A DNA stretch of 64,000 nt from the NCBI GenBank assembly GCA_023664665.1, contig JAMPEY010000010.1, positions 37,498-101,497 on the forward strand, given 5' to 3'. Position numbers and translations under genes: made by a program. Source of the DNA: Lachnoclostridium sp. (GTDB lineage Bacteria; Bacillota; Clostridia; Lachnospirales; Lachnospiraceae). Below are positions 1 through 64,000 of this stretch, piece after piece. Numbering within the stretch: the first letter of the stretch is position 1; the number at the start of each line of letters is the position of its first letter. The notes below the pieces were generated by a model. It was given only the letters and a program-made list of their open reading frames with translations, ran no database searches and had not been told where the DNA came from.

Positions 1-2
1 AT

Positions 3-2036
3 TTTACATATGACAGTGCAAGCCTGAATGAGATTTTTGAGAGCGTTAATCCGGAATTGACCGTTTATATGGGCGCTTATGACACCAATTTTGCATGGCA
101 TGACGAGGAGGCGGAGGCGGTGAAATATTCCGCAAGCCTGATGAACCTTCTTATGGGATATGCCATGCGCTGTCAGGGCAGATTCATTTATCTGTCCTCG
201 GAAAATGTGTACAGCGGCAGTTATGATGGGGATATTTCCGAGACGGAGCCGGTGACTCCCGCGGGCATCAAGGGAATGACGCTGGCCCAGGGGGAAGAAA
301 TGTGCGAAAGTTACCGTAAAAACCGCGGTCTTGACATTATTACCCTGAGGCTTGACCATCTGTACAGCATTCCACAGGTCAGGGAGGATGTGGCGGATAT
401 CTGTTCCCGGATGTGTCTGGAGATTTTGGAGAAAAATACTTTGACAGTGGATGATGACAGCACTATTTCCCTGCTCTATGAAGCGGATGCCGTGGAGTTT
501 ATCTATCGTATCGCAGCATGCAGGGAACACAAACATCCCCTGTACCATATTTCCACTTCGGCAGCCATTTCGGAGCCGGAATTGGCAGATATCGTAAAGA
601 GCGCTATGGGAGAGAGCGCATGGGTCTTTCATGAGAATCACGGCGGAGGCAGAAGAATACTGTCCAACCGTCTTTTTGACAGCGAGTTCGGCAATCCGTT
701 TTTCTGTGATATGTCCGACATTATTCATAAAACTGCCACGCAGATGAAGTCCAACAAATATGTTTTTCTGAATGCGGAAGAAAAAAGGGAACCATTAAAG
801 GACCGTATCCTGAAAAAGGCGGGATGGCTGATAGGGGCATTGGTTCCTTTTGTGGAAAATATGATTGCTTTTATTCCCTTTTTTATGCTGAACAACCGTG
901 CCGTCGGCAGTGAATATTTTGCAAACCTTGACTTTTACCTTTTGTATGTGTTGTTGTTTGCCATTATCTATGGGCAGCAGCAGGCTACCTTTTCGGCGTT
1001 GTTAGCCATAGCGGGATATAGCTTCAGACAGATGTATGACAGGACAGGCTTTGAGGTTTTTCTGGATGCCAATACCTATGTGTGGATTGCCCAGCTGTTT
1101 ATTCTGGGGCTGACCGTGGGCTACATGAGGGATCAGATTACCAAGCTTAAGCGGGAGAGCAGGGAGGAGACGGAATTTATTTCCCTGCAGTTAAGCGATA
1201 TTCAGGATATTAACAGCAGTAATGTGCGAGTGAAGGATGCGTTGGAAACGCAGATTGTAAACCAGAATGACAGTGTGGGGAAAATATACAGCATTACTTC
1301 GGCGCTGGACAGGTACAGTCCGGAAGAGGTGCTTTTTTATGCGGCGGAAGTGCTCGGCGAACTGATAAAGAGCAAGGATGTGGCAATCTATACGATTTCC
1401 AACAGCTCTTACGCCAGATTGTTTTCTTCCACTTCCCGCAAGGCAAGAGTGCTGGGCAATTCCATCCGTTATGTGAATATGGGGGAGATGTACGAGACCC
1501 TGATGGAGCGCCGGGTTTTTATTAACCGTAGGATGGATGAAAGATATCCCCTTATGGCAAACGCAATCTTTGAAGGCGAAGAGATGCGGATGATTCTCAT
1601 GGTCTGGGGCATTCCGTGGGAGAGTATGACATTGGGGCAGGCAAATCAGCTGGTGGTTATCAGTTCCCTGATTCAGAATGCAGTGTTACGGGCCAACAAA
1701 TATATGGAGGCGCTTACGGACACAAGGTATCTGGAGGGAACAAAGATATTGGAGCCGGAGGCATTTGATGCTCTTGTAAACGCTTACTTAAAGGCGGAGC
1801 GGAAGGGGCTGACGGAATGCGCACTTCTTAAGATGAAAGTGGAGCCGCCGGATTATGAAAAGGCGGGAACCGCCTTTCAGGAAAAACTGCGGCAGACGGA
1901 TTATGTCGGCATTCTGCCCAACGGAAAGATGTATATACTGTTAGCCAATACCGATGAGGCGGACACCACCATAGTGGTAGAGCGTTTTGCGGAAATGGGC
2001 TATGGATGTGATATCGTGGAGGACGGTCAAAAATGA
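3..2036 (+). CDS. pelD: Epimerase-PelD fusion, c-di-GMP receptor of Pel exopolysaccharide synthesis (5' end outside window)
   Basis: The frame is open to base 3, so the gene starts upstream of the window. The visible N-terminal part (about 240 residues) resembles the C-terminal half of an NAD-dependent sugar epimerase/SDR (YLSSENVYSG, TLRLDHLYS). A hydrophobic block of about four helices follows (bases ~830-1130), then a short coiled segment, a GAF-like domain, and a degenerate GGDEF domain. In the last domain RQTD is followed after five residues by PNGKM in the place of GGDEF. That is the spacing of the c-di-GMP inhibitory site with the cyclase active site lost, as known for PelD. Known PelD binds c-di-GMP and activates the Pel synthase at the membrane. 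The next gene overlaps by four bases (ATGA). The epimerase part could supply an aminosugar precursor such as UDP-GalNAc; this is inference. Confidence 0.8.
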   Translation, partial: FTYDSASLNEIFESVNPELTVYMGAYDTNFAWHDEEAEAVKYSASLMNLLMGYAMRCQGRFIYLSSENVYSGSYDGDISETEPVTPAGIKGMTLAQGEEMCESYRKNRGLDIITLRLDHLYSIPQVREDVADICSRMCLEILEKNTLTVDDDSTISLLYEADAVEFIYRIAACREHKHPLYHISTSAAISEPELADIVKSAMGESAWVFHENHGGGRRILSNRLFDSEFGNPFFCDMSDIIHKTATQMKSNKYVFLNAEEKREPLKDRILKKAGWLIGALVPFVENMIAFIPFFMLNNRAVGSEYFANLDFYLLYVLLFAIIYGQQQATFSALLAIAGYSFRQMYDRTGFEVFLDANTYVWIAQLFILGLTVGYMRDQITKLKRESREETEFISLQLSDIQDINSSNVRVKDALETQIVNQNDSVGKIYSITSALDRYSPEEVLFYAAEVLGELIKSKDVAIYTISNSSYARLFSSTSRKARVLGNSIRYVNMGEMYETLMERRVFINRRMDERYPLMANAIFEGEEMRMILMVWGIPWESMTLGQANQLVVISSLIQNAVLRANKYMEALTDTRYLEGTKILEPEAFDALVNAYLKAERKGLTECALLKMKVEPPDYEKAGTAFQEKLRQTDYVGILPNGKMYILLANTDEADTTIVVERFAEMGYGCDIVEDGQK

Positions 2037-2944
2037 CATCACAGATGATTGGTTTTATCGTGCTGCTTGTGTTTAACACATTGGCGGCAGTGGGTTATCT
2101 TGTATGGAACCGCTTACGGAAGAAGGAAAACGACCAAAAAAGCTGCATATTCCGTTTTGTGATTATGCTGTTATGTCCGGTGGTGGCTCCCTGTTTCTTT
2201 TTGCTGGCGCATGTGATGTTTTGTCTCTTCTTCTCGGAGCCGGTGAGTCTGGAAGATGTGGTGTTCAGCAAGGAGCGCGCCAGAACCTTTGTCCATGCGG
2301 AGGAAGAGCGGGAACGCAATATCGTGCCTTTGGAGGAAGCCATTGAGATCACGGATAAAAGCGGTCTGCGGACCCTGATGATGAATGTGGTGAGGGGCGA
2401 TATCCATAAGTCTCTGGCGGCTATTTCCGGGGCATTGAACAGCGAGGACACTGAAACGGCGCATTATGCGGCATCGGTGCTGCAGGACGCTTTAAACGAT
2501 TTCCGTATTCATGTGGAGAAACAGAGGCAGTTGATTCTGGACAATGACGAAAAACAGATATATTATGCGGACAATCTGCTGGAATATATGAATCCGGTGT
2601 TGGAGCAAAAAGTATTTACAGATATGGAACAGCATACTTATGTGGCAATTATGGACGAGATCGGTGAAATATTTTATGCAAACGCCCCGCAGAAAATGAA
2701 CAGCAGCCATTATGAGGCTCTGAGCCTGCGTCTCTTGGAAGTTGAGGATTACGAGAATTGCAGGAAATGGTGCGAGCGCGCGAAAATGTATTATCCCAAC
2801 ACGCTTGCTACCTACACCTGTCAGTTAAAGCTCTATTTTAACAGTGTACAGAGGGAGAAATTTTTTGAGGTTATTGAAGAGTTAAAGCAGTCTGCTGTGG
2901 TGATTGACAGTGAAACTCTGGAATTGATCAGGGTATTTCGCTGA
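2033..2944 (+). CDS. pelE: PelE-like membrane-anchored helical-repeat protein
   Basis: 303 residues. Two hydrophobic helices lie at the N terminus (about residues 5-25 and 42-65), followed by a soluble, wholly helical region that looks like TPR repeats (for example the segment near YENCRKWCERAKMYYPN). This is the layout of PelE, which in known Pel systems joins PelD and PelG in the inner-membrane synthase complex. The start codon overlaps the PelD stop as ATGA, indicating translational coupling. Sequence identity to characterised PelE cannot be judged here; the call rests on topology and position between PelD and the PelA/PelF/PelG genes. Confidence 0.7.
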   Translation: MTSQMIGFIVLLVFNTLAAVGYLVWNRLRKKENDQKSCIFRFVIMLLCPVVAPCFFLLAHVMFCLFFSEPVSLEDVVFSKERARTFVHAEEERERNIVPLEEAIEITDKSGLRTLMMNVVRGDIHKSLAAISGALNSEDTETAHYAASVLQDALNDFRIHVEKQRQLILDNDEKQIYYADNLLEYMNPVLEQKVFTDMEQHTYVAIMDEIGEIFYANAPQKMNSSHYEALSLRLLEVEDYENCRKWCERAKMYYPNTLATYTCQLKLYFNSVQREKFFEVIEELKQSAVVIDSETLELIRVFR

Positions 2945-2980
2945 TTGGCATGCACACAGAGGCGGAATGGGAGCGGTTCG

Positions 2981-4804
2981 ATGATATCTCGCAGAAACTT
3001 TTTCAGCATATGCATTATGATGGCGGTTTTAGTATTCATGTTTCAATTCTCCCAGGTGTTCAAGACTTGGGGGAGTAATTATAATGTCAACGAATATGTG
3101 AGCGAATCGCAGCCCTCCGGTCAGGATAAGTGGCAGTCTGCCGACTATAAGACTTCGGACGAAAAATTTCCTGTGAGGGATTATGTGCTGTTTCTGGGGG
3201 AGAAGGATACCGAACTGTGGAATGTGGTAAAGCAGTGGTGTACCTATACCAAGAAGGATACGCTGACAGCGCCGAATACCAGAGGTTTTGAACTGCCAAA
3301 GGAACATCTTCCCGTCATGATTCTGATTGACTCCGACGCCATTAATTTTGCAATGGAAATGAGTTCCCTGTTAAAGGTGACGCAGTATGGCGTACCGGTG
3401 GTATTTTGTAATCTGCCGGAGGTATCCGTGATCAAAAAAGAGGAAAGGCTGCAGGAGCTTCTGGGCATCCGCAGAGTGAAAGCGGATACGGTAAGAGCAA
3501 GAGGCATACAGATGTATTCCGGCTTTCTTCTGGGAGGAGAGGCTCTTTATAAAGTGGAAAAAGAGGAAGAGGAAAAGCTTCAGGATTTCAACCTTGAAAT
3601 CCCATGGTACGCCACGGGAAGAGGAACCAAGACTTATATGGTGGGGCTTATAGATGATGAGGATACGGAGAGAGAGGATTTTCCCAGCCTGATTTGGCGT
3701 AACAGCTACAACGGGACGCCGGTATTCGCCGTATGCGGCGATTATCTGTCAGACCTTGCCGGATTGGGCATTTTGGATTCCTTTGTCTATGAGACGAGTT
3801 CTTATGAGCTCCATCCGGTGGTGAATGCCTGCAATGTAGTGGTATCGGATTATCCGTTTTTTGCCTCCGAAAATAAGGAGACCATACAGAGAATCTACGG
3901 ACGGGATGTGAAATCGGTGCTTCGCGATATCATGTGGCCCGGTGTTTCCGCCATGGCGGAGCAGAATAAGTTAAAGCTGACCTGCTGTATAGCTCCGCAA
4001 TATGATTATCTGGACAGTGAGGAACCCGCCGCGGACAATATGGTCTTTTATCTGCAGCAGATGAAAGAAATCGGCGCTGAAGCAGGGAAATCCCTGATAT
4101 ATGGCGGAGGGATCCCTCTTTCGGAAAAGATGGAACGGGATAGTGTTTTTTTGGACAATCCGGGAATTGGTTACCGTTACAATGCGGTGTATACCGGAAA
4201 AGAGGTGCCGGGAGAGCTGGAAGGAAAATGGGAAGAAAGATATTTACGGGATGTGAGTACCTTAACCTGTGCTTATGGCGAAAAATATCCCCTTCTGTCC
4301 TATTATAAGGATGATGTAACATTGCAGTGTATTACGGGAGAGGCTACGGAGTATAGCTATTTTAGGGATCTGCGGGCAAGAAGCATCTCCACGGCTTTGG
4401 GCTATTCTAATGTTTTGGTGGATATGCACAGCGCTGTGTGGCCGGAGGGAAAAGAACAGCAATGGGAAGCTTATTTTGATAAGATTTCCAGCAATGTCAG
4501 CACTTATTGGAACAAATATAAAGCTTTTTCAAGGACCACTTTGTCGGAGAGCGATAAAAAAGTCAGGACATTCTTAAATCTTGACTACGAGACCTCCCGT
4601 GAAGGAGATAAGATTTTTCTTACCGTTACGGGCGCGGAGGGGGATGGATGGTTTTTGCTGCGCACCCACGGAGAGGATGTTGTACAGGCACAGAATGCGG
4701 AATATGAAAAGCTGGAGGAAAATGCCTATCTGATACATACGCTTGCCGATAATGTGGAACTTCAGGTGGAGGTTTCAGGGACGGTGCCGCAGTTTTTGAA
4801 ATAA
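2981..4804 (+). CDS. DUF2194-type protein in the PelA position of the Pel operon
   Basis: About 607 residues. The ATG at 2981 is preceded by GGGAG with a 7-base gap; an upstream TTG at 2945 has no comparable site. One N-terminal membrane helix (IMMAVLVFMFQF) anchors a large extracytoplasmic domain. The sequence resembles the DUF2194 family, which occurs beside PelF and PelG in clostridia. By position it would take the role of the PelA modification enzyme (deacetylase and/or hydrolase), but I see no clear polysaccharide-deacetylase metal motif, so catalysis is not claimed. It follows pelE by 36 bases and precedes pelF by 17. Confidence 0.65.
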   Translation: MISRRNFFSICIMMAVLVFMFQFSQVFKTWGSNYNVNEYVSESQPSGQDKWQSADYKTSDEKFPVRDYVLFLGEKDTELWNVVKQWCTYTKKDTLTAPNTRGFELPKEHLPVMILIDSDAINFAMEMSSLLKVTQYGVPVVFCNLPEVSVIKKEERLQELLGIRRVKADTVRARGIQMYSGFLLGGEALYKVEKEEEEKLQDFNLEIPWYATGRGTKTYMVGLIDDEDTEREDFPSLIWRNSYNGTPVFAVCGDYLSDLAGLGILDSFVYETSSYELHPVVNACNVVVSDYPFFASENKETIQRIYGRDVKSVLRDIMWPGVSAMAEQNKLKLTCCIAPQYDYLDSEEPAADNMVFYLQQMKEIGAEAGKSLIYGGGIPLSEKMERDSVFLDNPGIGYRYNAVYTGKEVPGELEGKWEERYLRDVSTLTCAYGEKYPLLSYYKDDVTLQCITGEATEYSYFRDLRARSISTALGYSNVLVDMHSAVWPEGKEQQWEAYFDKISSNVSTYWNKYKAFSRTTLSESDKKVRTFLNLDYETSREGDKIFLTVTGAEGDGWFLLRTHGEDVVQAQNAEYEKLEENAYLIHTLADNVELQVEVSGTVPQFLK

Positions 4805-4821
4805 AAGAAATGGAGACTGGT

Positions 4822-6297
4822 ATGAAAATATGCATCTTGGCGGAGGGCTGTTATCCCTATGTGGTGGGAGGTGTGTCCGGATGGATTCACAGTATGATAA
4901 AGTCTTTTCCGAGGGTAGAATTTATTATATTGGCGATTGTGTCCAACCGTTCCCAGAGCGGAAAGTTCGCCTATGAGCTGCCGGAAAATGTGACGGCGGT
5001 GTATGAGGCTTATCTGGACGATTATGATTGGGGACACAAAAAGAAGTACGGCAGCCGTACCAGTTTAAGCGATAAGGAATATTTTGCTTTAAGGAGCATG
5101 GTTTTAAATGAGGATGTGGATTGGGACACTATCTTTGAGATGTTTCAGACCATGAAGTTTTCCATCGACGATTTGCTGATGGGAGCCGATTTTTTGAGTA
5201 TTGTGAAGGAATGCTACAAAAGCCGATACCCCTATGTGGTTTTTTCGGATTTTTTGTGGACCATGCGCTCCATTTATCTTCCTCTTTTTTTGATTCTGCA
5301 GACCCATCTGCCCGAGGCGGACATTTATCACTGTGTTGCCACGGGTTATGCCGGGGTGCTGGGAAGTATGGCAAAGCATTTTCACAGGAGCGGGCTTTTG
5401 GTGTCCGAGCACGGTATTTACACAAGGGAGAGGGAAGAGGAGCTTTTAAAGGCAGGATGGGTGGCAGGCATTTACAAAAATATCTGGATAGAGCAATTCA
5501 GAAAGATGTCGCGGCTTGTCTATGACAGGGCGGATATCGTGACCAGCCTGTATGCCCACGCCAGAGAGCTTCAGATAGAATTGGGCTGCCCGGAGAATAA
5601 GACCAGAATTACTCCCAACGGAATCGATACCCGGCGTTTTGCCGCTCTCCCCGGCAGGAAAGAAGAGGATGAAGGGTATGTGAATATGGGGGCGGTGCTT
5701 AGGGTGACGCCCATCAAGGATGTAAAGACCATGATCCGGGCTTTTGCCTTTGCGAAAAAGAAAGCGGACAATCTGAAACTGTGGATTATGGGACCCTGCG
5801 ATGAGGATGAACAGTATGCGCAGGAGTGTTATGAACTGGTGGACGCCTTAAAAGTAAAGGATGTTGTCTTTACCGGCAGAATCAATGTGCAGGAATATCT
5901 GGGGAGGATGGACTTTACCATTTTAACCAGCATCAGCGAGGGGCAGCCCCTTACCATATTGGAGAGCTTTGCGGCCCATAAGCCCGTGATAGCCACGGAT
6001 GTGGGAAACTGCCGGGAGCTGATTTACGGATTGGACGACGGATGCGGGACCGCCGGCATTCTGACGCACATTATGAATACCGCGGAGCTTGCGGAAGCCA
6101 TGGTCAAAATGGCGCAGAATCCCAAGCTTGTAGAAGACATGGGAAATTGCGGGTACAAAAGAGTCATGCGCAGTTACCGGATAGAACAGATGAAGCAGAC
6201 TTACGAAGAGATTTATGAGGGAATCGGCTGGGAGCAGGGAATACTCTGGCCGGAAGAGGAGTATACACAGGAAGAATTAAACGGTGCCAATCAATAA
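4822..6297 (+). CDS. pelF: PelF, GT4 glycosyltransferase of the Pel polysaccharide
   Basis: 491 residues with a GT-B fold. The N terminus carries the PelF-typical segment ICILAEGCYPYVVGGVSGW. The C-terminal nucleotide-sugar site has the EX7E pattern in SEGQPLTILES. Known PelF is the cytosolic polymerase that uses UDP-GalNAc/GlcNAc-type donors. The ATG at 4822 is chosen because GGAG lies six bases upstream; the in-frame ATG at 4810 overlaps that site. The gene is followed after 20 bases by pelG. Confidence 0.9.
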   Translation: MKICILAEGCYPYVVGGVSGWIHSMIKSFPRVEFIILAIVSNRSQSGKFAYELPENVTAVYEAYLDDYDWGHKKKYGSRTSLSDKEYFALRSMVLNEDVDWDTIFEMFQTMKFSIDDLLMGADFLSIVKECYKSRYPYVVFSDFLWTMRSIYLPLFLILQTHLPEADIYHCVATGYAGVLGSMAKHFHRSGLLVSEHGIYTREREEELLKAGWVAGIYKNIWIEQFRKMSRLVYDRADIVTSLYAHARELQIELGCPENKTRITPNGIDTRRFAALPGRKEEDEGYVNMGAVLRVTPIKDVKTMIRAFAFAKKKADNLKLWIMGPCDEDEQYAQECYELVDALKVKDVVFTGRINVQEYLGRMDFTILTSISEGQPLTILESFAAHKPVIATDVGNCRELIYGLDDGCGTAGILTHIMNTAELAEAMVKMAQNPKLVEDMGNCGYKRVMRSYRIEQMKQTYEEIYEGIGWEQGILWPEEEYTQEELNGANQ

Positions 6298-6317
6298 ATA
6301 GAAAAGGAGGCTGCCTT

Positions 6318-7760
6318 ATGGCGGGAATCGGCGTAAGACTCAATAAAATATACAGCAAGAATACCATCACCACCAATCTGGTGGGATTCGGCTATAGTAC
6401 CGTGATTACCATAGCTCCTATGTTTTTGGTGATCGTGGCGGTTTTTCTGATGCAGATGCTTCTGGGCGTTTCCAAGCTGGACTATGCCAGCAGGGAGTTG
6501 TATTCCTGCACCCTTTTGTATATTTTTGTCTTTGCGCTGCTGGCGGCGTCGCCTTTTAACGCTGTATTGTCCAAATATATGTCGGATGTGATTTATGAAG
6601 AGACTTATGATGATATTCTGCCCTGCTATTATGTGGGACTTATTTTGAATATCGCATTCGGCTGTCTGCTGGGGATTCCTTTCTGCGTCAGGGAATATTT
6701 GGTGGGACAGGTGGATTTATTCTATGTGTTTGTGGGATACTGTGGTTATATTGCGCTGATACTGGTGTTTTATTCCATGCTCTATCTGTCCATCTGCAAG
6801 GATTATAAAAAGATATCCCTGTTTTTCTTTGCGGGAATGCTGGTGACAGTGCTGTTATCCCTTGTTCTTGTGTATCTGTTCCACATGGAGGCAACATTTT
6901 CCATGCTGCTTTCCCTGACGGTGGGTTTTCTGATCATAGCTGCGCTGGAGCTTGCGCTGGTAAAGAGTTATTTCAGGCAAAACAGCGGCAGATACAGGAA
7001 GGTGTTAAAATATTTTAAGACATGGTATCTTTTGGTAATCTGTAATTTTTGCTATACCATAGGACTTTATCTGCATAATTTTGTGTTCTGGGCTACGGAT
7101 ATGCATATGGTGATTGCCAAGAGCTTCGTATGTATGACCACTTATGACATGGCTACCTGTATCGCCATGTTTACCAATATTTCCGCCAGCGTTATTTTTA
7201 TCTCAAGGGTTGAGATGCATTTTCATGAGCGGTACAAAAATTATTCCGAAGCGGTCATCGGCGGCAGGGGAAATTCCATCGAGAATGCCAAAAAGAGAAT
7301 GTTCAGCCAGCTTTCCGAGGAGCTGATGAATCTGGTCCGCATTCAGTTTATCATATCCGTGGTGCTCTTTCTGCTATGTATCATATTGCTGCCGAGATTT
7401 GGAATGGGGGGTATGGTGATGCAGATATATCCCTGTCTGGCAGCGGGTTATTTCATTTTGTTTATCATGTATGCGGCAATTATTTTTCTGTATTATTTTA
7501 ATGATACGAGAGGGGCTGCGGCTACGGCGATGAGTTTTTGCGTTGTCACGCTTCTCGGGAGCATCTGGGCGACCACCCTTCCCGTTATCTGGTACGGAAT
7601 CGGGTTGGTGATGGGGGCTGCCGCAGGCTGGTGCGTCGCTTATGACAGACTGAGGACGCTGGAAAGGAATCTGGACATTCATGTTTTCTGTAACGGTAAC
7701 ATTATGAAGCGGGGGCACGGAAAGAAGCCCTCCAACAAGGTGTACGAAAAGAAACTTTAA
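6318..7760 (+). CDS. pelG: PelG, multi-pass exopolysaccharide transporter
   Basis: 480 residues and about 12 hydrophobic helices, in the MATE/Wzx-like superfamily to which PelG belongs. The start (MAGIGVRLNKIYSKNTITTN) follows AAGGAGG. PelG is known to sit in the membrane with PelD and PelE and to carry the growing polymer outwards. The final ~40 residues are basic and cytoplasmic. Position directly after pelF is the standard Pel arrangement. Confidence 0.88.
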   Translation: MAGIGVRLNKIYSKNTITTNLVGFGYSTVITIAPMFLVIVAVFLMQMLLGVSKLDYASRELYSCTLLYIFVFALLAASPFNAVLSKYMSDVIYEETYDDILPCYYVGLILNIAFGCLLGIPFCVREYLVGQVDLFYVFVGYCGYIALILVFYSMLYLSICKDYKKISLFFFAGMLVTVLLSLVLVYLFHMEATFSMLLSLTVGFLIIAALELALVKSYFRQNSGRYRKVLKYFKTWYLLVICNFCYTIGLYLHNFVFWATDMHMVIAKSFVCMTTYDMATCIAMFTNISASVIFISRVEMHFHERYKNYSEAVIGGRGNSIENAKKRMFSQLSEELMNLVRIQFIISVVLFLLCIILLPRFGMGGMVMQIYPCLAAGYFILFIMYAAIIFLYYFNDTRGAAATAMSFCVVTLLGSIWATTLPVIWYGIGLVMGAAAGWCVAYDRLRTLERNLDIHVFCNGNIMKRGHGKKPSNKVYEKKL

Positions 7761-7778
7761 TTGCGGGGAGGTATCGCT

Positions 7779-8156
7779 ATGGAACCGGGAGCAATGCTGC
7801 GTATTATTATGATTGCCACAGGAGTATTTTTGTTCGGGGTCACCCTTTCTTCGCTGGCAAAAAGAAAGATGACGGAGCCCTTTTGCATGACTTGGGGACT
7901 GATATCCCTTATTATCATTTTGGCGGGCATTCTGTTAAGGCCCGATGAATGGAACCGCTATATCAGTACCAAGGGTATGCTGCTTGTGGTGCTGATTGGT
8001 TTCTGTGTAATCTACGGGATTTATTTTATCAGCGCGCGGATATCGGAACTGATGAGAAGAAATCAGGAGCTGGCAATGCAGGTATCCCTCTTAAATTATG
8101 AGGTGGAGAAGCTGCGGCAGCAAATAGAAAATTTACCCGCAAAGGAATCGGTCTGA
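7779..8156 (+). CDS. DUF2304 small membrane protein
   Basis: 125 residues with three hydrophobic helices (about residues 5-23, 34-53, 68-88) and a C-terminal coiled-coil tail (LLNYEVEKLRQQIENL). This matches DUF2304, a family commonly found beside GT2 glycosyltransferases and polysaccharide genes. The ATG at 7779 follows GGGGAGG with a 7-base gap; the TTG at 7761 is less likely. The stop overlaps the next start (TGATG). Function unknown; a scaffold or partner for a glycosyltransferase is plausible. Confidence 0.7.
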   Translation: MEPGAMLRIIMIATGVFLFGVTLSSLAKRKMTEPFCMTWGLISLIIILAGILLRPDEWNRYISTKGMLLVVLIGFCVIYGIYFISARISELMRRNQELAMQVSLLNYEVEKLRQQIENLPAKESV

Positions 8157-9358
8157 TGAAAAAAATATTGGTAGTGATGAATACAATGGGACAGGCAGGG
8201 GCGGAAACGGCGCTTTTGGAACTTTTGCGCCATATCGACCCCGCGGAATACGAAGTTTCCCTCTATGTGCTTATGGCGCAGGGGGAAATGGTGCATGAAC
8301 TGCCGGACTATGTGAAACTGCTGAATGCGCACTATGATGACAGTTCCGTGCTTGGCAGGGAGGGCAGGGCACATATGAGGAGGACGGTGCTGAGGGCGAT
8401 GTTTGCCAGAGCTACGGTATTTCATCTGTTTCCTTATCTGATAAGAAATCTGGCAGTCATGGCGGCAAAGGGTAAGATTCTGACCGACAAACTGTTATGG
8501 AGGGTTCTGTCGGATTCCGGACAGCGGTTCAAAGAGCATTACGATTTGGCAGTGGCTTATCTGGAGGGCGGTTCCGCTTATTATGTGGCGGACCATGTGG
8601 AAGCGGCCCGGAAAGCGGCATTTCTCCATGTGGATTATGGCAGGGCCGGATATACGAGAGCGTTGGACAGAGATTGTTACTTAAAGTTTGACAAGGTATT
8701 TTGTGTGTCAAAAGAGGTCAGGGAAGCTTTTTTGCAGGCTTATCCGGAATGTAAAACAAAGTCGGAGGTATTCCATAATCTGATTAATCAGGATGCCATC
8801 CGCAAAAAAGCAAAACTTTCCGGCGGATTTACGGATGATTATGAGGGTTTTAGGATTCTCACGGTGGGAAGGCTTACCGCGCAGAAAGCTTTCGAGGTAT
8901 CCATAGAAGCCATGAAGCTGTTAAAGGAAAAAGGAATCCGGGCAAGATGGTATGTCCTTGGGGAAGGGGATCAGAGAAGCTTTCTGGAGGAGAAAATCCG
9001 GCATTTTCATTTGGAGGATGATTTCCTGCTCCTCGGGGCGAGCAAAAACCCCTATCCCTATATGGCGCAGGCGGATATTTATGTCCATGCCAGCCGCTTT
9101 GAAGGAAAAAGCATCGCCATACAGGAGGCGCAGACTTTAGGGTGCGCCATTCTGGTTTCGGATTGCAGCGGTAACAGGGAACAGGTAATTCCGGGAGTGG
9201 ACGGCATGATGTGCGGTTTTACCCCCGAAGAAATCTGCCGGGACATACAGACACTGTTACAGGATGAATCTCTTCGCAGCCGTTTGGGAAGGGCGGCGGC
9301 GCAAAAAAAGCTTGCGGACGAGTCGGAAGTGGGGAAATTGTTGAGGTTAGCAAATTAG
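8156..9358 (+). CDS. GT4 family glycosyltransferase
   Basis: 400 residues with the GT-B layout. The N-terminal strand is ILVVMNTMGQAGAETALLELL, the second domain begins near ILTVGRLTAQKAFE, and the donor site has EX7E in FEGKSIAIQEA. It probably adds a sugar from a nucleotide donor to an exopolysaccharide or lipid acceptor in the cytosol. It is translationally coupled to the DUF2304 gene. Acceptor and sugar cannot be read from the sequence. Confidence 0.85.
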   Translation: MKKILVVMNTMGQAGAETALLELLRHIDPAEYEVSLYVLMAQGEMVHELPDYVKLLNAHYDDSSVLGREGRAHMRRTVLRAMFARATVFHLFPYLIRNLAVMAAKGKILTDKLLWRVLSDSGQRFKEHYDLAVAYLEGGSAYYVADHVEAARKAAFLHVDYGRAGYTRALDRDCYLKFDKVFCVSKEVREAFLQAYPECKTKSEVFHNLINQDAIRKKAKLSGGFTDDYEGFRILTVGRLTAQKAFEVSIEAMKLLKEKGIRARWYVLGEGDQRSFLEEKIRHFHLEDDFLLLGASKNPYPYMAQADIYVHASRFEGKSIAIQEAQTLGCAILVSDCSGNREQVIPGVDGMMCGFTPEEICRDIQTLLQDESLRSRLGRAAAQKKLADESEVGKLLRLAN

Positions 9359-9410
9359 GCGTTTGGAACAGCCAAAGCAAGACAGTATAGAGGGATATGA
9401 GGGACAGACT

Positions 9411-10193
9411 ATGGGCAGCGGACAAAAAGAATTGTTGATTATCATTCCTGCATACAATGAGGCAAAAAATATCGGAGCTCTCCTCGATAAACTGGAAGAA
9501 CCGAAGATTAGGGACATTGCGGATCTGCTGGTGATAAACGATGCGTCTACGGACAATACGGGCAGTATTGTCAAGGCAAGAAAGCATCCGGTGGTGACTC
9601 ATGTATATAATCTGGGCTATGGGAGCGGATTGCAGACAGGATATAAATATGCCCTGCAGAACGGCTACCGCTATGTGATTCAAATGGATGCGGACGGGCA
9701 GCATGACGCCTGCAATGTCAGGGAAATTTATGAGAAGCTTACAACCGAAGACGAGAGGGGGCATTGTCCGGATATTGTGCTGGGCTCCCGCTTTGTGGAA
9801 GGAAGCTTTGCCTATCCCACCTCCGTAATGAAAAAAATAGCTTATACCATGTTCCGGATTTTGATACGCCTGGGAGCCGGCAGAAAGATTATGGATCCTA
9901 CTACGGGCTTACAGGGACTCAGCAGGAGGGCTTTTAGATTTTATGCGGGATATAGTCATTTTGACGACCGGTATCCCGATGCCAATATTATCATGCAGAT
10001 GATGCTTTTAGGCTATCGCGTGGTGGAAATTCCGGCGGTGATGCACCCCAGAACGGAAGGAAAGAGCATGCATTCCGGACTAAAGCCGTTTTTTTATATG
10101 TTCCGCATGATGTTTTCGATTATCGCCGTATGGATTAGAATAAAACTGTTTCATGTAGATATGGAGGCAATGGATGAAATCTCTGTTTCCTAA
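9411..10193 (+). CDS. GT2 family glycosyltransferase (polyprenyl-phosphate sugar synthase-like)
   Basis: 260 residues. The GT-A fold begins LLIIIPAYNEAKNIG, with the metal-binding DXD in QMDADGQHD and the DPM1-like segment MDPTTGLQGLSRRAF. Such enzymes make polyprenyl-phosphate-linked sugars or extend glycans at the membrane, and they often pair with DUF2304. The ATG at 9411 has GAGGGA six bases upstream, while an upstream TTG at 9363 lacks a good site. The end overlaps the next gene by 20 bases. Confidence 0.85.
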   Translation: MGSGQKELLIIIPAYNEAKNIGALLDKLEEPKIRDIADLLVINDASTDNTGSIVKARKHPVVTHVYNLGYGSGLQTGYKYALQNGYRYVIQMDADGQHDACNVREIYEKLTTEDERGHCPDIVLGSRFVEGSFAYPTSVMKKIAYTMFRILIRLGAGRKIMDPTTGLQGLSRRAFRFYAGYSHFDDRYPDANIIMQMMLLGYRVVEIPAVMHPRTEGKSMHSGLKPFFYMFRMMFSIIAVWIRIKLFHVDMEAMDEISVS

Positions 10194-11511
10194 ATTAACG
10201 ATTCCCAAATTGCATGGTGAAACCGGCTTCCGTTTTTGTAAGGCGGAATTAACGGAGCAGACAACAAAGCTGAAAAATCCTGCAAGGGGTTTCTATCAGA
10301 TACATACTTTTGATATCGGGGAAGAGCCGGATTTTGAAGAATTGGAATGGTGTCTGGATAAAGACAATACACTGGCGCTTCTTTTGATGGATATTGGCGG
10401 ATTCTATGACAGGGAGCTGGATGAGGATGCCCTATCCCGCATCGGGCGCATTGTCGGCTTTTTTGCTAAGGCGCAGTACGATGTGATTTTGAGGATTGTT
10501 TATGACCATGAGGGAAAGGGCATGGAGAGAGAGCCGTCTTCCTTTTCTCTGGTGGAGAGGCATTTGGAGCAGCTCGGAACGCTTTTTCGGGAGTGGGAAG
10601 CCGTTTTTGTCTTTCAGGGAATGCTTGTGGGTAATTGGGGCGAGATGCATGGAAGCCGGCATTTGACGGCGGATAAGATGAAGAAAATGGCGGGTATTCT
10701 GGGCAGATTTAAGAAAAACGGGATGTATCTGGCAGTGAGGCGGCCTGCCCAATGGAGGCTTTTGCATACCTACACCCTGCATATCACGGAAATGCCAAAG
10801 GACGGCATGGGACTTTTTGACGACGGAATGTTTGGCTCGAAGAGCCATCTGGGAACCTTTGATGCGGGAGACAGGGTCAGCGCAGGCTGGGACAGTCCGT
10901 GGGGAGCCGAACCGGAGATGGAATTCGAGGAGGAACTCGGAAATTATGTGCCGAACGGCGGCGAGGCAGTCTATGGGGAGGGCTATACGGAGAAACTCAC
11001 TCCCAGACAGATATTGGATACACTCAGGAAAATGCATATTACTTATCTGAATAAAGCCCATGACATGCGGACGCTGGATATCTGGAAACAGTGGAGCTAT
11101 ACGGGAAGCGGAGTCTGGGCGGGAAAGAGCGTGTATGATTATATCGGGGCTCATCTGGGATACCGTTTCCTGATACGGGATGTGGAGATAAAAACAGCAG
11201 GGCAGCAGTGTCTTGTGGAGATTGCAATAGAAAATGTAGGATTTGCGGGATTTTATCAGGACGCCGAAGTGTTTCTGGAGTGTTGGGAGGAAGAAAAACT
11301 GCTTTCCTCCTTTTGGATTGATTGTGACATGACAAAATGGAAAGCGGGAAAGGTGCAGAAAATAAGCTGTGAGATTGATTTGCAGGATGGCATTCTGTAT
11401 CTTTATGCAAGGAGAAAACAGGACGGCAGATGTATCCGTTTTGCCAATCTTTCCGGGGAGGACGGAAGGGTAAAGCTGGGCTCTTTGCAAAAGCGGGAGG
11501 TGAAGAAGTGA
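10174..11511 (+). CDS. DUF4874/DUF4832-like protein
   Basis: 445 residues. The N-terminal half resembles DUF4874 (NPARGFYQIHTFDI, then a beta/alpha barrel-like layout as in glycoside hydrolases) and the C-terminal half resembles DUF4832 with a beta-sandwich-like end. No signal peptide is visible. Families of this type are found in polysaccharide clusters and may act on glycans; the reaction is unknown. The gene overlaps the preceding GT2 and shares four bases with the following GTG start. Confidence 0.65.
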   Translation: MKSLFPKLTIPKLHGETGFRFCKAELTEQTTKLKNPARGFYQIHTFDIGEEPDFEELEWCLDKDNTLALLLMDIGGFYDRELDEDALSRIGRIVGFFAKAQYDVILRIVYDHEGKGMEREPSSFSLVERHLEQLGTLFREWEAVFVFQGMLVGNWGEMHGSRHLTADKMKKMAGILGRFKKNGMYLAVRRPAQWRLLHTYTLHITEMPKDGMGLFDDGMFGSKSHLGTFDAGDRVSAGWDSPWGAEPEMEFEEELGNYVPNGGEAVYGEGYTEKLTPRQILDTLRKMHITYLNKAHDMRTLDIWKQWSYTGSGVWAGKSVYDYIGAHLGYRFLIRDVEIKTAGQQCLVEIAIENVGFAGFYQDAEVFLECWEEEKLLSSFWIDCDMTKWKAGKVQKISCEIDLQDGILYLYARRKQDGRCIRFANLSGEDGRVKLGSLQKREVKK

Positions 11512-14075
11512 TTACGCTATATTGGGCATTTGAATATACCAAGGTGCTTCTGGCATATCTGTTTTTGATGTTTGTCTGGCCCTCCACCGTATTTTTCGGG
11601 GTGCTGAAAGGCAGATCTAAAACTGTTTGGTTCGGATTCTGTGTTACCGTGCAGATAGTGCTGATCAACAGTGTCGTTCTTCTGATGGGACTTTTCCACC
11701 TTTTGAATCCATGGGTGATCCGCATATTATTTTATGGCGTCTTTATCTGGTCGGTATGCCGCAACATCAGGATAAAGGAGAAGCAGAAGCAGGATTTTAA
11801 GCATCTGGTCATGGGTACTTACGGCCGTAAATCTTACATAGCTGACAGATTAAGCGGCATCGGGAGATTTATCCGGTATCTGTTCGGCAGATTTTGTGAT
11901 TTTATGAGGGGACATTGGTGGGATTACGGAATCCTTTTTGTCATTCTGATATATGGCATGGTATATTTTACTTATGGCGCTTTTCAGGATTATTCTTACG
12001 GTTTTGGCGACATGTATCCCCACAGCGCATGGGTTTACGGGCTGACTCAGGGAAAGATTTTTTCCGCAGGCGTTTATCCGGAGGCAATGCACTGTTTTGT
12101 ATATGGTATGCATACGCTTTTCGGAATCAGGCTCTATAGTTGTATGCTGTTTCTGGCAGGCATCCATGTGACGGTATATCTGCTGTCCGCGTATCTGCTG
12201 TTCAAGGAGCTTTTCCGTTCCCGCTATACGCCCCTGTTTGTGCTGACGGCATTTCTGACGGTGGATTTGCTGTGCATAGACGAAGTGTACAGTATGTCCC
12301 GGCTGCAGTGGACGCTGCCTCAGGAATTTGGGTTATATACTCTGTTTTTGTGCGGAACCTTTTTAATCCGTTACTCCAGAAGCACCAAGCAGATTCCGGA
12401 AATCTATTTAAAGCCTTTTACGAGGATCAGGGATTATTACAACCAAAAGGAAAGACAGAAAATAGCGGCGATGATACCGGAATTTTCGCTGGAGGAAGAG
12501 CTGAACCGGGAGATAAAGTATACGGAAAACTATTGGGATGAGAACCTTTTCGTCTTTGCCATGGCGCTTGCCGCGTCTCTGACCATACATTTTTATCCCA
12601 CGATAATGGCGTTCTTTTTATGTGTCGCGCTGCTTCCCATAATGGCATTCAGGATTTTTTACAAAAAGAGGCTGATACCATTGGTGATTGCGGCGGCGTT
12701 GGGATGTCTGGTTGCGGTGGTGCCCATGGTGGGAGCGCTGATATCGGGTATTCCGTTTCAGGGCTCCATCGGCTGGGCGGTGAATGTTATCAACGGTGAG
12801 GATGAGGCGAATAATCCCAACATTATTTTGGATGAAGAGACCGGGGAGGAGATTACGGGCAGTCTGTCTTTTACATGGGGAGGCGGTTCGTCTTCGTCCG
12901 GGGAAGCGCAGGAGTCTTCGGACAATGGGAGTGAGAGCGGCAGTCCTTCGGAAGGCGGGCAGCAGATGCAGCAGGCGCCGCCCCAAAAGGAGAAAGAGCC
13001 CCTTCCCACGGAGAAAAAAGAACCTTTTCTCCGGAGAATTACGGGACTGATTCAAAGGAAGGCGGATGCGCTTTACTGGTCGGGCTATGTCACCTTATAC
13101 CGGGAACAGCGGGCGGACTTTATCGTGAATTGTACTTTTCTGGCGTTTGCCCTGTGGGCGGCAGTAAAGGCAGTCTTGCTCATTGCGGGAATTTTTTTAA
13201 GAAAACGGAAACCACAACGGGCTATGGAATGGGATGCAGGATATTTTGACGGATATTTTTCCATTGCTCTGGCGTCGGTGCTTTTTATGATGCTGTACTG
13301 TGCAGGCAGTCTGGGGCTGCCCTCGCTCATTGCGGGCTCCAGAATCTGTTCTTCGACGCAGATGCTGATTTTGGCGGTGTTGGCGATACCGGTGGATTTA
13401 TTCTTTGCGCTGGCTCAGGTGATTGTGCATCACAAAATTTTGGGCGCCGTGTCAGCTCTGGGCGCTCTGGGCATTTATGTGGGAACCATTATGACGGGAA
13501 CTTTCCACGGATATTTATACTATGAGCTGACCCGCTATAACAGTGCGGTCATGACCACTTATTCCATTGTAAGCTCCATGCCCAAGGGAACTTATACCAT
13601 CGTGTCCCCGACGGATGAGATTTATCAGATGATTCAGTACGGATGGCACGAAGAGCTTACGGATTTCATGAACAGTACCAGAACCATAGGCTATGTGATT
13701 CCCACGGAGCATGTGTTTATCTATGTGGAGAAAAAGCCCATTGAGTATGCGCAGAGCCATTTCTTTGAAGGCTCCGACTGGCTGGCATGGGAGAAGTATG
13801 CGGATTATTATGTCAATTTTGTAAGCCAATGCCCCGATATTTCCTCATCGCAGATTTCCACGCAGGAAGCGGAGCTCAGGTGGTTTGCGGGTTCTTCCGG
13901 CACATATGACAATATAGCCATGCGCACTCTGCTGGAATCTCAGGTCTACAGATGGTGCCAGAGATTCAAGGAAATCTATCCCTATGAGATGAGGGTTTAT
14001 TACGAGGATGAAGATTTTGTTTGTTATTATTTCAGGCAAAATCCGGAGAATCTCTATCAGTTGAATATATGGTAA
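11508..14075 (+). CDS. Large multi-pass membrane protein of the exopolysaccharide operon
   Basis: About 855 residues. The GTG at 11508 overlaps the previous stop and has GGGAGG seven bases upstream. There are a dozen or more hydrophobic helices, clustered at residues ~1-75, ~140-310, ~360-440 and ~530-660, with a large extracytoplasmic C-terminal domain. A low-complexity Ser/Gly/Glu/Gln/Pro stretch (bases ~12880-13020) interrupts the membrane part. The topology recalls GT-C-like glycosyltransferases or polymerases, but no diagnostic motif was recognised. A role as polymerase or as lipid-linked sugar transferase is inference from position. Confidence 0.6.
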   Translation: MITLYWAFEYTKVLLAYLFLMFVWPSTVFFGVLKGRSKTVWFGFCVTVQIVLINSVVLLMGLFHLLNPWVIRILFYGVFIWSVCRNIRIKEKQKQDFKHLVMGTYGRKSYIADRLSGIGRFIRYLFGRFCDFMRGHWWDYGILFVILIYGMVYFTYGAFQDYSYGFGDMYPHSAWVYGLTQGKIFSAGVYPEAMHCFVYGMHTLFGIRLYSCMLFLAGIHVTVYLLSAYLLFKELFRSRYTPLFVLTAFLTVDLLCIDEVYSMSRLQWTLPQEFGLYTLFLCGTFLIRYSRSTKQIPEIYLKPFTRIRDYYNQKERQKIAAMIPEFSLEEELNREIKYTENYWDENLFVFAMALAASLTIHFYPTIMAFFLCVALLPIMAFRIFYKKRLIPLVIAAALGCLVAVVPMVGALISGIPFQGSIGWAVNVINGEDEANNPNIILDEETGEEITGSLSFTWGGGSSSSGEAQESSDNGSESGSPSEGGQQMQQAPPQKEKEPLPTEKKEPFLRRITGLIQRKADALYWSGYVTLYREQRADFIVNCTFLAFALWAAVKAVLLIAGIFLRKRKPQRAMEWDAGYFDGYFSIALASVLFMMLYCAGSLGLPSLIAGSRICSSTQMLILAVLAIPVDLFFALAQVIVHHKILGAVSALGALGIYVGTIMTGTFHGYLYYELTRYNSAVMTTYSIVSSMPKGTYTIVSPTDEIYQMIQYGWHEELTDFMNSTRTIGYVIPTEHVFIYVEKKPIEYAQSHFFEGSDWLAWEKYADYYVNFVSQCPDISSSQISTQEAELRWFAGSSGTYDNIAMRTLLESQVYRWCQRFKEIYPYEMRVYYEDEDFVCYYFRQNPENLYQLNIW

Positions 14076-14105
14076 CAAAAAGCCGTAAAGGAAAGGAGTC
14101 ATGAT

Positions 14106-15158
14106 ATGGAAACTCCAATCGATTTTGTGATAACATGGGTCAATGTTTATGATGGGGAATGGAACGAGGCATATCACAAACATAAAGCAGAGTATTGCAT
14201 CCGTGCGGATAGGGACAAAACCCTTCGGACGGACGGAAGAAAGGAACGGTACCGGGATTGGGGACTGTTAAAATATTGGTTCAGGGGCGTAGAAAAATAT
14301 GCTCCCTGGGTGAGAAAAATTCACTTCATCACCTACGGACAACTGCCAAAGTGGCTGGAAGAGGAAAATCCGAAGCTTCATGTGGTAAGGCATGAGGATT
14401 ATGTGCCGGAGAAGTTTCTGCCCACCTTTAACAGCAATGTTCTGGAATTGTATCTGCATGAAATAGAGGGACTGTCGGAACACTTTGTCTATTTTAACGA
14501 CGATATGTTTCTGATGAAAAAAACTGCGCCGGAGGATTTTTTCAGGAAAGGAAAACCCTGTGATATGCTGGCATTCCAGCCGGTGGTGGCCAATCCCGCC
14601 AATCCGATTATGTCCCAGACGCTGTTAAATAACAGTCTGGTGCTGTCAAAATATTTTTCCAAAAGGGAGAATGTGAAAAGGCAGCCGGGAAAATATTTCA
14701 GAATAGGATATCCGCCGCTCTATTTCTGGTACAATCTGCTGGAACTGTATTTTCCGCGTTACACGGGATTTTATACGGTGCATGGTCCCTCGCCGTTCTG
14801 CAAAAGCACTTTTAAGGAGGTGTGGGAGAAGGAGAGGAAACTTTTGGAACAGGTTTCCCTGAATCGTTTTCGCAGCGCCGGGGATGTGACACAATATCTG
14901 TTCAGGGAATGGCAGAAGCTTTCGGGAAACTTTGAGCCCTTAAATCTGCACCGTTTTTTTGGATATTACGAGATTGGCGATGACAATGAAAAGCTTCTTA
15001 AGGAAATGAAAAAGCGTAAACATAGGATAATCTGCATCAACGACGCCAGCGTGAGCAGGGATGAGGATGCGGTACGGGCAGAGCTTTGCGCTGCTTTTGA
15101 GATGAGTCTGCCGGAGAAATCTTCCTTTGAAAGAGAAGCCTTGGAGGAAGCATTGTGA
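14106..15158 (+). CDS. Stealth-family sugar-phosphate transferase
   Basis: 350 residues with the conserved Stealth regions in order: CR1 near the start (IDFVITWVNVYDGEWNEAY), CR2 with a central acidic segment (VYFNDDMFLMK), and CR3 (VHGPSPFCKSTFKEVWE). Stealth proteins are hexose- or HexNAc-1-phosphoryltransferases that build phosphodiester-linked capsules and are related to the GlcNAc-1-phosphotransferase of lysosomal enzymes. The upstream site AAAGGAG lies before ATG 14106. Its presence suggests the surface polymer made here carries sugar phosphate; this is inference. Confidence 0.88.
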   Translation: METPIDFVITWVNVYDGEWNEAYHKHKAEYCIRADRDKTLRTDGRKERYRDWGLLKYWFRGVEKYAPWVRKIHFITYGQLPKWLEEENPKLHVVRHEDYVPEKFLPTFNSNVLELYLHEIEGLSEHFVYFNDDMFLMKKTAPEDFFRKGKPCDMLAFQPVVANPANPIMSQTLLNNSLVLSKYFSKRENVKRQPGKYFRIGYPPLYFWYNLLELYFPRYTGFYTVHGPSPFCKSTFKEVWEKERKLLEQVSLNRFRSAGDVTQYLFREWQKLSGNFEPLNLHRFFGYYEIGDDNEKLLKEMKKRKHRIICINDASVSRDEDAVRAELCAAFEMSLPEKSSFEREALEEAL

Positions 15159-16690
15159 CAAAAATGAGCAGAACAGAATACTCGGCGCGCAATACCACCG
15201 TGGCAATGGCGGGCAGAATGACCGCCATCCTTATGGGGTTTGCCCAAAGAGTAGTATTTACCCATACTTTGAGTGAAGAGTATGTGGGAATTAACGGATT
15301 GTTCTTGGACATATTGAGTGTATTGGCGCTGTCGGAGCTTGGGGTGGGAGTTGCCATCACCTATGCTTTGTATCAGCCCATTGCGGAGGAAGACATAGAA
15401 AAACAGAAATCCCTGATGAAAGCTTATCAGGGTTTTTACCGGGTGGTAGCGTTAGTTGTGCTGGCAGGGGGACTCTTAGTGCTTCCTTTTTTGGATGTCC
15501 TGATAAAGGATAAGCCCGATGTGCCGCATCTGACCTTGATTTATCTGTTGTATCTGGCAAATTCGGTGGCATCCTATATCATGATTTATAAAAGAACCCT
15601 GATAGATGCCCACCAGTTAAGCTATATCGGGGTAGTTTATCAGACTACCTCATGGATTGTTCAGAATATATTGCAGATAGCAGTGCTGCTTACCACCCGG
15701 AATTTTATGCTCTTTCTGGGTATCCAGATATTATGTACCGTCGGAAATAATATCTGTATTTCCAAGAAGGCGGACAGAATGTATCCCTATCTGCGGGATA
15801 AGGACATAAAGCCGCTTTCCGCGGAAGAGAAAAAGAGTATTTTTAAGAATATCCGCGCCATGCTTATGCATAAGATCGGCAATGTGGCTGTGAATAACAC
15901 GGATAATCTGCTGTTGGCGGCATTGGTGGGAACCGTCAGCGTGGGACAATATTCCAATTATTTTTTGATCATCGGTTCCGTGAAACAAGTGTTGGAGCAG
16001 ATGTTTCAGGGCATCACCGCAAGCGTGGGAAATATGGGGGTTGAGGAGAACCGGGAGCGCATCCGGAAAATATTTGAAGCGGCATTTTTTATCGGTCAGT
16101 GGATGTACGGGCTGGCTGCTATCTGTATGTATGAAGTGATAGACCTTTTTGTGGGGGCAAGTTTCGGAAAACAGTATGTATTTGTGGGACAGATAACTCT
16201 GGTGCTGTGCCTGAACTTTTATCTCACCGGCATGAGGCAGGCTACGCTGGTATTCCGGGATTCCATGGGACTGTTCCGGTATGACAGATATAAAGCGCCG
16301 GCGGAAGCTTTGATTAACTTGACCGTGTCCCTTTTGTTGGGAAAATATATGGGAACCATAGGGGTCTTTCTTGGCACTATGGTCAGCACCGTGACCACAT
16401 CCCTGTGGGTGGAGCCCTATGTGCTGTACAAACATAGATTGGAAGCATCTTCAAAACCTTATTTTCGGCGTTATGCCATTTATGCGGGGGTAACATTCCT
16501 TCTCTGGATTGCGCAGGGCAGGCTGTGCGCATATATTACGGGGAATGTGTGGGTGGTTTGTATCCTGCGGCTTTTATTATGTTTTGCGGTAACAAATCTT
16601 TCCTATCTTGCGCTTTACTGCCGCACCAGAGAATTTTTGCTGTTGAAGGGTAAGGCGTCGGAGATTTTAAGGAAACGGCGGAGAAAGTAG
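15155..16690 (+). CDS. Wzx-type polysaccharide flippase
   Basis: 511 residues, about 12-14 hydrophobic helices, beginning SARNTTVAMAGRMTAILMGF as in the MATE-like oligosaccharide flippase family (Polysacc_synt). It would turn lipid-linked repeat units across the membrane. The GTG at 15155 overlaps the Stealth stop and has GGAGG seven bases upstream. It is the last gene of the dense exopolysaccharide run. A second transporter beside PelG suggests that two glycan products, or a lipid-linked decoration, are made here. Confidence 0.85.
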   Translation: MTKMSRTEYSARNTTVAMAGRMTAILMGFAQRVVFTHTLSEEYVGINGLFLDILSVLALSELGVGVAITYALYQPIAEEDIEKQKSLMKAYQGFYRVVALVVLAGGLLVLPFLDVLIKDKPDVPHLTLIYLLYLANSVASYIMIYKRTLIDAHQLSYIGVVYQTTSWIVQNILQIAVLLTTRNFMLFLGIQILCTVGNNICISKKADRMYPYLRDKDIKPLSAEEKKSIFKNIRAMLMHKIGNVAVNNTDNLLLAALVGTVSVGQYSNYFLIIGSVKQVLEQMFQGITASVGNMGVEENRERIRKIFEAAFFIGQWMYGLAAICMYEVIDLFVGASFGKQYVFVGQITLVLCLNFYLTGMRQATLVFRDSMGLFRYDRYKAPAEALINLTVSLLLGKYMGTIGVFLGTMVSTVTTSLWVEPYVLYKHRLEASSKPYFRRYAIYAGVTFLLWIAQGRLCAYITGNVWVVCILRLLLCFAVTNLSYLALYCRTREFLLLKGKASEILRKRRRK

Positions 16691-16745
16691 TTAATCTGTT
16701 GACATCGGATTTGAGGTTACGCGGAACAAAATCACGGAGGTTGAG

Positions 16746-17945
16746 GTGAAAAGAGAAGAAGAGTTGCTGCTTGGGCTGTTAAAAGAGGAGCTTGGCGGCG
16801 GGGATAAAAACATATCAAAAGAGGAGCTTTCCGCGGTAAACTGGGGAGAATTTCTGGCTCTTGCACAGGCTCACAGTGTGCTGTCCTTGCTCTACGGAGC
16901 TTTTGAAAAAAGGGGGGAAGGATTTGTGCCAGCTTCTGTATGGCAGCGGACCCGGACTGTGGCAAGGCAGACCGTAAAGCAGAGTTACCGCCTTTTGTTT
17001 TTATCTAAGTATCTGCTCCATGTGCTGGAGGAAGCCCGGATTCCCGCGGTGCTGTTAAAAGGCGTGGCCACGGCGTCTTTTTATCCCGTGCCGGAGCTGA
17101 GAAAGGCGGGAGATGTGGATATACTGCTTTTGGAAGAAGAGAGGCTTTCGGAATGCTGTGGACTTCTGGAGGAGAAGGGTTTCAGGGTTATGGAGAACCA
17201 GCCCTCCCTGCACCATGTGGTATTACAATCGGAGGACGGAGTGGAGATAGAGATTCATACTATGCTGGCGGAGCCTTTTGACAATCAGCGGATGAATCAG
17301 TATATGAAAAAGACGGCGGCGGAATGCAGCGGACATATCTGTATTGCCGATATGATGGGAATCTCCCTGCCGATGCTGGATGCCCCCTGCCATGCTTATG
17401 AACTGCTGCTCCATATGCTGCAGCATTTTTTGCGCTCGGGTTTCGGACTGAAACTTTTGTGCGATTGGGTGGTATTCTGGAACCGGGAGGAGAACAGGCG
17501 GGAAGCGGCAAAATATCTTTCCATGGTGAGGGAAAGCGGGCTCAAAGGATTTTCCGATATGGTGAGTCTTGCGAGCTTTCGGTATCTGGGGCTGTCAGGG
17601 GAGGCAAAGGAGTGTCTTGAGGTGACGGGAGAGTATGATGCGGAAGCTTTTATGGAGGAAATTTTGTCCGCCGAAGAATTCGGGAAATCGGCGCCGGAGA
17701 GGATGGTTGCGCTCCGGGGGAACGGCATGGCGGATTATGTCAGGGAGTTTCATCACCAGATGCACCTGAATTTTCCCAAGAGCGGCAGATGTTTTCTGCT
17801 CTGGCCGTTTCTTTGGACGGTTACGCTGTTTCGGTTTTTGCGAAATAACCGAAAGGTGAGGAAGACCTCTGCTTTTGCCGTTTTTAAGACTGCGGGACAG
17901 AGGGGAAAGATCATGAAACAGATAGGGCTGTGGAAAAATAGGTGA
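16746..17945 (+). CDS. NTP_transf_5-type nucleotidyltransferase
   Basis: 399 residues; GTG start with GGAGG five bases upstream. The N-terminal half has the nucleotidyltransferase core LLKGVATAS, then RKAGDVDILLL (the G-D-x-D metal pair) and EIEIHTML. This fits the NTP_transf_5 family (PF14907), members of which lie in kinase-bearing lasso-peptide clusters such as paeninodin-type loci. The C-terminal half is helical. It could modify a phosphorylated peptide made by the PqqD-kinase product encoded at 22806-23969; the link is by family and neighbourhood only. It might instead act in the glycan locus just upstream. Confidence 0.75.
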   Translation: MKREEELLLGLLKEELGGGDKNISKEELSAVNWGEFLALAQAHSVLSLLYGAFEKRGEGFVPASVWQRTRTVARQTVKQSYRLLFLSKYLLHVLEEARIPAVLLKGVATASFYPVPELRKAGDVDILLLEEERLSECCGLLEEKGFRVMENQPSLHHVVLQSEDGVEIEIHTMLAEPFDNQRMNQYMKKTAAECSGHICIADMMGISLPMLDAPCHAYELLLHMLQHFLRSGFGLKLLCDWVVFWNREENRREAAKYLSMVRESGLKGFSDMVSLASFRYLGLSGEAKECLEVTGEYDAEAFMEEILSAEEFGKSAPERMVALRGNGMADYVREFHHQMHLNFPKSGRCFLLWPFLWTVTLFRFLRNNRKVRKTSAFAVFKTAGQRGKIMKQIGLWKNR

Positions 17946-17962
17946 TTTTATTGAGGAAAGCA

Positions 17963-17991
17963 TGGAAAAATATTTGATAATAATATATAAT
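17963..17991 (+). promoter_or_regulatory. Candidate promoter of the cyclic-nucleotide-domain gene
   Basis: TGGAAA at 17963-17968 and TATAAT at 17986-17991 are separated by 17 bases. The -10 box is perfect and the -35 box is weak. It lies 66 bases before the next start codon. Confidence 0.4.
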
Positions 17992-18056
17992 GTTGTAGGA
18001 AATAAATTCTGTGGCGTTGAAAGCAACAGGGATCAATGATGTAAGAGGTGTGAATT

Positions 18057-20348
18057 ATGGCAGGAACAATGTTAAAAACAGGCACAAAAGTTTATGAGTA
18101 CGGGCAGCCGATGACAGCGCTGCATCTGATTGCGTCCGGTAAGGTTACGGCATTTTATCCGGGAGGACATTATGAGCTGGGCAAGGGAGATGTCATCGGC
18201 ATCTGTGAAATCTGCTCAGAGTTTCATTTTATCAGCTACACGGTGCGGGAGGATGCGACGATTTTGACTTATCCCATCACGAATGTGGAAGGTTTGGGGG
18301 ATTTTTTGCAGAATCATCAGGATATTGCAAGATTTTTCCTGCTTTCTACATTCCGTCAGCTGAATGAGCTGCAGAATCTTTGCTCGATTTCCCATTTGGA
18401 ATGCAGCAATTTATACAGAGAGCTTTTGTCGGACTGTGATAAATATAATCAGTTAAGCAGTCGTTTCAGAATTCAGGCAAAACCCTTGGAGGGGATGGAT
18501 GAGCTGACGGCATATTTAAACGACGAGTCGCCGGATTTGTGGCTCAGTGAATACTATGCGGGCATGATGCGTATTTACTCCGGGTCAAGCTGCAAGGAAA
18601 TTCTGCAGGAATCGGCGGTGTCACTGGGATTTTTGAGAAAGTGCAGTCTTGACTTCAGAAAAACTTATTCCGGCACGGAAGAGCAGCATGCATACCGTAC
18701 AAAGCTGAGTAAATTTTATTTTAGGGAAGACGGGAATGATTTGTTTGAGCGTTTTGCCAATCTGGCAGGAAAGCTGGGAGCGGACTGCGAAGAGTTTGGG
18801 GAAGTGCTTATGATTCTTGAGAGAATCATAAAAGACTACGGAGAAGACCATACTTGCGACAAGACGCAGACGGACAAACGCATTGCGGCATTCCGCTTAA
18901 ATGCGGAGCAGAAGAACATTCAGACGGATGAAAAGACGACAGAATCCTCCAATACTTCCGAAGCGGCTTTATCTGAGGAGCTTGTGGATTCTTTGGGAAC
19001 GATATTGGATTTTGCCGGTGTGGAAGCAGAGACGGAAGACTCTTTCCGCAAACATATACAGGAATACAGACAGCTTGAGGATAAGGCGGATACGGATGAG
19101 GCGGCGAACCGTCTGCGCAGGATGTTGACGGAAGAATTTTATCTCATTTACAGCGCTGTTTTTGAAAATACGCTGGATGCGGCAGAGATTCCGCTGCCTG
19201 TGCTTATGTTTTTATATTTCGGTTATGTGGACGAAGAACTTGCAGGCATCGGGAATGCGGGGATTCTTGCAAGGATTGCGGGACAGATAACGGATCACAG
19301 CGACTTGGGAGTTTATACATTTTATGATTGGCTGTTGGCGGTCTATGACGGAAATAAGGTTCCCAGCCGTGATGAATTCGGTCAGGATTATGCGGAATAT
19401 CTGAGTAAGCAGAAACAGGCGGGAAATATTACGGACAGACAGCTTCGCGATCTGCAGGAAGACGGCATGGAGAAGGTGAGGTTTGAACTGAAAAATATGT
19501 TCCCCACAGCCAATAAGATCACCTATGGCCGTGTCACTACCTTTTGTCCGCTGTTTGTCAAAGAAGATGTGTTAAAAGATTTGGAGGATTCCTATGTGAC
19601 TCCGTCAAAAATCGCACGCTCCCTGCAGATGATCAAAGCCGTGGATTATACCGCATTTTACCGCGAGAGTCTGGATATGGACAATATAGCCGTGATGGGG
19701 AAGGAGCCGATACATCTGGAATATCTGCCGGATGTGATTTTGCTTCCCAATATCGGCATACGAGGCATTTTGTGGCAGGAAATCGAAGGAAAAGTACGAA
19801 ACAGTCCGAGCCGTATGTTCCTTTCCGTTTTCCATCTGGAGGATTTGGATTCCTCCATGATAAGGATGACGGGAGATTTCCGCTGGGAGCTGTGCAAGCG
19901 TGTGCAGGGCGGCCGCTGGAACGACCTTACCGAGCCTTCCCTTACCAGCGAATATTTCGACTATATTCAGTTTTACAAAAAGAACCGCGATTTGAGCACG
20001 GAGGCAAAAGAAAAGCTGCGTTCGGGCTTACAGCGCGCAAAGAACAGCTTTAAGGAAATGTTTATCAGGGATTATATGATGTGGATTTTGTTTGAAGGGA
20101 AAAATTCACCCAGAATGAACAAGGTAGCGCGTAAGATATTCTTTACCTACTGTCCTTTTCCTGATGATATCTGTACCGTGCTGGCTCAGAATCCGCTTTA
20201 TGCGGAGCTTCTCGAAAGGAGGAGAATCAAGACCGCTCAGAAGCTCCATCATCTGGATGTGCTGGTGAAAAAGTTAAGGAACAGCGGAACCGTAGTACCC
20301 GAGACTTTGGAGCAGGAGCTTTTGTATGTTGAGGGCAAAGTGAACTGA
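18057..20348 (+). CDS. Cyclic-nucleotide-binding-domain protein of unknown function
   Basis: 763 residues, no signal peptide and no membrane helices. Residues ~1-110 look like a CRP-type cyclic nucleotide-binding beta-roll (EYGQPMTALHLIASGKVTAF; the following GKGDVIG matches the turn of that fold). The rest is mostly helical with an acidic linker near residues 280-305, and no DNA-binding helix-turn-helix was recognised. It sits between the nucleotidyltransferase and the small secreted-looking polypeptide. It may sense a nucleotide and regulate the neighbouring system, but the C-terminal 650 residues are not recognised. Confidence 0.6.
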   Translation: MAGTMLKTGTKVYEYGQPMTALHLIASGKVTAFYPGGHYELGKGDVIGICEICSEFHFISYTVREDATILTYPITNVEGLGDFLQNHQDIARFFLLSTFRQLNELQNLCSISHLECSNLYRELLSDCDKYNQLSSRFRIQAKPLEGMDELTAYLNDESPDLWLSEYYAGMMRIYSGSSCKEILQESAVSLGFLRKCSLDFRKTYSGTEEQHAYRTKLSKFYFREDGNDLFERFANLAGKLGADCEEFGEVLMILERIIKDYGEDHTCDKTQTDKRIAAFRLNAEQKNIQTDEKTTESSNTSEAALSEELVDSLGTILDFAGVEAETEDSFRKHIQEYRQLEDKADTDEAANRLRRMLTEEFYLIYSAVFENTLDAAEIPLPVLMFLYFGYVDEELAGIGNAGILARIAGQITDHSDLGVYTFYDWLLAVYDGNKVPSRDEFGQDYAEYLSKQKQAGNITDRQLRDLQEDGMEKVRFELKNMFPTANKITYGRVTTFCPLFVKEDVLKDLEDSYVTPSKIARSLQMIKAVDYTAFYRESLDMDNIAVMGKEPIHLEYLPDVILLPNIGIRGILWQEIEGKVRNSPSRMFLSVFHLEDLDSSMIRMTGDFRWELCKRVQGGRWNDLTEPSLTSEYFDYIQFYKKNRDLSTEAKEKLRSGLQRAKNSFKEMFIRDYMMWILFEGKNSPRMNKVARKIFFTYCPFPDDICTVLAQNPLYAELLERRRIKTAQKLHHLDVLVKKLRNSGTVVPETLEQELLYVEGKVN

Positions 20349-20378
20349 AAATAATTTGGGTAACTTGGCCGGCAGGGC

Positions 20379-20407
20379 TTGACAGAGACGGCGAATCGGA
20401 ATATAAT
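20379..20407 (+). promoter_or_regulatory. Consensus sigma-A promoter for the small polypeptide gene
   Basis: TTGACA at 20379-20384, a 17-base spacer, and TATAAT at 20402-20407 form a perfect match to consensus. Transcription should begin near 20414, leaving a leader of about 110 bases before the start codon at 20524. The strength fits a highly made structural product. Confidence 0.8.
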
Positions 20408-20419
20408 CTTATTAAGAGG

Positions 20420-20431
20420 GTACATATGTAC
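20420..20431. promoter_or_regulatory. Palindrome at the transcript start, possible operator
   Basis: The 12-base perfect palindrome GTACATATGTAC begins about six bases after the expected transcription start of the consensus promoter. A repressor bound here would block initiation. It could also be chance. Confidence 0.3.
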
Positions 20432-20523
20432 TTTTATCGTTGTGTAAAGTGAAATAGTAGTTATGTTTTGCCCAGGATGACGGAAAGGATGCAGTTTTTC
20501 CGAGCGGGCGGGGAGGTAAGAAG

Positions 20524-20952
20524 ATGAAAGAATATGAAAGTCCTATTGTTCTTGTTGATCAGGAGTTGTCCGAGGATGTTTATATGACCGGAAGCGGTTC
20601 CGGCGACTGCTGGACCATGACGGTAGAGGTTGCCCAGAGAAATGCGGGCGAAGGAAATACCAATTTCCGTGTGGCGGCAACACATTCCACCGGGCTTCAT
20701 ATTTCAACGGAGACAGTGGTTACCGTTACCTTTAACCAGCCGGTTAATTCGGTTAACTTTGAAGGCTTTGAGACCAGCATAAACGGCAATGTGGCAGTAT
20801 TGACCCGTTCCAGCCATGCCAACGCTTATGGGAACAGCGATAATTTCAATACGCTGATGACCGTGAACAGTGCCGATTCCGATACGCTGGAGGTTGTGGC
20901 TGCCACCATCGACTGCGCCCATGCCGTGAATGTACAGGGCGGATATGATTGA
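20524..20952 (+). CDS. Leader-bearing small polypeptide, predicted CBM2-like beta-sandwich (candidate modified precursor)
   Basis: 142 residues; start after GGGAGGTAAGAAG. The first ~25 residues are hydrophilic and contain YESPI, which matches the YxxPxL/I leader motif bound by PqqD-like recognition elements in lasso-peptide systems, and end in a Gly/Ser run (TGSGSGDC). The rest is beta-rich with two cysteines (after the Gly/Ser run and about 15 residues from the C terminus) placed as in the N-to-C disulfide of CBM2 modules; the segment VVTVTFNQPVNSVNF fits such a strand pattern. There is no Sec signal peptide. The ABC exporter, PqqD-kinase fusion and S26-type peptidase downstream suggest it is recognised, perhaps phosphorylated, exported and cut. 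The fold assignment is by eye and weak. Confidence 0.55.
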   Translation: MKEYESPIVLVDQELSEDVYMTGSGSGDCWTMTVEVAQRNAGEGNTNFRVAATHSTGLHISTETVVTVTFNQPVNSVNFEGFETSINGNVAVLTRSSHANAYGNSDNFNTLMTVNSADSDTLEVVAATIDCAHAVNVQGGYD

Positions 20953-20988
20953 TGCGCAAACGCAGAGGATATGAATAAGATTTTTACG

Positions 20989-21021
20989 GGGCTGCCGCAT
21001 TCATGCATAATGTGGCAGCCC
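20989..21021 (+). terminator. Hairpin between precursor and exporter genes (attenuator or processing site)
   Basis: A 13-base-pair stem (GGGCTGCC plus GCATT against AATGTGGCAGCCC, one G-U pair) with a 7-base loop, followed by CTGTTTGTGGTTT. The T run is broken, so termination is probably partial. It would raise the amount of precursor message relative to the exporter. Confidence 0.6.
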
Positions 21022-21067
21022 TGTTTGTGGTTTGGACAGCGTTTTGGAGAAAGGAGCCGGCAATGCC

Positions 21068-22813
21068 ATGAAAGAGAAAATTTCATTTATCATAGGCCGC
21101 GTCAAGGCGGGAAGACTGCAGGAAATGTGGCATCAGACGGTATGGATTTATCAATATGCCAGACAGCATTGGGCGGCGATGATTTTTTATACCCTGCTTG
21201 GCATGACAGGGACGGTGCTGTCTCTGGTAGGCGGTCTGGCTTCCAAGAATCTGGTGGATATCATTACGGGACATGAGACGGGAAAACTGATGGCTACATT
21301 CTGTATGCTGATCGGAATGAATGTGGGCAATACTCTGGTGAACCAGATAACAAATTATATTTCCGCCAAGATCAGCATGAGAGTGGACGCCGAAATCAAG
21401 TCCGATATTTTTGCCAAGATATTGGTGACGGATTGGGAATCTCTTACCAATTACCATACGGGGGACCTACTGGTCAGATGGAGTTCGGATGCGGGAAATA
21501 TTTCTACGGGGGTATTAAATTTTATTCCTAATCTGGTGATTTATCTCTTTCGCTTTGTCAGCGCTTTTGCAATGGTTATTTATTATGACGCCAGTTTTGC
21601 GGTCTTTGCCTTTATCAGCATGCCGGTGAGCTTGATTTTGTCCAAAACCTTAATGAAACGCATGGTGAATAATAATAAGCGGAGCGCCGCTATGGGAGCC
21701 AAAATGTCGGGATTTAACCAGGAGGCGTTTTCTAATATACAAACCATAAAAGCATTTGATTTGATTTCACTATATGTAAAAAGATTGAAGCAGATTCAGC
21801 AGGAATACATAAACATGAAGTTGGATTTCCAGAAAATGTCCATGGGAACCTCTCTGTTGATGACCACCGTTGCCATGATAGTCTCATACAGCGCTTATGG
21901 CTGGGGGATTTACAGGGTTTGGAGCAATGCCATTTCTTACGGTACCATGACCTTGTTTCTCAGTCTTTCCTCCACCCTCACAGGCACTTTGAACAACTTG
22001 ACTTCCCTTGTGCCTACTGCCATAGGGCTTACCACTTCCGCAGGCAGGCTGATGGATATTGTGGAAATGCCCAGAGAGGATTACAGCCGGAATGAAGCGG
22101 TGGAAAAGTTTCGGAAGAGATTTTGTGAGACGGGCATCAGCCTTATTGTGAAAGATATCTCTTTTGCCTACCATAACAAAACGGAAGTGTTTTCCCACGC
22201 TTTCCTTGAGGCGCATCCCCATGAAATCGTAGCGTTGGTGGGTCCCTCGGGGGAAGGAAAGACAACCATGCTCCGCATTATACTGTCTCTGATACGCCCG
22301 AGTGAGGGCGAAGTCCTGCTCTGCGGCTCCCATGGATCCGATAAAGATTCCATTCCCTTAAGCGCTTCCGCCAGAAAGCTGTTTTCCTATGTGCCTCAGG
22401 GAAATACCATGTTTTCGGGAACCATTGCGGAGAATATGAGAAATGTAAAGCCAGACGCCACGGATGAAGAGATTGAAGAGGCGCTTCGCCTTGCCTGCGC
22501 GTGGGACTTTGTGAGCAGGCTGCCGGAAGGCATTTACAGTATGGTACAGGAGAGGGGTGGCGGTTTTTCGGAAGGGCAGTCCCAGAGGCTTTCCATTGCA
22601 AGGGCGCTGCTCCGCAAATCGCCCATACTGCTCTTGGATGAGGCAACCTCGGCTCTGGATGTGGAAACGGAACAGGAGGTTTTAAAGCATATTGTTCAGG
22701 ACGATTATCCCAGAACCTGTATCGTGACCACTCACAGGCCCACGGTTTTAAGCTCATGCAATCGTATCTATACCATTAAGGACAAACAATGTGTGGTGAC
22801 CAAACTTACATAA
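21068..22813 (+). CDS. ABC exporter, fused membrane and ATPase domains
   Basis: 581 residues. About six membrane helices (residues ~35-320) precede an ATPase domain with Walker A GPSGEGKTT, signature EGQSQRLSIARALL, Walker B ILLLDEATSALD and the switch His in TTHRPT. It lacks an N-terminal C39 peptidase, so cleavage of any exported leader must be by another enzyme, which fits the S26-type peptidase at 24071-24532. ATG 21068 has AAGGAG 11 bases upstream. It ends eight bases inside the convergent kinase-fusion gene. Substrate is probably the small polypeptide encoded upstream. Confidence 0.88.
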   Translation: MKEKISFIIGRVKAGRLQEMWHQTVWIYQYARQHWAAMIFYTLLGMTGTVLSLVGGLASKNLVDIITGHETGKLMATFCMLIGMNVGNTLVNQITNYISAKISMRVDAEIKSDIFAKILVTDWESLTNYHTGDLLVRWSSDAGNISTGVLNFIPNLVIYLFRFVSAFAMVIYYDASFAVFAFISMPVSLILSKTLMKRMVNNNKRSAAMGAKMSGFNQEAFSNIQTIKAFDLISLYVKRLKQIQQEYINMKLDFQKMSMGTSLLMTTVAMIVSYSAYGWGIYRVWSNAISYGTMTLFLSLSSTLTGTLNNLTSLVPTAIGLTTSAGRLMDIVEMPREDYSRNEAVEKFRKRFCETGISLIVKDISFAYHNKTEVFSHAFLEAHPHEIVALVGPSGEGKTTMLRIILSLIRPSEGEVLLCGSHGSDKDSIPLSASARKLFSYVPQGNTMFSGTIAENMRNVKPDATDEEIEEALRLACAWDFVSRLPEGIYSMVQERGGGFSEGQSQRLSIARALLRKSPILLLDEATSALDVETEQEVLKHIVQDDYPRTCIVTTHRPTVLSSCNRIYTIKDKQCVVTKLT

Positions 22814-23969
22814 AGTTTTTGATGGTTTTGAGAATGGTTTCCACGGCGGAAGGCATGGGGGTACAATGCAGGCGGCAGATGAGGATGCGCTCTGACAGTT
22901 TCTCCACAAATTGCAGATTCTGATTTTGCATATCCTGATTCCAAGAGGGAGTGATAAGTCTTTGAAGCAGAAAAAACTGCTTTTTGTCGCAAGAAAGCTC
23001 TTCCACGAAATCTTCCTTCGCCTGTTTCAGCAAAATAATACCGCCTAAGGGATGGGTTTCGGTATCGAAAATGCGGGATGTGCCGCACCAGGGAATTCCG
23101 TGTATGACGGGTTCCTTGTCCCGAAATGCCAGCAGATTCAAATCGCCGTTCAATATGGGGGCATTAAAAAAGTTGTGCCATAAACCGGCATGGGTGGACT
23201 TGCCGGTGCCGGAGGACGCCGAGAACAGCCATGCCTTGCCGCCGTACAATATGGAAGAGGAGTGGAGGGCCGCCATATGGTGTGTGCCTGCCAGAAGGAG
23301 ATAGACAAGCCTCATGGCGCCGGAGAGCTGTTCATAAAAGTCTTCCCTGTAGGGCGGAGTGAAATAAATAATGGCTTTGGAGGCATCTTTTGAAATTTTA
23401 GCCTCCGTGATTTGGGAAGCGGCGGGAAAAAGAAGAATATAACAGTCCTCTGCCTCCATCACAATCAGTTCTTCGTTGCGGACCAATACCCTGCCGTTTA
23501 TGTGGCGGCGGGGTTTTCCTATGTGCAGGGAAACATGCTGGTGGAAATCGGGGCATTCGCCGGGAGAATTTATCAAAAACGGAGAAAAGGCGGGAGGAAA
23601 CGCTTCTGTGGGAGCCGAAAAGCGGATGGTAAGACCGCCGATTGCAAGATACTTGTCGGGAAAAATCTGACTTGTCGCAATTTCCTGCGTATTTTCCAAT
23701 GCTCCACAGGAAAGCAGTTTCTCTACAAAGGATTCCAAGTCTTTTTTCAACAGGGGCATTTCTTCCGCAGGGGTTTGGTAATGCTTGGCGCAAAGGGAAA
23801 CAAGCTCTTCCGTTGTCCGGAAATCTTTCAAAAGCTCCCACAGATAGCAGCCGGTTTCGTTTATCTGTATGCCGTGTCCACGGTCTGAAATCATCTGCCC
23901 AAAGGGAAGCAGATAAAAAATTCCTGAAATTTCCTGCAGTGCATAAAAGGGATTTCGCCTGATGAGCAT
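22806..23969 (-). CDS. PqqD domain fused to HPr-kinase-like domain
   Basis: 387 residues. The start at 23969 has AAGGAGG seven bases upstream, so an 11-residue upstream extension is not used. Residues ~1-100 are a PqqD-like winged domain (GHGIQINETGCYLWELL, then the helices with SFVEKLLSCGAL), which in RiPP systems binds leader peptides. The C-terminal two thirds contains the P-loop SASSGTGKSTHAG of HPr-kinase/PEPCK-like enzymes, followed by ILNGDLNLL and HGIPWCGTS. Related kinases phosphorylate the C-terminal serine of lasso peptides of the paeninodin type. It faces and overlaps the ABC gene by eight bases. No lasso cyclase is present. Confidence 0.85.
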   Translation of the reverse strand: MLIRRNPFYALQEISGIFYLLPFGQMISDRGHGIQINETGCYLWELLKDFRTTEELVSLCAKHYQTPAEEMPLLKKDLESFVEKLLSCGALENTQEIATSQIFPDKYLAIGGLTIRFSAPTEAFPPAFSPFLINSPGECPDFHQHVSLHIGKPRRHINGRVLVRNEELIVMEAEDCYILLFPAASQITEAKISKDASKAIIYFTPPYREDFYEQLSGAMRLVYLLLAGTHHMAALHSSSILYGGKAWLFSASSGTGKSTHAGLWHNFFNAPILNGDLNLLAFRDKEPVIHGIPWCGTSRIFDTETHPLGGIILLKQAKEDFVEELSCDKKQFFLLQRLITPSWNQDMQNQNLQFVEKLSERILICRLHCTPMPSAVETILKTIKNFM

Positions 23970-24070
23970 GTATGTATCCTCCTTCGCATCACTTGGTGCC
24001 ATAAATCAAAATGTACATCCGCCTATAAATTATTATAGCATTGGGGACGGGGAAATGCTACAATAAAGGC

Positions 24071-24532
24071 ATGGAAAAGACAGGTTTGGAAAACGATAAA
24101 GTCAATATTGAAGAGCTGCTGAAAGAGGGGCATACCGTTCAGGTAAAGCCCAAGGGTTACAGTATGTATCCTTTGTTTGTGCCGGGGCGGGATGAGGCCG
24201 TGATTGCGCCGGTGAAGGATAACATGTGTCTGAAGCGCGGAGATGTGGTGCTTTACCGCAGGAGGGAAAGTATGCTGGTCATGCACCGCATCTGGAAATG
24301 CAGGGGAGACCGGTTCTATCTGGTGGGCGATAATGAGAGCAGACCGGAAGGCCCTCTGTCAGGAGAGCAGATAAAGGGGATTCTGGTGGGAATTGTCCGC
24401 AAGGGAAAATATTTCTCGGTCAGACAACCGATGTATCGGATGCTCTCGGGGTTATGGCTGGCACTAAGACCCTTACGCCCCATTTTGTCAAAAGCGGCGG
24501 CAGGGGGGAAGCGTTTTTTGAAAATTCGTTAG
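24071..24532 (+). CDS. S26/S24-type serine peptidase (signal-peptidase-like)
   Basis: 153 residues. GYSMYPLF carries the catalytic serine of the S24/S26 fold, and RGDVVLYRR plus VMHRIWK follow; the second position is His as in SipW/ER-type signal peptidases rather than the Lys of bacterial type I enzymes. FYLVGDNE is the usual box E. There is no convincing N-terminal membrane helix; a weakly hydrophobic segment lies near the C terminus. ATG 24071 is preferred to a TTG at 24041, although the ribosome site is weak. Divergent from the kinase-fusion gene, it probably removes the leader of the exported polypeptide. Confidence 0.78.
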   Translation: MEKTGLENDKVNIEELLKEGHTVQVKPKGYSMYPLFVPGRDEAVIAPVKDNMCLKRGDVVLYRRRESMLVMHRIWKCRGDRFYLVGDNESRPEGPLSGEQIKGILVGIVRKGKYFSVRQPMYRMLSGLWLALRPLRPILSKAAAGGKRFLKIR

Positions 24533-24549
24533 AGTTTGTTAAAAAAATA

Positions 24550-24579
24550 TTGTACATTCCGGGTAAGAGGTGTTATAAT
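24550..24579 (+). promoter_or_regulatory. Promoter of the PocR-MCP gene
   Basis: TTGTAC at 24550-24555, an 18-base spacer, TATAAT at 24574-24579. It lies 55 bases upstream of the start codon. Confidence 0.65.
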
Positions 24580-24633
24580 GAATGGGAGAGAATTACAGCT
24601 GGCTCAGACAACAAATCAGGAAGAGGGTAAGGT

Positions 24634-25419
24634 ATGAAAATACAGGATTTTACAGATATGGAAAAGTTTGAGGAAATCATGTCCAGTTGGGCGAAATCCA
24701 CGGGGCTTGCAACCGTAGCGGTGGGAATGGACGGAGAGTACATTTCCGAGTGCTATAATTTTACGGATTTCTGTATTAAGTATACCAGAGGCTCCGCGGA
24801 GGGGAAACGCCGCTGCGAGCAGTGTGACAGGGACGGAAAAGGTGTTTACCACTGTCATGCGGGACTGATAGATTTTGGAATTGATTTGGTAGTGAGCGGA
24901 AAGAAAGTGGGTTCCGTTATCGGGGGTCAGGTACTTCCGGAGAATCCCGACGAGAACAAATTCCGTCAGGTGGCGAAAGAAATTGGCGTGGAAGAGGAAG
25001 CTTATCTGAAAGCGCTGAAGGAAGTAAATGTTAAGACGGAAGAACAGATTCATGCTTCTGCCAATCTGCTGGGTGAGGTTTTAAACAATTTCATTAACTT
25101 TGAATATAATAAAAAGTATAACGGTGATTTGATTGACAGACTGACTACCGGCGTGTCAAAATGTGAAAAGCTTGTTCTTGATATCCAGCAGAACACGGCT
25201 GATTTGAACCGTATTCAGCAGAGACAGAATATATTGGCGTTAAATGCCAGCATAGAGGCGGCAAGAGCCGGCGACGCCGGAAAGGGCTTTGCGGTTGTTG
25301 CCAAGGAAGTGGGAAGCCTGTCCGTGGAGAGCAGGCGGTTGAATGAGCAGATATTCAAGACGATAAACAGCATTTCCCAAGTAGTGCATGATATGACTGC
25401 AGGAAACGAATTGGGCTGA
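24634..25419 (+). CDS. Cytosolic chemoreceptor-like protein with PocR sensor domain
   Basis: 261 residues, no membrane helix. Residues ~5-155 form a PocR ligand-binding domain with the Cys-rich segment [17 protein letters not shown]. The C-terminal part is a short chemoreceptor signalling hairpin with the conserved tip [20 protein letters not shown]. The hairpin is truncated on its return arm (it stops ~40 residues after the tip). PocR domains bind small metabolites such as diols. It may signal through CheA/CheW encoded elsewhere, or act as a stand-alone dimeric sensor. Confidence 0.8.
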
Positions 25420-25434
25420 GAAAACAGAGAGTGA

Positions 25435-25466
25435 CCTGTGCCGGCAGTTGTCGGCACAGGTTTTTT
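25435..25466 (+). terminator. Rho-independent terminator after the PocR-MCP gene
   Basis: Perfect 9-base-pair stem CCTGTGCCG/CGGCACAGG with an 8-base loop followed by six T residues. Confidence 0.9.
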
Positions 25467-25532
25467 CACATAACAGAAAGCTGCTGCAGAGGGACTGTTT
25501 TCTATAAGAGCGCAGGAAAGGTGTGACTTCAG

Positions 25533-27080
25533 TTGAAAATTATTAAAAAATTTTTTTACGGTATTTGTATTTTGATTATTATAGGATGCGCGGGCATGCT
25601 TTTCTGTGCTTTAAACCCTGCCGTGACGGAATCCTTGGCGGCGGTTATTCAGGATAGGGAGGAAGAAGGCTCGGGAACCCTGATTGGCATAGGCAATCAG
25701 GAGCAGCCGGACAATACCCTGCCGGCAGGCGGCTACAATACGGACGACGCCCTGCCGGACGGTTTACAGGTGGAGAATACAGCCTATATTACACCGACAA
25801 ACGGCGTGACCACCCTTCCCAGTCAGGTCAGCGGTAAGAACGGATATGTGCCCGTTAAAGAGACCGAGCAGGAGATAGCCGAAAATGAAGTATCTGCCCT
25901 TAAGGATTCGCTGAGTACGGGAGAGACGGGCAGCGGTCTTACCTTTGATACGGAGATTTATCCCTATTATGGTATGCTGGCTCCGGATATGCAGAAGCTT
26001 TATAACCAGATTTACGCAAATGCATTAAAATGTACGATTTCCTTTTCGCCGGTGGTGGATGTCAAGGTGACGCAGCTTAAGAATGTGTTTGAAGCTGTTT
26101 ATAATGATCATCCCGAACTTTTCTGGCTGCAGACGGGATATTCCTGTAAATATGTAAAGAACGGGGATTGTCTGGAAATTTCACTGCAATACTATCCGAT
26201 TACCAATAAACTGGAGGCTGCGCAGACGGAATTTAAAGCGCAGGCGGCAGGTATACTGAGCGGGGCGGAGCAGTATTCCAATAATTACGAGAAAGAAAAA
26301 TATGTCCATGATGCGCTGTTATCCAAAACCGCATATGATAAAAATGCCGACATGAATCAGAGCGCCTATAGCGCCATGGTAAACGGCAAAAGCGTTTGTG
26401 CGGGATATGCGAGGGCGTATCAGTATTTGCTGCAGCAGATGGGCATTCCCTGTTATTATTGTACCGGATATTCAGGTGAAAATCATGCGTGGAATATCGT
26501 AAAACTGTCGGACGGATACTACAATGTGGATGTGACATGGGATGATACCGTGCCGGCAACCTATGATTATTTTAACAAGTCCGATAATGCGATGGCAGGA
26601 ACCCATGTACGAAGCGGATTGTCCGTTTATCTGCCCGCCTGTGGAGGAGGCGCTTACGAGGATATCACCAAGGGTGCGCCCCAGCTTCCAAAGCTGCCGG
26701 AACAGGCAGAGCCCGTGGAAGAGCAGATGAAACCGTTAGTCTGGGGTGAGGATAATGAAAAAGATAAGACGGACTCCGATGTTTTGCTGAAAAACGGACT
26801 TACCGATGCGGATGTGCTGACGACTCTGGAGGATTATTATAAGGACTGCCTGTCACAGATGAAAGCGGAAGGAACCGGTAACCGGCAGTTTGTCAATGTA
26901 GTGGACGAAGTAATGTGGGTTGTAATAGAGAGGGAGTACACCGAGGGAAATTATCAGACAGGCTATGTGGAACAGGCCTTGAAGGATATGGGAATGGAGT
27001 ATTTTGCCATACAGCTTCAGGTACAGAGTCTGGGTGACGGTTATTACCGGCTGTACCATAATATTCTCACATGGAACTGA
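25533..27080 (+). CDS. Membrane-anchored transglutaminase-like protein
   Basis: 515 residues; TTG start with AGGAAAGG upstream. An N-terminal hydrophobic helix (ICILIIIGCAGMLFCAL) is followed by a low-complexity linker and then a transglutaminase/protease core. The core has the Cys in SVCAGYARAYQYLL, the His in GENHAWNIV and the Asp in YYNVDVTWDD, the usual catalytic triad. Such proteins crosslink or cleave cell-surface proteins outside the membrane. The ~110-residue C-terminal region is not recognised. Confidence 0.82.
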   Translation: MKIIKKFFYGICILIIIGCAGMLFCALNPAVTESLAAVIQDREEEGSGTLIGIGNQEQPDNTLPAGGYNTDDALPDGLQVENTAYITPTNGVTTLPSQVSGKNGYVPVKETEQEIAENEVSALKDSLSTGETGSGLTFDTEIYPYYGMLAPDMQKLYNQIYANALKCTISFSPVVDVKVTQLKNVFEAVYNDHPELFWLQTGYSCKYVKNGDCLEISLQYYPITNKLEAAQTEFKAQAAGILSGAEQYSNNYEKEKYVHDALLSKTAYDKNADMNQSAYSAMVNGKSVCAGYARAYQYLLQQMGIPCYYCTGYSGENHAWNIVKLSDGYYNVDVTWDDTVPATYDYFNKSDNAMAGTHVRSGLSVYLPACGGGAYEDITKGAPQLPKLPEQAEPVEEQMKPLVWGEDNEKDKTDSDVLLKNGLTDADVLTTLEDYYKDCLSQMKAEGTGNRQFVNVVDEVMWVVIEREYTEGNYQTGYVEQALKDMGMEYFAIQLQVQSLGDGYYRLYHNILTWN

Positions 27081-27083
27081 GAA

Positions 27084-28526
27084 TCAGTATTTTTTCCAAC
27101 AGGAAGGCAGCAGGAGAATCAGCATGGGAAACAGTTCCAGACGCCCTGCAAGCATGTCAAATATCAGGATGCATTTGGAAAAAGGACTGTAGATGGCGAA
27201 ATTTCGAGCAGGTCCCACCATTTCAAGCCCCGGTCCGATGTTGTTGAGTGTGGCGGCTACAGCCGTAAAGTTGGTGGTAAAGTCAAATTCGTCTATGCCG
27301 ATTAAAAGCACGGATGCAAACAGAATAATAAAATATACGGAAATAAACACATTGGTGGAGCGGAGCGTCTCGTGGGCAACGGGATGCCCGCTCATTTTTA
27401 TTTTTTTAACCATGCGGGGATGTACCATTAAGGACAGTTCTTTATGTATGGATTTCACCAAAATGATGAGCCGGGATATTTTGATGCCGCCGCCGGTACT
27501 GCCGGAGCAGGCGCCGATAAACATTAAAATGACTAAAATGGTTTTGGACAGCTGGGGCCAGACATCAAAATCCGTAGTGGAATAGCCGGTGGTAGTGATA
27601 ATGGAGCCCACCTGAAAGAATGCATGGCGAAGGGATTCCTCGATGGTGGGATAGAGCTTATGGATATCCCAGGTGATTACGCAGGCGCTTGCCAGAATAA
27701 TCAGGAGATAGAAACGCACTTCCTCAATGGAGAATGCCTCTTTAAACTGTCTTTGAAGCAGACAGAAATAGACGGTATAGTTGATGCCGCTCAAAATCAT
27801 GAAAAGAGTAATCATGTTTTGCTGGAGAGGCGAAAAGCTTGCAACGCTGTCATTATAAATGCCGAATCCGCCTGTGCCGATGGTGCCGAAACTGGTGGTA
27901 AAAGCGTTAAAAAGGTTCATGCCGCACAGAAGGAATACAAAGACTGCCGCCAGAGTGATGCCGATGTATAGTGTATAAAGAATTTTGGCGGTATCTTTCA
28001 CCTTGGGTACTAATTTACCCACGGAAGGTCCCGTACTTTCCGCGCGCATCAGGTTAATATTGGAGCCTCCCATCAGAGGGAGAATCGCCATAATAAATAC
28101 AAATACCCCCATGCCGCCGATCCAATGGGAGAAGCTGCGCCAGAAAAGGCTGGCATGGCTCAAGGCTTCCACATCGGACAAAATGCTGGCGCCCGTGGTG
28201 GTAAAGCCGGAGACGGATTCAAAAAGAGCATCGATAAAATGAGGGATTTCTCCGGTAAAAACAAAAGGCAGCGCGCCGAAAACACTCAGGAAAGTCCATC
28301 CCAGCGCCACGGATGCAAAGCCTTCCCTCATATATAAATCGAAGCGTTTGGGACGCTTTTTCTTTAAGAGAAAACCACATAGAAAGGAAAAAAGGGCTGT
28401 TGCCAGATAAGCGAAAGAAGACGGAAACTCCCCATAGCATATGCCCACCAGAGCGGGAAGCAGCAAAAAAGCGGATTCAAATTCCAATATCCATCCGATA
28501 ATATATAAGACCATTGCTAAATTCAT
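27084..28526 (-). CDS. trkH: TrkH-family potassium uptake channel subunit
   Basis: 480 residues with the four-fold repeated M1-P-M2 layout. Selectivity-loop sequences include SGFTTTGASIL, TIGTGGFGIYNDS, TTGYSTTDFD and ATLNNIGPGLE. It conducts K+ across the membrane under control of the cytosolic RCK protein encoded just upstream (18 bases away). The start has AAGGG upstream. It converges on the transglutaminase gene with only three bases between stops. Confidence 0.93.
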   Translation of the reverse strand: MNLAMVLYIIGWILEFESAFLLLPALVGICYGEFPSSFAYLATALFSFLCGFLLKKKRPKRFDLYMREGFASVALGWTFLSVFGALPFVFTGEIPHFIDALFESVSGFTTTGASILSDVEALSHASLFWRSFSHWIGGMGVFVFIMAILPLMGGSNINLMRAESTGPSVGKLVPKVKDTAKILYTLYIGITLAAVFVFLLCGMNLFNAFTTSFGTIGTGGFGIYNDSVASFSPLQQNMITLFMILSGINYTVYFCLLQRQFKEAFSIEEVRFYLLIILASACVITWDIHKLYPTIEESLRHAFFQVGSIITTTGYSTTDFDVWPQLSKTILVILMFIGACSGSTGGGIKISRLIILVKSIHKELSLMVHPRMVKKIKMSGHPVAHETLRSTNVFISVYFIILFASVLLIGIDEFDFTTNFTAVAATLNNIGPGLEMVGPARNFAIYSPFSKCILIFDMLAGRLELFPMLILLLPSCWKKY

Positions 28527-28544
28527 TTTGATACCAACCCTTTC

Positions 28545-29903
28545 TTAATCTTCCAGAATATCCTTGATATCGTTTAAGCGGGACTGTGTAGTTACCACCA
28601 CTACGGAATCCCCTACCATGAGTTCATCCTGACCGTTCGGAAGAATAACCTGACTGTTTCTGGTGATGCAGCAAATCAGCAGATTTTTCTTTAAGCGCAT
28701 CTTTGAAAGAGGCGTGCCCGTCACATCGGATGCCTCCTTGATATAAAATTCCAAAGCTTCCGCCCTGCCGTCTTCCAGTTTATACAGGTTTTCCACATTA
28801 CTATCCAAGGATTCGTTCATGGAACGGGCGTATTTGATGATGATGTCAGCCGTAATCAGTCTGGGGAAGGTAATACTGTCAAGCTTAATATCTTCAAGTA
28901 CGCTGTTGAAGTTGATACGGTTGATTTTGGTCACCGCCTTGGCGTGGGAAGATTTTTTGGCAAGGAGGGAGAGAAGGATATTCTCTTCGTCCAGTCCGGT
29001 CAGGGCAGCAAAGCCGTCGACGGTTTCCAATCCCTCCTGTCTGAGAAGCTTTTCGTCCGTTCCGTTCCCGCAGATAATGGTTGCTTTTGGCAGCAGTTCG
29101 TGGAGCTGCTCACAGCGGACAGGGTCAGGATCTATGATTTTGGTGGTGATTCCTATGGAAAGAAGTCTTCTGGCAAGATAATAGGAGATAGCGCCGCCGC
29201 CTATTATCATTGCGGTATGTATTTTGCCGGTTTCTATGCCGATCTTTTTGAAAAAGTCGTTTGCTTTGGGAGGCGTGGACACAATGGCTACCACATCGCC
29301 CTCCCGGAATACAAAATCGCCTTTGGGAATCAATACTTCCTCTCCCCGGGTAACCATGCACACCAATACATCACATTTTAAGGTGGTGCGGACATGGATG
29401 AGTTCGTAATTGTTGAGCAGGCATTGTGCCGTGACCCTGAAGCGCAGAAGCTCGATACGCCCCTTGGAAAATGTGTCTATCTTGACGGCGGAGGGAAATT
29501 GAAAGATTCGGGCTATCTCGGAAGCACAGGCAAGCTCGGGATTGATGATCATGGCAAGTCCCAGCTCTTTTCTTAAAAAGGCAACCTCCGTATTGTAAAT
29601 GGGGTTGCGCACCCGGGCTATGGTCTTGCAGTTACCTGTCTTCTTGGCGATTACACAGCAGAGAAGGTTCTGTTCGTCGGAGCCGGTGACGGCAATTAAC
29701 AAATCCGCACGGGAAATACCGGCGTCCTTCAGGGTCTGGTAACTGACGCCGTTTCCCACGATTCCCATGGCGTCCAGATCGTCCGTAATGGATTTTACCC
29801 GGGATTCGTTTTCATCGATAACCACAATATTATGATTTTCACCGTTTAACTGCTCTACCAGGGTGGAACCCACCTTGCCGCAGCCTACAATAATAATATT
29901 CAT
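28545..29903 (-). CDS. trkA: TrkA, NAD-binding regulator of potassium uptake
   Basis: 452 residues with two RCK modules. The first starts NIIIVGCGKVGSTL and the second MIIGGGAISYYLA, each a Rossmann nucleotide-binding loop; each is followed by a C-terminal RCK_C domain. The ATG at 29903 has GGAGG seven bases upstream; the open frame further upstream is non-coding. It gates TrkH according to nucleotide or ligand binding. The two genes form a trkA-trkH operon. Confidence 0.92.
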   Translation of the reverse strand: MNIIIVGCGKVGSTLVEQLNGENHNIVVIDENESRVKSITDDLDAMGIVGNGVSYQTLKDAGISRADLLIAVTGSDEQNLLCCVIAKKTGNCKTIARVRNPIYNTEVAFLRKELGLAMIINPELACASEIARIFQFPSAVKIDTFSKGRIELLRFRVTAQCLLNNYELIHVRTTLKCDVLVCMVTRGEEVLIPKGDFVFREGDVVAIVSTPPKANDFFKKIGIETGKIHTAMIIGGGAISYYLARRLLSIGITTKIIDPDPVRCEQLHELLPKATIICGNGTDEKLLRQEGLETVDGFAALTGLDEENILLSLLAKKSSHAKAVTKINRINFNSVLEDIKLDSITFPRLITADIIIKYARSMNESLDSNVENLYKLEDGRAEALEFYIKEASDVTGTPLSKMRLKKNLLICCITRNSQVILPNGQDELMVGDSVVVVTTQSRLNDIKDILED

Positions 29904-29938
29904 AAAAGCCTCCACAAATATCTTAAACAAACAGCTAT

Positions 29939-29967
29939 AGTATAGCACAATCCAAAAAACAAGACAA
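29939..29967 (-). promoter_or_regulatory. Promoter of trkA-trkH
   Basis: On the minus strand TTGTCT (29967-29962), a 17-base spacer, then TATACT (29944-29939), about 35 bases before the start codon. Confidence 0.6.
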
Positions 29968-30065
29968 GAACAAAGGATTTGATTTGAGAGAGTTTTATGG
30001 TACTTATCAAAGAGTACAATGAACATAAGCTATAGCTAGAAGGAATAATTAAAAAATAATTTTGC

Positions 30066-30094
30066 ATGACATTTTTCGGCGAAAGAGGTATACT
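30066..30094 (+). promoter_or_regulatory. Promoter of the DUF1653 gene
   Basis: ATGACA at 30066-30071, a 17-base spacer and TATACT at 30089-30094, some 37 bases upstream of the start codon. Divergent from the trkA promoter. Confidence 0.55.
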
Positions 30095-30131
30095 CATTAA
30101 AGACACATGTTTTTAAGAAAGGAGCCAAAAG

Positions 30132-30695
30132 ATGTCATTTATTCCCAGACCACACGAAATTTATAAACATTTTAAAGGGAACTTATATCAGATAGTGGCG
30201 ATAGCGAAACATTCCGAGACAGGTGAGCAGCTTGTGATTTACCGGGCGCTTTACGATGATCTGGAAGTTTATGCCAGACCGCTGGAGATGTTTATCAGCA
30301 AGGTGGATAAGGTAAAATATCCTGATGCGGCCCAGAAATTCCGATTTGAGCTGCAGGGGGTGGATGCGGACAGGCAGCACGAGGCAGAGGAAGAGCAGGA
30401 GAAAGAGGGCAAACGGCAGTCGGAAGAGGCCACCGGGGCAAAATCGGACGAGGGGACTGACAGCGCAGAAAGTCAGCTTGACCCCATGGTACTTGAGTTT
30501 CTGGAAGCAGATTCCTATGAGGAGAGGCTGAATATTCTGGCAGGACTCCGTCACCGCATTACTGACGATATGATTACCACAATGGCCATTGCCTGCGACA
30601 TCGAAGTGGAGGAAGGCGACACACAAAAGCGTTATGATTCTCTGAGAAGCTGTCTGCTTACTTTGGATAAGTATGAGTGCAGCAGGCTGAGATAA
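30132..30695 (+). CDS. DUF1653 domain protein
   Basis: 187 residues; AAAGGAG lies upstream. Residues ~1-65 match DUF1653, a small beta-rich domain (FIPRPHEIYKHFKGNLYQIV, then VIYRALYDDLEVYARP). A charged Glu/Gln/Lys-rich linker follows and then a helical C-terminal domain. Function unknown; single-domain relatives are widespread housekeeping proteins. It lies 56 bases before the nucleotidase gene. Confidence 0.75.
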   Translation: MSFIPRPHEIYKHFKGNLYQIVAIAKHSETGEQLVIYRALYDDLEVYARPLEMFISKVDKVKYPDAAQKFRFELQGVDADRQHEAEEEQEKEGKRQSEEATGAKSDEGTDSAESQLDPMVLEFLEADSYEERLNILAGLRHRITDDMITTMAIACDIEVEEGDTQKRYDSLRSCLLTLDKYECSRLR

Positions 30696-30751
30696 ATGTG
30701 TGACGCCCCGCCCTGTTTCCGGTTCCCTTTCCATGCAGAAAGGAGCAGCTT

Positions 30752-31789
30752 ATGGCATATCGTTTGGAGGATAAAATGGTCATCGGAATCTCTTCCAGAG
30801 CCCTGTTTGACCTGTCAGCGGAAAACGAAATCTTTGAGAAGCAGGGTGTGGAGGCATATTGCCGATATCAGGTGGAGCATGAGAAAGAGCTCTTAAAACC
30901 CGGGCCCGGTTTCGGACTGGTAAAGGAGCTGCTTCGCCTGAATGAGCATGCTTTGGACGGAGAGCTTGTGGAGGTCATCATTATGTCCAGAAACAGCCCG
31001 GATACCTCGCTCAGAGTATTCAATGCCATCAAATATTACGGGCTTAAGATTACAAGGGCAGTGCTGGTGAGCGGGGCGTCACTTGCGCCTTACCTGAGCG
31101 CTTTTCATACGGATTTGTTTTTGTCCGCCTATGAGGACGATGTGCAGAGCGCCATAGACAGCGGAATTGCGGCGGGGATTATCTGTACAGACCATGTCTA
31201 TACGGACATGGTGGGGGAAAAGGCAGAGCACGGAGCTTGCCCGGGAAATCTTGTGCAGTTTCCGCAAGCCGTACAGGCGGCACCTTCTATGGATAAGGAG
31301 AAGGAAGGCGGGCAGATTCGGATTGCCTTTGACGGGGATGCGGTTCTTTTTACGGATGAATCGGAGAAGATATTCAAAGAAAAGGGACTTGAGGCATTTG
31401 AGGAGAATGAGGCGCTCAATGCGGGGAATCCTTTGGAAGAGGGACCTTTTGCCAATTTTTTGCGGAAACTTTCGGACTTGCAGAGGAGAATAGGAACCGA
31501 AAATTGTCCCATCCGCACGGCCCTTGTCACTTCCCGAAGCGCGCCTGCCCATGAGAGGGTTATCAGAACTTTACGGGCATGGAATGTGCGCGTGGATGAG
31601 GCATTTTTTCTGGGGGGCATTGAAAAAAAGGAATTTCTGAGAGCCTTTGGGGCACAGATATTTTTTGACGACCAATCCGTGCACACGGTGAGCGCATCTC
31701 AGGCGGTGCCGGCAGCCAGAGTTCCTTACCGCAGGATAAAAAGGAGAGTTGGTTTAACAGATGAAGTATCGGCATATTGTACAGGCTGA
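30752..31789 (+). CDS. Cytosolic 5'-nucleotidase family protein (PF06189-like)
   Basis: 345 residues. Two similar acidic segments, KMVIGISSRALFDLS near the N terminus and IRIAFDGDAVLFTDESE centrally, plus VIIMSRNSPDTSLRVFNAI and LVTSRSAPAHERVIRTL, fit the 5'-nucleotidase family of HAD-like enzymes. It would dephosphorylate nucleoside monophosphates in the cytosol. ATG 30752 has AAAGGAG upstream. The 3' end overlaps the next gene by 29 bases. Confidence 0.82.
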   Translation: MAYRLEDKMVIGISSRALFDLSAENEIFEKQGVEAYCRYQVEHEKELLKPGPGFGLVKELLRLNEHALDGELVEVIIMSRNSPDTSLRVFNAIKYYGLKITRAVLVSGASLAPYLSAFHTDLFLSAYEDDVQSAIDSGIAAGIICTDHVYTDMVGEKAEHGACPGNLVQFPQAVQAAPSMDKEKEGGQIRIAFDGDAVLFTDESEKIFKEKGLEAFEENEALNAGNPLEEGPFANFLRKLSDLQRRIGTENCPIRTALVTSRSAPAHERVIRTLRAWNVRVDEAFFLGGIEKKEFLRAFGAQIFFDDQSVHTVSASQAVPAARVPYRRIKRRVGLTDEVSAYCTG

Positions 31790-33602
31790 ATTTATAGAGA
31801 GACCCAATCGTTTTATTGCCTATGTCAGTCTGAACGGGCGCAGGGAGAGGGTGCATGTAAAAAACACCGGAAGATGCAGGGAACTTTTGAAAGAGGGCGT
31901 CTGTGTCTATCTGGAAAAAAGCGAAAATGCGGCGCGCACAACCGCTTATGATCTGGTGGCGGTGAGGAAGGGAGAACGCTTGATCAATATGGATTCTCAG
32001 GCGCCTAATGCGGCAGTGAAGGAGTGGCTTCTTACGAAGGCACTCTTTCCGGATTTAAAGGTAATGAGACCCGAGACGGAATATGGCGGTTCGCGTTTTG
32101 ATTTCTATGTGGAAACGGAGTCGGAGAAGATTTTTATAGAGGTGAAGGGAGTGACGCTGGAGGAGGACGGCGTGGTACAGTTTCCGGACGCCCCTTCCGA
32201 AAGAGCGGTAAAACATGTGGAGGAACTGGTGCGGGCAAAGCAGGATGGTTATCGCGCAGTAGTGTTCTTTGTCGTCCAGATGGAGAATGTACAGTATTTT
32301 AAACCCAATGAAATTACCCATAAAGCTTTTGCGGAGGCGCTTTATAGGGCGTGGGAACAGGGAGTGGAGATCCTTGCCTACGACTGCAGGGTGAAAGAGG
32401 ACGGTATGAGCATTCACAAGCCGGTGAAGGTTATGCTTGGCGGCAGTCAGATTTTTCCCGATTTAAAGGATTCCGCGGGAATAATTAAGGAATCCTTAAG
32501 GAATGAAAAGCTTTTATGGCTTTCCAAGCCCTTGTTAAAATGGTATAATGAAAACAAAAGAATTCTGCCATGGCGCAGTGAGCCGACTCCGTACAGGGTG
32601 TGGGTCTCTGAGATTATGCTGCAGCAGACCAGAGTGGAAGCGGTGAAGCCGTACTTTGAGCGCTTTATGAAAGCCTTGCCGGATATCAAGGATTTGGCGG
32701 CGGCTCCGGAGGAAACTTTGCTGAAGCTGTGGGAAGGTCTTGGATATTATAACCGGGTGCGGAATCTCAAAGAGGCGGCCGTACAGATTATGGAAGAATA
32801 TAACGGGCAGATGCCGAAGGAATATGAAGAGCTGATGCGGCTGAAAGGAATCGGCAGCTATACGGCGGGGGCTGTTTCCTCCATTGCCTACGGTAGGGTG
32901 AATCCGGCGGTGGACGGAAATGTGCTCAGGGTCGTTGCCCGCGTTACAAAGGATGAACGGCTGATATCGGACGCCAAGGTGAAAGCGTCCGTGGAGAGGG
33001 AGCTTAAGGATGTGATGCCCAAGGACAGACCCGGGGATTTTAATCAGGCGCTTATGGAAATAGGAGCCTGTATCTGCATTCCAAACGGAGCGCCCCATTG
33101 TGATAAGTGTCCGTTTTCGGAGTTTTGCGTGGCTCATCTGGAGGGCTGCGAGAGGGATTATCCCAAGAAAAAGGCGCAAAAAGAGCGGACCATTGAAGAA
33201 AAAACCGTGCTGATTTTAAAGGACGGGGAGAGGACGGTCATCCGAAAGCGGCCGGGGAAGGGACTTTTAGCCGGGATGTATGAATTTCCTTCTTTGGAGG
33301 GATTCTATACAGCGGAGGAAGTGGCAGGATATCTGGCAGAGAACGGCATCAGGACAATCCGCATACAGCCGGCCGGAGAAGCAAAGCATATTTTTACCCA
33401 TAAAGAATGGCATATGAAAGGGTATCTGGTGCGTGTGGATGAACTAAGCGACCCGAATAAGGAAAATCCGGGGAAAGCAGTGAAGGACTGGCTGTATATA
33501 GACCCTGGGGACACCGAAGAACAATATCCCATACCGGCGGCATTTTCGGCTTATACCAAATACCTCGATATAAAGCTGGGACAGGAAAAATATCAGGAGT
33601 AA
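31761..33602 (+). CDS. SfsA-MutY fusion: nuclease-like domain joined to adenine DNA glycosylase
   Basis: 613 residues in one uninterrupted frame. Residues ~1-230 are SfsA (FIERPNRFIAYV, NTGRCRELL, SRFDFYVE, IEVKGVTLE, FPDAPSERAVKHVEEL), a nuclease-fold protein. Residues ~260-610 are MutY: the helix-hairpin-helix LKGIGSYTAGAV with the catalytic Asp in NPAVDGNVLRV, the 4Fe-4S cysteines in the segment CICIPNGAPHCDKCPFSEFC, and a C-terminal Nudix-like domain that checks for 8-oxoG. MutY removes A opposite 8-oxoG. ATG 31761 has AAAAGGAG upstream, inside the previous gene. The fusion suggests that SfsA works in DNA repair. Confidence 0.92.
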   Translation: MKYRHIVQAEFIERPNRFIAYVSLNGRRERVHVKNTGRCRELLKEGVCVYLEKSENAARTTAYDLVAVRKGERLINMDSQAPNAAVKEWLLTKALFPDLKVMRPETEYGGSRFDFYVETESEKIFIEVKGVTLEEDGVVQFPDAPSERAVKHVEELVRAKQDGYRAVVFFVVQMENVQYFKPNEITHKAFAEALYRAWEQGVEILAYDCRVKEDGMSIHKPVKVMLGGSQIFPDLKDSAGIIKESLRNEKLLWLSKPLLKWYNENKRILPWRSEPTPYRVWVSEIMLQQTRVEAVKPYFERFMKALPDIKDLAAAPEETLLKLWEGLGYYNRVRNLKEAAVQIMEEYNGQMPKEYEELMRLKGIGSYTAGAVSSIAYGRVNPAVDGNVLRVVARVTKDERLISDAKVKASVERELKDVMPKDRPGDFNQALMEIGACICIPNGAPHCDKCPFSEFCVAHLEGCERDYPKKKAQKERTIEEKTVLILKDGERTVIRKRPGKGLLAGMYEFPSLEGFYTAEEVAGYLAENGIRTIRIQPAGEAKHIFTHKEWHMKGYLVRVDELSDPNKENPGKAVKDWLYIDPGDTEEQYPIPAAFSAYTKYLDIKLGQEKYQE

Positions 33603-33616
33603 AGGAGAGGGAGGAA

Positions 33617-34642
33617 ATGAAACTGTTGTCAATGACAGTGCCCTGTTATAATTCGGAGAAGTATATGAGGAAATGCATCGATTCTCTTTTAACGGGGGGC
33701 GAAGAGGTAGAAATCATCATAGTGAACGACGGTTCTACGGATAAAACGGCAGAGATTGCAGATGAATATGCCGCGAAATATCCTTCCATAGTGAGAGTGG
33801 TCCACAAGGAGAACGGAGGTCACGGTTCCGCAGTCAATGCCGGAATCGAAAGGGCGGAAGGGTTGTATTTTAAAGTGGTGGACAGCGACGACTGGGTAAA
33901 GGAGGAAAGCTATAAGGCAATCCTCGAAAAACTGCATGAACTGGCGGGAGGCGGTACCGCTCTGGACTTGCTTATCAGCAATTTTGTCTATGAAAAGCAG
34001 GGGGAAAAGCGGAAAAAAGTGATGCATTATCATCATATTCTGCCTCAGGATACCATGTTTACATGGGCGGATTGCCATCATTTTATGAAGGGGCACTATA
34101 TTTTGATGCATTCCGTGATTTTCAGGACAAAGCTTTTGCGGGAATGCGGACTGAAACTGCCGGAGCATACCTTCTATGTGGACAATCTCTATGTATATGA
34201 ACCCCTTCCCTATGTGAAGAATATGTATTATCTGGATGTGAATTTTTACCGCTATTATATCGGGCGTGAAGACCAGTCCGTCAATGAAGAGGTCATGATT
34301 TCCAGAATTGACCAGCAGATCAAGGTCAATAAGCTGATGATTGATTATATTGTGGAGCAAAAATCCAATATTGTGAAGCAGAAGAGACTTTATCAGTACA
34401 TGTGCAATTATCTGGAGATTATCATGACGGTATCTTCGGTGCTGTTGATCCGTTCCGAAACGGAGGAGAATCTGGAAAAGAAAAAAGAATTATGGATGTA
34501 TCTGAAAGAAAAAGACAGAAGACTTTACTACCGCATCCGTCACGGGGTCATGGGCGGAGCCATGAATTTACCCGGACGGGGGGGCAGGAAAATTTCTGTG
34601 GAAGGCTATAAGATCTGCCAAAAGATATTTAAATTTAATTAG
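33617..34642 (+). CDS. GT2 family glycosyltransferase
   Basis: 341 residues with GT-A motifs LSMTVPCYNSEKYMRKCIDSLL, VNDGSTDKT and the DXD-like VVDSDDWVKEE. No membrane helices are evident. GGAGAGGGAGG lies before ATG 33617. It follows the SfsA-MutY gene by 14 bases but has no obvious functional link to it. Probably adds sugars to a wall or lipid glycan. Confidence 0.85.
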   Translation: MKLLSMTVPCYNSEKYMRKCIDSLLTGGEEVEIIIVNDGSTDKTAEIADEYAAKYPSIVRVVHKENGGHGSAVNAGIERAEGLYFKVVDSDDWVKEESYKAILEKLHELAGGGTALDLLISNFVYEKQGEKRKKVMHYHHILPQDTMFTWADCHHFMKGHYILMHSVIFRTKLLRECGLKLPEHTFYVDNLYVYEPLPYVKNMYYLDVNFYRYYIGREDQSVNEEVMISRIDQQIKVNKLMIDYIVEQKSNIVKQKRLYQYMCNYLEIIMTVSSVLLIRSETEENLEKKKELWMYLKEKDRRLYYRIRHGVMGGAMNLPGRGGRKISVEGYKICQKIFKFN

Positions 34643-34668
34643 GAAATCTTAAGCCGGTCCGTACAGAT

Positions 34669-35352
34669 TCAACTGATTTGGGGACGCGTGTTCTTTTTGA
34701 GGAACATTTTGGCGTTTGCAATCACATCATAGCGGTATACCGCGATATACATTATGGCAGCCAGACCGAAAGCGGTCAGCACATCAAACAGGGAATGCTG
34801 TTTGATCAGCACGGTGGATGCGATAATGGAGCACGAAAGGATGAAAGAGCCGATGCGGATTGCTCTTTTGTCCTTAAATTCTTTGCTGCATACAATGGCA
34901 AGGTGGGCGCCGATGGAATTGTACACATGGATGCTGGGCCATAAATTGGTAGGAGTGTCCGTCCGATAGAGCATGGCTACCATAGCGGTAAAAATATTGT
35001 CCCTCGGCATTACCGCAGGCCTTAAATGATGTCCGTTAGGCCACAGTGTGGAAATGATAAGGAAGAGGGTCATACCCGTAAACAGAAACAGGCAGGTCTT
35101 ATAATAATCTTCCTTATTTTTAAAAAGAAAGAATACAACTACTGCGGCAACATAGAAAAACCACAAGAAATACGGAATCACAAAAAGTTCGCAAAAGGGA
35201 ATCAAATCATCCCATGCCATATGAATCACTTGAAATTGTGAGGTGACATTGAGTTCCAGATAGCGGAACCAAGCCAGATAAATGATTCCGTACAAAAGAA
35301 CCAATCCTCCGTGTTTGTAATTATCATAAAATCTCTTTAGTCTGCCCTTCAT
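34669..35352 (-). CDS. PAP2-family membrane phosphatase
   Basis: 227 residues, about six hydrophobic helices. Motifs for the PAP2 acid-phosphatase superfamily are visible: HHLRPAVMP, WPSIHVYNS (PSxH) and KQHSLFDVLTAFG (H...D). It likely removes phosphate from a lipid pyrophosphate or phosphatidate at the membrane. It is transcribed towards the GT2 gene, with 26 bases between the stops. Confidence 0.8.
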   Translation of the reverse strand: MKGRLKRFYDNYKHGGLVLLYGIIYLAWFRYLELNVTSQFQVIHMAWDDLIPFCELFVIPYFLWFFYVAAVVVFFLFKNKEDYYKTCLFLFTGMTLFLIISTLWPNGHHLRPAVMPRDNIFTAMVAMLYRTDTPTNLWPSIHVYNSIGAHLAIVCSKEFKDKRAIRIGSFILSCSIIASTVLIKQHSLFDVLTAFGLAAIMYIAVYRYDVIANAKMFLKKNTRPQIS

Positions 35353-35539
35353 AAAAAAAAATCAGCCTTCCTTTCTTCTTACAAGTATAGTGAGATTTCT
35401 AAAAAATGCAATCCCTTTTTGAAAAACTTAAACAATCTTAATAAAATATTTAAACTCTTTTCATTCTGCAAAATTTGTGGTACAATCATCTATATTTTGG
35501 GATTTTGCACTTATTATTTTATATTTAGGAGGAATGAGC

Positions 35540-36778
35540 ATGTATTCATTGGACGAGGTAAAGAATGTGGACCCTGAGATTGCGCAGGCAATCGTGGAGG
35601 AGGAGGAGCGCCAGAACAGCCATATTGAGCTGATTGCTTCCGAAAACTGGGTGAGCAAGGCGGTTATGGCCGCTATGGGAAGCCCTCTTACAAACAAGTA
35701 TGCGGAAGGATACCCGGGCAAAAGATATTACGGCGGCTGCCAATGTGTGGATGTGGTGGAGAATCTGGCGATTGACAGGGCGAAGGAATTGTTCGGATGC
35801 GATTATGCCAATGTACAGCCCCACTCCGGCGCACAGGCAAATATGGCAGTGCAGTTTGCGGTATGCAAGCCCGGTGACACCATTATGGGCATGAATCTGG
35901 ATCATGGCGGACATTTGACACACGGAAGCCCGGTGAATATGTCCGGAAAATATTTTAATATCGTTCCTTATGGCGTGAATGATCAGGGCTTTATCGATTA
36001 TGACAGATTAAGGGAGATTGCGCTTGAGGCGAAACCCAAGATGATTATTGCCGGCGCGTCCGCTTATGCCCGTACCATTGACTTCAAAAAATTCCGTGAG
36101 GTTGCGGATGAGGTTGGAGCAGTGCTTATGGTAGATATGGCGCATATTGCGGGACTGGTGGCGGCAGGACTGCATCCCAGCCCCATTCCCTATGCGGATG
36201 TGGTAACCACTACTACCCATAAGACTTTGAGAGGTCCCCGCGGAGGTTTGATTCTCTGCAATAAAGAAGCAAACGAAAAGTTCAACTTCAACAAAGCGAT
36301 TTTCCCCGGCATTCAGGGAGGCCCCCTGATGCATGTGATTGCGGCAAAGGCGGTCTGCTTTAAAGAAGCCCTGAGCGATGACTTTAAGGTATACCAGAAA
36401 AATATTGTGGACAATGCGCAGGCTCTTTGTAAGGGATTGATGGACAGAGGAATCCGGATTGTATCCGGCGGCACGGATAACCATTTAATGCTGGTGGACC
36501 TGACTAATTTCGGACTCACCGGAAAAGCGGTGGAGAAGCTTCTGGATGCGGCCCACATCACGGCAAACAAAAATACCATTCCCAACGACCCCCAGTCTCC
36601 CTTCGTGACCAGCGGCGTACGCCTTGGCACCCCTGCCGTTACTTCAAGAGGCATGAACACGGAAGATATGGATAGGATTGCGGAAGCCATTGCCATGGTA
36701 ATCAAGGGCGGCGAGGAGAAGGTGTCCGAGGCATACGGTATCGTGCAGACCTTGACGGCGAAATATCCCCTCAAGTGA
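35540..36778 (+). CDS. glyA: Serine hydroxymethyltransferase
   Basis: 412 residues, the usual length. [11 protein letters not shown] near the N terminus, the ring-binding region [16 protein letters not shown], and the PLP lysine in [16 protein letters not shown] are diagnostic. The enzyme interconverts serine and glycine with tetrahydrofolate. ATG 35540 is chosen because AGGAGG ends seven bases upstream; an in-frame ATG at 35534 is too close to it. It leads a run with hom, the apgM-like gene and lysC. Confidence 0.95.
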
Positions 36779-36811
36779 TATTGATTTTACAGACAGAAAC
36801 GGAGAAAGATT

Positions 36812-38026
36812 ATGATTCATGTAGCAGTTTTAGGATACGGCACCGTAGGAAGCGGCGTGGTAGAGGTTATCGAAAAAAATAAAGAAATGGTAAACAAAAA
36901 AGCCACCTGTGAATTGGAGGTAAAGTACATTTTGGATTTGAGGGATTTTCCCGATGATCCCTATGCGAAAGATAAGGTAGTGCATGATTTTAACCTGATC
37001 GCAGAGGATGAGGATGTGCAGATCGTCTGTGAGACCATGGGCGGCGTGGGAGCGGCTTATGAGTTTACCAAAAAGGCATTGGAAGCGGGAAAGAGCGTCT
37101 GCACCTCCAATAAGGAGCTTGTGGCAAAGCATGGTCCCGAGCTGTTGGAAATTGCAAAGAACCATAACTGCAACTATCTTTTTGAAGCAAGCGTAGGAGG
37201 CGGAATTCCCATTATCCGTCCTCTGAACTATTCTCTGACTGCGGAAAAAATAGAATCCATTACCGGTATCTTAAACGGTACTACCAATTATATTTTGAGC
37301 AAGATGGACAAGGACGGCGCGGATTTTGAGAGCGTGTTGAAGGAAGCGCAGGAGAAGGGATATGCGGAGCGCAATCCCGAAGCGGATGTGGAGGGTCATG
37401 ACGCTTGCCGCAAGATTGCAATTCTTTCGTCCCTGATGCTCGGAAAAAATGTGGATTCCGAGAAAATTTTTACGGAGGGAATCACCAAGATTTCCGCCGA
37501 AGATTTTCTGTATGCAAAAGAAGCGGACTGCTCCATAAAACTGCTTGCGGTAAGCAGGGCTCTTGAGGACGGCACAGCCCTTGCCATGGTATCGCCCTGC
37601 ATGATTTCCATGGAAAACCCCCTTGCCATGGTGAATGATGTGTTCAATGCAGTGCTGGTCAGGGGAAATATGCTGGGAGATTCCATGTATTACGGAAAGG
37701 GAGCGGGCAAGCTGCCCACCGCCAGCGCAGTGGTATCCGATGTCATTGACTGTGCAAGACATCAGGGCAAGGTCATCACCTGTTTCTGGGACAAAGAAGA
37801 AGCGCTGCTTGCGGATGTGACGGAGACGAAGAGGGCATTCTTTGTGAGGGCAAAGGCGTCTGCGCTTGACGCTGTAAAAGAGGCATTTCCCGGTGGAAAG
37901 GTTATCCGCATAGCGGGAAGGGATGAAGACTTCGGTTATTTCACTCCCGTTATGAAGGAAAAAGACTTTCAGGCATTGTATCAAGAGCTGGGAGACGATA
38001 TGTTAAACAGAATCCGGCTGGCATAA
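36812..38026 (+). CDS. hom: Homoserine dehydrogenase
   Basis: 404 residues. The Rossmann start is VAVLGYGTVGSGVV, followed by CTSNKELVAKHG and the catalytic region GILNGTTNYILS and AEADVEGHDACRK-like segment (ERNPEADVEGHDA). The last ~70 residues form a short ACT-like domain, so threonine feedback is possible. It converts aspartate semialdehyde to homoserine. ACGGAGAAAG precedes the start. Placed after glyA by 33 bases. Confidence 0.93.
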   Translation: MIHVAVLGYGTVGSGVVEVIEKNKEMVNKKATCELEVKYILDLRDFPDDPYAKDKVVHDFNLIAEDEDVQIVCETMGGVGAAYEFTKKALEAGKSVCTSNKELVAKHGPELLEIAKNHNCNYLFEASVGGGIPIIRPLNYSLTAEKIESITGILNGTTNYILSKMDKDGADFESVLKEAQEKGYAERNPEADVEGHDACRKIAILSSLMLGKNVDSEKIFTEGITKISAEDFLYAKEADCSIKLLAVSRALEDGTALAMVSPCMISMENPLAMVNDVFNAVLVRGNMLGDSMYYGKGAGKLPTASAVVSDVIDCARHQGKVITCFWDKEEALLADVTETKRAFFVRAKASALDAVKEAFPGGKVIRIAGRDEDFGYFTPVMKEKDFQALYQELGDDMLNRIRLA

Positions 38027-38104
38027 TCTGTAAAATGACAAGAAGAACTCGGGTTGTGCATAGGAAAATGAAAATGCCGCTTACGCGGCGGAATGAGAGG
38101 AAAA

Positions 38105-39304
38105 ATGAAGTACATTGTAGTGTTAGGCGACGGCATGGCTGACGAGCCCATAGAGGCGCTGGGAGGAAAGACTCCTCTTGCTTATGCCAAAACTCCGAAT
38201 CTGGACAGACTCAGCAAAATTTCAGAGGTGGGAATGGTGCATACGATTCCCGAGGGCATGAAGCCCGGCTCCGATACGGCAAACCTCTCCGTTATGGGGT
38301 ACGACCCTAAAAAATACTATTCGGGGCGCTCACCCTTGGAGGCATTGAGCATCGGCGTGCCCATGAAGGACACGGACATTGCCATAAGATGTAATATTGT
38401 TACGATTTCCGAGGAAGATGTGCCTTTTGAGGAGAGGACCATTATTGACCACAGCGCTTCCGAAATCAGCACTGAGGATTGTGCGGTACTGTTAAAGGAA
38501 GTTGAGGCACGGTTGGCAAGCGAAACCTATCAGTTTTATGTAGGCACCAGTTACAGGCATTGCCTGATTTGGAATGGGGGCAGCGTAGTGGAACTTACTG
38601 CGCCCCACGATGTGCTGGGGCAGACCATCGGTCAGTATCTGCCGGAGGATGAGGCGCTTCGCGATATGATGAAAAAGAGTTATGACATTCTGGTGAATCA
38701 TCCCATTAATGTCGAGAGAAAGAAGAAAGGGTTAAATCCCGCCAACTGCTGCTGGTTCTGGGGAGCGGGCACAAAGCCCATGCTTTCCTCCTTTAAGGAG
38801 AAGACCGGAAAGCGCGGCGTGATGGTATCGGCGGTGGATTTGCTCAAAGGCATCGCTGTGGGCGCAGGAATGGGCATAGCGCTGGTGGATGGCGCAAACG
38901 GCGGGCTTAACACCAATTATGAGGGCAAGGTGACGGCTGCGGTGAATGCCGTTACCAAGGAAGGTTATGATTTTGCCTATATTCACATTGAAGCTCCGGA
39001 CGAGATGGGGCATCAGGGCAGTGTGGAGCGAAAGGTGAAGGCAATCGAATATCTGGACGAAAGAATTGTGGGACCTGTGGTGGAAAAGATGCAGGCTTCG
39101 GGAGAGGATTTCCGGCTTTTGGTGCTTCCCGACCATCCGACCCCCATCAGTAAGAGAACCCATACCTCTGACAGCGTGCCCTATCTGATATATGACAGCA
39201 CCGTTCAGAGGGAAAATGCATATGCTTATACGGAAGAAGAGGCAAAAAAGAGCGGAAACTTTGTGGCGGAAGGCCACAGGCTGATGGATAAATTTCTGGG
39301 ATAA
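38105..39304 (+). CDS. ApgM-type phosphoglycerate mutase homologue, possible homoserine kinase
   Basis: 399 residues; ATG 38105 has GAGAGG five bases upstream, so the ATG at 38093 is not used. The alkaline-phosphatase-like metal core is visible: VVLGDGMAD, the active-site Ser in GSDTANLSVMGYDP, and VLPDHPTPIS. The archaeal-type 2,3-BPG-independent phosphoglycerate mutase (ApgM) shares this sequence, and homologues lying between hom and lysC have been proposed to phosphorylate homoserine. No thrB-like GHMP kinase is in the window. The position therefore favours a threonine-pathway role, but mutase activity is not excluded. Confidence 0.85.
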   Translation: MKYIVVLGDGMADEPIEALGGKTPLAYAKTPNLDRLSKISEVGMVHTIPEGMKPGSDTANLSVMGYDPKKYYSGRSPLEALSIGVPMKDTDIAIRCNIVTISEEDVPFEERTIIDHSASEISTEDCAVLLKEVEARLASETYQFYVGTSYRHCLIWNGGSVVELTAPHDVLGQTIGQYLPEDEALRDMMKKSYDILVNHPINVERKKKGLNPANCCWFWGAGTKPMLSSFKEKTGKRGVMVSAVDLLKGIAVGAGMGIALVDGANGGLNTNYEGKVTAAVNAVTKEGYDFAYIHIEAPDEMGHQGSVERKVKAIEYLDERIVGPVVEKMQASGEDFRLLVLPDHPTPISKRTHTSDSVPYLIYDSTVQRENAYAYTEEEAKKSGNFVAEGHRLMDKFLG

Positions 39305-39331
39305 AATGCGAACGGAATGAAGATTTTCTAA

Positions 39332-39352
39332 GGTCAGAAAGAACCTGACCTA
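39332..39352 (+). promoter_or_regulatory. Hairpin in the leader of lysC
   Basis: AGGTCAG and CTGACCT pair around a 7-base loop, followed by an A-rich run rather than T, so it is not a classic terminator. It is flanked by two copies of GAATGAAGATTT. A leader regulatory role is only possible. Confidence 0.3.
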
Positions 39353-39429
39353 ATAAAATCTAAGTCATTCCGGGAATGAAGATTTGTTAATTGTTTGTGC
39401 CTGCCAAGGGGCGGCGGAATGGAGATATT

Positions 39430-40749
39430 ATGTCAAAAGTGGTAAAATTCGGAGGCAGTTCTCTTGCGAGTGCCGAACAGTTCAAAAAAGCAGCAGAAAT
39501 CGTGCTTGCGGAAGAAGAGAGACGGTTTGTGGTTCCCTCTGCCCCCGGCAAGAGATTTGACAAAGACACTAAGGTAACGGATATGCTCTATGCCTGCTAT
39601 GCCTTAGCGGAGGAAGATAAAGAGTTTGCTCCGCAGTTAAAGGAAATCAAGGAGCGTTATCAGGAAATCATAACAGGTCTTTCCCTGAATCTCAGTCTGG
39701 AAGACGAGTTTGTGACGATTGAGAAAAACTTTAAGGATAAAGCGGGCAGCAGTTATGCGGCGTCCAGAGGGGAATATCTGAACGGCATCATTATGGCAGC
39801 TTATTTAAATTATGAGTTTATTGATGCGGCAACGGTGGTATTTTTTGACGAAGAGGGCAATTTTGACGGCGCAAAAACGGACAAAGTGCTGTCAAAAAAG
39901 CTGGCAAAGTGCAAAAATGCAGTGATTCCCGGATTTTACGGCTCCCTGCCGGACGGAACCATCAAGACATTTTCCAGAGGCGGTTCCGATGTGACAGGTT
40001 CTATTGTGGCGAAAGCGGCGAAAGCGGATGTCTATGAGAATTGGACGGATGTGTCGGGCTTTCTGATTGCAGACCCCCGTATCATTGACCATCCCGAGGG
40101 CATTGAGACCATTACTTACAGGGAACTCCGGGAGCTTGCCTATATGGGGGCAAGCGTGCTGCATGAGGATGCTATTTTTCCCGTGCGTCAGGAAGGCATT
40201 CCCATCAATATCCGCAATACCAACGCGCCGCAGGACAACGGCACATGGATTGTGGGAAGCACCTGTCAGAAATCCAAATATGTCATCACCGGCATTGCGG
40301 GCAAGAAGGGCTTTTGCGCCGTCAATATCGAGAAAGATATGATGAATACGGAGATTGGGTTCGGCAGAAAGATTTTGCAGGCGTTTGAGGAAAACGGAAT
40401 TTCCTTTGAACATGTTCCTTCCGGTATCGACACCATGACGGTTTTTGTGCATCAGGATGAATTTATGCACAAGGAGCAGAAGGTAGTAGCGGGGATTCAC
40501 AGGCTGGCGAATCCGGATTCCATAGATATTGAGTCCGACCTGGCGCTGATTGCGGTGGTGGGACGCGGCATGAAGTCCACCAGGGGTACGGCGGGCAGGA
40601 TTTTTTCGGCGTTAGCCCACAGTAAAATCAATGTCAAGATGATCGATCAGGGCTCATCGGAGTTAAATATCATCATTGGTGTGGCAAATGCCGATTTTGA
40701 GGATGCTATCAGGGCTATCTATGATATTTTTGTGACAACCAAGCTGTAG
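39430..40749 (+). CDS. lysC: Aspartate kinase
   Basis: 439 residues. The N terminus KVVKFGGSSLASAEQ is the aspartokinase nucleotide-binding motif; FSRGGSDVTGSIVAKA and ENWTDVSGF follow. Two C-terminal ACT domains (residues ~300-439; ITGIAGKKGFCAVN and IAVVGRGMKSTRGT) suggest feedback by lysine and/or threonine. ATG 39430 has GGAG upstream; an upstream in-frame TTG is not supported. First step of the aspartate family of amino acids, in line with hom and the apgM-like gene. Confidence 0.94.
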   Translation: MSKVVKFGGSSLASAEQFKKAAEIVLAEEERRFVVPSAPGKRFDKDTKVTDMLYACYALAEEDKEFAPQLKEIKERYQEIITGLSLNLSLEDEFVTIEKNFKDKAGSSYAASRGEYLNGIIMAAYLNYEFIDAATVVFFDEEGNFDGAKTDKVLSKKLAKCKNAVIPGFYGSLPDGTIKTFSRGGSDVTGSIVAKAAKADVYENWTDVSGFLIADPRIIDHPEGIETITYRELRELAYMGASVLHEDAIFPVRQEGIPINIRNTNAPQDNGTWIVGSTCQKSKYVITGIAGKKGFCAVNIEKDMMNTEIGFGRKILQAFEENGISFEHVPSGIDTMTVFVHQDEFMHKEQKVVAGIHRLANPDSIDIESDLALIAVVGRGMKSTRGTAGRIFSALAHSKINVKMIDQGSSELNIIIGVANADFEDAIRAIYDIFVTTKL

Positions 40750-40810
40750 GAAAGGGGTATAAGACGCTTTCCGCAGGATTTGAGATTTTTCATACATATA
40801 AGAAGTAATA

Positions 40811-40843
40811 CCCCCGGTCCGGTTAAAGCGGTGCCGGGGGTTT
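40811..40843 (+). terminator. Terminator after lysC
   Basis: CCCCCGG pairs with CCGGGGG, with a second inner CCG/CGG pairing, then TTT. The T run is short but the stem is very GC-rich. Confidence 0.75.
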
Positions 40844-40976
40844 AAAGATGGAGTCGGATATGCCCGCACGGCAGAACCAAATCGTCAGATAATTTGTCGA
40901 AAAATGCCGAAAAATAGGAATAAAAATCCAACGCTGTAAAATTTTGAAAAAAATTAAAATTTTTTAGAAAAATGTG

Positions 40977-41005
40977 TTGACAAATGCAGACGAGTCTATT
41001 ATAAT
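40977..41005 (+). promoter_or_regulatory. Perfect consensus promoter of a candidate non-coding RNA
   Basis: TTGACA at 40977-40982, a 17-base spacer, TATAAT at 41000-41005. All twelve box positions match consensus. It drives about 400 bases that hold no recognised gene. Confidence 0.85.
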
Positions 41006-41011
41006 AAAATC

Positions 41012-41408
41012 ATCAAAAGAAAATACAGTCAGAGAACAGAATACAAAAGAAAAATTTTACGAAAGCGAGGTAAGGTCCAATGGGAAGTTAAGCTGGTAAC
41101 CAATCATTTTTCTTCCATAAAGTACCAAAGAACACAATACAAAAGATAAAGTTTATATAGATTGATTTTATATAGATAAATGGAAACTCCACAGGAAAAA
41201 GTAACGATATACAAGAGATGAAAATAAGAGCGTTACAGTACCGTGTACAAAAGAAAAAGTGGAAAAGTACAAAGGATGAAATGGAAGAAAATTTATACAA
41301 CTGAATAAGAGAATGGCCAATATGAATGAAAGAGAGGAAACGGACCATTGGATAGCATAGTCTGAGAGAGCGTATTGATTAAAAATAATCGATACGCTCT
41401 CAGTTTGT
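41012..41408 (+). ncRNA. Candidate ~400-nt structured or purine-rich RNA of unknown family
   Basis: The stretch is bracketed by a perfect promoter and a strong hairpin, is rich in A and G, and has no long plus-strand reading frame. It contains four imperfect copies of a TACAAAAGAAAAA-like element near 41042, 41138, 41246 and 41268. A three-codon frame (ATG GGA AGT TAA, 41080-41091) follows GAGG, and tiny frames of 13 and 28 codons (41180-41221, 41218-41304) overlap as ATGA but have poor ribosome sites. I do not recognise an Rfam family. It may be a regulatory RNA, or a leader with small peptides. Confidence 0.5.
41366..41401 (+). terminator. Strong hairpin ending the candidate RNA
   Basis: A 15-base arm (GAGAGCGTATTGATT) pairs with AATCGATACGCTCTC with one G-U-type mismatch and a 6-base loop. 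The tail AGTTTGTTGTG is only moderately T-rich. Confidence 0.7.
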
Positions 41409-41432
41409 TGTGAAAAAGTTTGTTGTGAAAAA
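41403..41432 (+). repeat. Two tandem 15-base repeats
   Basis: GTTTGTTGTGAAAAA occurs twice in perfect tandem immediately after the hairpin at 41366-41401. The 190 bases from here to the next gene are AT-rich and hold no other feature I can support. Confidence 0.8.
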
Positions 41433-41621
41433 GTTTCCGCAGAAAATCCTAAATCAGGGCTGCGCATTTCTTAATTTTTAGTAAAGTTTTACAAAAGAGA
41501 TATTTTTTGTGGAAAAAGAAGTAAAAGTAATGTAGAATAGAAAAGTAAATCTTACTATATAGACAAAAGGATTGTTTTGGATATCGGGTGCACATGAAAA
41601 AGTACGGAAATGAGGAAACTT

Positions 41622-42992
41622 ATGAGTAAAGATAATATTCCGGTAAAGGAAGGACCGAACGAGAGGGAAAATCAGAATAAAGAAGCATGGGCGGAGTTGG
41701 AGCGCAGGGAGGCCCGCAGGCGGAGAAGGAAACGCAGTCAATTTCTGGCTTATACCGTGGTCATTGTGCTGATAGCGCTTTTGGCGGCGGGAATTGTGGC
41801 TTCGGTCAAGCTGCTGACTGCAAGAACGCAGGAGATGAAGCAGGAAGAGCAGGAACAGCAGAGCAAGGTAGAAGAAATCTTTGCAACAGAACCTTCCATT
41901 TCCGAGCCGGAACCTACACAGACAGTGGTGGAGCCGACTCCCGAAGAGCGGTTGGATGAGATTGTGGATGCCGCAATCGGAGAAATGTCATTGGAAGACA
42001 GGGTGGCAGGACTCTTTATTGTGACTCCGGAGGCAATAACCGGCGTCGGCACGGCTGTACAGGCGGGCGAAGGAACGAAGAAAGCGCTGGAAAGTTATGC
42101 CGTGGGAGGGCTTGTTTATTTTAAACAGAATATACGGTCTGAAGAACAGATTAAGACGATGATAAGCAATTCCCAACAATATGCAAGTTATCCGCTTTTC
42201 ATTGCGGTGGACGAAGAGGGCGGAAAGGTTGCAAGGCTGGCGGAGGCAGGCCTTGGGACGAAGGTAGATACCGCCAAGGCAATCGGAGAGACCGGTGATG
42301 CCAACAATGCTTATATGGCGGCGCAGACCATTGGCAAATATTTGTCGGATTATGGTTTTAACCTGAATTTTGCGCCGGTTGCCGATTTAAGCAATGTGGA
42401 TAAAAGCATCATGGAAGACCGCTCCTATGGCTCCGATGCCGCGGCGGCGTCTTCTTTTGTAAATTCTGCAATCTGGGGCTTTAGGGAGCAGGGAGTGAGC
42501 GTATGCTTGAAGCATTTTCCGGGAATCGGAAGCACCGAGAAAGATACACATGACGGGATTGCGGTAAGCGAAAGGACCAGAGAACAGTTTGAGGCAGAGG
42601 AATTTAAGGTATTTCAGGCGGGCATTGATGCCGGAGCGGATATGATTATGGCAGGGCATATGGCAGCGCCTTCCCTGACGGGAGATAATACCCCCTGTTC
42701 TTTATCCAAACAGGTGATTACGGATATTCTCAGGGAAGAGATGAAATTTGACGGAATCGTCATCACGGATTCTCTGAGCATGAAAGCAATCACGGAATAT
42801 TATGCGGCGGATGAGGCGGCAATTCAGGCTTTGCGCGCGGGCTGCGATATGATTCTGATGCCGGAGGATTTTGAAAAAGCATATAACGGTGTGCTGCAGG
42901 CAGTGAAGGAGGGCACTATTTCGGAAGATAGGATCAATGATTCCCTGAGAAGAATTTACCGCATCAAATATGCCGATAAGATAGAGGAATAA
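41622..42992 (+). CDS. GH3 beta-N-acetylhexosaminidase (NagZ-like), membrane-anchored
   Basis: 456 residues. ATG 41622 has GAGG seven bases upstream, overlapping an earlier in-frame ATG at 41610. A basic N terminus and one membrane helix (VVIVLIALLAAGIVASV) are followed by a charged linker and a GH3 barrel. FIAVDEEGGKVARL, the acid/base loop KHFPGIGSTEKDTHDG and the nucleophile Asp in VITDSLSMKAI are the NagZ-type motifs. It would cut GlcNAc-containing wall fragments outside the membrane. The next gene starts two bases after its stop. Confidence 0.9.
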   Translation: MSKDNIPVKEGPNERENQNKEAWAELERREARRRRRKRSQFLAYTVVIVLIALLAAGIVASVKLLTARTQEMKQEEQEQQSKVEEIFATEPSISEPEPTQTVVEPTPEERLDEIVDAAIGEMSLEDRVAGLFIVTPEAITGVGTAVQAGEGTKKALESYAVGGLVYFKQNIRSEEQIKTMISNSQQYASYPLFIAVDEEGGKVARLAEAGLGTKVDTAKAIGETGDANNAYMAAQTIGKYLSDYGFNLNFAPVADLSNVDKSIMEDRSYGSDAAAASSFVNSAIWGFREQGVSVCLKHFPGIGSTEKDTHDGIAVSERTREQFEAEEFKVFQAGIDAGADMIMAGHMAAPSLTGDNTPCSLSKQVITDILREEMKFDGIVITDSLSMKAITEYYAADEAAIQALRAGCDMILMPEDFEKAYNGVLQAVKEGTISEDRINDSLRRIYRIKYADKIEE

Positions 42993-42994
42993 AA

Positions 42995-44059
42995 ATGAAG
43001 AACAATATGTTGCAAAAGATAAAAAAATATGCCAATGAAATTTTCATAGACGGTTTGAGCGGAATGGCGCTGGGGCTTTTTTCCACCTTGATTATCGGCA
43101 CCATTATCGCGCAGGCGGGCAGTCTGATCGGAGGGACTATAGGAGCGTACCTGATAGCCGTCAGCAATGTGGCAAAAACCGTTACCGGCGCGGGAATCGG
43201 CGTGGGAGTGGCGAGCAAGTTTAAGGAGGGACCTTTGGTCACCGTTGCGGCTGCGGTGACAGGTATGATAGGCGCATTTCCGTCAGTGACGGATATGGAA
43301 GCCTATGGCCTCGGTAAACCGGGAGAGCCGCTGGGAGCGTTTATTGCGGCAATGGTAGCCATTAAGATAGGACATTTGGCAGCAGGAAAAACAAAGATTG
43401 ATATATTGGTGACGCCCTTAGTATCTATTTTATCGGGGGCAGTGGTTGGGATTATCGCGGGACCTCCCATATCCGCATTTATGAAGTGGCTGGGAGCGCT
43501 GGTAAATTTCAATGTGGAGATGCATCCCGTTCTGGGCGGAATTATTGTGTCGGTTCTGATGGGTATGATACTGACTCTGCCCATCAGTTCGGCAGCCATC
43601 GGGCTTTCCATGAATATCAGCGGATTGGCGGCAGGCGCGGCAACCATAGGCTGCTGCTGTAATATGGTTGGTTTTGCGGTGGCGAGCTATCGGGAAAACA
43701 AAGTGGGGGGACTGATTGCACAGGGCGTGGGCACTTCCATGTTACAGGTTCCTAATATTGTGAAAAAACCCATCATCTGGCTTCCGGCAATTGTATCCAG
43801 CGCGGTGTTGGGACCTGTGGGTTCCGCTGTTTTCCGTATGACCAGCACACCGGTGGGTTCCGGAATGGGTTCTGCGGGATTTGTAGGACAGATTGCGGCT
43901 TACGGTTCCATGACGGAGGGCGGAATGACCGGCGGCATGGCACTTGCATTGATTCTTTTGATGCACTTTGTGCTTCCGGCGGCGCTGACTCTTGCCGTAT
44001 CGGAGCTTATGAGAAAGAAGGGACTGATTGCACAAGGCGATATGTCGTTGAATGTGTAA
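42995..44059 (+). CDS. PTS EIIC-type membrane transporter (PTS_EIIC_2-like)
   Basis: 354 residues, about nine to ten hydrophobic helices, Gly-rich, beginning EIFIDGLSGMALGLFSTLIIG. This fits the PTS_EIIC_2 family (PF13303). No EIIA or EIIB gene is nearby, so it may use partners encoded elsewhere or transport without phosphorylation. Coupling to the GH3 gene (two bases between them) suggests import of an amino sugar or muropeptide product. Confidence 0.75.
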   Translation: MKNNMLQKIKKYANEIFIDGLSGMALGLFSTLIIGTIIAQAGSLIGGTIGAYLIAVSNVAKTVTGAGIGVGVASKFKEGPLVTVAAAVTGMIGAFPSVTDMEAYGLGKPGEPLGAFIAAMVAIKIGHLAAGKTKIDILVTPLVSILSGAVVGIIAGPPISAFMKWLGALVNFNVEMHPVLGGIIVSVLMGMILTLPISSAAIGLSMNISGLAAGAATIGCCCNMVGFAVASYRENKVGGLIAQGVGTSMLQVPNIVKKPIIWLPAIVSSAVLGPVGSAVFRMTSTPVGSGMGSAGFVGQIAAYGSMTEGGMTGGMALALILLMHFVLPAALTLAVSELMRKKGLIAQGDMSLNV

Positions 44060-44075
44060 AAGACGGATATATTTG

Positions 44076-44103
44076 TTGATACTGCACAAATTTTAAATAT
44101 AAT
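44076..44103 (+). promoter_or_regulatory. Promoter of the LytM-bactofilin operon
   Basis: TTGATA at 44076-44081, a 16-base spacer, TATAAT at 44098-44103. Confidence 0.55.
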
Positions 44104-44225
44104 TTTAGTAAGAATGCAAGGCGTTACATAAAAAAAACTGTAAATTATTACAAAAATGTTAGCGGAATATTGCTGTCCACGGCGTATCTGTGGTAAAATG
44201 TATGTATTTACCGGAGGTACTCTTT

Positions 44226-44939
44226 ATGCGAAAAAGACGGCATAAACGAAAAATGAATCATATCTTGATTGTTACATCCGATATGGCAGATGCAGATGTG
44301 AAGCATTATCGTATCAGACCTTGGATTAGCCGGGCGGTAGTTTTCTTTCTGGTTATTGTGGTGGGCGCTCTGGCCGGTTACTTTGTTTATGGGGGAAGCT
44401 TATGGGCTTCCGTCAATACAAGGAACCAAGGGCAGTCTGAGCGGGTGCAGCAGCTGGAACAGGAAAAGAATGCCTTGGAAGCACAGATAGCGGAGCTTAA
44501 CGAGCGGGTGCAGATACTGAGCAATACAGTGAACGCAAAAGAACAAAGTGAGCAGGCATTGGCCGAGCAGCTGGCAAAGCAGAGTAACCCCACGGAGTTT
44601 CCGCTTACAGGCTCCGCGTCCATGGAAGAGATTACGGAAGGGGATCCTCTGTGTATCTTTCAGGCATCTGCGGGTACAATGGTGGTCGCCACAGCCAGCG
44701 GTACGGTACAATCCGTTACGGATGACGAGGAATACGGGCATTGCGTGCGGATTGACCATGGCAACGGTTATGTGACTATTTACCGCAACAAGGGGGATAC
44801 CACTGTGAAACAGGGCGATTCTGTGGTGCAGGGTACGACGCTTTATATTATAGGGGAAGATAACACCCAATTAGGCTATCAGATGATGAAAGACGATGCG
44901 TATATTAATCCGATGGATATGTTGGCAATAAACGGTTAA
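44226..44939 (+). CDS. Membrane-anchored M23/LytM-fold protein, probably catalytically inactive
   Basis: 237 residues; ATG 44226 has GGAGGT seven bases upstream. A basic cytoplasmic start and a membrane helix (AVVFFLVIVVGALAGYFV) precede a coiled coil (residues ~65-120) and a LytM beta domain. The domain has RIDHGNGYVTIY, but the Zn ligands of active M23 enzymes (HxxxD and HxH) are absent: the usual final HxH is replaced by GYQ. Inactive LytM proteins activate amidases or act as scaffolds. It sits 19 bases before the bactofilin gene. Confidence 0.82.
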   Translation: MRKRRHKRKMNHILIVTSDMADADVKHYRIRPWISRAVVFFLVIVVGALAGYFVYGGSLWASVNTRNQGQSERVQQLEQEKNALEAQIAELNERVQILSNTVNAKEQSEQALAEQLAKQSNPTEFPLTGSASMEEITEGDPLCIFQASAGTMVVATASGTVQSVTDDEEYGHCVRIDHGNGYVTIYRNKGDTTVKQGDSVVQGTTLYIIGEDNTQLGYQMMKDDAYINPMDMLAING

Positions 44940-44958
44940 GGAAAGAGAGGAAATAAAA

Positions 44959-45417
44959 ATGCTGGGCAAAAAGGATGCAGAAATCAAAATTACAACATTG
45001 GTAGGAAGCGACGCACAATTAAACGGCGACTTTGCGTCCGGAGGTTCCGTCAGGGTGGACGGTAAGATTACCGGAAATGTGACGGTGGCGAAAACTTTGA
45101 TTTTGGGAGTGACGGGTTCCATCACCGGTGATGTGAAAGCGGAGAATGTTATGATTGGCGGTGAAATTCTGGGTGATATTACCATTACCAACAAAACGGA
45201 ACTTTTAGAGACCGCTAAAGTGGTGGGTGATATTTCCACCAACCTGATTGTGATTGATGAAAAGGCAATCTTCCAGGGCGGCTGCAATATGAACCGTGAC
45301 ATTCCGGAGAAGAGAAAAGAGGATGCCAAGACGCTGCGGGAGAACAGGAAATCTGCGGATGCGGCCATGGAGGAGGCTTTAAACGGAAATCAGGGGCAGG
45401 CTGTTTCCGGAACCTGA
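44959..45417 (+). CDS. Bactofilin
   Basis: 152 residues. The core is a right-handed beta-helix with short repeats (GSVRVDGKITGNVTVAKT, GSITGDVKAENVMIGG, GDITITNKTELLETAKVVGDI) flanked by unstructured ends. Bactofilins form cytoskeletal filaments under the membrane and are often coupled to LytM proteins to set local wall growth and cell shape. AAGAGAGG precedes the start. Confidence 0.93.
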   Translation: MLGKKDAEIKITTLVGSDAQLNGDFASGGSVRVDGKITGNVTVAKTLILGVTGSITGDVKAENVMIGGEILGDITITNKTELLETAKVVGDISTNLIVIDEKAIFQGGCNMNRDIPEKRKEDAKTLRENRKSADAAMEEALNGNQGQAVSGT

Positions 45418-45434
45418 GTTTTTTCAATAAAGTG

Positions 45435-45463
45435 TTGTCATGTGGTTTCAAATACTATATAAT
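45435..45463 (+). promoter_or_regulatory. Promoter of the DUF1836 gene
   Basis: TTGTCA at 45435-45440, a 17-base spacer, TATAAT at 45458-45463, 31 bases before the start codon. Confidence 0.65.
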
Positions 45464-45493
45464 AGAAGATAACAGCGGAGGTATGAAGAAACT

Positions 45494-46132
45494 ATGACAA
45501 TTGATGCAAAAGATTTATTGAACAGTATTCTGGAAAGCCTTGACAGGATCGATTATATCAAGCCGGAGGATATTCCTAATATTGATTTATATATGGATCA
45601 GGTCACGACCTTCATGGACGGCAGACTGCGTGCAACGGCGCGCTGTCCGGGGGACGATAAAATATTGACGAAGACGATGATCAATAATTATGCCAAAAAT
45701 GACCTGCTCCCGCCCCCCATCAAGAAAAAGTATTCCAGAGAGCATGTTCTGGTGCTGATTTTTATTTATTATTTTAAAAGTTTTCTGTCCATTAATGATA
45801 TCCAGAACCTTCTGCATCCCATAACGGAGCAATTTTTCAAAAACAATGAGGATTTTAATCTGGAAGATGTTTACAGGGAAGTATTTTCTCTGGAGCCGGA
45901 GACTCTGGAGGATATGAAGGCGGATATCGGGCGGAAGTTTGAACGGGCGGAAGGTACTTTTGCGGACGCGCCGGAGGATGACAGGGAGACTTTGAAGAAA
46001 TTTGCCTTTATCTGTGAACTTAGCGTGGATGTATATGTTAAGAAGCTGATTATCGAGAAAATGCTGGATGAGTGTTACGGCGGGCAAAAGGCGGCGGACA
46101 AAAACGCCGAAAAGCCGAAGAATGCAAAATAA
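45494..46132 (+). CDS. DUF1836 family protein
   Basis: 212 residues, helical, no membrane segment. The central part with KYSREHVLVLIFIYYFKSFLS and INDIQNLLHPI matches DUF1836, which recalls a MerR-like helix-turn-helix and is common in Firmicutes. A DNA-binding role is plausible. The 3' end is charged. It is followed after 29 bases by the HIT gene. Confidence 0.78.
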   Translation: MTIDAKDLLNSILESLDRIDYIKPEDIPNIDLYMDQVTTFMDGRLRATARCPGDDKILTKTMINNYAKNDLLPPPIKKKYSREHVLVLIFIYYFKSFLSINDIQNLLHPITEQFFKNNEDFNLEDVYREVFSLEPETLEDMKADIGRKFERAEGTFADAPEDDRETLKKFAFICELSVDVYVKKLIIEKMLDECYGGQKAADKNAEKPKNAK

Positions 46133-46161
46133 AAGAGGGAAGAATAAAAGGAGGCATTAAG

Positions 46162-46593
46162 ATGGGTTCTGTGGAAAAGGATTCCGGCTGCGGATATTGC
46201 ATGAGAGGAGAGCTGCTGGAAAAGTTTGGCATTTTTATCTGTGAGTTGAAGGTCAGCAGTCTGATATTATTTAAGGAGCAGAGCAAGCCCGGAAGGTGCA
46301 TAGTGGCTTATAAGGATCATGTGAGCGAGATTGTGGATATCACCGATGAGGAGAGAAATGCTTTCATGGCGGATGTGGCGCAGGCTGCAAAAGCGATTCA
46401 CGGGGCATTTCATCCGGACAAGTTAAATTATGGCGCATACGGTGACACAGGCTGCCACCTTCACATGCATCTGGTGCCGAAATATGAAGGCGGAGACGAA
46501 TGGGGCGGTACTTTCCAGATGAATCCGGGAAAGACCTTTCTCACCGATGCCGAGTATCGGGAGATGATTGAAAAAATCAAGGCAAACTTATAA
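46162..46593 (+). CDS. HIT family nucleotide hydrolase/transferase
   Basis: 143 residues. The histidine triad is seen as HLHMHLVPK, with LNYGAYGDTG before it. An N-terminal CGYC pair may bind zinc. ATG 46162 has AAGGAGG seven bases upstream; the frame extends further upstream but without a ribosome site. Likely hydrolyses a nucleoside phosphoramidate or dinucleotide in the cytosol. Confidence 0.9.
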   Translation: MGSVEKDSGCGYCMRGELLEKFGIFICELKVSSLILFKEQSKPGRCIVAYKDHVSEIVDITDEERNAFMADVAQAAKAIHGAFHPDKLNYGAYGDTGCHLHMHLVPKYEGGDEWGGTFQMNPGKTFLTDAEYREMIEKIKANL

Positions 46594-46666
46594 ATCGGAC
46601 AGGCACGAATCCCTTTTTGTCGAATAGGATAAAGCATCAAAATATTGATGAAAAGGGAAGGATTTT

Positions 46667-47698
46667 ATGAAAAAGAAAGCTTTAAGAAGCGGGGCAAAGC
46701 GGATAGGGGCATTGGCGCTTTCAGTGCTTATCGCCGCTTTATCCCTGACCGGATGCGGCAGTACAAAGAAGGAGAGCGCGGAGGGGAAAACCAAGGTGAT
46801 TTTAAACGAGGTGGCCCACTCTATTTTTTATGCACCCATGTACGTGGCAATCGAGGAAGGATACTTTGCGGAGGAAGGCATTGACCTTGAATTGGTGACA
46901 GGATTCGGCGCCGACAAGACCATGACCGCAGTGCTTACGGGAGAGGCGGATATCGGCTTTATGGGATGTGAGAGCACTGTGTACACCTATGCGGGCGGCA
47001 CGGAGGACTATGTGGTGAACTTTGCGCAGTTGACCCAGCGGGCAGGAAATTTTCTGGTATCCAGAGAACCGATAGATGATTTTTCGTGGGATATGTTAAA
47101 GGAAAAGAATGTGCTGGGCGGCAGAGCCGGCGGTATGCCTGAGATGGTTTTTGAGTATATTCTGGAAAAAAATAATATAGATGCCAAGACGGATTTAAAT
47201 ATCGACCAGAGCATTGATTTCGGCTCTACGGCTGCGGCTTTTTCCGGCGGGCAGGGAGATTTTACGGTAGAGTTTGAACCCCATGCGACTTCCCTTGAAA
47301 TGAAGGGAGACGGTTATGTGGTAGCTTCTTTGGGAGAAGAATCCGGCTATGTGCCCTACACCTCTTTTTCCGCGAAAAAGAGCTATATCACCAAGAACGG
47401 GGATACGGTACAGTCCTTTACCAACGCCCTGAAAAAGGGAATGGATTATGTGCAGAACCACACGCCGGAGGAGATTGCAAAGGTGATTGCGCCCCAGTTT
47501 GCCGAGACGGATATGGAAACGCTGACCACTATTGTGACGAGATATTATAAGCAGGACACCTGGAAAACGGATTTGGTTTTTGAGGAGGAGTCCTTCGACC
47601 TCTTACAGAATATTCTGGAGGGAGCGAAGGTATTGGAAAAGAGAGTTCCCTATGAGGACCTTGTAACTACGGATTTTGCAAAGAAAGCATTGAATTGA
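46667..47698 (+). CDS. NMT1/THI5-type substrate-binding lipoprotein
   Basis: 343 residues. A signal peptide ends in the lipobox LTGC. The mature part starts VILNEVAHSIFYAPMYVAIEEGYFAEEGIDLELV, the pattern of SsuA/THI5-like binding proteins for thiamine precursors, sulfonates or nitrate-like ligands. GGAAGG precedes the start. No permease or ATPase gene is next to it, so it is an orphan that must borrow a transporter. Confidence 0.85.
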   Translation: MKKKALRSGAKRIGALALSVLIAALSLTGCGSTKKESAEGKTKVILNEVAHSIFYAPMYVAIEEGYFAEEGIDLELVTGFGADKTMTAVLTGEADIGFMGCESTVYTYAGGTEDYVVNFAQLTQRAGNFLVSREPIDDFSWDMLKEKNVLGGRAGGMPEMVFEYILEKNNIDAKTDLNIDQSIDFGSTAAAFSGGQGDFTVEFEPHATSLEMKGDGYVVASLGEESGYVPYTSFSAKKSYITKNGDTVQSFTNALKKGMDYVQNHTPEEIAKVIAPQFAETDMETLTTIVTRYYKQDTWKTDLVFEEESFDLLQNILEGAKVLEKRVPYEDLVTTDFAKKALN

Positions 47699-47733
47699 AA
47701 ATTTTCAAAATTTTATAAATTTCCCAAAAGCAG

Positions 47734-47762
47734 TTGAGGGAATGCATAAAATTTGATAAAAT
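47734..47762 (+). promoter_or_regulatory. Promoter of the SPFH gene
   Basis: TTGAGG at 47734-47739, a 17-base spacer, TAAAAT at 47757-47762. Confidence 0.5.
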
Positions 47763-47809
47763 AAAAGAGATATGGATAAGTTCTTATCAAAATAATTGGA
47801 GGATAAAAA

Positions 47810-49240
47810 ATGGGATTAATTAAAGCGGCAAAAGATGCCATCTCAACGATGCTGGCGGACCAATGGAGAGAGTATTTCTATTGTGATTCTCTTTCGGATG
47901 ACATATTGGTGGTAAAGGGCCAGAAAAAGGTGATTGAGGGGCGCAACAGCAATACCAAGGGAATGGATAATATCATTTCCAACGGTTCCATTATTGCAGT
48001 GAATGAAGGCCAGTGTATGATTATCGTGGATCAGGGCGGCGTAGTGGAACTGTGTGCGGACGCGGGCGAGTTTATATTTGACGGTTCCACGGAGCCCAGT
48101 CTTTTCTATGGCGACTTGGGGGAGAGCGTAAAGCAGACCTTTTCCGTGATAGGCAGGCGTTTTGTCTTTGGAGGCAACACTGCAAAGGATCAGAGGATTT
48201 ATTTCTTTAACACCAAGGAAATTATGGATAACAAATTCGGTACGGCGAACCCGGTGCCTTTCAGGGTGGTAGACCGCAATATCGGTTTGGATGTGGATAT
48301 TGCGCTTCGCTGCAACGGTTCTTATTCCTTTAAACTTGTGGATCCTCTGTTATTTTACAAGAATGTATGCGGTAATGTGACGGAAAATTATACCCGTGAT
48401 AAGGTTCTGATGCAGATGAAGTCGGAACTTTTGACGGCCATGCAGCCTGCTCTTGCCAAGATTTCCGCTATGGGCGTGCGTTACAGCGAAGTGCCGGCTC
48501 ACAGCATGGAATTGGCGGACGCGTTAAATGAGATTTTGAGCGACAAGTGGAGCGAGCTGCGGGGCATCGAGATTGTCAGCCTGAATCTGAATTCCGTAAA
48601 GGCTTCGGAAGAAGACGAGAAGATGATCAAGGAGCTGCAGAGAACGGCAGTATTCCAGAGCACCGGTATGGCTGCGGCCAATATGAATGTAGCGCAGGCA
48701 GAAGCTTTCCGCAATCTCGGCAAACAGCAGGGCGGCGTCGGCGGCGGTGACATGATGGGCATGGCAATGGGCGCTATGGCTATGAATATGATGGGCGGCG
48801 CTATGAACGGCGGTCAGGGCATGAACCCGATGGGGAACAATGCCATGGGAAACAACGGATCCGGGGCAGCAGGCGCAATGGGCGCTATGGCGGGCAGTCA
48901 GATGAACGCTCAGCAGGCAGAACAGATGAATGTGCAGCCAAACAGTCAGCAAGGTGCGCAGGCGCCTGTATTGGGCTGGACCTGTAGCTGCGGGCAGGCA
49001 GACAATAAAGGCAAGTTCTGTTCCAACTGCGGAGCGCCCAAACCCGCCGATGCAGGCTGGACCTGTAGCTGCGGCGCGGTGAATCAGGGCAAATTCTGCG
49101 TGGAATGCGGCGCAAAGAAGCCGGAGGGAGCGCCTTTGTATAAATGCGACAAGTGCGGATGGGAGCCGGAAGACCCTGCGCATCCTCCTAAGTTCTGTCC
49201 CGAGTGCGGAGATATCTTTGACGACAATGACAGAATTTAA
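47810..49240 (+). CDS. SPFH-domain protein with three C-terminal zinc ribbons
   Basis: 476 residues, no membrane helix. Residues ~1-290 form a virion-core/YdjI-type SPFH domain. A Gly/Met/Asn/Gln-rich linker (about residues 300-380) follows, and then three zinc ribbons: CSCG...CSNCG, CSCG...CVECG and CDKCG...CPECG. TTGGAGG lies upstream. Relatives are associated with membrane stress or phage-shock-type functions. The next gene also ends in a zinc ribbon. Confidence 0.82.
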   Translation: MGLIKAAKDAISTMLADQWREYFYCDSLSDDILVVKGQKKVIEGRNSNTKGMDNIISNGSIIAVNEGQCMIIVDQGGVVELCADAGEFIFDGSTEPSLFYGDLGESVKQTFSVIGRRFVFGGNTAKDQRIYFFNTKEIMDNKFGTANPVPFRVVDRNIGLDVDIALRCNGSYSFKLVDPLLFYKNVCGNVTENYTRDKVLMQMKSELLTAMQPALAKISAMGVRYSEVPAHSMELADALNEILSDKWSELRGIEIVSLNLNSVKASEEDEKMIKELQRTAVFQSTGMAAANMNVAQAEAFRNLGKQQGGVGGGDMMGMAMGAMAMNMMGGAMNGGQGMNPMGNNAMGNNGSGAAGAMGAMAGSQMNAQQAEQMNVQPNSQQGAQAPVLGWTCSCGQADNKGKFCSNCGAPKPADAGWTCSCGAVNQGKFCVECGAKKPEGAPLYKCDKCGWEPEDPAHPPKFCPECGDIFDDNDRI

Positions 49241-49306
49241 AAACTGTGTGATGAATGCCGTTTTGCCTTTGGGAAAGCATGAGGGAAAGGGATAGGGACG
49301 AAAGAC

Positions 49307-50071
49307 ATGAAGTGGTTTGTGATTGGCATCATCGTCATATTGGTTCTGCTGCTTATTCTGGCAGGCATTATTTATGGCGCTTTTGTCTATATCCGTGACA
49401 GAGTGAGAACTTATTCCAAGTTAATATTAGGCAGCCCTTCCGTTAGCGAAGGTATTAAAAACCGGCAACGGGAGGTGGCTGCCACCCCCAAATCGGTAGC
49501 TTCCGCCACAAGGCTTTATCTGCCTTCCATTCTGAAGGATTTTCCTGAATTTCACTATGATGAAATGAAGGGCAGGGCGGAAAATGTGCTGCTCTCCTTT
49601 TTAAGGAGCGTGGATGCGCAGGATAATGCTCTTTTAACGGAAGGAACCAATGAGTTAAAGGATAAGCTTCTGATGCGGATAGAGGCGCTCAGACGGGAAG
49701 ATAAAAAGGAGCATTTTGAAAATATCCGGATACATAGAACGGAGATACAGCAATACCGCAAGATAAAGGGCAGATGTAGCGTTGTGTTTCAGTCTGCCGT
49801 GGAATGCAAACATTATCTGGAGAAGGACGGAAAGGTCATAAAGGGAAGCAATCAGTTGTCGGAACAGTCCAAATATAATGTGGAATTGATTTATATTCAG
49901 GACAGGGAGCAGATAGAAGACATCGGAGACGCGGGACTTGCTTTAAACTGCCCTAATTGTGGGGCGCCGCTTTCTTCATTGGGGGCCAAGACTTGTGAAT
50001 ATTGCGGGACTCCCATAATTGAATTTAACATCAAGACTTGGAATTTTAGTGATGTGAAGGAGACCAGATAA
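49307..50071 (+). CDS. Membrane-anchored Tim44-like protein with zinc ribbon
   Basis: 254 residues. One N-terminal helix (VIGIIVILVLLLILAGIIYGA), a central domain that recalls the Tim44/MRPL45 fold, and a final zinc ribbon CPNCGAPL...CEYCG. Function unknown. Probably works with the SPFH protein upstream. The pcrA start codon follows four bases after the stop. Confidence 0.6.
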   Translation: MKWFVIGIIVILVLLLILAGIIYGAFVYIRDRVRTYSKLILGSPSVSEGIKNRQREVAATPKSVASATRLYLPSILKDFPEFHYDEMKGRAENVLLSFLRSVDAQDNALLTEGTNELKDKLLMRIEALRREDKKEHFENIRIHRTEIQQYRKIKGRCSVVFQSAVECKHYLEKDGKVIKGSNQLSEQSKYNVELIYIQDREQIEDIGDAGLALNCPNCGAPLSSLGAKTCEYCGTPIIEFNIKTWNFSDVKETR

Positions 50072-50075
50072 CGGA

Positions 50076-52397
50076 ATGAGTGTTTATGATACCTTAAACA
50101 GGGAACAAAAAGAGGCCGTACTCCAAACGGAGGGGCCTCTGCTTGTTCTTGCGGGAGCCGGAAGTGGCAAAACAAGGGCGTTAACCCATAGAATCGCCTA
50201 TCTGATCGATCAGGCGGGGGTCAGTCCGTGGAATATTCTGGCGCTTACCTTTACCAATAAAGCCGCGGAAGAAATGCGGGAAAGAGTGGACAAGCTGGTG
50301 GGTTTCGGAGCGGATCAGATTTGGGTGACCACCTTCCACTCCACATGCATGAGGATTCTGCGCAGACATATTGACAGATTGGGTTATGCCAATAATTTCA
50401 CGATTTATGATACGGATGACCAGAAAACCTTGATAAAGGGCGTCTGCAAGCGATTGAACCTTGACCCCAAGATTTATAAGGAAAGATCCCTTTTAAATGC
50501 CATTTCCGCCGCCAAGGACGAATTGGTCGGAGTAAAGGAATTTACGCTGAATGCCATGGGAGATTTTAACAAACAAACCGTGGCGAAGGTTTATGCGGAA
50601 TATCAGGATTCCCTAAAAAAGAGTAATGCCCTTGACTTTGACGATATTATTGTGCTGACGGTGGAGCTGTTCAAGAGCTGTCCGGAGGTGCTTGACTATT
50701 ATCAGGAGCGTTTCCGCTATATTATGGTGGATGAATATCAGGACACCAACACGGCGCAGTTTGAACTGATCAGGCTGCTTGCGGATAAATACCGCAACCT
50801 CTGTGTGGTGGGGGATGACGACCAGTCCATTTATAAGTTCAGAGGGGCAAACATCCATAATATTCTGGACTTTGAAAAAGTATATCCGGAAGCTTCCGTC
50901 ATCAAATTGGAACAAAATTACCGCTCCACCCAGAACATTTTGGATGCTGCCAATGCGGTGATTCAAAATAATATCGGGCGTAAGGATAAGTCTCTTTGGA
51001 CCGACAAGGGAGAAGGAGACAGGATTCATTTCAGGCAGTTTGACAATGCCTATGAGGAAGCGGAATACATTGCGGAAGACATTGCCCGGACGGTCAAAAA
51101 GGGCAGGGCGGAGTACGGCGGATGTGCAGTGCTTTACCGTACCAATGCCCAGGCGAGGCTTCTGGAGGAACGCATGGTGATGGAGGGGATACCGTATACT
51201 GTGATAGGAGGCACTAACTTCTATGCCAGACAGGAAATCAAGGATGTTATCGCTTATCTGAAGACCATTGACAACGGCAGGGATGAAGTAGCCCTAAGGC
51301 GTATCATCAATGTGCCCAAGAGGAGCATCGGCAATGTCAGTGTGGAGAAAATAGCGGATTATGCCCGGATGAAAAATATCAGCCTCTACGACGCCATGTG
51401 TGAGGCGGAGCAGATTATGGGGCTGGGTAAAGCCGCCGCCAAGGTGAAAGAATTTGTAAAACTGATACAGGTGTGGCGAAGCTCACTGCCTTCTTATGGC
51501 ATTGCGGGTCTGATAAGGGTGATTCTGGAGCAGACGGGATATGAAGAATATCTGAGAAATCAGGACGAAGAAAGCGCAGAAGACAGAATGTCCAATGTGG
51601 ACGAACTGCTTACCAAGGCAGTGGGTTACGAGGAAACCCATGATGAACCGAGCCTCTCGGAATTTTTGGCGGAAATTGCGCTGGTGTCGGAGATTGACAA
51701 TGTGGAAGATAAGGCTGACAGGGCGCTGCTTATGACGCTCCACAGCGCAAAGGGGCTGGAATTTTCTGCGGTGTATCTTGCCGGCATGGAAGACGGGCTT
51801 TTCCCAAGCTATATGACCATCGTGTCCGACGACCCCAAAGACATGGAGGAAGAGAGAAGACTTGCCTATGTGGGGATTACAAGGGCAAAGGACAGTCTGA
51901 CCCTGACTTGTGCGAAAACCCGTATGCTTCACGGTGAGACACAGTATAATGCCGTGAGCCGTTTTGTGAGGGAAATTCCCCGGGAGCTGCTGGATAACAC
52001 TACGCCGCAATTGCGTAAGATCATGAATAGCAGAGACGAGGGAGAATTTTTCTTGGGAGAAGAGGCCTATGATGCTGCACAGCAAACAGTTCATAAAAGA
52101 GAGATAAAACACCGTGCAGTTGTCCACCCGTCAGGGACGCCTAAAGCGGACAAACCTTTTATTTCAAAAGATATTGCGAATTTGAACCAATTAGCAGGCA
52201 TTCAAAAAGGCATGGCGCCGTTACGCTTAGAGGAATTGGACTATGGCGTGAATGACAGGGTAAAGCATATCAAATATGGCGAAGGCACGGTGATTGCCGT
52301 GTCCAAAGAACCCCGGGACTATAAAGTTACGGTAGAATTTGACCGGTTTGGTCAAAAAAATATGTATGCTTCTTTTGCAAAATTGAAAAGAGTATAG
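50076..52397 (+). CDS. pcrA: UvrD/PcrA-type 3'-5' DNA helicase
   Basis: 773 residues. Walker A GAGSGKTRALTHRIA, Walker B VDEYQDTN, motif III DDDQSIYKFRGA and motif VI AYVGITRAKDSL are present, as well as the C-terminal Tudor-like domain (VNDRVKHIKYGEGTVIAV) that binds RNA polymerase in PcrA. It unwinds DNA in repair and clears replication conflicts. The start lies four bases after the zinc-ribbon gene. Confidence 0.95.
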   Translation: MSVYDTLNREQKEAVLQTEGPLLVLAGAGSGKTRALTHRIAYLIDQAGVSPWNILALTFTNKAAEEMRERVDKLVGFGADQIWVTTFHSTCMRILRRHIDRLGYANNFTIYDTDDQKTLIKGVCKRLNLDPKIYKERSLLNAISAAKDELVGVKEFTLNAMGDFNKQTVAKVYAEYQDSLKKSNALDFDDIIVLTVELFKSCPEVLDYYQERFRYIMVDEYQDTNTAQFELIRLLADKYRNLCVVGDDDQSIYKFRGANIHNILDFEKVYPEASVIKLEQNYRSTQNILDAANAVIQNNIGRKDKSLWTDKGEGDRIHFRQFDNAYEEAEYIAEDIARTVKKGRAEYGGCAVLYRTNAQARLLEERMVMEGIPYTVIGGTNFYARQEIKDVIAYLKTIDNGRDEVALRRIINVPKRSIGNVSVEKIADYARMKNISLYDAMCEAEQIMGLGKAAAKVKEFVKLIQVWRSSLPSYGIAGLIRVILEQTGYEEYLRNQDEESAEDRMSNVDELLTKAVGYEETHDEPSLSEFLAEIALVSEIDNVEDKADRALLMTLHSAKGLEFSAVYLAGMEDGLFPSYMTIVSDDPKDMEEERRLAYVGITRAKDSLTLTCAKTRMLHGETQYNAVSRFVREIPRELLDNTTPQLRKIMNSRDEGEFFLGEEAYDAAQQTVHKREIKHRAVVHPSGTPKADKPFISKDIANLNQLAGIQKGMAPLRLEELDYGVNDRVKHIKYGEGTVIAVSKEPRDYKVTVEFDRFGQKNMYASFAKLKRV

Positions 52398-52559
52398 TAT
52401 TTTTCCAAAAAATGTGATATTCTATTATTAGTGTAGTATAATAAATACGGAAAACTTGAAAACTTGGATAAAGTACATCCAACAGGATGATAGGCATTCA
52501 TTGTATACAAAGTATCCAAATGTATGACAACTATCCAATTAAGAAAGGCAGGTAGAGTT

Positions 52560-52847
52560 ATGAGCAAGCTTGAGAATTTGAAGTTAGAAGATTTGGTTGA
52601 GGCAACAAAACTGAACAGACTGATTAATGACAAGGTCTGCAAAAAGGAAGAGCCTAAGGAAAAGAGCAATGTTTTGCTGTGGGTTCTTGCCGTTATCGGC
52701 GCTGTCGCAGCCATCGCAGCGATTGCTTACGCCGTATACCGCTACCTTACACCGGATTATCTCGATGTTTTCGAGGATGAGTTCGAGGACGACTTTGACG
52801 ACATAGAGGATGATGAAGACATCTTCGAGGATGAAGCCGAGAAATAA
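52560..52847 (+). CDS. Small single-pass membrane protein with acidic tail (DUF4366-like)
   Basis: 95 residues. ATG 52560 is preferred; an upstream in-frame start at 52524 has no ribosome site. A charged cytoplasmic segment (EDLVEATKLNRLINDKV) is followed by one membrane helix (WVLAVIGAVAAIAAIAYAVY) and a tail almost wholly of Asp/Glu/Phe. Function unknown. The stop codon overlaps the upstream region of the rlmD gene. Confidence 0.7.
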   Translation: MSKLENLKLEDLVEATKLNRLINDKVCKKEEPKEKSNVLLWVLAVIGAVAAIAAIAYAVYRYLTPDYLDVFEDEFEDDFDDIEDDEDIFEDEAEK

Positions 52848-52909
52848 TGTGGGACGCTGCCACAGGCAAGTTCGGCTTGTGGGCGTTTTGCAGTGTGCGG
52901 GGTATGCGG

Positions 52910-54346
52910 ATGAAAAAGGGACAGGTACTTGAAGGGGTTGTGGAACGGGTGGACTTTCCCAACAAAGGCATTGTGAGGATGGGGGAGGAAACCGTTGTTG
53001 TAAAGAATTGCCTGCCCGGACAGAAAATAAAGTTTGCTATCAATAAAGTACGCAAAGGGAAGGCGGAAGGCCGGCTCTTGGAGGTATTGGAAAAATCACC
53101 TCAGGAAACCGGAAGACCGTGTTCCCTATTTGGCGTATGCGGAGGATGTACTTATCTTTCTCTGCCCTATGAAGAACAGTTATGCATCAAGGAGGCGCAG
53201 GTAAAGCGCCTTTTAGACAGCGTGCTGGACAGGCAGCAGGAAAACTGGCAGTGGGAGGGCATCAAAGGAAGCCCTAAGGCATATGAGTACCGAAATAAGA
53301 TGGAATTTACTTTTGGCGATGCCCAAAAAGGCGGTCCCCTTAGTCTGGGAATGCATAAAAGGGGCAGTTTTTATGATGTGGTTACCGTGGAAGACTGTAA
53401 AATCGTGGATGAGGATTACCGGATTATTTTGAAAACGGCGAGGGATTATTTTGCGGAGAAGAAAGTAAGTTTTTTTCATAGATTAAGCCACAAAGGATAT
53501 CTGCGCCACCTGTTGCTGCGTAAAGCTTCCGGGACGGGGGAGATTTTGGCGGCATTGGTGACCACCTCACAGTCGCCGTGGGAGAGCGGTGAGGAGCAGA
53601 CACAGCGCATTGCTGCGGAAGAACTGCAAGAGCTGACAGACGGTTTTATGAATGCCCTTCTGGCTTTGGAGAAGGAAGGCAAACTTTTGGGAAAGTTTGC
53701 CGGTATCCTGCATATTATCAATGACTCCATGGCGGATACGGTGCAGAGTGACAGGACGGATATTCTTTATGGGCAGGATTATTTTTATGAGGAGCTTTTG
53801 GGACTGAAATTCAAAATATCGCTGTTTTCTTTCTTCCAGACCAATTCCTACGGCGCAGAGGTGCTGTACCGCACCGTCAGGGATTATGTGGGAGATTTGG
53901 GAGAAGGGGACAAGACTATATTTGACTTATACAGCGGCACGGGCACCATTGCCCAGCTGATGGCGCCGGTGGCGGCACAGGTGATTGGCGTGGAAATCGT
54001 GGAGGAGGCAGTGGAGGCCGCAAGGCAGAACGCCAAAGACAACGGGCTTTCTAACTGTAGTTTTTTGGCGGGGGATGTGCTCAAAGTATTGGCGGAGCTT
54101 ACGGCAAAACCGGATATGATTATTCTGGACCCGCCCCGCGACGGCATCCACCCCAAGGCTCTGCCCCGCATTATTGACTATGGCGTCGAGCGGATTGTTT
54201 ATATTTCCTGCAAAGCTACCAGTCTGGCGAGGGATTTGGAAGTCTTTCTGGAGCGTGGGTATGTGGTGGAAAAGGCTGTGGCGGTGGATCAGTTTCCTTG
54301 GACGGCGAATGTGGAGACGGTGGTGCAGTTGAGCCAACAAAGATAG
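52910..54346 (+). CDS. rlmD: 23S rRNA (uracil-C5)-methyltransferase RlmD/TrmA family
   Basis: 478 residues; ATG 52910 is the likeliest start, although the ribosome site is weak. An N-terminal TRAM domain, 4Fe-4S cysteines (CSLFGVCGGC and a later Cys), the SAM motif FDLYSGTGTIAQLM, ILDPPRDGIHP and the catalytic Cys in VYISCKATSLARDLE are visible. It transfers methyl to C5 of a uridine in rRNA (tRNA not excluded). Last gene before the AT-rich island. Confidence 0.92.
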   Translation: MKKGQVLEGVVERVDFPNKGIVRMGEETVVVKNCLPGQKIKFAINKVRKGKAEGRLLEVLEKSPQETGRPCSLFGVCGGCTYLSLPYEEQLCIKEAQVKRLLDSVLDRQQENWQWEGIKGSPKAYEYRNKMEFTFGDAQKGGPLSLGMHKRGSFYDVVTVEDCKIVDEDYRIILKTARDYFAEKKVSFFHRLSHKGYLRHLLLRKASGTGEILAALVTTSQSPWESGEEQTQRIAAEELQELTDGFMNALLALEKEGKLLGKFAGILHIINDSMADTVQSDRTDILYGQDYFYEELLGLKFKISLFSFFQTNSYGAEVLYRTVRDYVGDLGEGDKTIFDLYSGTGTIAQLMAPVAAQVIGVEIVEEAVEAARQNAKDNGLSNCSFLAGDVLKVLAELTAKPDMIILDPPRDGIHPKALPRIIDYGVERIVYISCKATSLARDLEVFLERGYVVEKAVAVDQFPWTANVETVVQLSQQR

Positions 54347-54420
54347 GGGGATTTGATTTTAAAATTACTATTTGACATTAAAAATCATGTAATTAGAGCA
54401 TAAAATAATGGAGGACATTA

Positions 54421-57400
54421 ATGCTGATATTTAATGAAGACACAAGGGTAAAAATTCCTGCTACAATCCAATTTCTTAGGTTGGGTTACGATTATCAGTC
54501 ATTGAAAGCCGATGACATTGATATAGATTTTAATACAAAGATTTTTGTAAATCGGTTTCAGCCTGCGCTTGAAATAATTAATGGTAGAAAGTTTACCTAT
54601 GACGAGATAAAAACGATTATTACAGACATTCATAATGTACTGAAGAATAATGATTTGGGGAAGGAATTTTATAATTGGCTTATTGAACCAAAGGATAAAG
54701 TAAAACTGATAGATTTTGATGATATTACACAAAATGATTTTGCAGTGGTAGATGAGTTGCCTTTTAGCATAGTGGAGGGAACGGAAGAAGGTTCTTTCAG
54801 ACCGGATATAAATATTTTGATTAATGGTATGCCGCTTGCTTTTCTGGAAGTGAAGAAACCAAACAATGATGGCGGCATACAAAAAGAATTCGATAGAATG
54901 ATAAATAAAAGATTAAAGAATCCGGATTACAGAAAATTCTTTAATTTAATTCAGTTTGTATCTTTTTCCAATAATATGGAATATGAAGAAGATGATGATG
55001 CAGAAGATGTGAAAGCAGGCTCGTTTTATACGACACCAAATGGAAATAATACCAGTTTTTCGTTTTTTAGAGAGGATAATGAGCAGTATCATTTAACATA
55101 TCCATACAAGAATATTGAGGTGGATACAATCAAATACATAATGAAAGATTGCGGTTATAATCAAACCGAAACCGATACACCGGAATTTATGGAGAACCTA
55201 AAGACAGGAACGCCTTGCAATAGTTTTGTGACTTCCGTATTCGACAAAGAAAGATTTTTGTATTTTTTACAGTATGGGATTATGTTTATTAGCAGTCAAA
55301 TTCCGGAGAAACATATTATGCGTTATCCACAGTTTTTTGCTACCAGAAAAATTATTGAAAGATTAGAATCCGGTGGTAAGGGTGGTATTATCTGGCATAC
55401 ACAAGGCTCTGGAAAAACAGCGACAGCAGCTTTTTCTAATCGTATTATTCGAGATTATTATGCTAAAAAAGATATTAGCACAAGATTCTTCTTTGTGGTG
55501 GACAGGCTTGATTTGCTTACACAAGCTAGCATTGAGTTTACCAATAGAGGATTAAAGATTGTTAATTGTGAAAATAGAGCAAGTTTTAGTAAAGAGCTGA
55601 ACAAGCCTCTTTCAACAAATGTTGGCAGTAAAGCTATAGGTGAAATTTGTGTTGTTAATATACAAAAATTTGAAGGAAAGATGCCGGAGGCAAAGAATGA
55701 TTATAATGCCAAAGTACAGCGTATCTTTTTTGTTGATGAGGCGCATAGAAGCTATTCTTCCACAGGTGAATTTTTCAAAAATCTTATGATTTGTGATATA
55801 GATGCTGTCTATATCGCTCTTACCGGTACGCCGTTACTTTCAAAGAAAGAACGTTCTAATTTGAAGTTTGGCGATTATATACATAAATATTTTTATGATA
55901 AGTCAATAGCAGATGGATATACACTTAGAATCAAAAAAGAAAATATTGATACTGTAGCAAAAGCAGAAATCAAAAATAATCTGGAAATAGAAGATAAGCA
56001 GCTCGAAGATAAAGATGTTTTTGAATCTGATGCCTATGTAAATGCTTTGGGTGCTTTTATAGAAAAAGATTTTGTTAACTTTAGGCTTCAGAATGCAGAC
56101 ACATCTATTGGCGGCATGATTGTATGTAGGACAAATCCACAAGCGAAAAAGGTACATCAATGGTTCAAAGATAATTCCAAGTTAAATACCGGACTTGTTA
56201 TTACAGATACAGATGACCCAAAACAGAAAAAAATAAATCATAATAATCAGATAGATTTTAGGGAAACGCTTGCACCGGATATTTTAGTTGTGAATTTCAT
56301 GCTCACAACGGGATATGATGTGAAGCGTCTCAAAAAGATGTATCTCCTGCGGGGACCACATGCACAGTCGCTCTTACAGACTATTTCAAGAGTAAACAGA
56401 CCTTATAAGTCACCAAGTGGAAAGATTTACAAATATGGCTATATTGTTGATTTTGTAGATATAGAACAGGAATATGATAACACAATAGAAGCCTATATAA
56501 AGGAATTAGAAGCTGACCTTAACGAGAATGGAGAAAATGAAGGCTCTCTTTCGGGGCTGGTTGTTGATAAAGAAGATATTAACAGGAAATATCATAAGTA
56601 TAAAGATGAACTGGAGGATATTATTTCCACAGACAACTTGGAATGGTTTTCTAAGCAGCTCACTTTTTACAATAAAGAAACACTTCTTAAAATCAGAAGG
56701 CTTTTAAACGGCATCAAAGAATGTCAGACAGAATTTATTCTTTCAAGAGCTATGGATTATGCGGCGCAGATTGATTCTGATAAGAATAAGAAATTTTTAA
56801 AATCCACGCAGGAAAGGATTGATTTTATAAATCTTTCCCAAAATACGGTTGATATGATGGATGTTATATCAAATGAGGAAATAGTGGAGATTTTATATGA
56901 ATTCATAAAAGTGAAAATCATCATTATGGATCTTGGACAGATGACACAGGATAACCCTAAGTTTCAGAGATTTTCAAAGGTGGTCAGGGATATTCAAAAT
57001 GAAATAAAGAAGAACAAAAATAAAGGTGACATTAAAATCAGAAAATTAGATGAGTTATTGCAGAAGATCTTCAATGATCTGTCTATTTCGGATTTAAACG
57101 ATTTGGACTCTATCACTGATGAACTGTTAGAGGCTCTTGAAAAGGCAAGAAATATTAACTATGAAAATGAAAGATTATCGAAGATTTATGGTGGCAATTA
57201 TGCTTTTGTGAAAACCTATCAGGATGGGATAGAAATATATCCTGCCGATAAGTCGGAGATTGAGCGCACTTTGGTTATCATATATAGCGAGATGGCAGAC
57301 GTTTTAGATAAAGAAATAGTGGCAATTCAGGGAAGAAAGAATTTTACTGATTCCATAAAATCAAAGGCTACAAAGATTCTTTTGAAAGAAAAATTGTATG

Positions 57401-57468
57401 GAAAAGTAAAAGGATTTTATGTGCAATTATTGAATGATTTGTACACGAATATACAGCTGTTTAAATAA
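54421..57468 (+). CDS. hsdR: Type I restriction enzyme subunit R
   Basis: 1015 residues. The PD-(D/E)XK nuclease region has RPDINILI and LEVKKPNND; the translocase has Walker A HTQGSGKTATAAF, DEAH in FVDEAHRSY and the SAT-like ALTGTPLL. It forms the R2M2S complex with the following two genes and cuts unmethylated DNA after ATP-driven translocation. GGAGG precedes ATG 54421. Codon use and base composition are far more AT-rich than in the preceding genes, which suggests horizontal gain. Confidence 0.95.
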   Translation: MLIFNEDTRVKIPATIQFLRLGYDYQSLKADDIDIDFNTKIFVNRFQPALEIINGRKFTYDEIKTIITDIHNVLKNNDLGKEFYNWLIEPKDKVKLIDFDDITQNDFAVVDELPFSIVEGTEEGSFRPDINILINGMPLAFLEVKKPNNDGGIQKEFDRMINKRLKNPDYRKFFNLIQFVSFSNNMEYEEDDDAEDVKAGSFYTTPNGNNTSFSFFREDNEQYHLTYPYKNIEVDTIKYIMKDCGYNQTETDTPEFMENLKTGTPCNSFVTSVFDKERFLYFLQYGIMFISSQIPEKHIMRYPQFFATRKIIERLESGGKGGIIWHTQGSGKTATAAFSNRIIRDYYAKKDISTRFFFVVDRLDLLTQASIEFTNRGLKIVNCENRASFSKELNKPLSTNVGSKAIGEICVVNIQKFEGKMPEAKNDYNAKVQRIFFVDEAHRSYSSTGEFFKNLMICDIDAVYIALTGTPLLSKKERSNLKFGDYIHKYFYDKSIADGYTLRIKKENIDTVAKAEIKNNLEIEDKQLEDKDVFESDAYVNALGAFIEKDFVNFRLQNADTSIGGMIVCRTNPQAKKVHQWFKDNSKLNTGLVITDTDDPKQKKINHNNQIDFRETLAPDILVVNFMLTTGYDVKRLKKMYLLRGPHAQSLLQTISRVNRPYKSPSGKIYKYGYIVDFVDIEQEYDNTIEAYIKELEADLNENGENEGSLSGLVVDKEDINRKYHKYKDELEDIISTDNLEWFSKQLTFYNKETLLKIRRLLNGIKECQTEFILSRAMDYAAQIDSDKNKKFLKSTQERIDFINLSQNTVDMMDVISNEEIVEILYEFIKVKIIIMDLGQMTQDNPKFQRFSKVVRDIQNEIKKNKNKGDIKIRKLDELLQKIFNDLSISDLNDLDSITDELLEALEKARNINYENERLSKIYGGNYAFVKTYQDGIEIYPADKSEIERTLVIIYSEMADVLDKEIVAIQGRKNFTDSIKSKATKILLKEKLYGKVKGFYVQLLNDLYTNIQLFK

Positions 57469-57479
57469 GGAGAATTACA

Positions 57480-59159
57480 ATGCCAGATATTTTTGCGTTA
57501 GAGAACAAAATAAAACAGATGATTGATGAAATGAAAGGGCTTTGTCAGACTAACGGATTATCCAATCAGGCAGGTGAGGAGGTGGTTATTACTTCCGTAT
57601 TTTTATACAAATTTCTGAATGATAAATTCATGGCGAATATGAAAGATTTTGCAAATGATATGGTTATGAGTATGCCAGAGATTCTGCAAGATGAAGATAT
57701 GCTTGCTGGTTTCTATGATACATACCCTCAAGATGTGGCGTTTAAGTATGAAGACACGATTGAGTGCCTGATTAATAAGGTTGGAAATAATGATTTTTAC
57801 AAACTATTTGATGATGCATTAGAACGGATTTCCAATTATCCGAAAAATGATGAGTTTAGCATTGATACCGCAGATGGTGGAAGAAAACCGTTGTTTACCA
57901 GAATTACAGAGAATGTAGAAGCGTCTAAGAGAAATAACTTTGCTAAAAATATTTTTGGGATTATCAGTCAGGATAAATTTGATTTTGGAGAAGCGTTTAA
58001 GAACAATTTTGATTTCTACAGTGCTATCTTTGAGCATCTGATTAAGGACTATAATGTTGCCAGCGGCGTATATGCAGAGTATTTCACGCCGCAGGCTATT
58101 TCCGCTATTATTGCAAAGATTTTAGTGGAAATGTCGCCTGTAGAAGATAAGATTTATGATGTATATGACCCTTCGGCTGGCTCCGGCTCCCTGGTACTTC
58201 ATCTTGCAAATGCATTAGGCAAAGGGAGCTTCGGCGACAAAGCACAGGTTTATACACAGGATATTTCCGGTAAGTCATCCAGATTTTTAAGGACAAATAT
58301 GCTACTTAATGGACTTACAAACAGTTTAGATAATATTATAGAAGGAGATACACTAGAGACACCGGCGCATTATAAGGTGGCACATGATCCAAGCTCAGGA
58401 GTAAAGCAGTTTGATTATATTACATCAAATCCGCCGTTTAAAATGGACTTTTCCTCTACCAGAGATACCATTGAGCAGAAGTGGGAGGATTCTGAGGTAA
58501 GGGATGGAATTAAGAGATTCTTTGCAGGCGTACCCAAGATTCCAAACAAGAAGAAAGAGTCTATGGGTGTATATCTATGCTTTATTCAACACATTCTCTG
58601 GAGTTTGAAAGAAGATGGGAAAGCGGCTATTGTTGTACCAACAGGGTTTATTACAGCACAGTCAGGCATTGAAAGGACAGTGCGCCAGACAATCGTTGAG
58701 AAACATTGGCTAAAGGGTGTGATTTCCATGCCTTCTAATATCTTTGCAAATACCGGAACAAATGTATCTGTTCTATTTATTGACAAGTCAAACCAAGATG
58801 GAAACATTATGCTTATTGACGCATCTAAGATGGGAGAAAAGCGAAAAGAAGGGAAAAACCAGAAAACTGTTTTGCGTCCTGATGAAGTAAAGAAAATAGA
58901 GGATACATTTATTAATCAGGAAGTAATAGAGGATTTTAGTGTTTCCGTTACATATGACCAGATTGCGGAGAAAAATTATTCTTTGTCAGCAGGGCAGTAT
59001 TTTGAAGTGAGAATTGAGTTTGTGGAGTTGTCGCAAGAGGAATTTGTGCAGAGAATGACTGCATATGCGGATAGGCTGGGAAAGTTGTTTGCTGAAGGAA
59101 AGTCTCTTGAAAGTGAAATTGAGAAGAAGTTGAGGGATCTAAAATATGAGGAAAATTAA
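57480..59159 (+). CDS. hsdM: Type I DNA methyltransferase subunit M
   Basis: 559 residues. An N-terminal helical domain (residues ~1-160) is followed by an N6-adenine methyltransferase core with SAM motif YDPSAGSGSLVLHL and catalytic TSNPPFKMDF. It methylates adenine at the site set by HsdS. AAGGAG lies before ATG 57480, 11 bases after hsdR. The stop overlaps hsdS by 14 bases. Confidence 0.95.
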   Translation: MPDIFALENKIKQMIDEMKGLCQTNGLSNQAGEEVVITSVFLYKFLNDKFMANMKDFANDMVMSMPEILQDEDMLAGFYDTYPQDVAFKYEDTIECLINKVGNNDFYKLFDDALERISNYPKNDEFSIDTADGGRKPLFTRITENVEASKRNNFAKNIFGIISQDKFDFGEAFKNNFDFYSAIFEHLIKDYNVASGVYAEYFTPQAISAIIAKILVEMSPVEDKIYDVYDPSAGSGSLVLHLANALGKGSFGDKAQVYTQDISGKSSRFLRTNMLLNGLTNSLDNIIEGDTLETPAHYKVAHDPSSGVKQFDYITSNPPFKMDFSSTRDTIEQKWEDSEVRDGIKRFFAGVPKIPNKKKESMGVYLCFIQHILWSLKEDGKAAIVVPTGFITAQSGIERTVRQTIVEKHWLKGVISMPSNIFANTGTNVSVLFIDKSNQDGNIMLIDASKMGEKRKEGKNQKTVLRPDEVKKIEDTFINQEVIEDFSVSVTYDQIAEKNYSLSAGQYFEVRIEFVELSQEEFVQRMTAYADRLGKLFAEGKSLESEIEKKLRDLKYEEN

Positions 59160-60408
59160 ATTAGGAGATATACTTGATATAAAACGCGGAACTAGTTTAT
59201 CAGGGAAATTTTATGCAGAAGCGGGGGGTAAAATACGTTTGACATTAGGAAATTTCAATTATCCATTAGGTGGATTTAAGGAAAATACCTCAAAAAAAAA
59301 TATATATTTTTCGGGAAATGTTAAAGAAGAATTTATATTAAAAAAAGGAGATATAATAACACCTTTAACAGAGCAGGTATCTGGGCTTTTAGGGGAAACT
59401 GCAAGAATTCCAGAGGACAATTTGTATATCCAAAGTGGGGATATTGGACTAGTAATACCCAATGAAAAAGTATTAAATAGGCTATTTGCATATTATTTAT
59501 TATCATCTCCTATAGTTAAAAAACAACTAGATTCAGCAGCCCAGCAAACTAAAATAAGACATACCTCTCCTGAAAAAATAAAAGATTGTGAGATATGGCT
59601 GCCAGATATGAAACATCAGGAATATACAGGGGTTCTGTTGGATGCAATCAATGATAAAATTAAAAATAATAATAAAATTAATATTGAATTGGAATCTATG
59701 ACAAAAACAATTTATGATTATTGGTTTTTACAGTTTGAATTTCCAAATGAAGAAGGAAAGCCATACAAGTCGTCTGGCGGTAAAATGATTTGGGATGAAG
59801 AACTGAAGAAAGAGATTCCAGAGGGGTGGAAAGTTAAACAGTTAAAAGATGTAGAATCTAACATTATTACAGGAAAAACACCAAGTACAAAAGATAAAGC
59901 TAATTACAATGGAGAAATACCTTTTATTACAATCGGTGATATTAGAGGAAATATGCATATTGCAAAGACAGAGCAAACATTATCCCAAAAGGGTGCAGAT
60001 AGTCAAAGGGGGAAATATATACCAAGTGGCTCTATTTGTGTAACATGTATAGCAAGTCCGGGTTTAGTTGCTTTTGCCACAAAAACATCGCAAACAAATC
60101 AACAGATAAATTCGATAATTTGTAACAAAAATTATAATAGATTATATTTATACTTTTCTATTTTAGATTATTTTAAGTATTCATCAGGAGCAAAAACGGG
60201 AAATACATTTGCAAATATGAGCAAAGAAGACTTTTTGGGGATTAAATTAATTTATCCCACTGTAGAAATATTAGAGAGGTTTGACAAAAGGACAAAGGAT
60301 ATATATGAATTGATTCTCACTACTAGCAAGGAAAATCAAGAACTTATTTCTCTTAGGGATTTTCTTTTGCCATTATTAATGAATGGACAGATTGGATTTA
60401 GAAATTGA
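59146..60408 (+). CDS. hsdS: Type I restriction specificity subunit S
   Basis: 420 residues with two target-recognition domains (about residues 1-160 and 215-370). Each is followed by a conserved helical spacer (VLLDAINDKIKNNNKIN and a C-terminal copy with LISLRDFLLPLLMNGQIGF). It sets the bipartite DNA site. No adjacent recombinase or second hsdS fragment was seen, so specificity appears fixed. It is translationally coupled to hsdM. Confidence 0.93.
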   Translation: MRKIKLGDILDIKRGTSLSGKFYAEAGGKIRLTLGNFNYPLGGFKENTSKKNIYFSGNVKEEFILKKGDIITPLTEQVSGLLGETARIPEDNLYIQSGDIGLVIPNEKVLNRLFAYYLLSSPIVKKQLDSAAQQTKIRHTSPEKIKDCEIWLPDMKHQEYTGVLLDAINDKIKNNNKINIELESMTKTIYDYWFLQFEFPNEEGKPYKSSGGKMIWDEELKKEIPEGWKVKQLKDVESNIITGKTPSTKDKANYNGEIPFITIGDIRGNMHIAKTEQTLSQKGADSQRGKYIPSGSICVTCIASPGLVAFATKTSQTNQQINSIICNKNYNRLYLYFSILDYFKYSSGAKTGNTFANMSKEDFLGIKLIYPTVEILERFDKRTKDIYELILTTSKENQELISLRDFLLPLLMNGQIGFRN

Positions 60409-60659
60409 TTATTATATAGAGGTAGGAACTTTAGGTCAATAGAGAAATATATGTTGAATTCTATAAAAAGTTGAAAGTGATGTGCATTATTTTGATATGG
60501 AAGAGATTGATTTATAGAGGGGACATTGGCTTATTTTGGATTTGTTTCAAAAGCATTTAAATAGCAAGTGGTAAAATTAATAATAAATTGTGAAAGTGGT
60601 TTAGTAAATAGGAGAATGGACTTTTATATTTTTACTTGAAGAGTGAGGATGGTATAAAC
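60409..60659 (+). other. AT-rich spacer without a recognised gene
   Basis: About 250 bases between hsdS and the ApeA-like gene. Short frames occur (for example one ending in VHYFDMEEIDL), but none has a ribosome site or a recognisable family; a decayed fragment is possible. Confidence 0.5.
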
Positions 60660-62159
60660 ATGATAAATAACGACAAAAAATGGTATTCGGGAATATTATG
60701 CAAACTTAATGATGAAAATGTCAATTATAGAGCAGAGATTGCTTTTAATGAGCATCATCAAAGCATTGTTATAGTATATAATGTTTCTATAAAGTGGAAA
60801 AAGGAAATAGAAAATCAAAAATCGAATTCCGCTGTACTGCGTTTAGAAAATGGGGAATATGTTTCAATATTTGATTTTTATATTGAACAGTCTGTTTCTA
60901 AACTCAAAATGATAGAGGAAAAGCCTGTTTGTAATGGGATAGAATTGACGCTGGTATCTTCTAAGGCAATAAGAGGAGCAAGAAGTTTTTCTAAAGAACA
61001 TCCATTTAGTGAAATACATATGGAAATAACAGAAGGGCATGAATTGATTGGAATATGTCCATATAAATTTAAATCCGATGATATTTTTAGCACAATAGGT
61101 AATCAATTTGAAATCTCCATACAGATTACACCTATAATAGTAAATACTATTCTGGGCAGATTTGAATTTAATGTATTGCCAAAACAATATTATAAAAGGG
61201 AAAGTTTTTCTATTGGTTTTGCACATAATATTCAGTTTATGCCTGCAAAACCTATAAAAGTGGAAGAATTTCATGTAATCCTTCAAAAACTCTCCTCATT
61301 TTTCTTTATATTATGTGGTGAAGCAATCACAATTAATAAATTGTGGGTAGTTGAAAACAAGGACAATAGTCATGAAAAGTACGAATTTATAGGATATTGT
61401 AACTTTCCCAAAGATAAATTGCGGAAATTTGAAAACTCTGGAACGGATACCACGGGTTATAAACGGGTAAGTATTTTTAAACTATCGGATTTTGCCAATT
61501 TAGAATTTGCTATGAATTATTGGTTTGAACATTATGAGAATTTATTTAATGCGCAGCAGGCTTATAGCCGAATTATTCAAGATGAAGAAATGAATATTAT
61601 CCCGATAAATAGATTTTTAGCAGCTATGCAGTTAATTGAAGGATATTCTCAAGCATATACAGATGAAGAACAAGAAATTGCAGAATTTATCCAAAATAAA
61701 GATAGAATCATTGATAAATTAACTGAGCAGGAAGATAAAGAATTAGTCAATAATGGCTTAGGTTTTTCTGGAATCTCTTTTAGAAAAGCAACAACAAATT
61801 TTCTGTATGAAGGAATTAATTATTTTGAAAAAATGAGTAGAAATTTATTTAACAAAAACTATAGTGAATTAATTGAAAACATAATAAATGACCGAAATTT
61901 TTATACTCATTCTTCAAACAGGGCACGGCCAATATTAAATATTAGTGATATTATCAATGTTGGCACTTTATGTAAGGAAATATACAGAATTTTGATTTTG
62001 GGAAAAATGGGGCTTCCTGAACAGTTATTGCGGTGTCGAATAAGACATGATTTTAGAGCGACTTGTTTGTTGGCAGATTTATTAAAAGTTGAAATAAAAG
62101 ATTATGGCAGTATTACCGAATTTGATGCTGCAATGAAGAATTTTTCTGATCTTAGATAA
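60660..62159 (+). CDS. ApeA-like HEPN anti-phage protein
   Basis: 499 residues, no membrane segment; ATG 60660 has GAGGAT nine bases upstream. The N-terminal ~300 residues are beta-rich and resemble the ApeA N-terminal domain; the C-terminal ~200 residues are helical and contain DRNFYTHSS, the RX4H HEPN nuclease motif. ApeA is a known single-gene abortive-infection system whose HEPN domain cleaves tRNA or other RNA. Its place right after the type I system makes a defence island. It could instead be another HEPN family with the same motif. Confidence 0.75.
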   Translation: MINNDKKWYSGILCKLNDENVNYRAEIAFNEHHQSIVIVYNVSIKWKKEIENQKSNSAVLRLENGEYVSIFDFYIEQSVSKLKMIEEKPVCNGIELTLVSSKAIRGARSFSKEHPFSEIHMEITEGHELIGICPYKFKSDDIFSTIGNQFEISIQITPIIVNTILGRFEFNVLPKQYYKRESFSIGFAHNIQFMPAKPIKVEEFHVILQKLSSFFFILCGEAITINKLWVVENKDNSHEKYEFIGYCNFPKDKLRKFENSGTDTTGYKRVSIFKLSDFANLEFAMNYWFEHYENLFNAQQAYSRIIQDEEMNIIPINRFLAAMQLIEGYSQAYTDEEQEIAEFIQNKDRIIDKLTEQEDKELVNNGLGFSGISFRKATTNFLYEGINYFEKMSRNLFNKNYSELIENIINDRNFYTHSSNRARPILNISDIINVGTLCKEIYRILILGKMGLPEQLLRCRIRHDFRATCLLADLLKVEIKDYGSITEFDAAMKNFSDLR

Positions 62160-62176
62160 TTTGTAATATTCTATAA

Positions 62177-62397
62177 AGAATAGGAAATAAAAATAAAGCC
62201 TCAAATAAGGCTTTAAATGAAGATGAGCAAATCATTGTTGAAACTATTCGGTTATCGCCAAAGGCAAGCTGGAGGGAAATTGTCCAGAAGACGGGTTTCT
62301 CCGGAGCAAAGGTTCAGCGCATCATGAAAAAATGATTGAGAACAAAGTGATTTATCGTGAGGGTGCGAGAAAGAACGGAATTTGGAAAGAGTATTAA
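62177..62397 (+). pseudogene. C-terminal winged-helix remnant of an AlbA_2/Schlafen-type regulator
   Basis: The translation reads NEDEQIIVETIRLS, then ASWREIVQKTGFSGAKVQ and, in the next frame, MIENKVIYREGARKNGIWKEY, which together form the winged helix typical of these proteins. The break is at the A6 run at 62327-62332. There is no N-terminal part. Confidence 0.75.
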
Positions 62398-62555
62398 ATA
62401 TATGTGCAAGTTTGTCTGGTGTTGGCAGGATTATGAAAGTATGCAACGGGGTATTTGCACAATTACCATAGCGAACAAATTAAAAACGAAAATGTGGAGT
62501 AACTCATGGGCTGTAAATTCGCACCATTTTCTATATCCAAAAGCCGGAATCACTC

Positions 62556-62584
62556 TTGTAGCGTCCGACATTTTTTGATAAAAT
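62556..62584 (+). promoter_or_regulatory. Promoter of the small toxin
   Basis: TTGTAG at 62556-62561, a 17-base spacer, TAAAAT at 62579-62584. Transcription would start near 62591. The leader then has a hairpin at 62634-62652 (CAGAGGG/CCCTCTG). Confidence 0.6.
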
Positions 62585-62686
62585 ACTTTTATGGGGTACT
62601 GCCATAACGGGATAGGCGGTCAGTCCTTCTTCGCAGAGGGACTATCCCTCTGACAACGGGTAAAACCGGGAAAGGAGGGATTGCTT

Positions 62687-62779
62687 ATGAGTGACTATGA
62701 ACTGCTGACGGTTGTTTTGATGATTCTTGGAATCATCGTATCAATTCTGATAGCTTACATAAATCACACAAAAAAGTAA
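62687..62779 (+). CDS. 30-residue holin-like type I toxin
   Basis: ATG 62687 has AAAGGAGG eight bases upstream, one of the best ribosome sites in the window. The product starts MSDYELLTVVLMILGI, has one hydrophobic helix and ends in a basic HTKK tail, as the putative holin-like toxin family (TxpA/BsrG type) does. Such peptides insert in the membrane and stop growth. An antisense RNA encoded convergently overlaps its 3' end, completing a type I toxin-antitoxin module. Confidence 0.85.
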   Translation: MSDYELLTVVLMILGIIVSILIAYINHTKK

Positions 62780-62811
62780 CCGCCCCGACCAAAGGCTACG
62801 GCTACTTTTTT
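62770..62811. terminator. Bidirectional terminator shared by toxin message and antisense RNA
   Basis: AAAAAAGTA-A-CCG pairs with CGG-C-TACTTTTTT around a loop of about 16 bases. The A run and T run serve as T tails for the minus- and plus-strand transcripts respectively. Confidence 0.85.
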
Positions 62812-62860
62812 AGTAATTAATTCTAAGGTCTGACCGTCTATCGGCAGTATTCCCTTTTGC
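62770..62860 (-). ncRNA. Antitoxin RNA (RatA-like) antisense to the toxin message
   Basis: The minus-strand promoter at 62867-62895 would start a transcript near 62860 that ends at the shared hairpin about 90 bases later. It is complementary to the 3' end of the toxin message, the known arrangement of txpA/ratA-type systems, in which RNase III cuts the duplex. Confidence 0.75.
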
Positions 62861-62866
62861 GCTTTT

Positions 62867-62895
62867 ATTGTAGCAGATTTTCTTGCACCTGTCAA
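62867..62895 (-). promoter_or_regulatory. Consensus promoter of the antitoxin RNA
   Basis: Minus strand: TTGACA (62895-62890), a 17-base spacer, TACAAT (62872-62867). Stronger than the toxin promoter, as expected for a labile antitoxin. Confidence 0.8.
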
Positions 62896-63883
62896 ATGCT
62901 GTGAGCTGGTTGTTGTTCCGGATGGTTACCCTCAGACGGTTGATGGGAAAACTATAATTGTTGTTGAAATCTGTGCGGGAAAACAGAAGCCTTACTACAT
63001 CAGGCAGGATGGAATTACGGACGGTGTTTACATGCGTGTGTCAGGAACTTCCAGAAAAGCTGACCGGACAAGATGCTTTCCTGTCAAAAATCCAATGTGG
63101 TATGTTTAAGGGGACGACTCGTGCGGTGTTTGTAGACAAGCGTGATTATGAAGGTCCACTGTGGCAGCAGGCTGAGGAGGCATTTCGGTTTGTTCTGAGA
63201 AATATCCGTCTTGGAGCCAAAATTGAAGGTCTTTATCGCAAGGATATTTATGAACTGCCACCGGACAGTATTCGTGAGCTTATTATTAATGCCGTGATGA
63301 ATTGCAGCTTCTTGCAATCGTCACATATTCAAGTTGCTATTTACGATGACCGCCTTGAAATCACTTCACCGGGAGGTTTAATGCCGGGGGTGACTATAGA
63401 TAGGATGAAAGAGGGCTATTCCCAAATCAGGAACAGAGCGCTGGCTCATGCATTTTCCTATATGAATCTGATTGAAGGCTGGGGGACGGGCATTCCGAGA
63501 TTGCTTCGCGAAATGAGGGAGTATGGACTTCCTGAGCCGGAGCTGGTTGATATGGAGATTGCACTGCGGATAAATCTTTATAGAGCGATTGATGCGGCAC
63601 AAAATAATGATGACAAAGCACAAAAAGTGCGCTCAAAGTGCATGAAAATGAGAAAATGCGCTCAAAATGCGCTCAAAGTGCGCGCAAACGAGAGTTGACT
63701 GCGCAAGAAATTCAGATTATTGATTATATTAAAGTTAACGGAAACATTACATCAGCCCAATTGATGGAATTTTTAAATATAAAGAAGAGGAGAGCGCAAG
63801 TTATTCTTAGACAGATGGCAGAGGATGGATTTATTCGTAAAAATGGCGCATCAAGAAGCACAAATTATGTCCTGATGGAATAA
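62888..63883 (+). pseudogene. Broken AlbA_2/ATP-binding (Schlafen-type) regulator
   Basis: The pieces are in three successive frames. First is an AlbA_2 end (DGKTIIVVEICAGKQKPYY to GTSRKADR, bases ~62890-63065). Second is the ATPase-like HATPase_c_4 region from LTGQDAFLSKIQCGM through IRELIINAVMNCSF, DDRLEITSPGGLMPG and GWGTGIPRL to ~63690. Third is the winged-helix end ELTAQEIQIIDYIK to 63883. The first break lies in 63050-63075 and also deletes the linker expected between the two domains; the second falls in a short repeat tract. The N-terminal part is missing. Confidence 0.85.
63628..63678 (+). repeat. Short repeat tract at the pseudogene frameshift
   Basis: TGCGCTCAAAG/A occurs at 63628-63638, 63657-63667 and 63668-63678, the last two in tandem. 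Change in copy number would alter the frame just upstream of the winged-helix part. Confidence 0.75.
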
Positions 63884-64000
63884 GGAATTAGGGTTTTGTT
63901 CTTTTATTTTATTATTTTGCAAAATTTGTCTGAGTTAGTTCTATCTCAGCTTTGAAGAATAAAAACTTTTCGCACTAAAATAGCAGGATTTCATGCAGGA
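63884..64000. other. AT-rich tail without a recognised feature
   Basis: No reading frame, hairpin with T run or promoter that I can support. Confidence 0.5.

What the first reader, a model, noticed from the sequence alone, without database searches (positions are those of the whole stretch)
16746..24532. Possible RiPP-style kinase/export system acting on a folded, CBM2-like protein
Sequence shows: a small polypeptide with a YxxPxI leader and Gly/Ser run, a consensus promoter of its own, an ABC exporter without a peptidase domain, a PqqD-HPr-kinase-like fusion, an S26-type peptidase and an NTP_transf_5 gene. Known: PqqD domains bind leaders; HprK-like kinases and NTP_transf_5 proteins tailor lasso peptides of the paeninodin type. 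Inference: here the cargo is not a short peptide but a ~115-residue beta-rich, two-cysteine module, with no lasso cyclase. It could be a phosphorylated, exported carbohydrate-binding protein that decorates the Pel-like polymer made next door.
Basis: partly seen in the sequence, partly recalled or inferred. Interest (0 to 1): 0.85.

Follow-up and report, generated by a model that had tools for sequence, protein, structure and literature searches.

The report
Leader-tagged protein export kit beside Pel
A gut bacterium carries a small gene kit that seems to read a short tag on a sugar-binding-like protein, phosphorylate it and export it, and this kit travels with the genes for a biofilm polysaccharide, which suggests a job for a recently described family of tagged peptides whose role is unknown.

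The parts
16746..17945 (+). NTP_transf_5 protein (LppN/PsmN-like); LKG...GD[VI]D motif intact
   Evidence: Pfam PF14907 2.6e-38; motif kept in 11 homologues
20379..20407 (+). perfect sigma-70-type promoter TTGACA-17-TATAAT before the precursor gene
20524..20952 (+). precursor: leader (residues 1-20) plus beta-rich cargo with two Cys
20524..20583 (+). leader MKEYESPIVLVDQELSEDVY; predicted RRE motif Y4-P7-V9; predicted cut after Y20; predicted phospho-Ser S24, one residue further on than in most relatives
   Evidence: 53 leaders compared; cut and Ser by analogy with LppA
20986..21024 (+). strong hairpin (terminator- or attenuator-like) between precursor and exporter gene
21032..22813 (+). MsbA-like ABC exporter without peptidase domain (ORF from TTG; an ATG at 21068 may be the real start)
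22806..24002 (-). RRE (PqqD)-HprK-like kinase fusion; H247, K268, D287 intact
24041..24532 (+). archaeal/ER-type signal-peptidase-like protein (S41, H82, D97), LppS-like
57..7760 (+). clostridial-type Pel cluster: epimerase-PelD (start lies upstream of the window), gene in PelE position 2033-2944, DUF2194 gene 2945-4804, PelF 4810-6297, PelG 6318-7760; a stand-alone RRE gene lies just outside the window at G000:C1:37003-37323, 20 bp before pelD

Best explanation
It is an LPP-like, RRE-guided maturation and export kit whose cargo is a small beta-rich domain instead of a short peptide, working with a Pel-type polysaccharide locus. Shown by sequence: kit, leader, co-occurrence. Inferred steps: (1) the precursor is made in excess from its own promoter; (2) the RRE fused to the kinase binds Y4-x-x-P7-x-V9 and the kinase phosphorylates the Ser just behind the leader (xxSG; S24 here); (3) the stand-alone RRE encoded before pelD presents the leader to the S26 peptidase, which cuts after VY; (4) the NTP_transf_5 protein may put a sugar or nucleotide on the phosphate; (5) the ABC exporter secretes the cargo; (6) outside, the carbohydrate-binding-type cargo sits in or on the Pel-like matrix. 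Different cargos, some encoded elsewhere in the genome or on phages, can use the same leader.
For: Kit gene by gene and catalytic residues. The characterised LPP system has the same kinds of genes and a phosphorylated Ser three residues behind the cut. Leader kept over unrelated cargos: Y and P in 53 of 53, E at +10 in 52, S at +16 in 51 (54 precursors kept of 65 rows, one without YxxP). Profiles of the stand-alone RREs match TbiB1, TfuB1, LppB and PbaB1; of the fused ones TbiB1 and LppB weakly. Leader and pelF: 17 of 17 against 36 of 282 (p 1.5e-14); genus 16 of 16 against 1 of 25 (p 1.6e-10). Stand-alone RRE beside pelD in 9 of 9 leader genomes against 0 of 8, seed genomes left out (p 4e-5). 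The two fused kinases with a broken P-loop (G049, G023) have no exporter or leader protein in the DNA read. An unfused RRE/S26/HprK/ABC kit lies behind the pel genes of G035. CBM-like fold.
Confidence: 0.58

Rival explanations
1. A diversifying secreted effector or bacteriocin-like system (conflict system): the kit exports variable small proteins that act on other bacteria, and it lies in the polysaccharide locus only because both are exchanged together.
For: Patchy presence (16 of 41 genomes of one genus), swappable cargos, orphan and phage-borne cargos; the LPP authors read the patchy pattern of their systems as typical of conflict.
Against: A CBM2-like cargo class and the RRE placed before pelD in leader genomes and in none of 8 others. 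I recognised no toxin or immunity gene among the Pfam hits obtained, but made no dedicated search (the defence library was not used).
Confidence: 0.23
2. A RiPP in the narrow sense: the core itself is chemically remodelled (sugar or nucleotide phosphates, disulfides) into a natural product, the fold being incidental.
For: Kinase and nucleotidyltransferase are tailoring enzymes in lasso and LPP clusters; the Cys-rich classes B and D look more peptide-like.
Against: The main class has 30 members with a shared pattern and the window member is predicted as eight strands.
Confidence: 0.12
3. The stand-alone RRE next to pelD is simply the LppB-type partner of the peptidase, kept in the pel operon for co-expression, with no physical link to the Pel synthase (compatible with the best explanation, against the novel case).
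For: LppS needs LppB for cleavage, and the kit's other RRE is fused to the kinase; in G035 the RRE sits with the unfused kit behind the pel genes instead of before pelD.
Against: Its place directly before pelD in many genera is not needed for that role; but it does not require contact with the synthase either.
Confidence: 0.5

Closest known systems
Linear polyphosphorylated peptides (LPP; Paenibacillus alginolyticus lpp cluster, PMC13381572)
   Same: RRE, HprK-like kinase, NTP transferase, SpI-like peptidase, MsbA-like exporter, YxxPxV leader, variable C-terminal part, precursors of 35-200 aa, setting in polysaccharide loci
   Different: RRE fused to the kinase plus a second RRE before pelD; leader ends EGVY-xxSG (Ser at +16 from the Pro) instead of FET-xxS (+15); conserved domain-size cargo classes; Pel-type locus; Lachnospiraceae
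Paeninodin/pseudomycoidin-type lasso peptides
   Same: PqqD-type RRE, HprK-like kinase, nucleotidyltransferase tailoring
   Different: no cyclase seen among the genes tested, Y instead of the W of the paeninodin leader, cargo is a protein domain
Gram-positive Pel cluster (PMC7112168)
   Same: epimerase-PelD, PelF, PelG, DUF4832 gene
   Different: an RRE gene upstream of pelD and leader-tagged proteins; 'PqqD' and 'RiPP' do not occur in that text
CBM family 2
   Same: fold by borderline structural match; a sister cargo by profile
   Different: window cargo not recognised by sequence; its binding face was not examined

Membership tests
LPP (PMC13381572) | SpI-like peptidase with Ser/His/Asp | tested here: met
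   S41, H82, D97 in the window protein, kept in 11 homologues
LPP (PMC13381572) | HprK-like kinase, NTP transferase, MsbA-like exporter in one locus | tested here: met
LPP (PMC13381572) | discrete RRE | tested here: met
   not in the kit itself, where the RRE is fused to the kinase; a discrete RRE lies before pelD at G000:C1:37003-37323, about 21 kb from the precursor
LPP (PMC13381572) | no macrolactam cyclase | tested here: met
   none among the nine genes 14106-25416 given to Pfam; the rest of the genome was not searched for one
LPP (PMC13381572) | leader YxxPxV | tested here: met
LPP (PMC13381572) | leader end FETxxS | tested here: not met
   EGVY-xxSG instead, Ser one residue further on; EDVY-MTGS in the window. 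So not filed as an LPP in the strict sense
LPP (PMC13381572) | polyphosphate on the core Ser | not testable with these tools
   needs mass spectrometry
LPP (PMC13381572) | RRE within the LppB clade | tested here: inconclusive
   profiles match TbiB1 better than LppB; no RRE tree was built
Lasso peptide (paeninodin type) | macrolactam cyclase and B2 peptidase in the locus | tested here: not met
   no such hit among the nine genes 14106-25416
CBM2 | sequence match of the window cargo | tested here: not met
   no Pfam hit; hhalign of the window's class against 16 CBM2 domains 7.5% (31 rows) and 0.7% (9 rows)
CBM2 | fold | tested here: inconclusive
Clostridial Pel locus | PelF, PelG, epimerase-PelD | tested here: met
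   NF038011 378 bits (cut-off 100), PF16933 497 bits (cut-off 29), epimerase domain

The most novel reading that the evidence does not exclude
A sortase-independent way to attach proteins to a polysaccharide: the RRE made from the pel operon recruits leader-tagged carbohydrate-binding proteins to the Pel synthase, and kinase plus NTP_transf_5 protein build a phosphate-sugar link near the new N-terminus, giving protein-Pel conjugates; phages supply their own cargo to this route.
Probability: 0.16. Interest if true: 0.92.

Novelty: new variant of a known kind. Interest (0 to 1): 0.68.

Why it matters
The role of LPPs and paeninodins is unknown; the LPP authors only speculate on biofilms. Here a recognition element for such leaders stands inside a defined exopolysaccharide operon and, in two samples, tracks the leader proteins closely, while the main tagged cargos look like carbohydrate-binding domains. 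That turns the open question into simple tests. It would also extend RRE-guided tagging from short peptides to domain-size secreted proteins that can be swapped, encoded in trans or carried by phages.

Tried and rejected
Lasso reading of the window: not supported (no cyclase or B2 among the nine genes tested). Chance or isolated ORF: rejected. CBM2 by sequence for the window cargo: not supported. The CBM2 profile contained wrongly oriented rows; it was rebuilt and the CBM2 numbers are not used (its cargo-against-cargo numbers are not touched by this). Single linkage of cargos at E below 1e-3 chained other classes to the main one through matches of 4e-5 to 6e-4; the stricter grouping is used. 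My ORF picker missed several S26 genes and some cargos; searches corrected this. Short Y-x-K-P...SEDVITTSG peptides of G315 (five hits; four of the five regions annotated, one with two copies, no kit gene there) were dropped as a different group. 99- and 128-aa genes before pelD in G019 and G011 were checked as hidden RREs: no PqqD hit. The G043 RRE rests on my profile alone (2.1e-8); Pfam gives no hit. Phage record collection: no match for two phage-borne cargos. A second leader pattern in viral contigs: no match. Class-level leader search: 4 of 391 genomes, namely G000, G022, G315 and a match in G355 with a stop inside. Kinase tree: one origin of the fusion neither shown nor ruled out. A Foldseek search of the PDB and a second model with an alignment could not be run.

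Full report
What is there. The window is 64 kb of a Lachnospiraceae genome (G000:C1:37498-101497; the one named relative found is a Lachnoclostridium MAG). From 57 to 7760 runs a Pel cluster of the clostridial type (epimerase-PelD, a gene in the PelE position, DUF2194, PelF, PelG), followed by glycosyltransferases, a DUF4832 gene, a Stealth protein and a flippase. Then comes the finding: NTP_transf_5 protein, a 763-aa protein with a weak cNMP-binding match, the 142-aa precursor, ABC exporter, PqqD-HprK fusion on the other strand, S26-type peptidase. The precursor gene has a perfect promoter and a strong hairpin behind it; this fits an excess of precursor over enzymes (inference).

The kit recurs. 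The small protein matched in 12 of 299 family genomes (own included), always with its leader. The fused kinase as query gave 71 of 299 genomes at E 1e-10, most matches lying in the kinase half only. I fetched neighbourhoods of the precursor hits and 20 kinase regions. Among the loci read, 19 family genomes have a full-length fusion; four further hits in long frames that match only in the kinase half (G039, G130, G209, G285) were not read. Two of the 19 (G049, G023) have a broken P-loop and neither exporter nor leader protein in the DNA read. The other 17 all have a leader protein: 16 are in the leader list and G096 has one with a divergent leader. In G240 it is on another contig of a fragmented assembly; in G135 exporter, S26 and cargos lie about 37 kb from the kinase. 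An S26 homologue of 45-66% identity was found in 16 of 20 genomes asked, in 11 of them on the contig of the kinase; it was missing in G096, G710, G146 (68% complete) and G704 (no kit), and the G076 match holds a stop.

The leader is the shared part. A profile of 21 leaders found 17 of 299 family genomes at E up to 1e-6; 10 further genomes match at 1.9e-4 to 0.05 and were not counted. From all fetched loci 54 precursors were kept: YxxP in 53; of these V/I/L at +2 from the Pro in 53, E at +10 in 52, S at +16 in 51. Behind the leader stand different cargos (E below 1e-6): the window's class (30), a Cys-rich class (9), a beta class of 3, a small Cys class of 3, a CBM2-like pair, a pair with weak ubiquitin-family matches (E 0.0018 and 0.00022, below the cut-off), and five singletons. 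Profile comparison shows no relation between the main, Cys-rich, small-Cys and ubiquitin-like classes. Leader proteins also occur without a kit gene in the 6-18 kb read around them (L051, L052, L124, L125; contig ends limit this) and on three phage contigs beside a phrog_284 exonuclease, two of them with a terminase gene in the DNA read.

The Pel link. pelF at E 1e-60 occurs in 53 of 299 family genomes; all 17 leader genomes have it, 36 of 282 others do (p 1.5e-14). In a draw of 41 genomes of the genus, sharing only the handle G000 with the first, 16 have the leader at E 1e-4, and pelF occurs in those 16 and in G704. A stand-alone RRE gene upstream of pelD was seen in six genomes (G000, G029, G076, G270, G034, G135; in G029 about 500 bases before it). 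A profile made from them found one in 9 of 9 further leader genomes with readable DNA there and in 0 of 8 close-pelF genomes without the leader; G025, G001 and G163 are cut off by contig ends and G146 was not covered. In the genus, 15 of 16 leader genomes have such an RRE at E below 1e-19 (not G679, in 330 contigs), G704 has none; 12 of the 15 lie 5-8 kb upstream of pelF on the same strand, G688 about 17 kb, two on other contigs. At the call's own limit of 1e-6, 19 of 41 genomes have some PqqD match, among them G686, G690, G710 and G717 without the leader.

Against a strict rule. The fused kinase also occurs in G686, G690 and G710, which have no pelF hit (81, 73 and 85% complete), and G096 in the family sample. 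G686 and G710 have a cargo of the window's class with a divergent leader between exporter and kinase, G690 is cut off. Counted by fused kinase, pelF is present in 16 of 17 family genomes and 15 of 18 genus genomes, against 37 of 282 and 2 of 23 others. So there is a smaller Pel-less form. Conversely G035, one of the 8 close-pelF genomes without this leader, has an NTP_transf_5 gene directly before pelD and an unfused RRE, S26, HprK-like and ABC gene set behind its pel genes, with a nearby 84-aa ORF that begins WKKPEV...ENIAASG. A classical unfused kit can thus also sit in a pel locus; its RRE is not before pelD.

What it works like. PMC13381572 (sections 6, 7, 8, 9, 11, 12 and 16 read, plus a term search) describes LPPs: RRE LppB binds the YxxP leader, LppK puts several phosphates on Ser3 of the core, LppS cut the leader in vitro only with LppB, deleting LppN changed nothing in the host used, the final product and role are unknown, and the clusters lie in polysaccharide loci. 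Profiles of the stand-alone RREs match the leader-binding proteins TbiB1 (2.3e-9), TfuB1 (2.3e-7), LppB (1.7e-6) and PbaB1 (3.7e-5). The leaders share YxxPxV with LPP, often L at +3 (24 of 53), N at +5 (32 of 53) where LPP has H, E/D/Q at +6 (44 of 53) and L/V/I/M at +8 (42 of 53); they differ in the last part. In the review PMC9266682 (passages only) the kinase and PsmN of pseudomycoidin phosphorylate a Ser and then add hexose to it. From this I infer the steps of the explanation. The window protein has MTGS where most have xxS, so its Ser is one further on; in LPP S3T and S3Y were not phosphorylated, so this needs a test.

Novelty. A search for LPP terms gave only PMC13381572; searches for Pel with PqqD/RRE/RiPP and for RRE with carbohydrate-binding modules listed nothing on this subject by title and abstract. 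The LPP main text has no word beginning with 'Clostridi', 'Lachnospir', 'folded' or 'carbohydrate' (its supplements were not read, and it does mention precursors of 35-200 aa). PMC7112168 has no 'PqqD' (passages). I rate it a new variant of a known kind: fused RRE-kinase, a second RRE before pelD, domain-size interchangeable cargos.

Noticed in passing
L065:7519-7917, L072:7060-7458, L076:609-1016: Three phage contigs carry a leader-tagged cargo next to a phrog_284 exonuclease gene; two have the window's cargo class, one the Cys-rich class, so the same kind of phage site holds different cargos.
   Followed up: partly
L048:8763-9176, L049:9474-9956: Leader-tagged proteins with weak matches to the ubiquitin family (below the curated cut-off), unlinked to kit genes in an incomplete genome (G146).
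   Followed up: no
L107:2841-4100 and L154:9218-12534, 15146-15400 (G035): Unfused RRE/S26/HprK/ABC kit behind a pel cluster, NTP_transf_5 gene before its pelD, and an 84-aa ORF with a WxxPxV start: looks like a classical kit in a pel locus.
   Followed up: partly
18057-20348: A 763-aa protein with a weak cNMP-binding match between NTP_transf_5 gene and precursor; apart from the near-identical L014 locus not seen in the other kit loci annotated.
   Followed up: no
25533-27080: Transglutaminase-like protein with an apparent signal sequence; homologues lie near the S26 gene in L018 and L047.
   Followed up: no
40977-41005: A second perfect TTGACA-17-TATAAT site, unrelated to the finding.
   Followed up: no
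L081, L084, L085, L086, L087 (G315): Five 49-50 residue peptides with a similar start (Y-I-K-P...SE[DN]VI..SG); in the four regions annotated they lie beside larger secreted-looking proteins and no kit gene: possibly another leader family.
   Followed up: partly
L036:8367-8579, L053:9122-9367, L054:9313-9534: Short LPP-like precursor candidates in genomes with unfused RRE and kinase in the same family.
   Followed up: no
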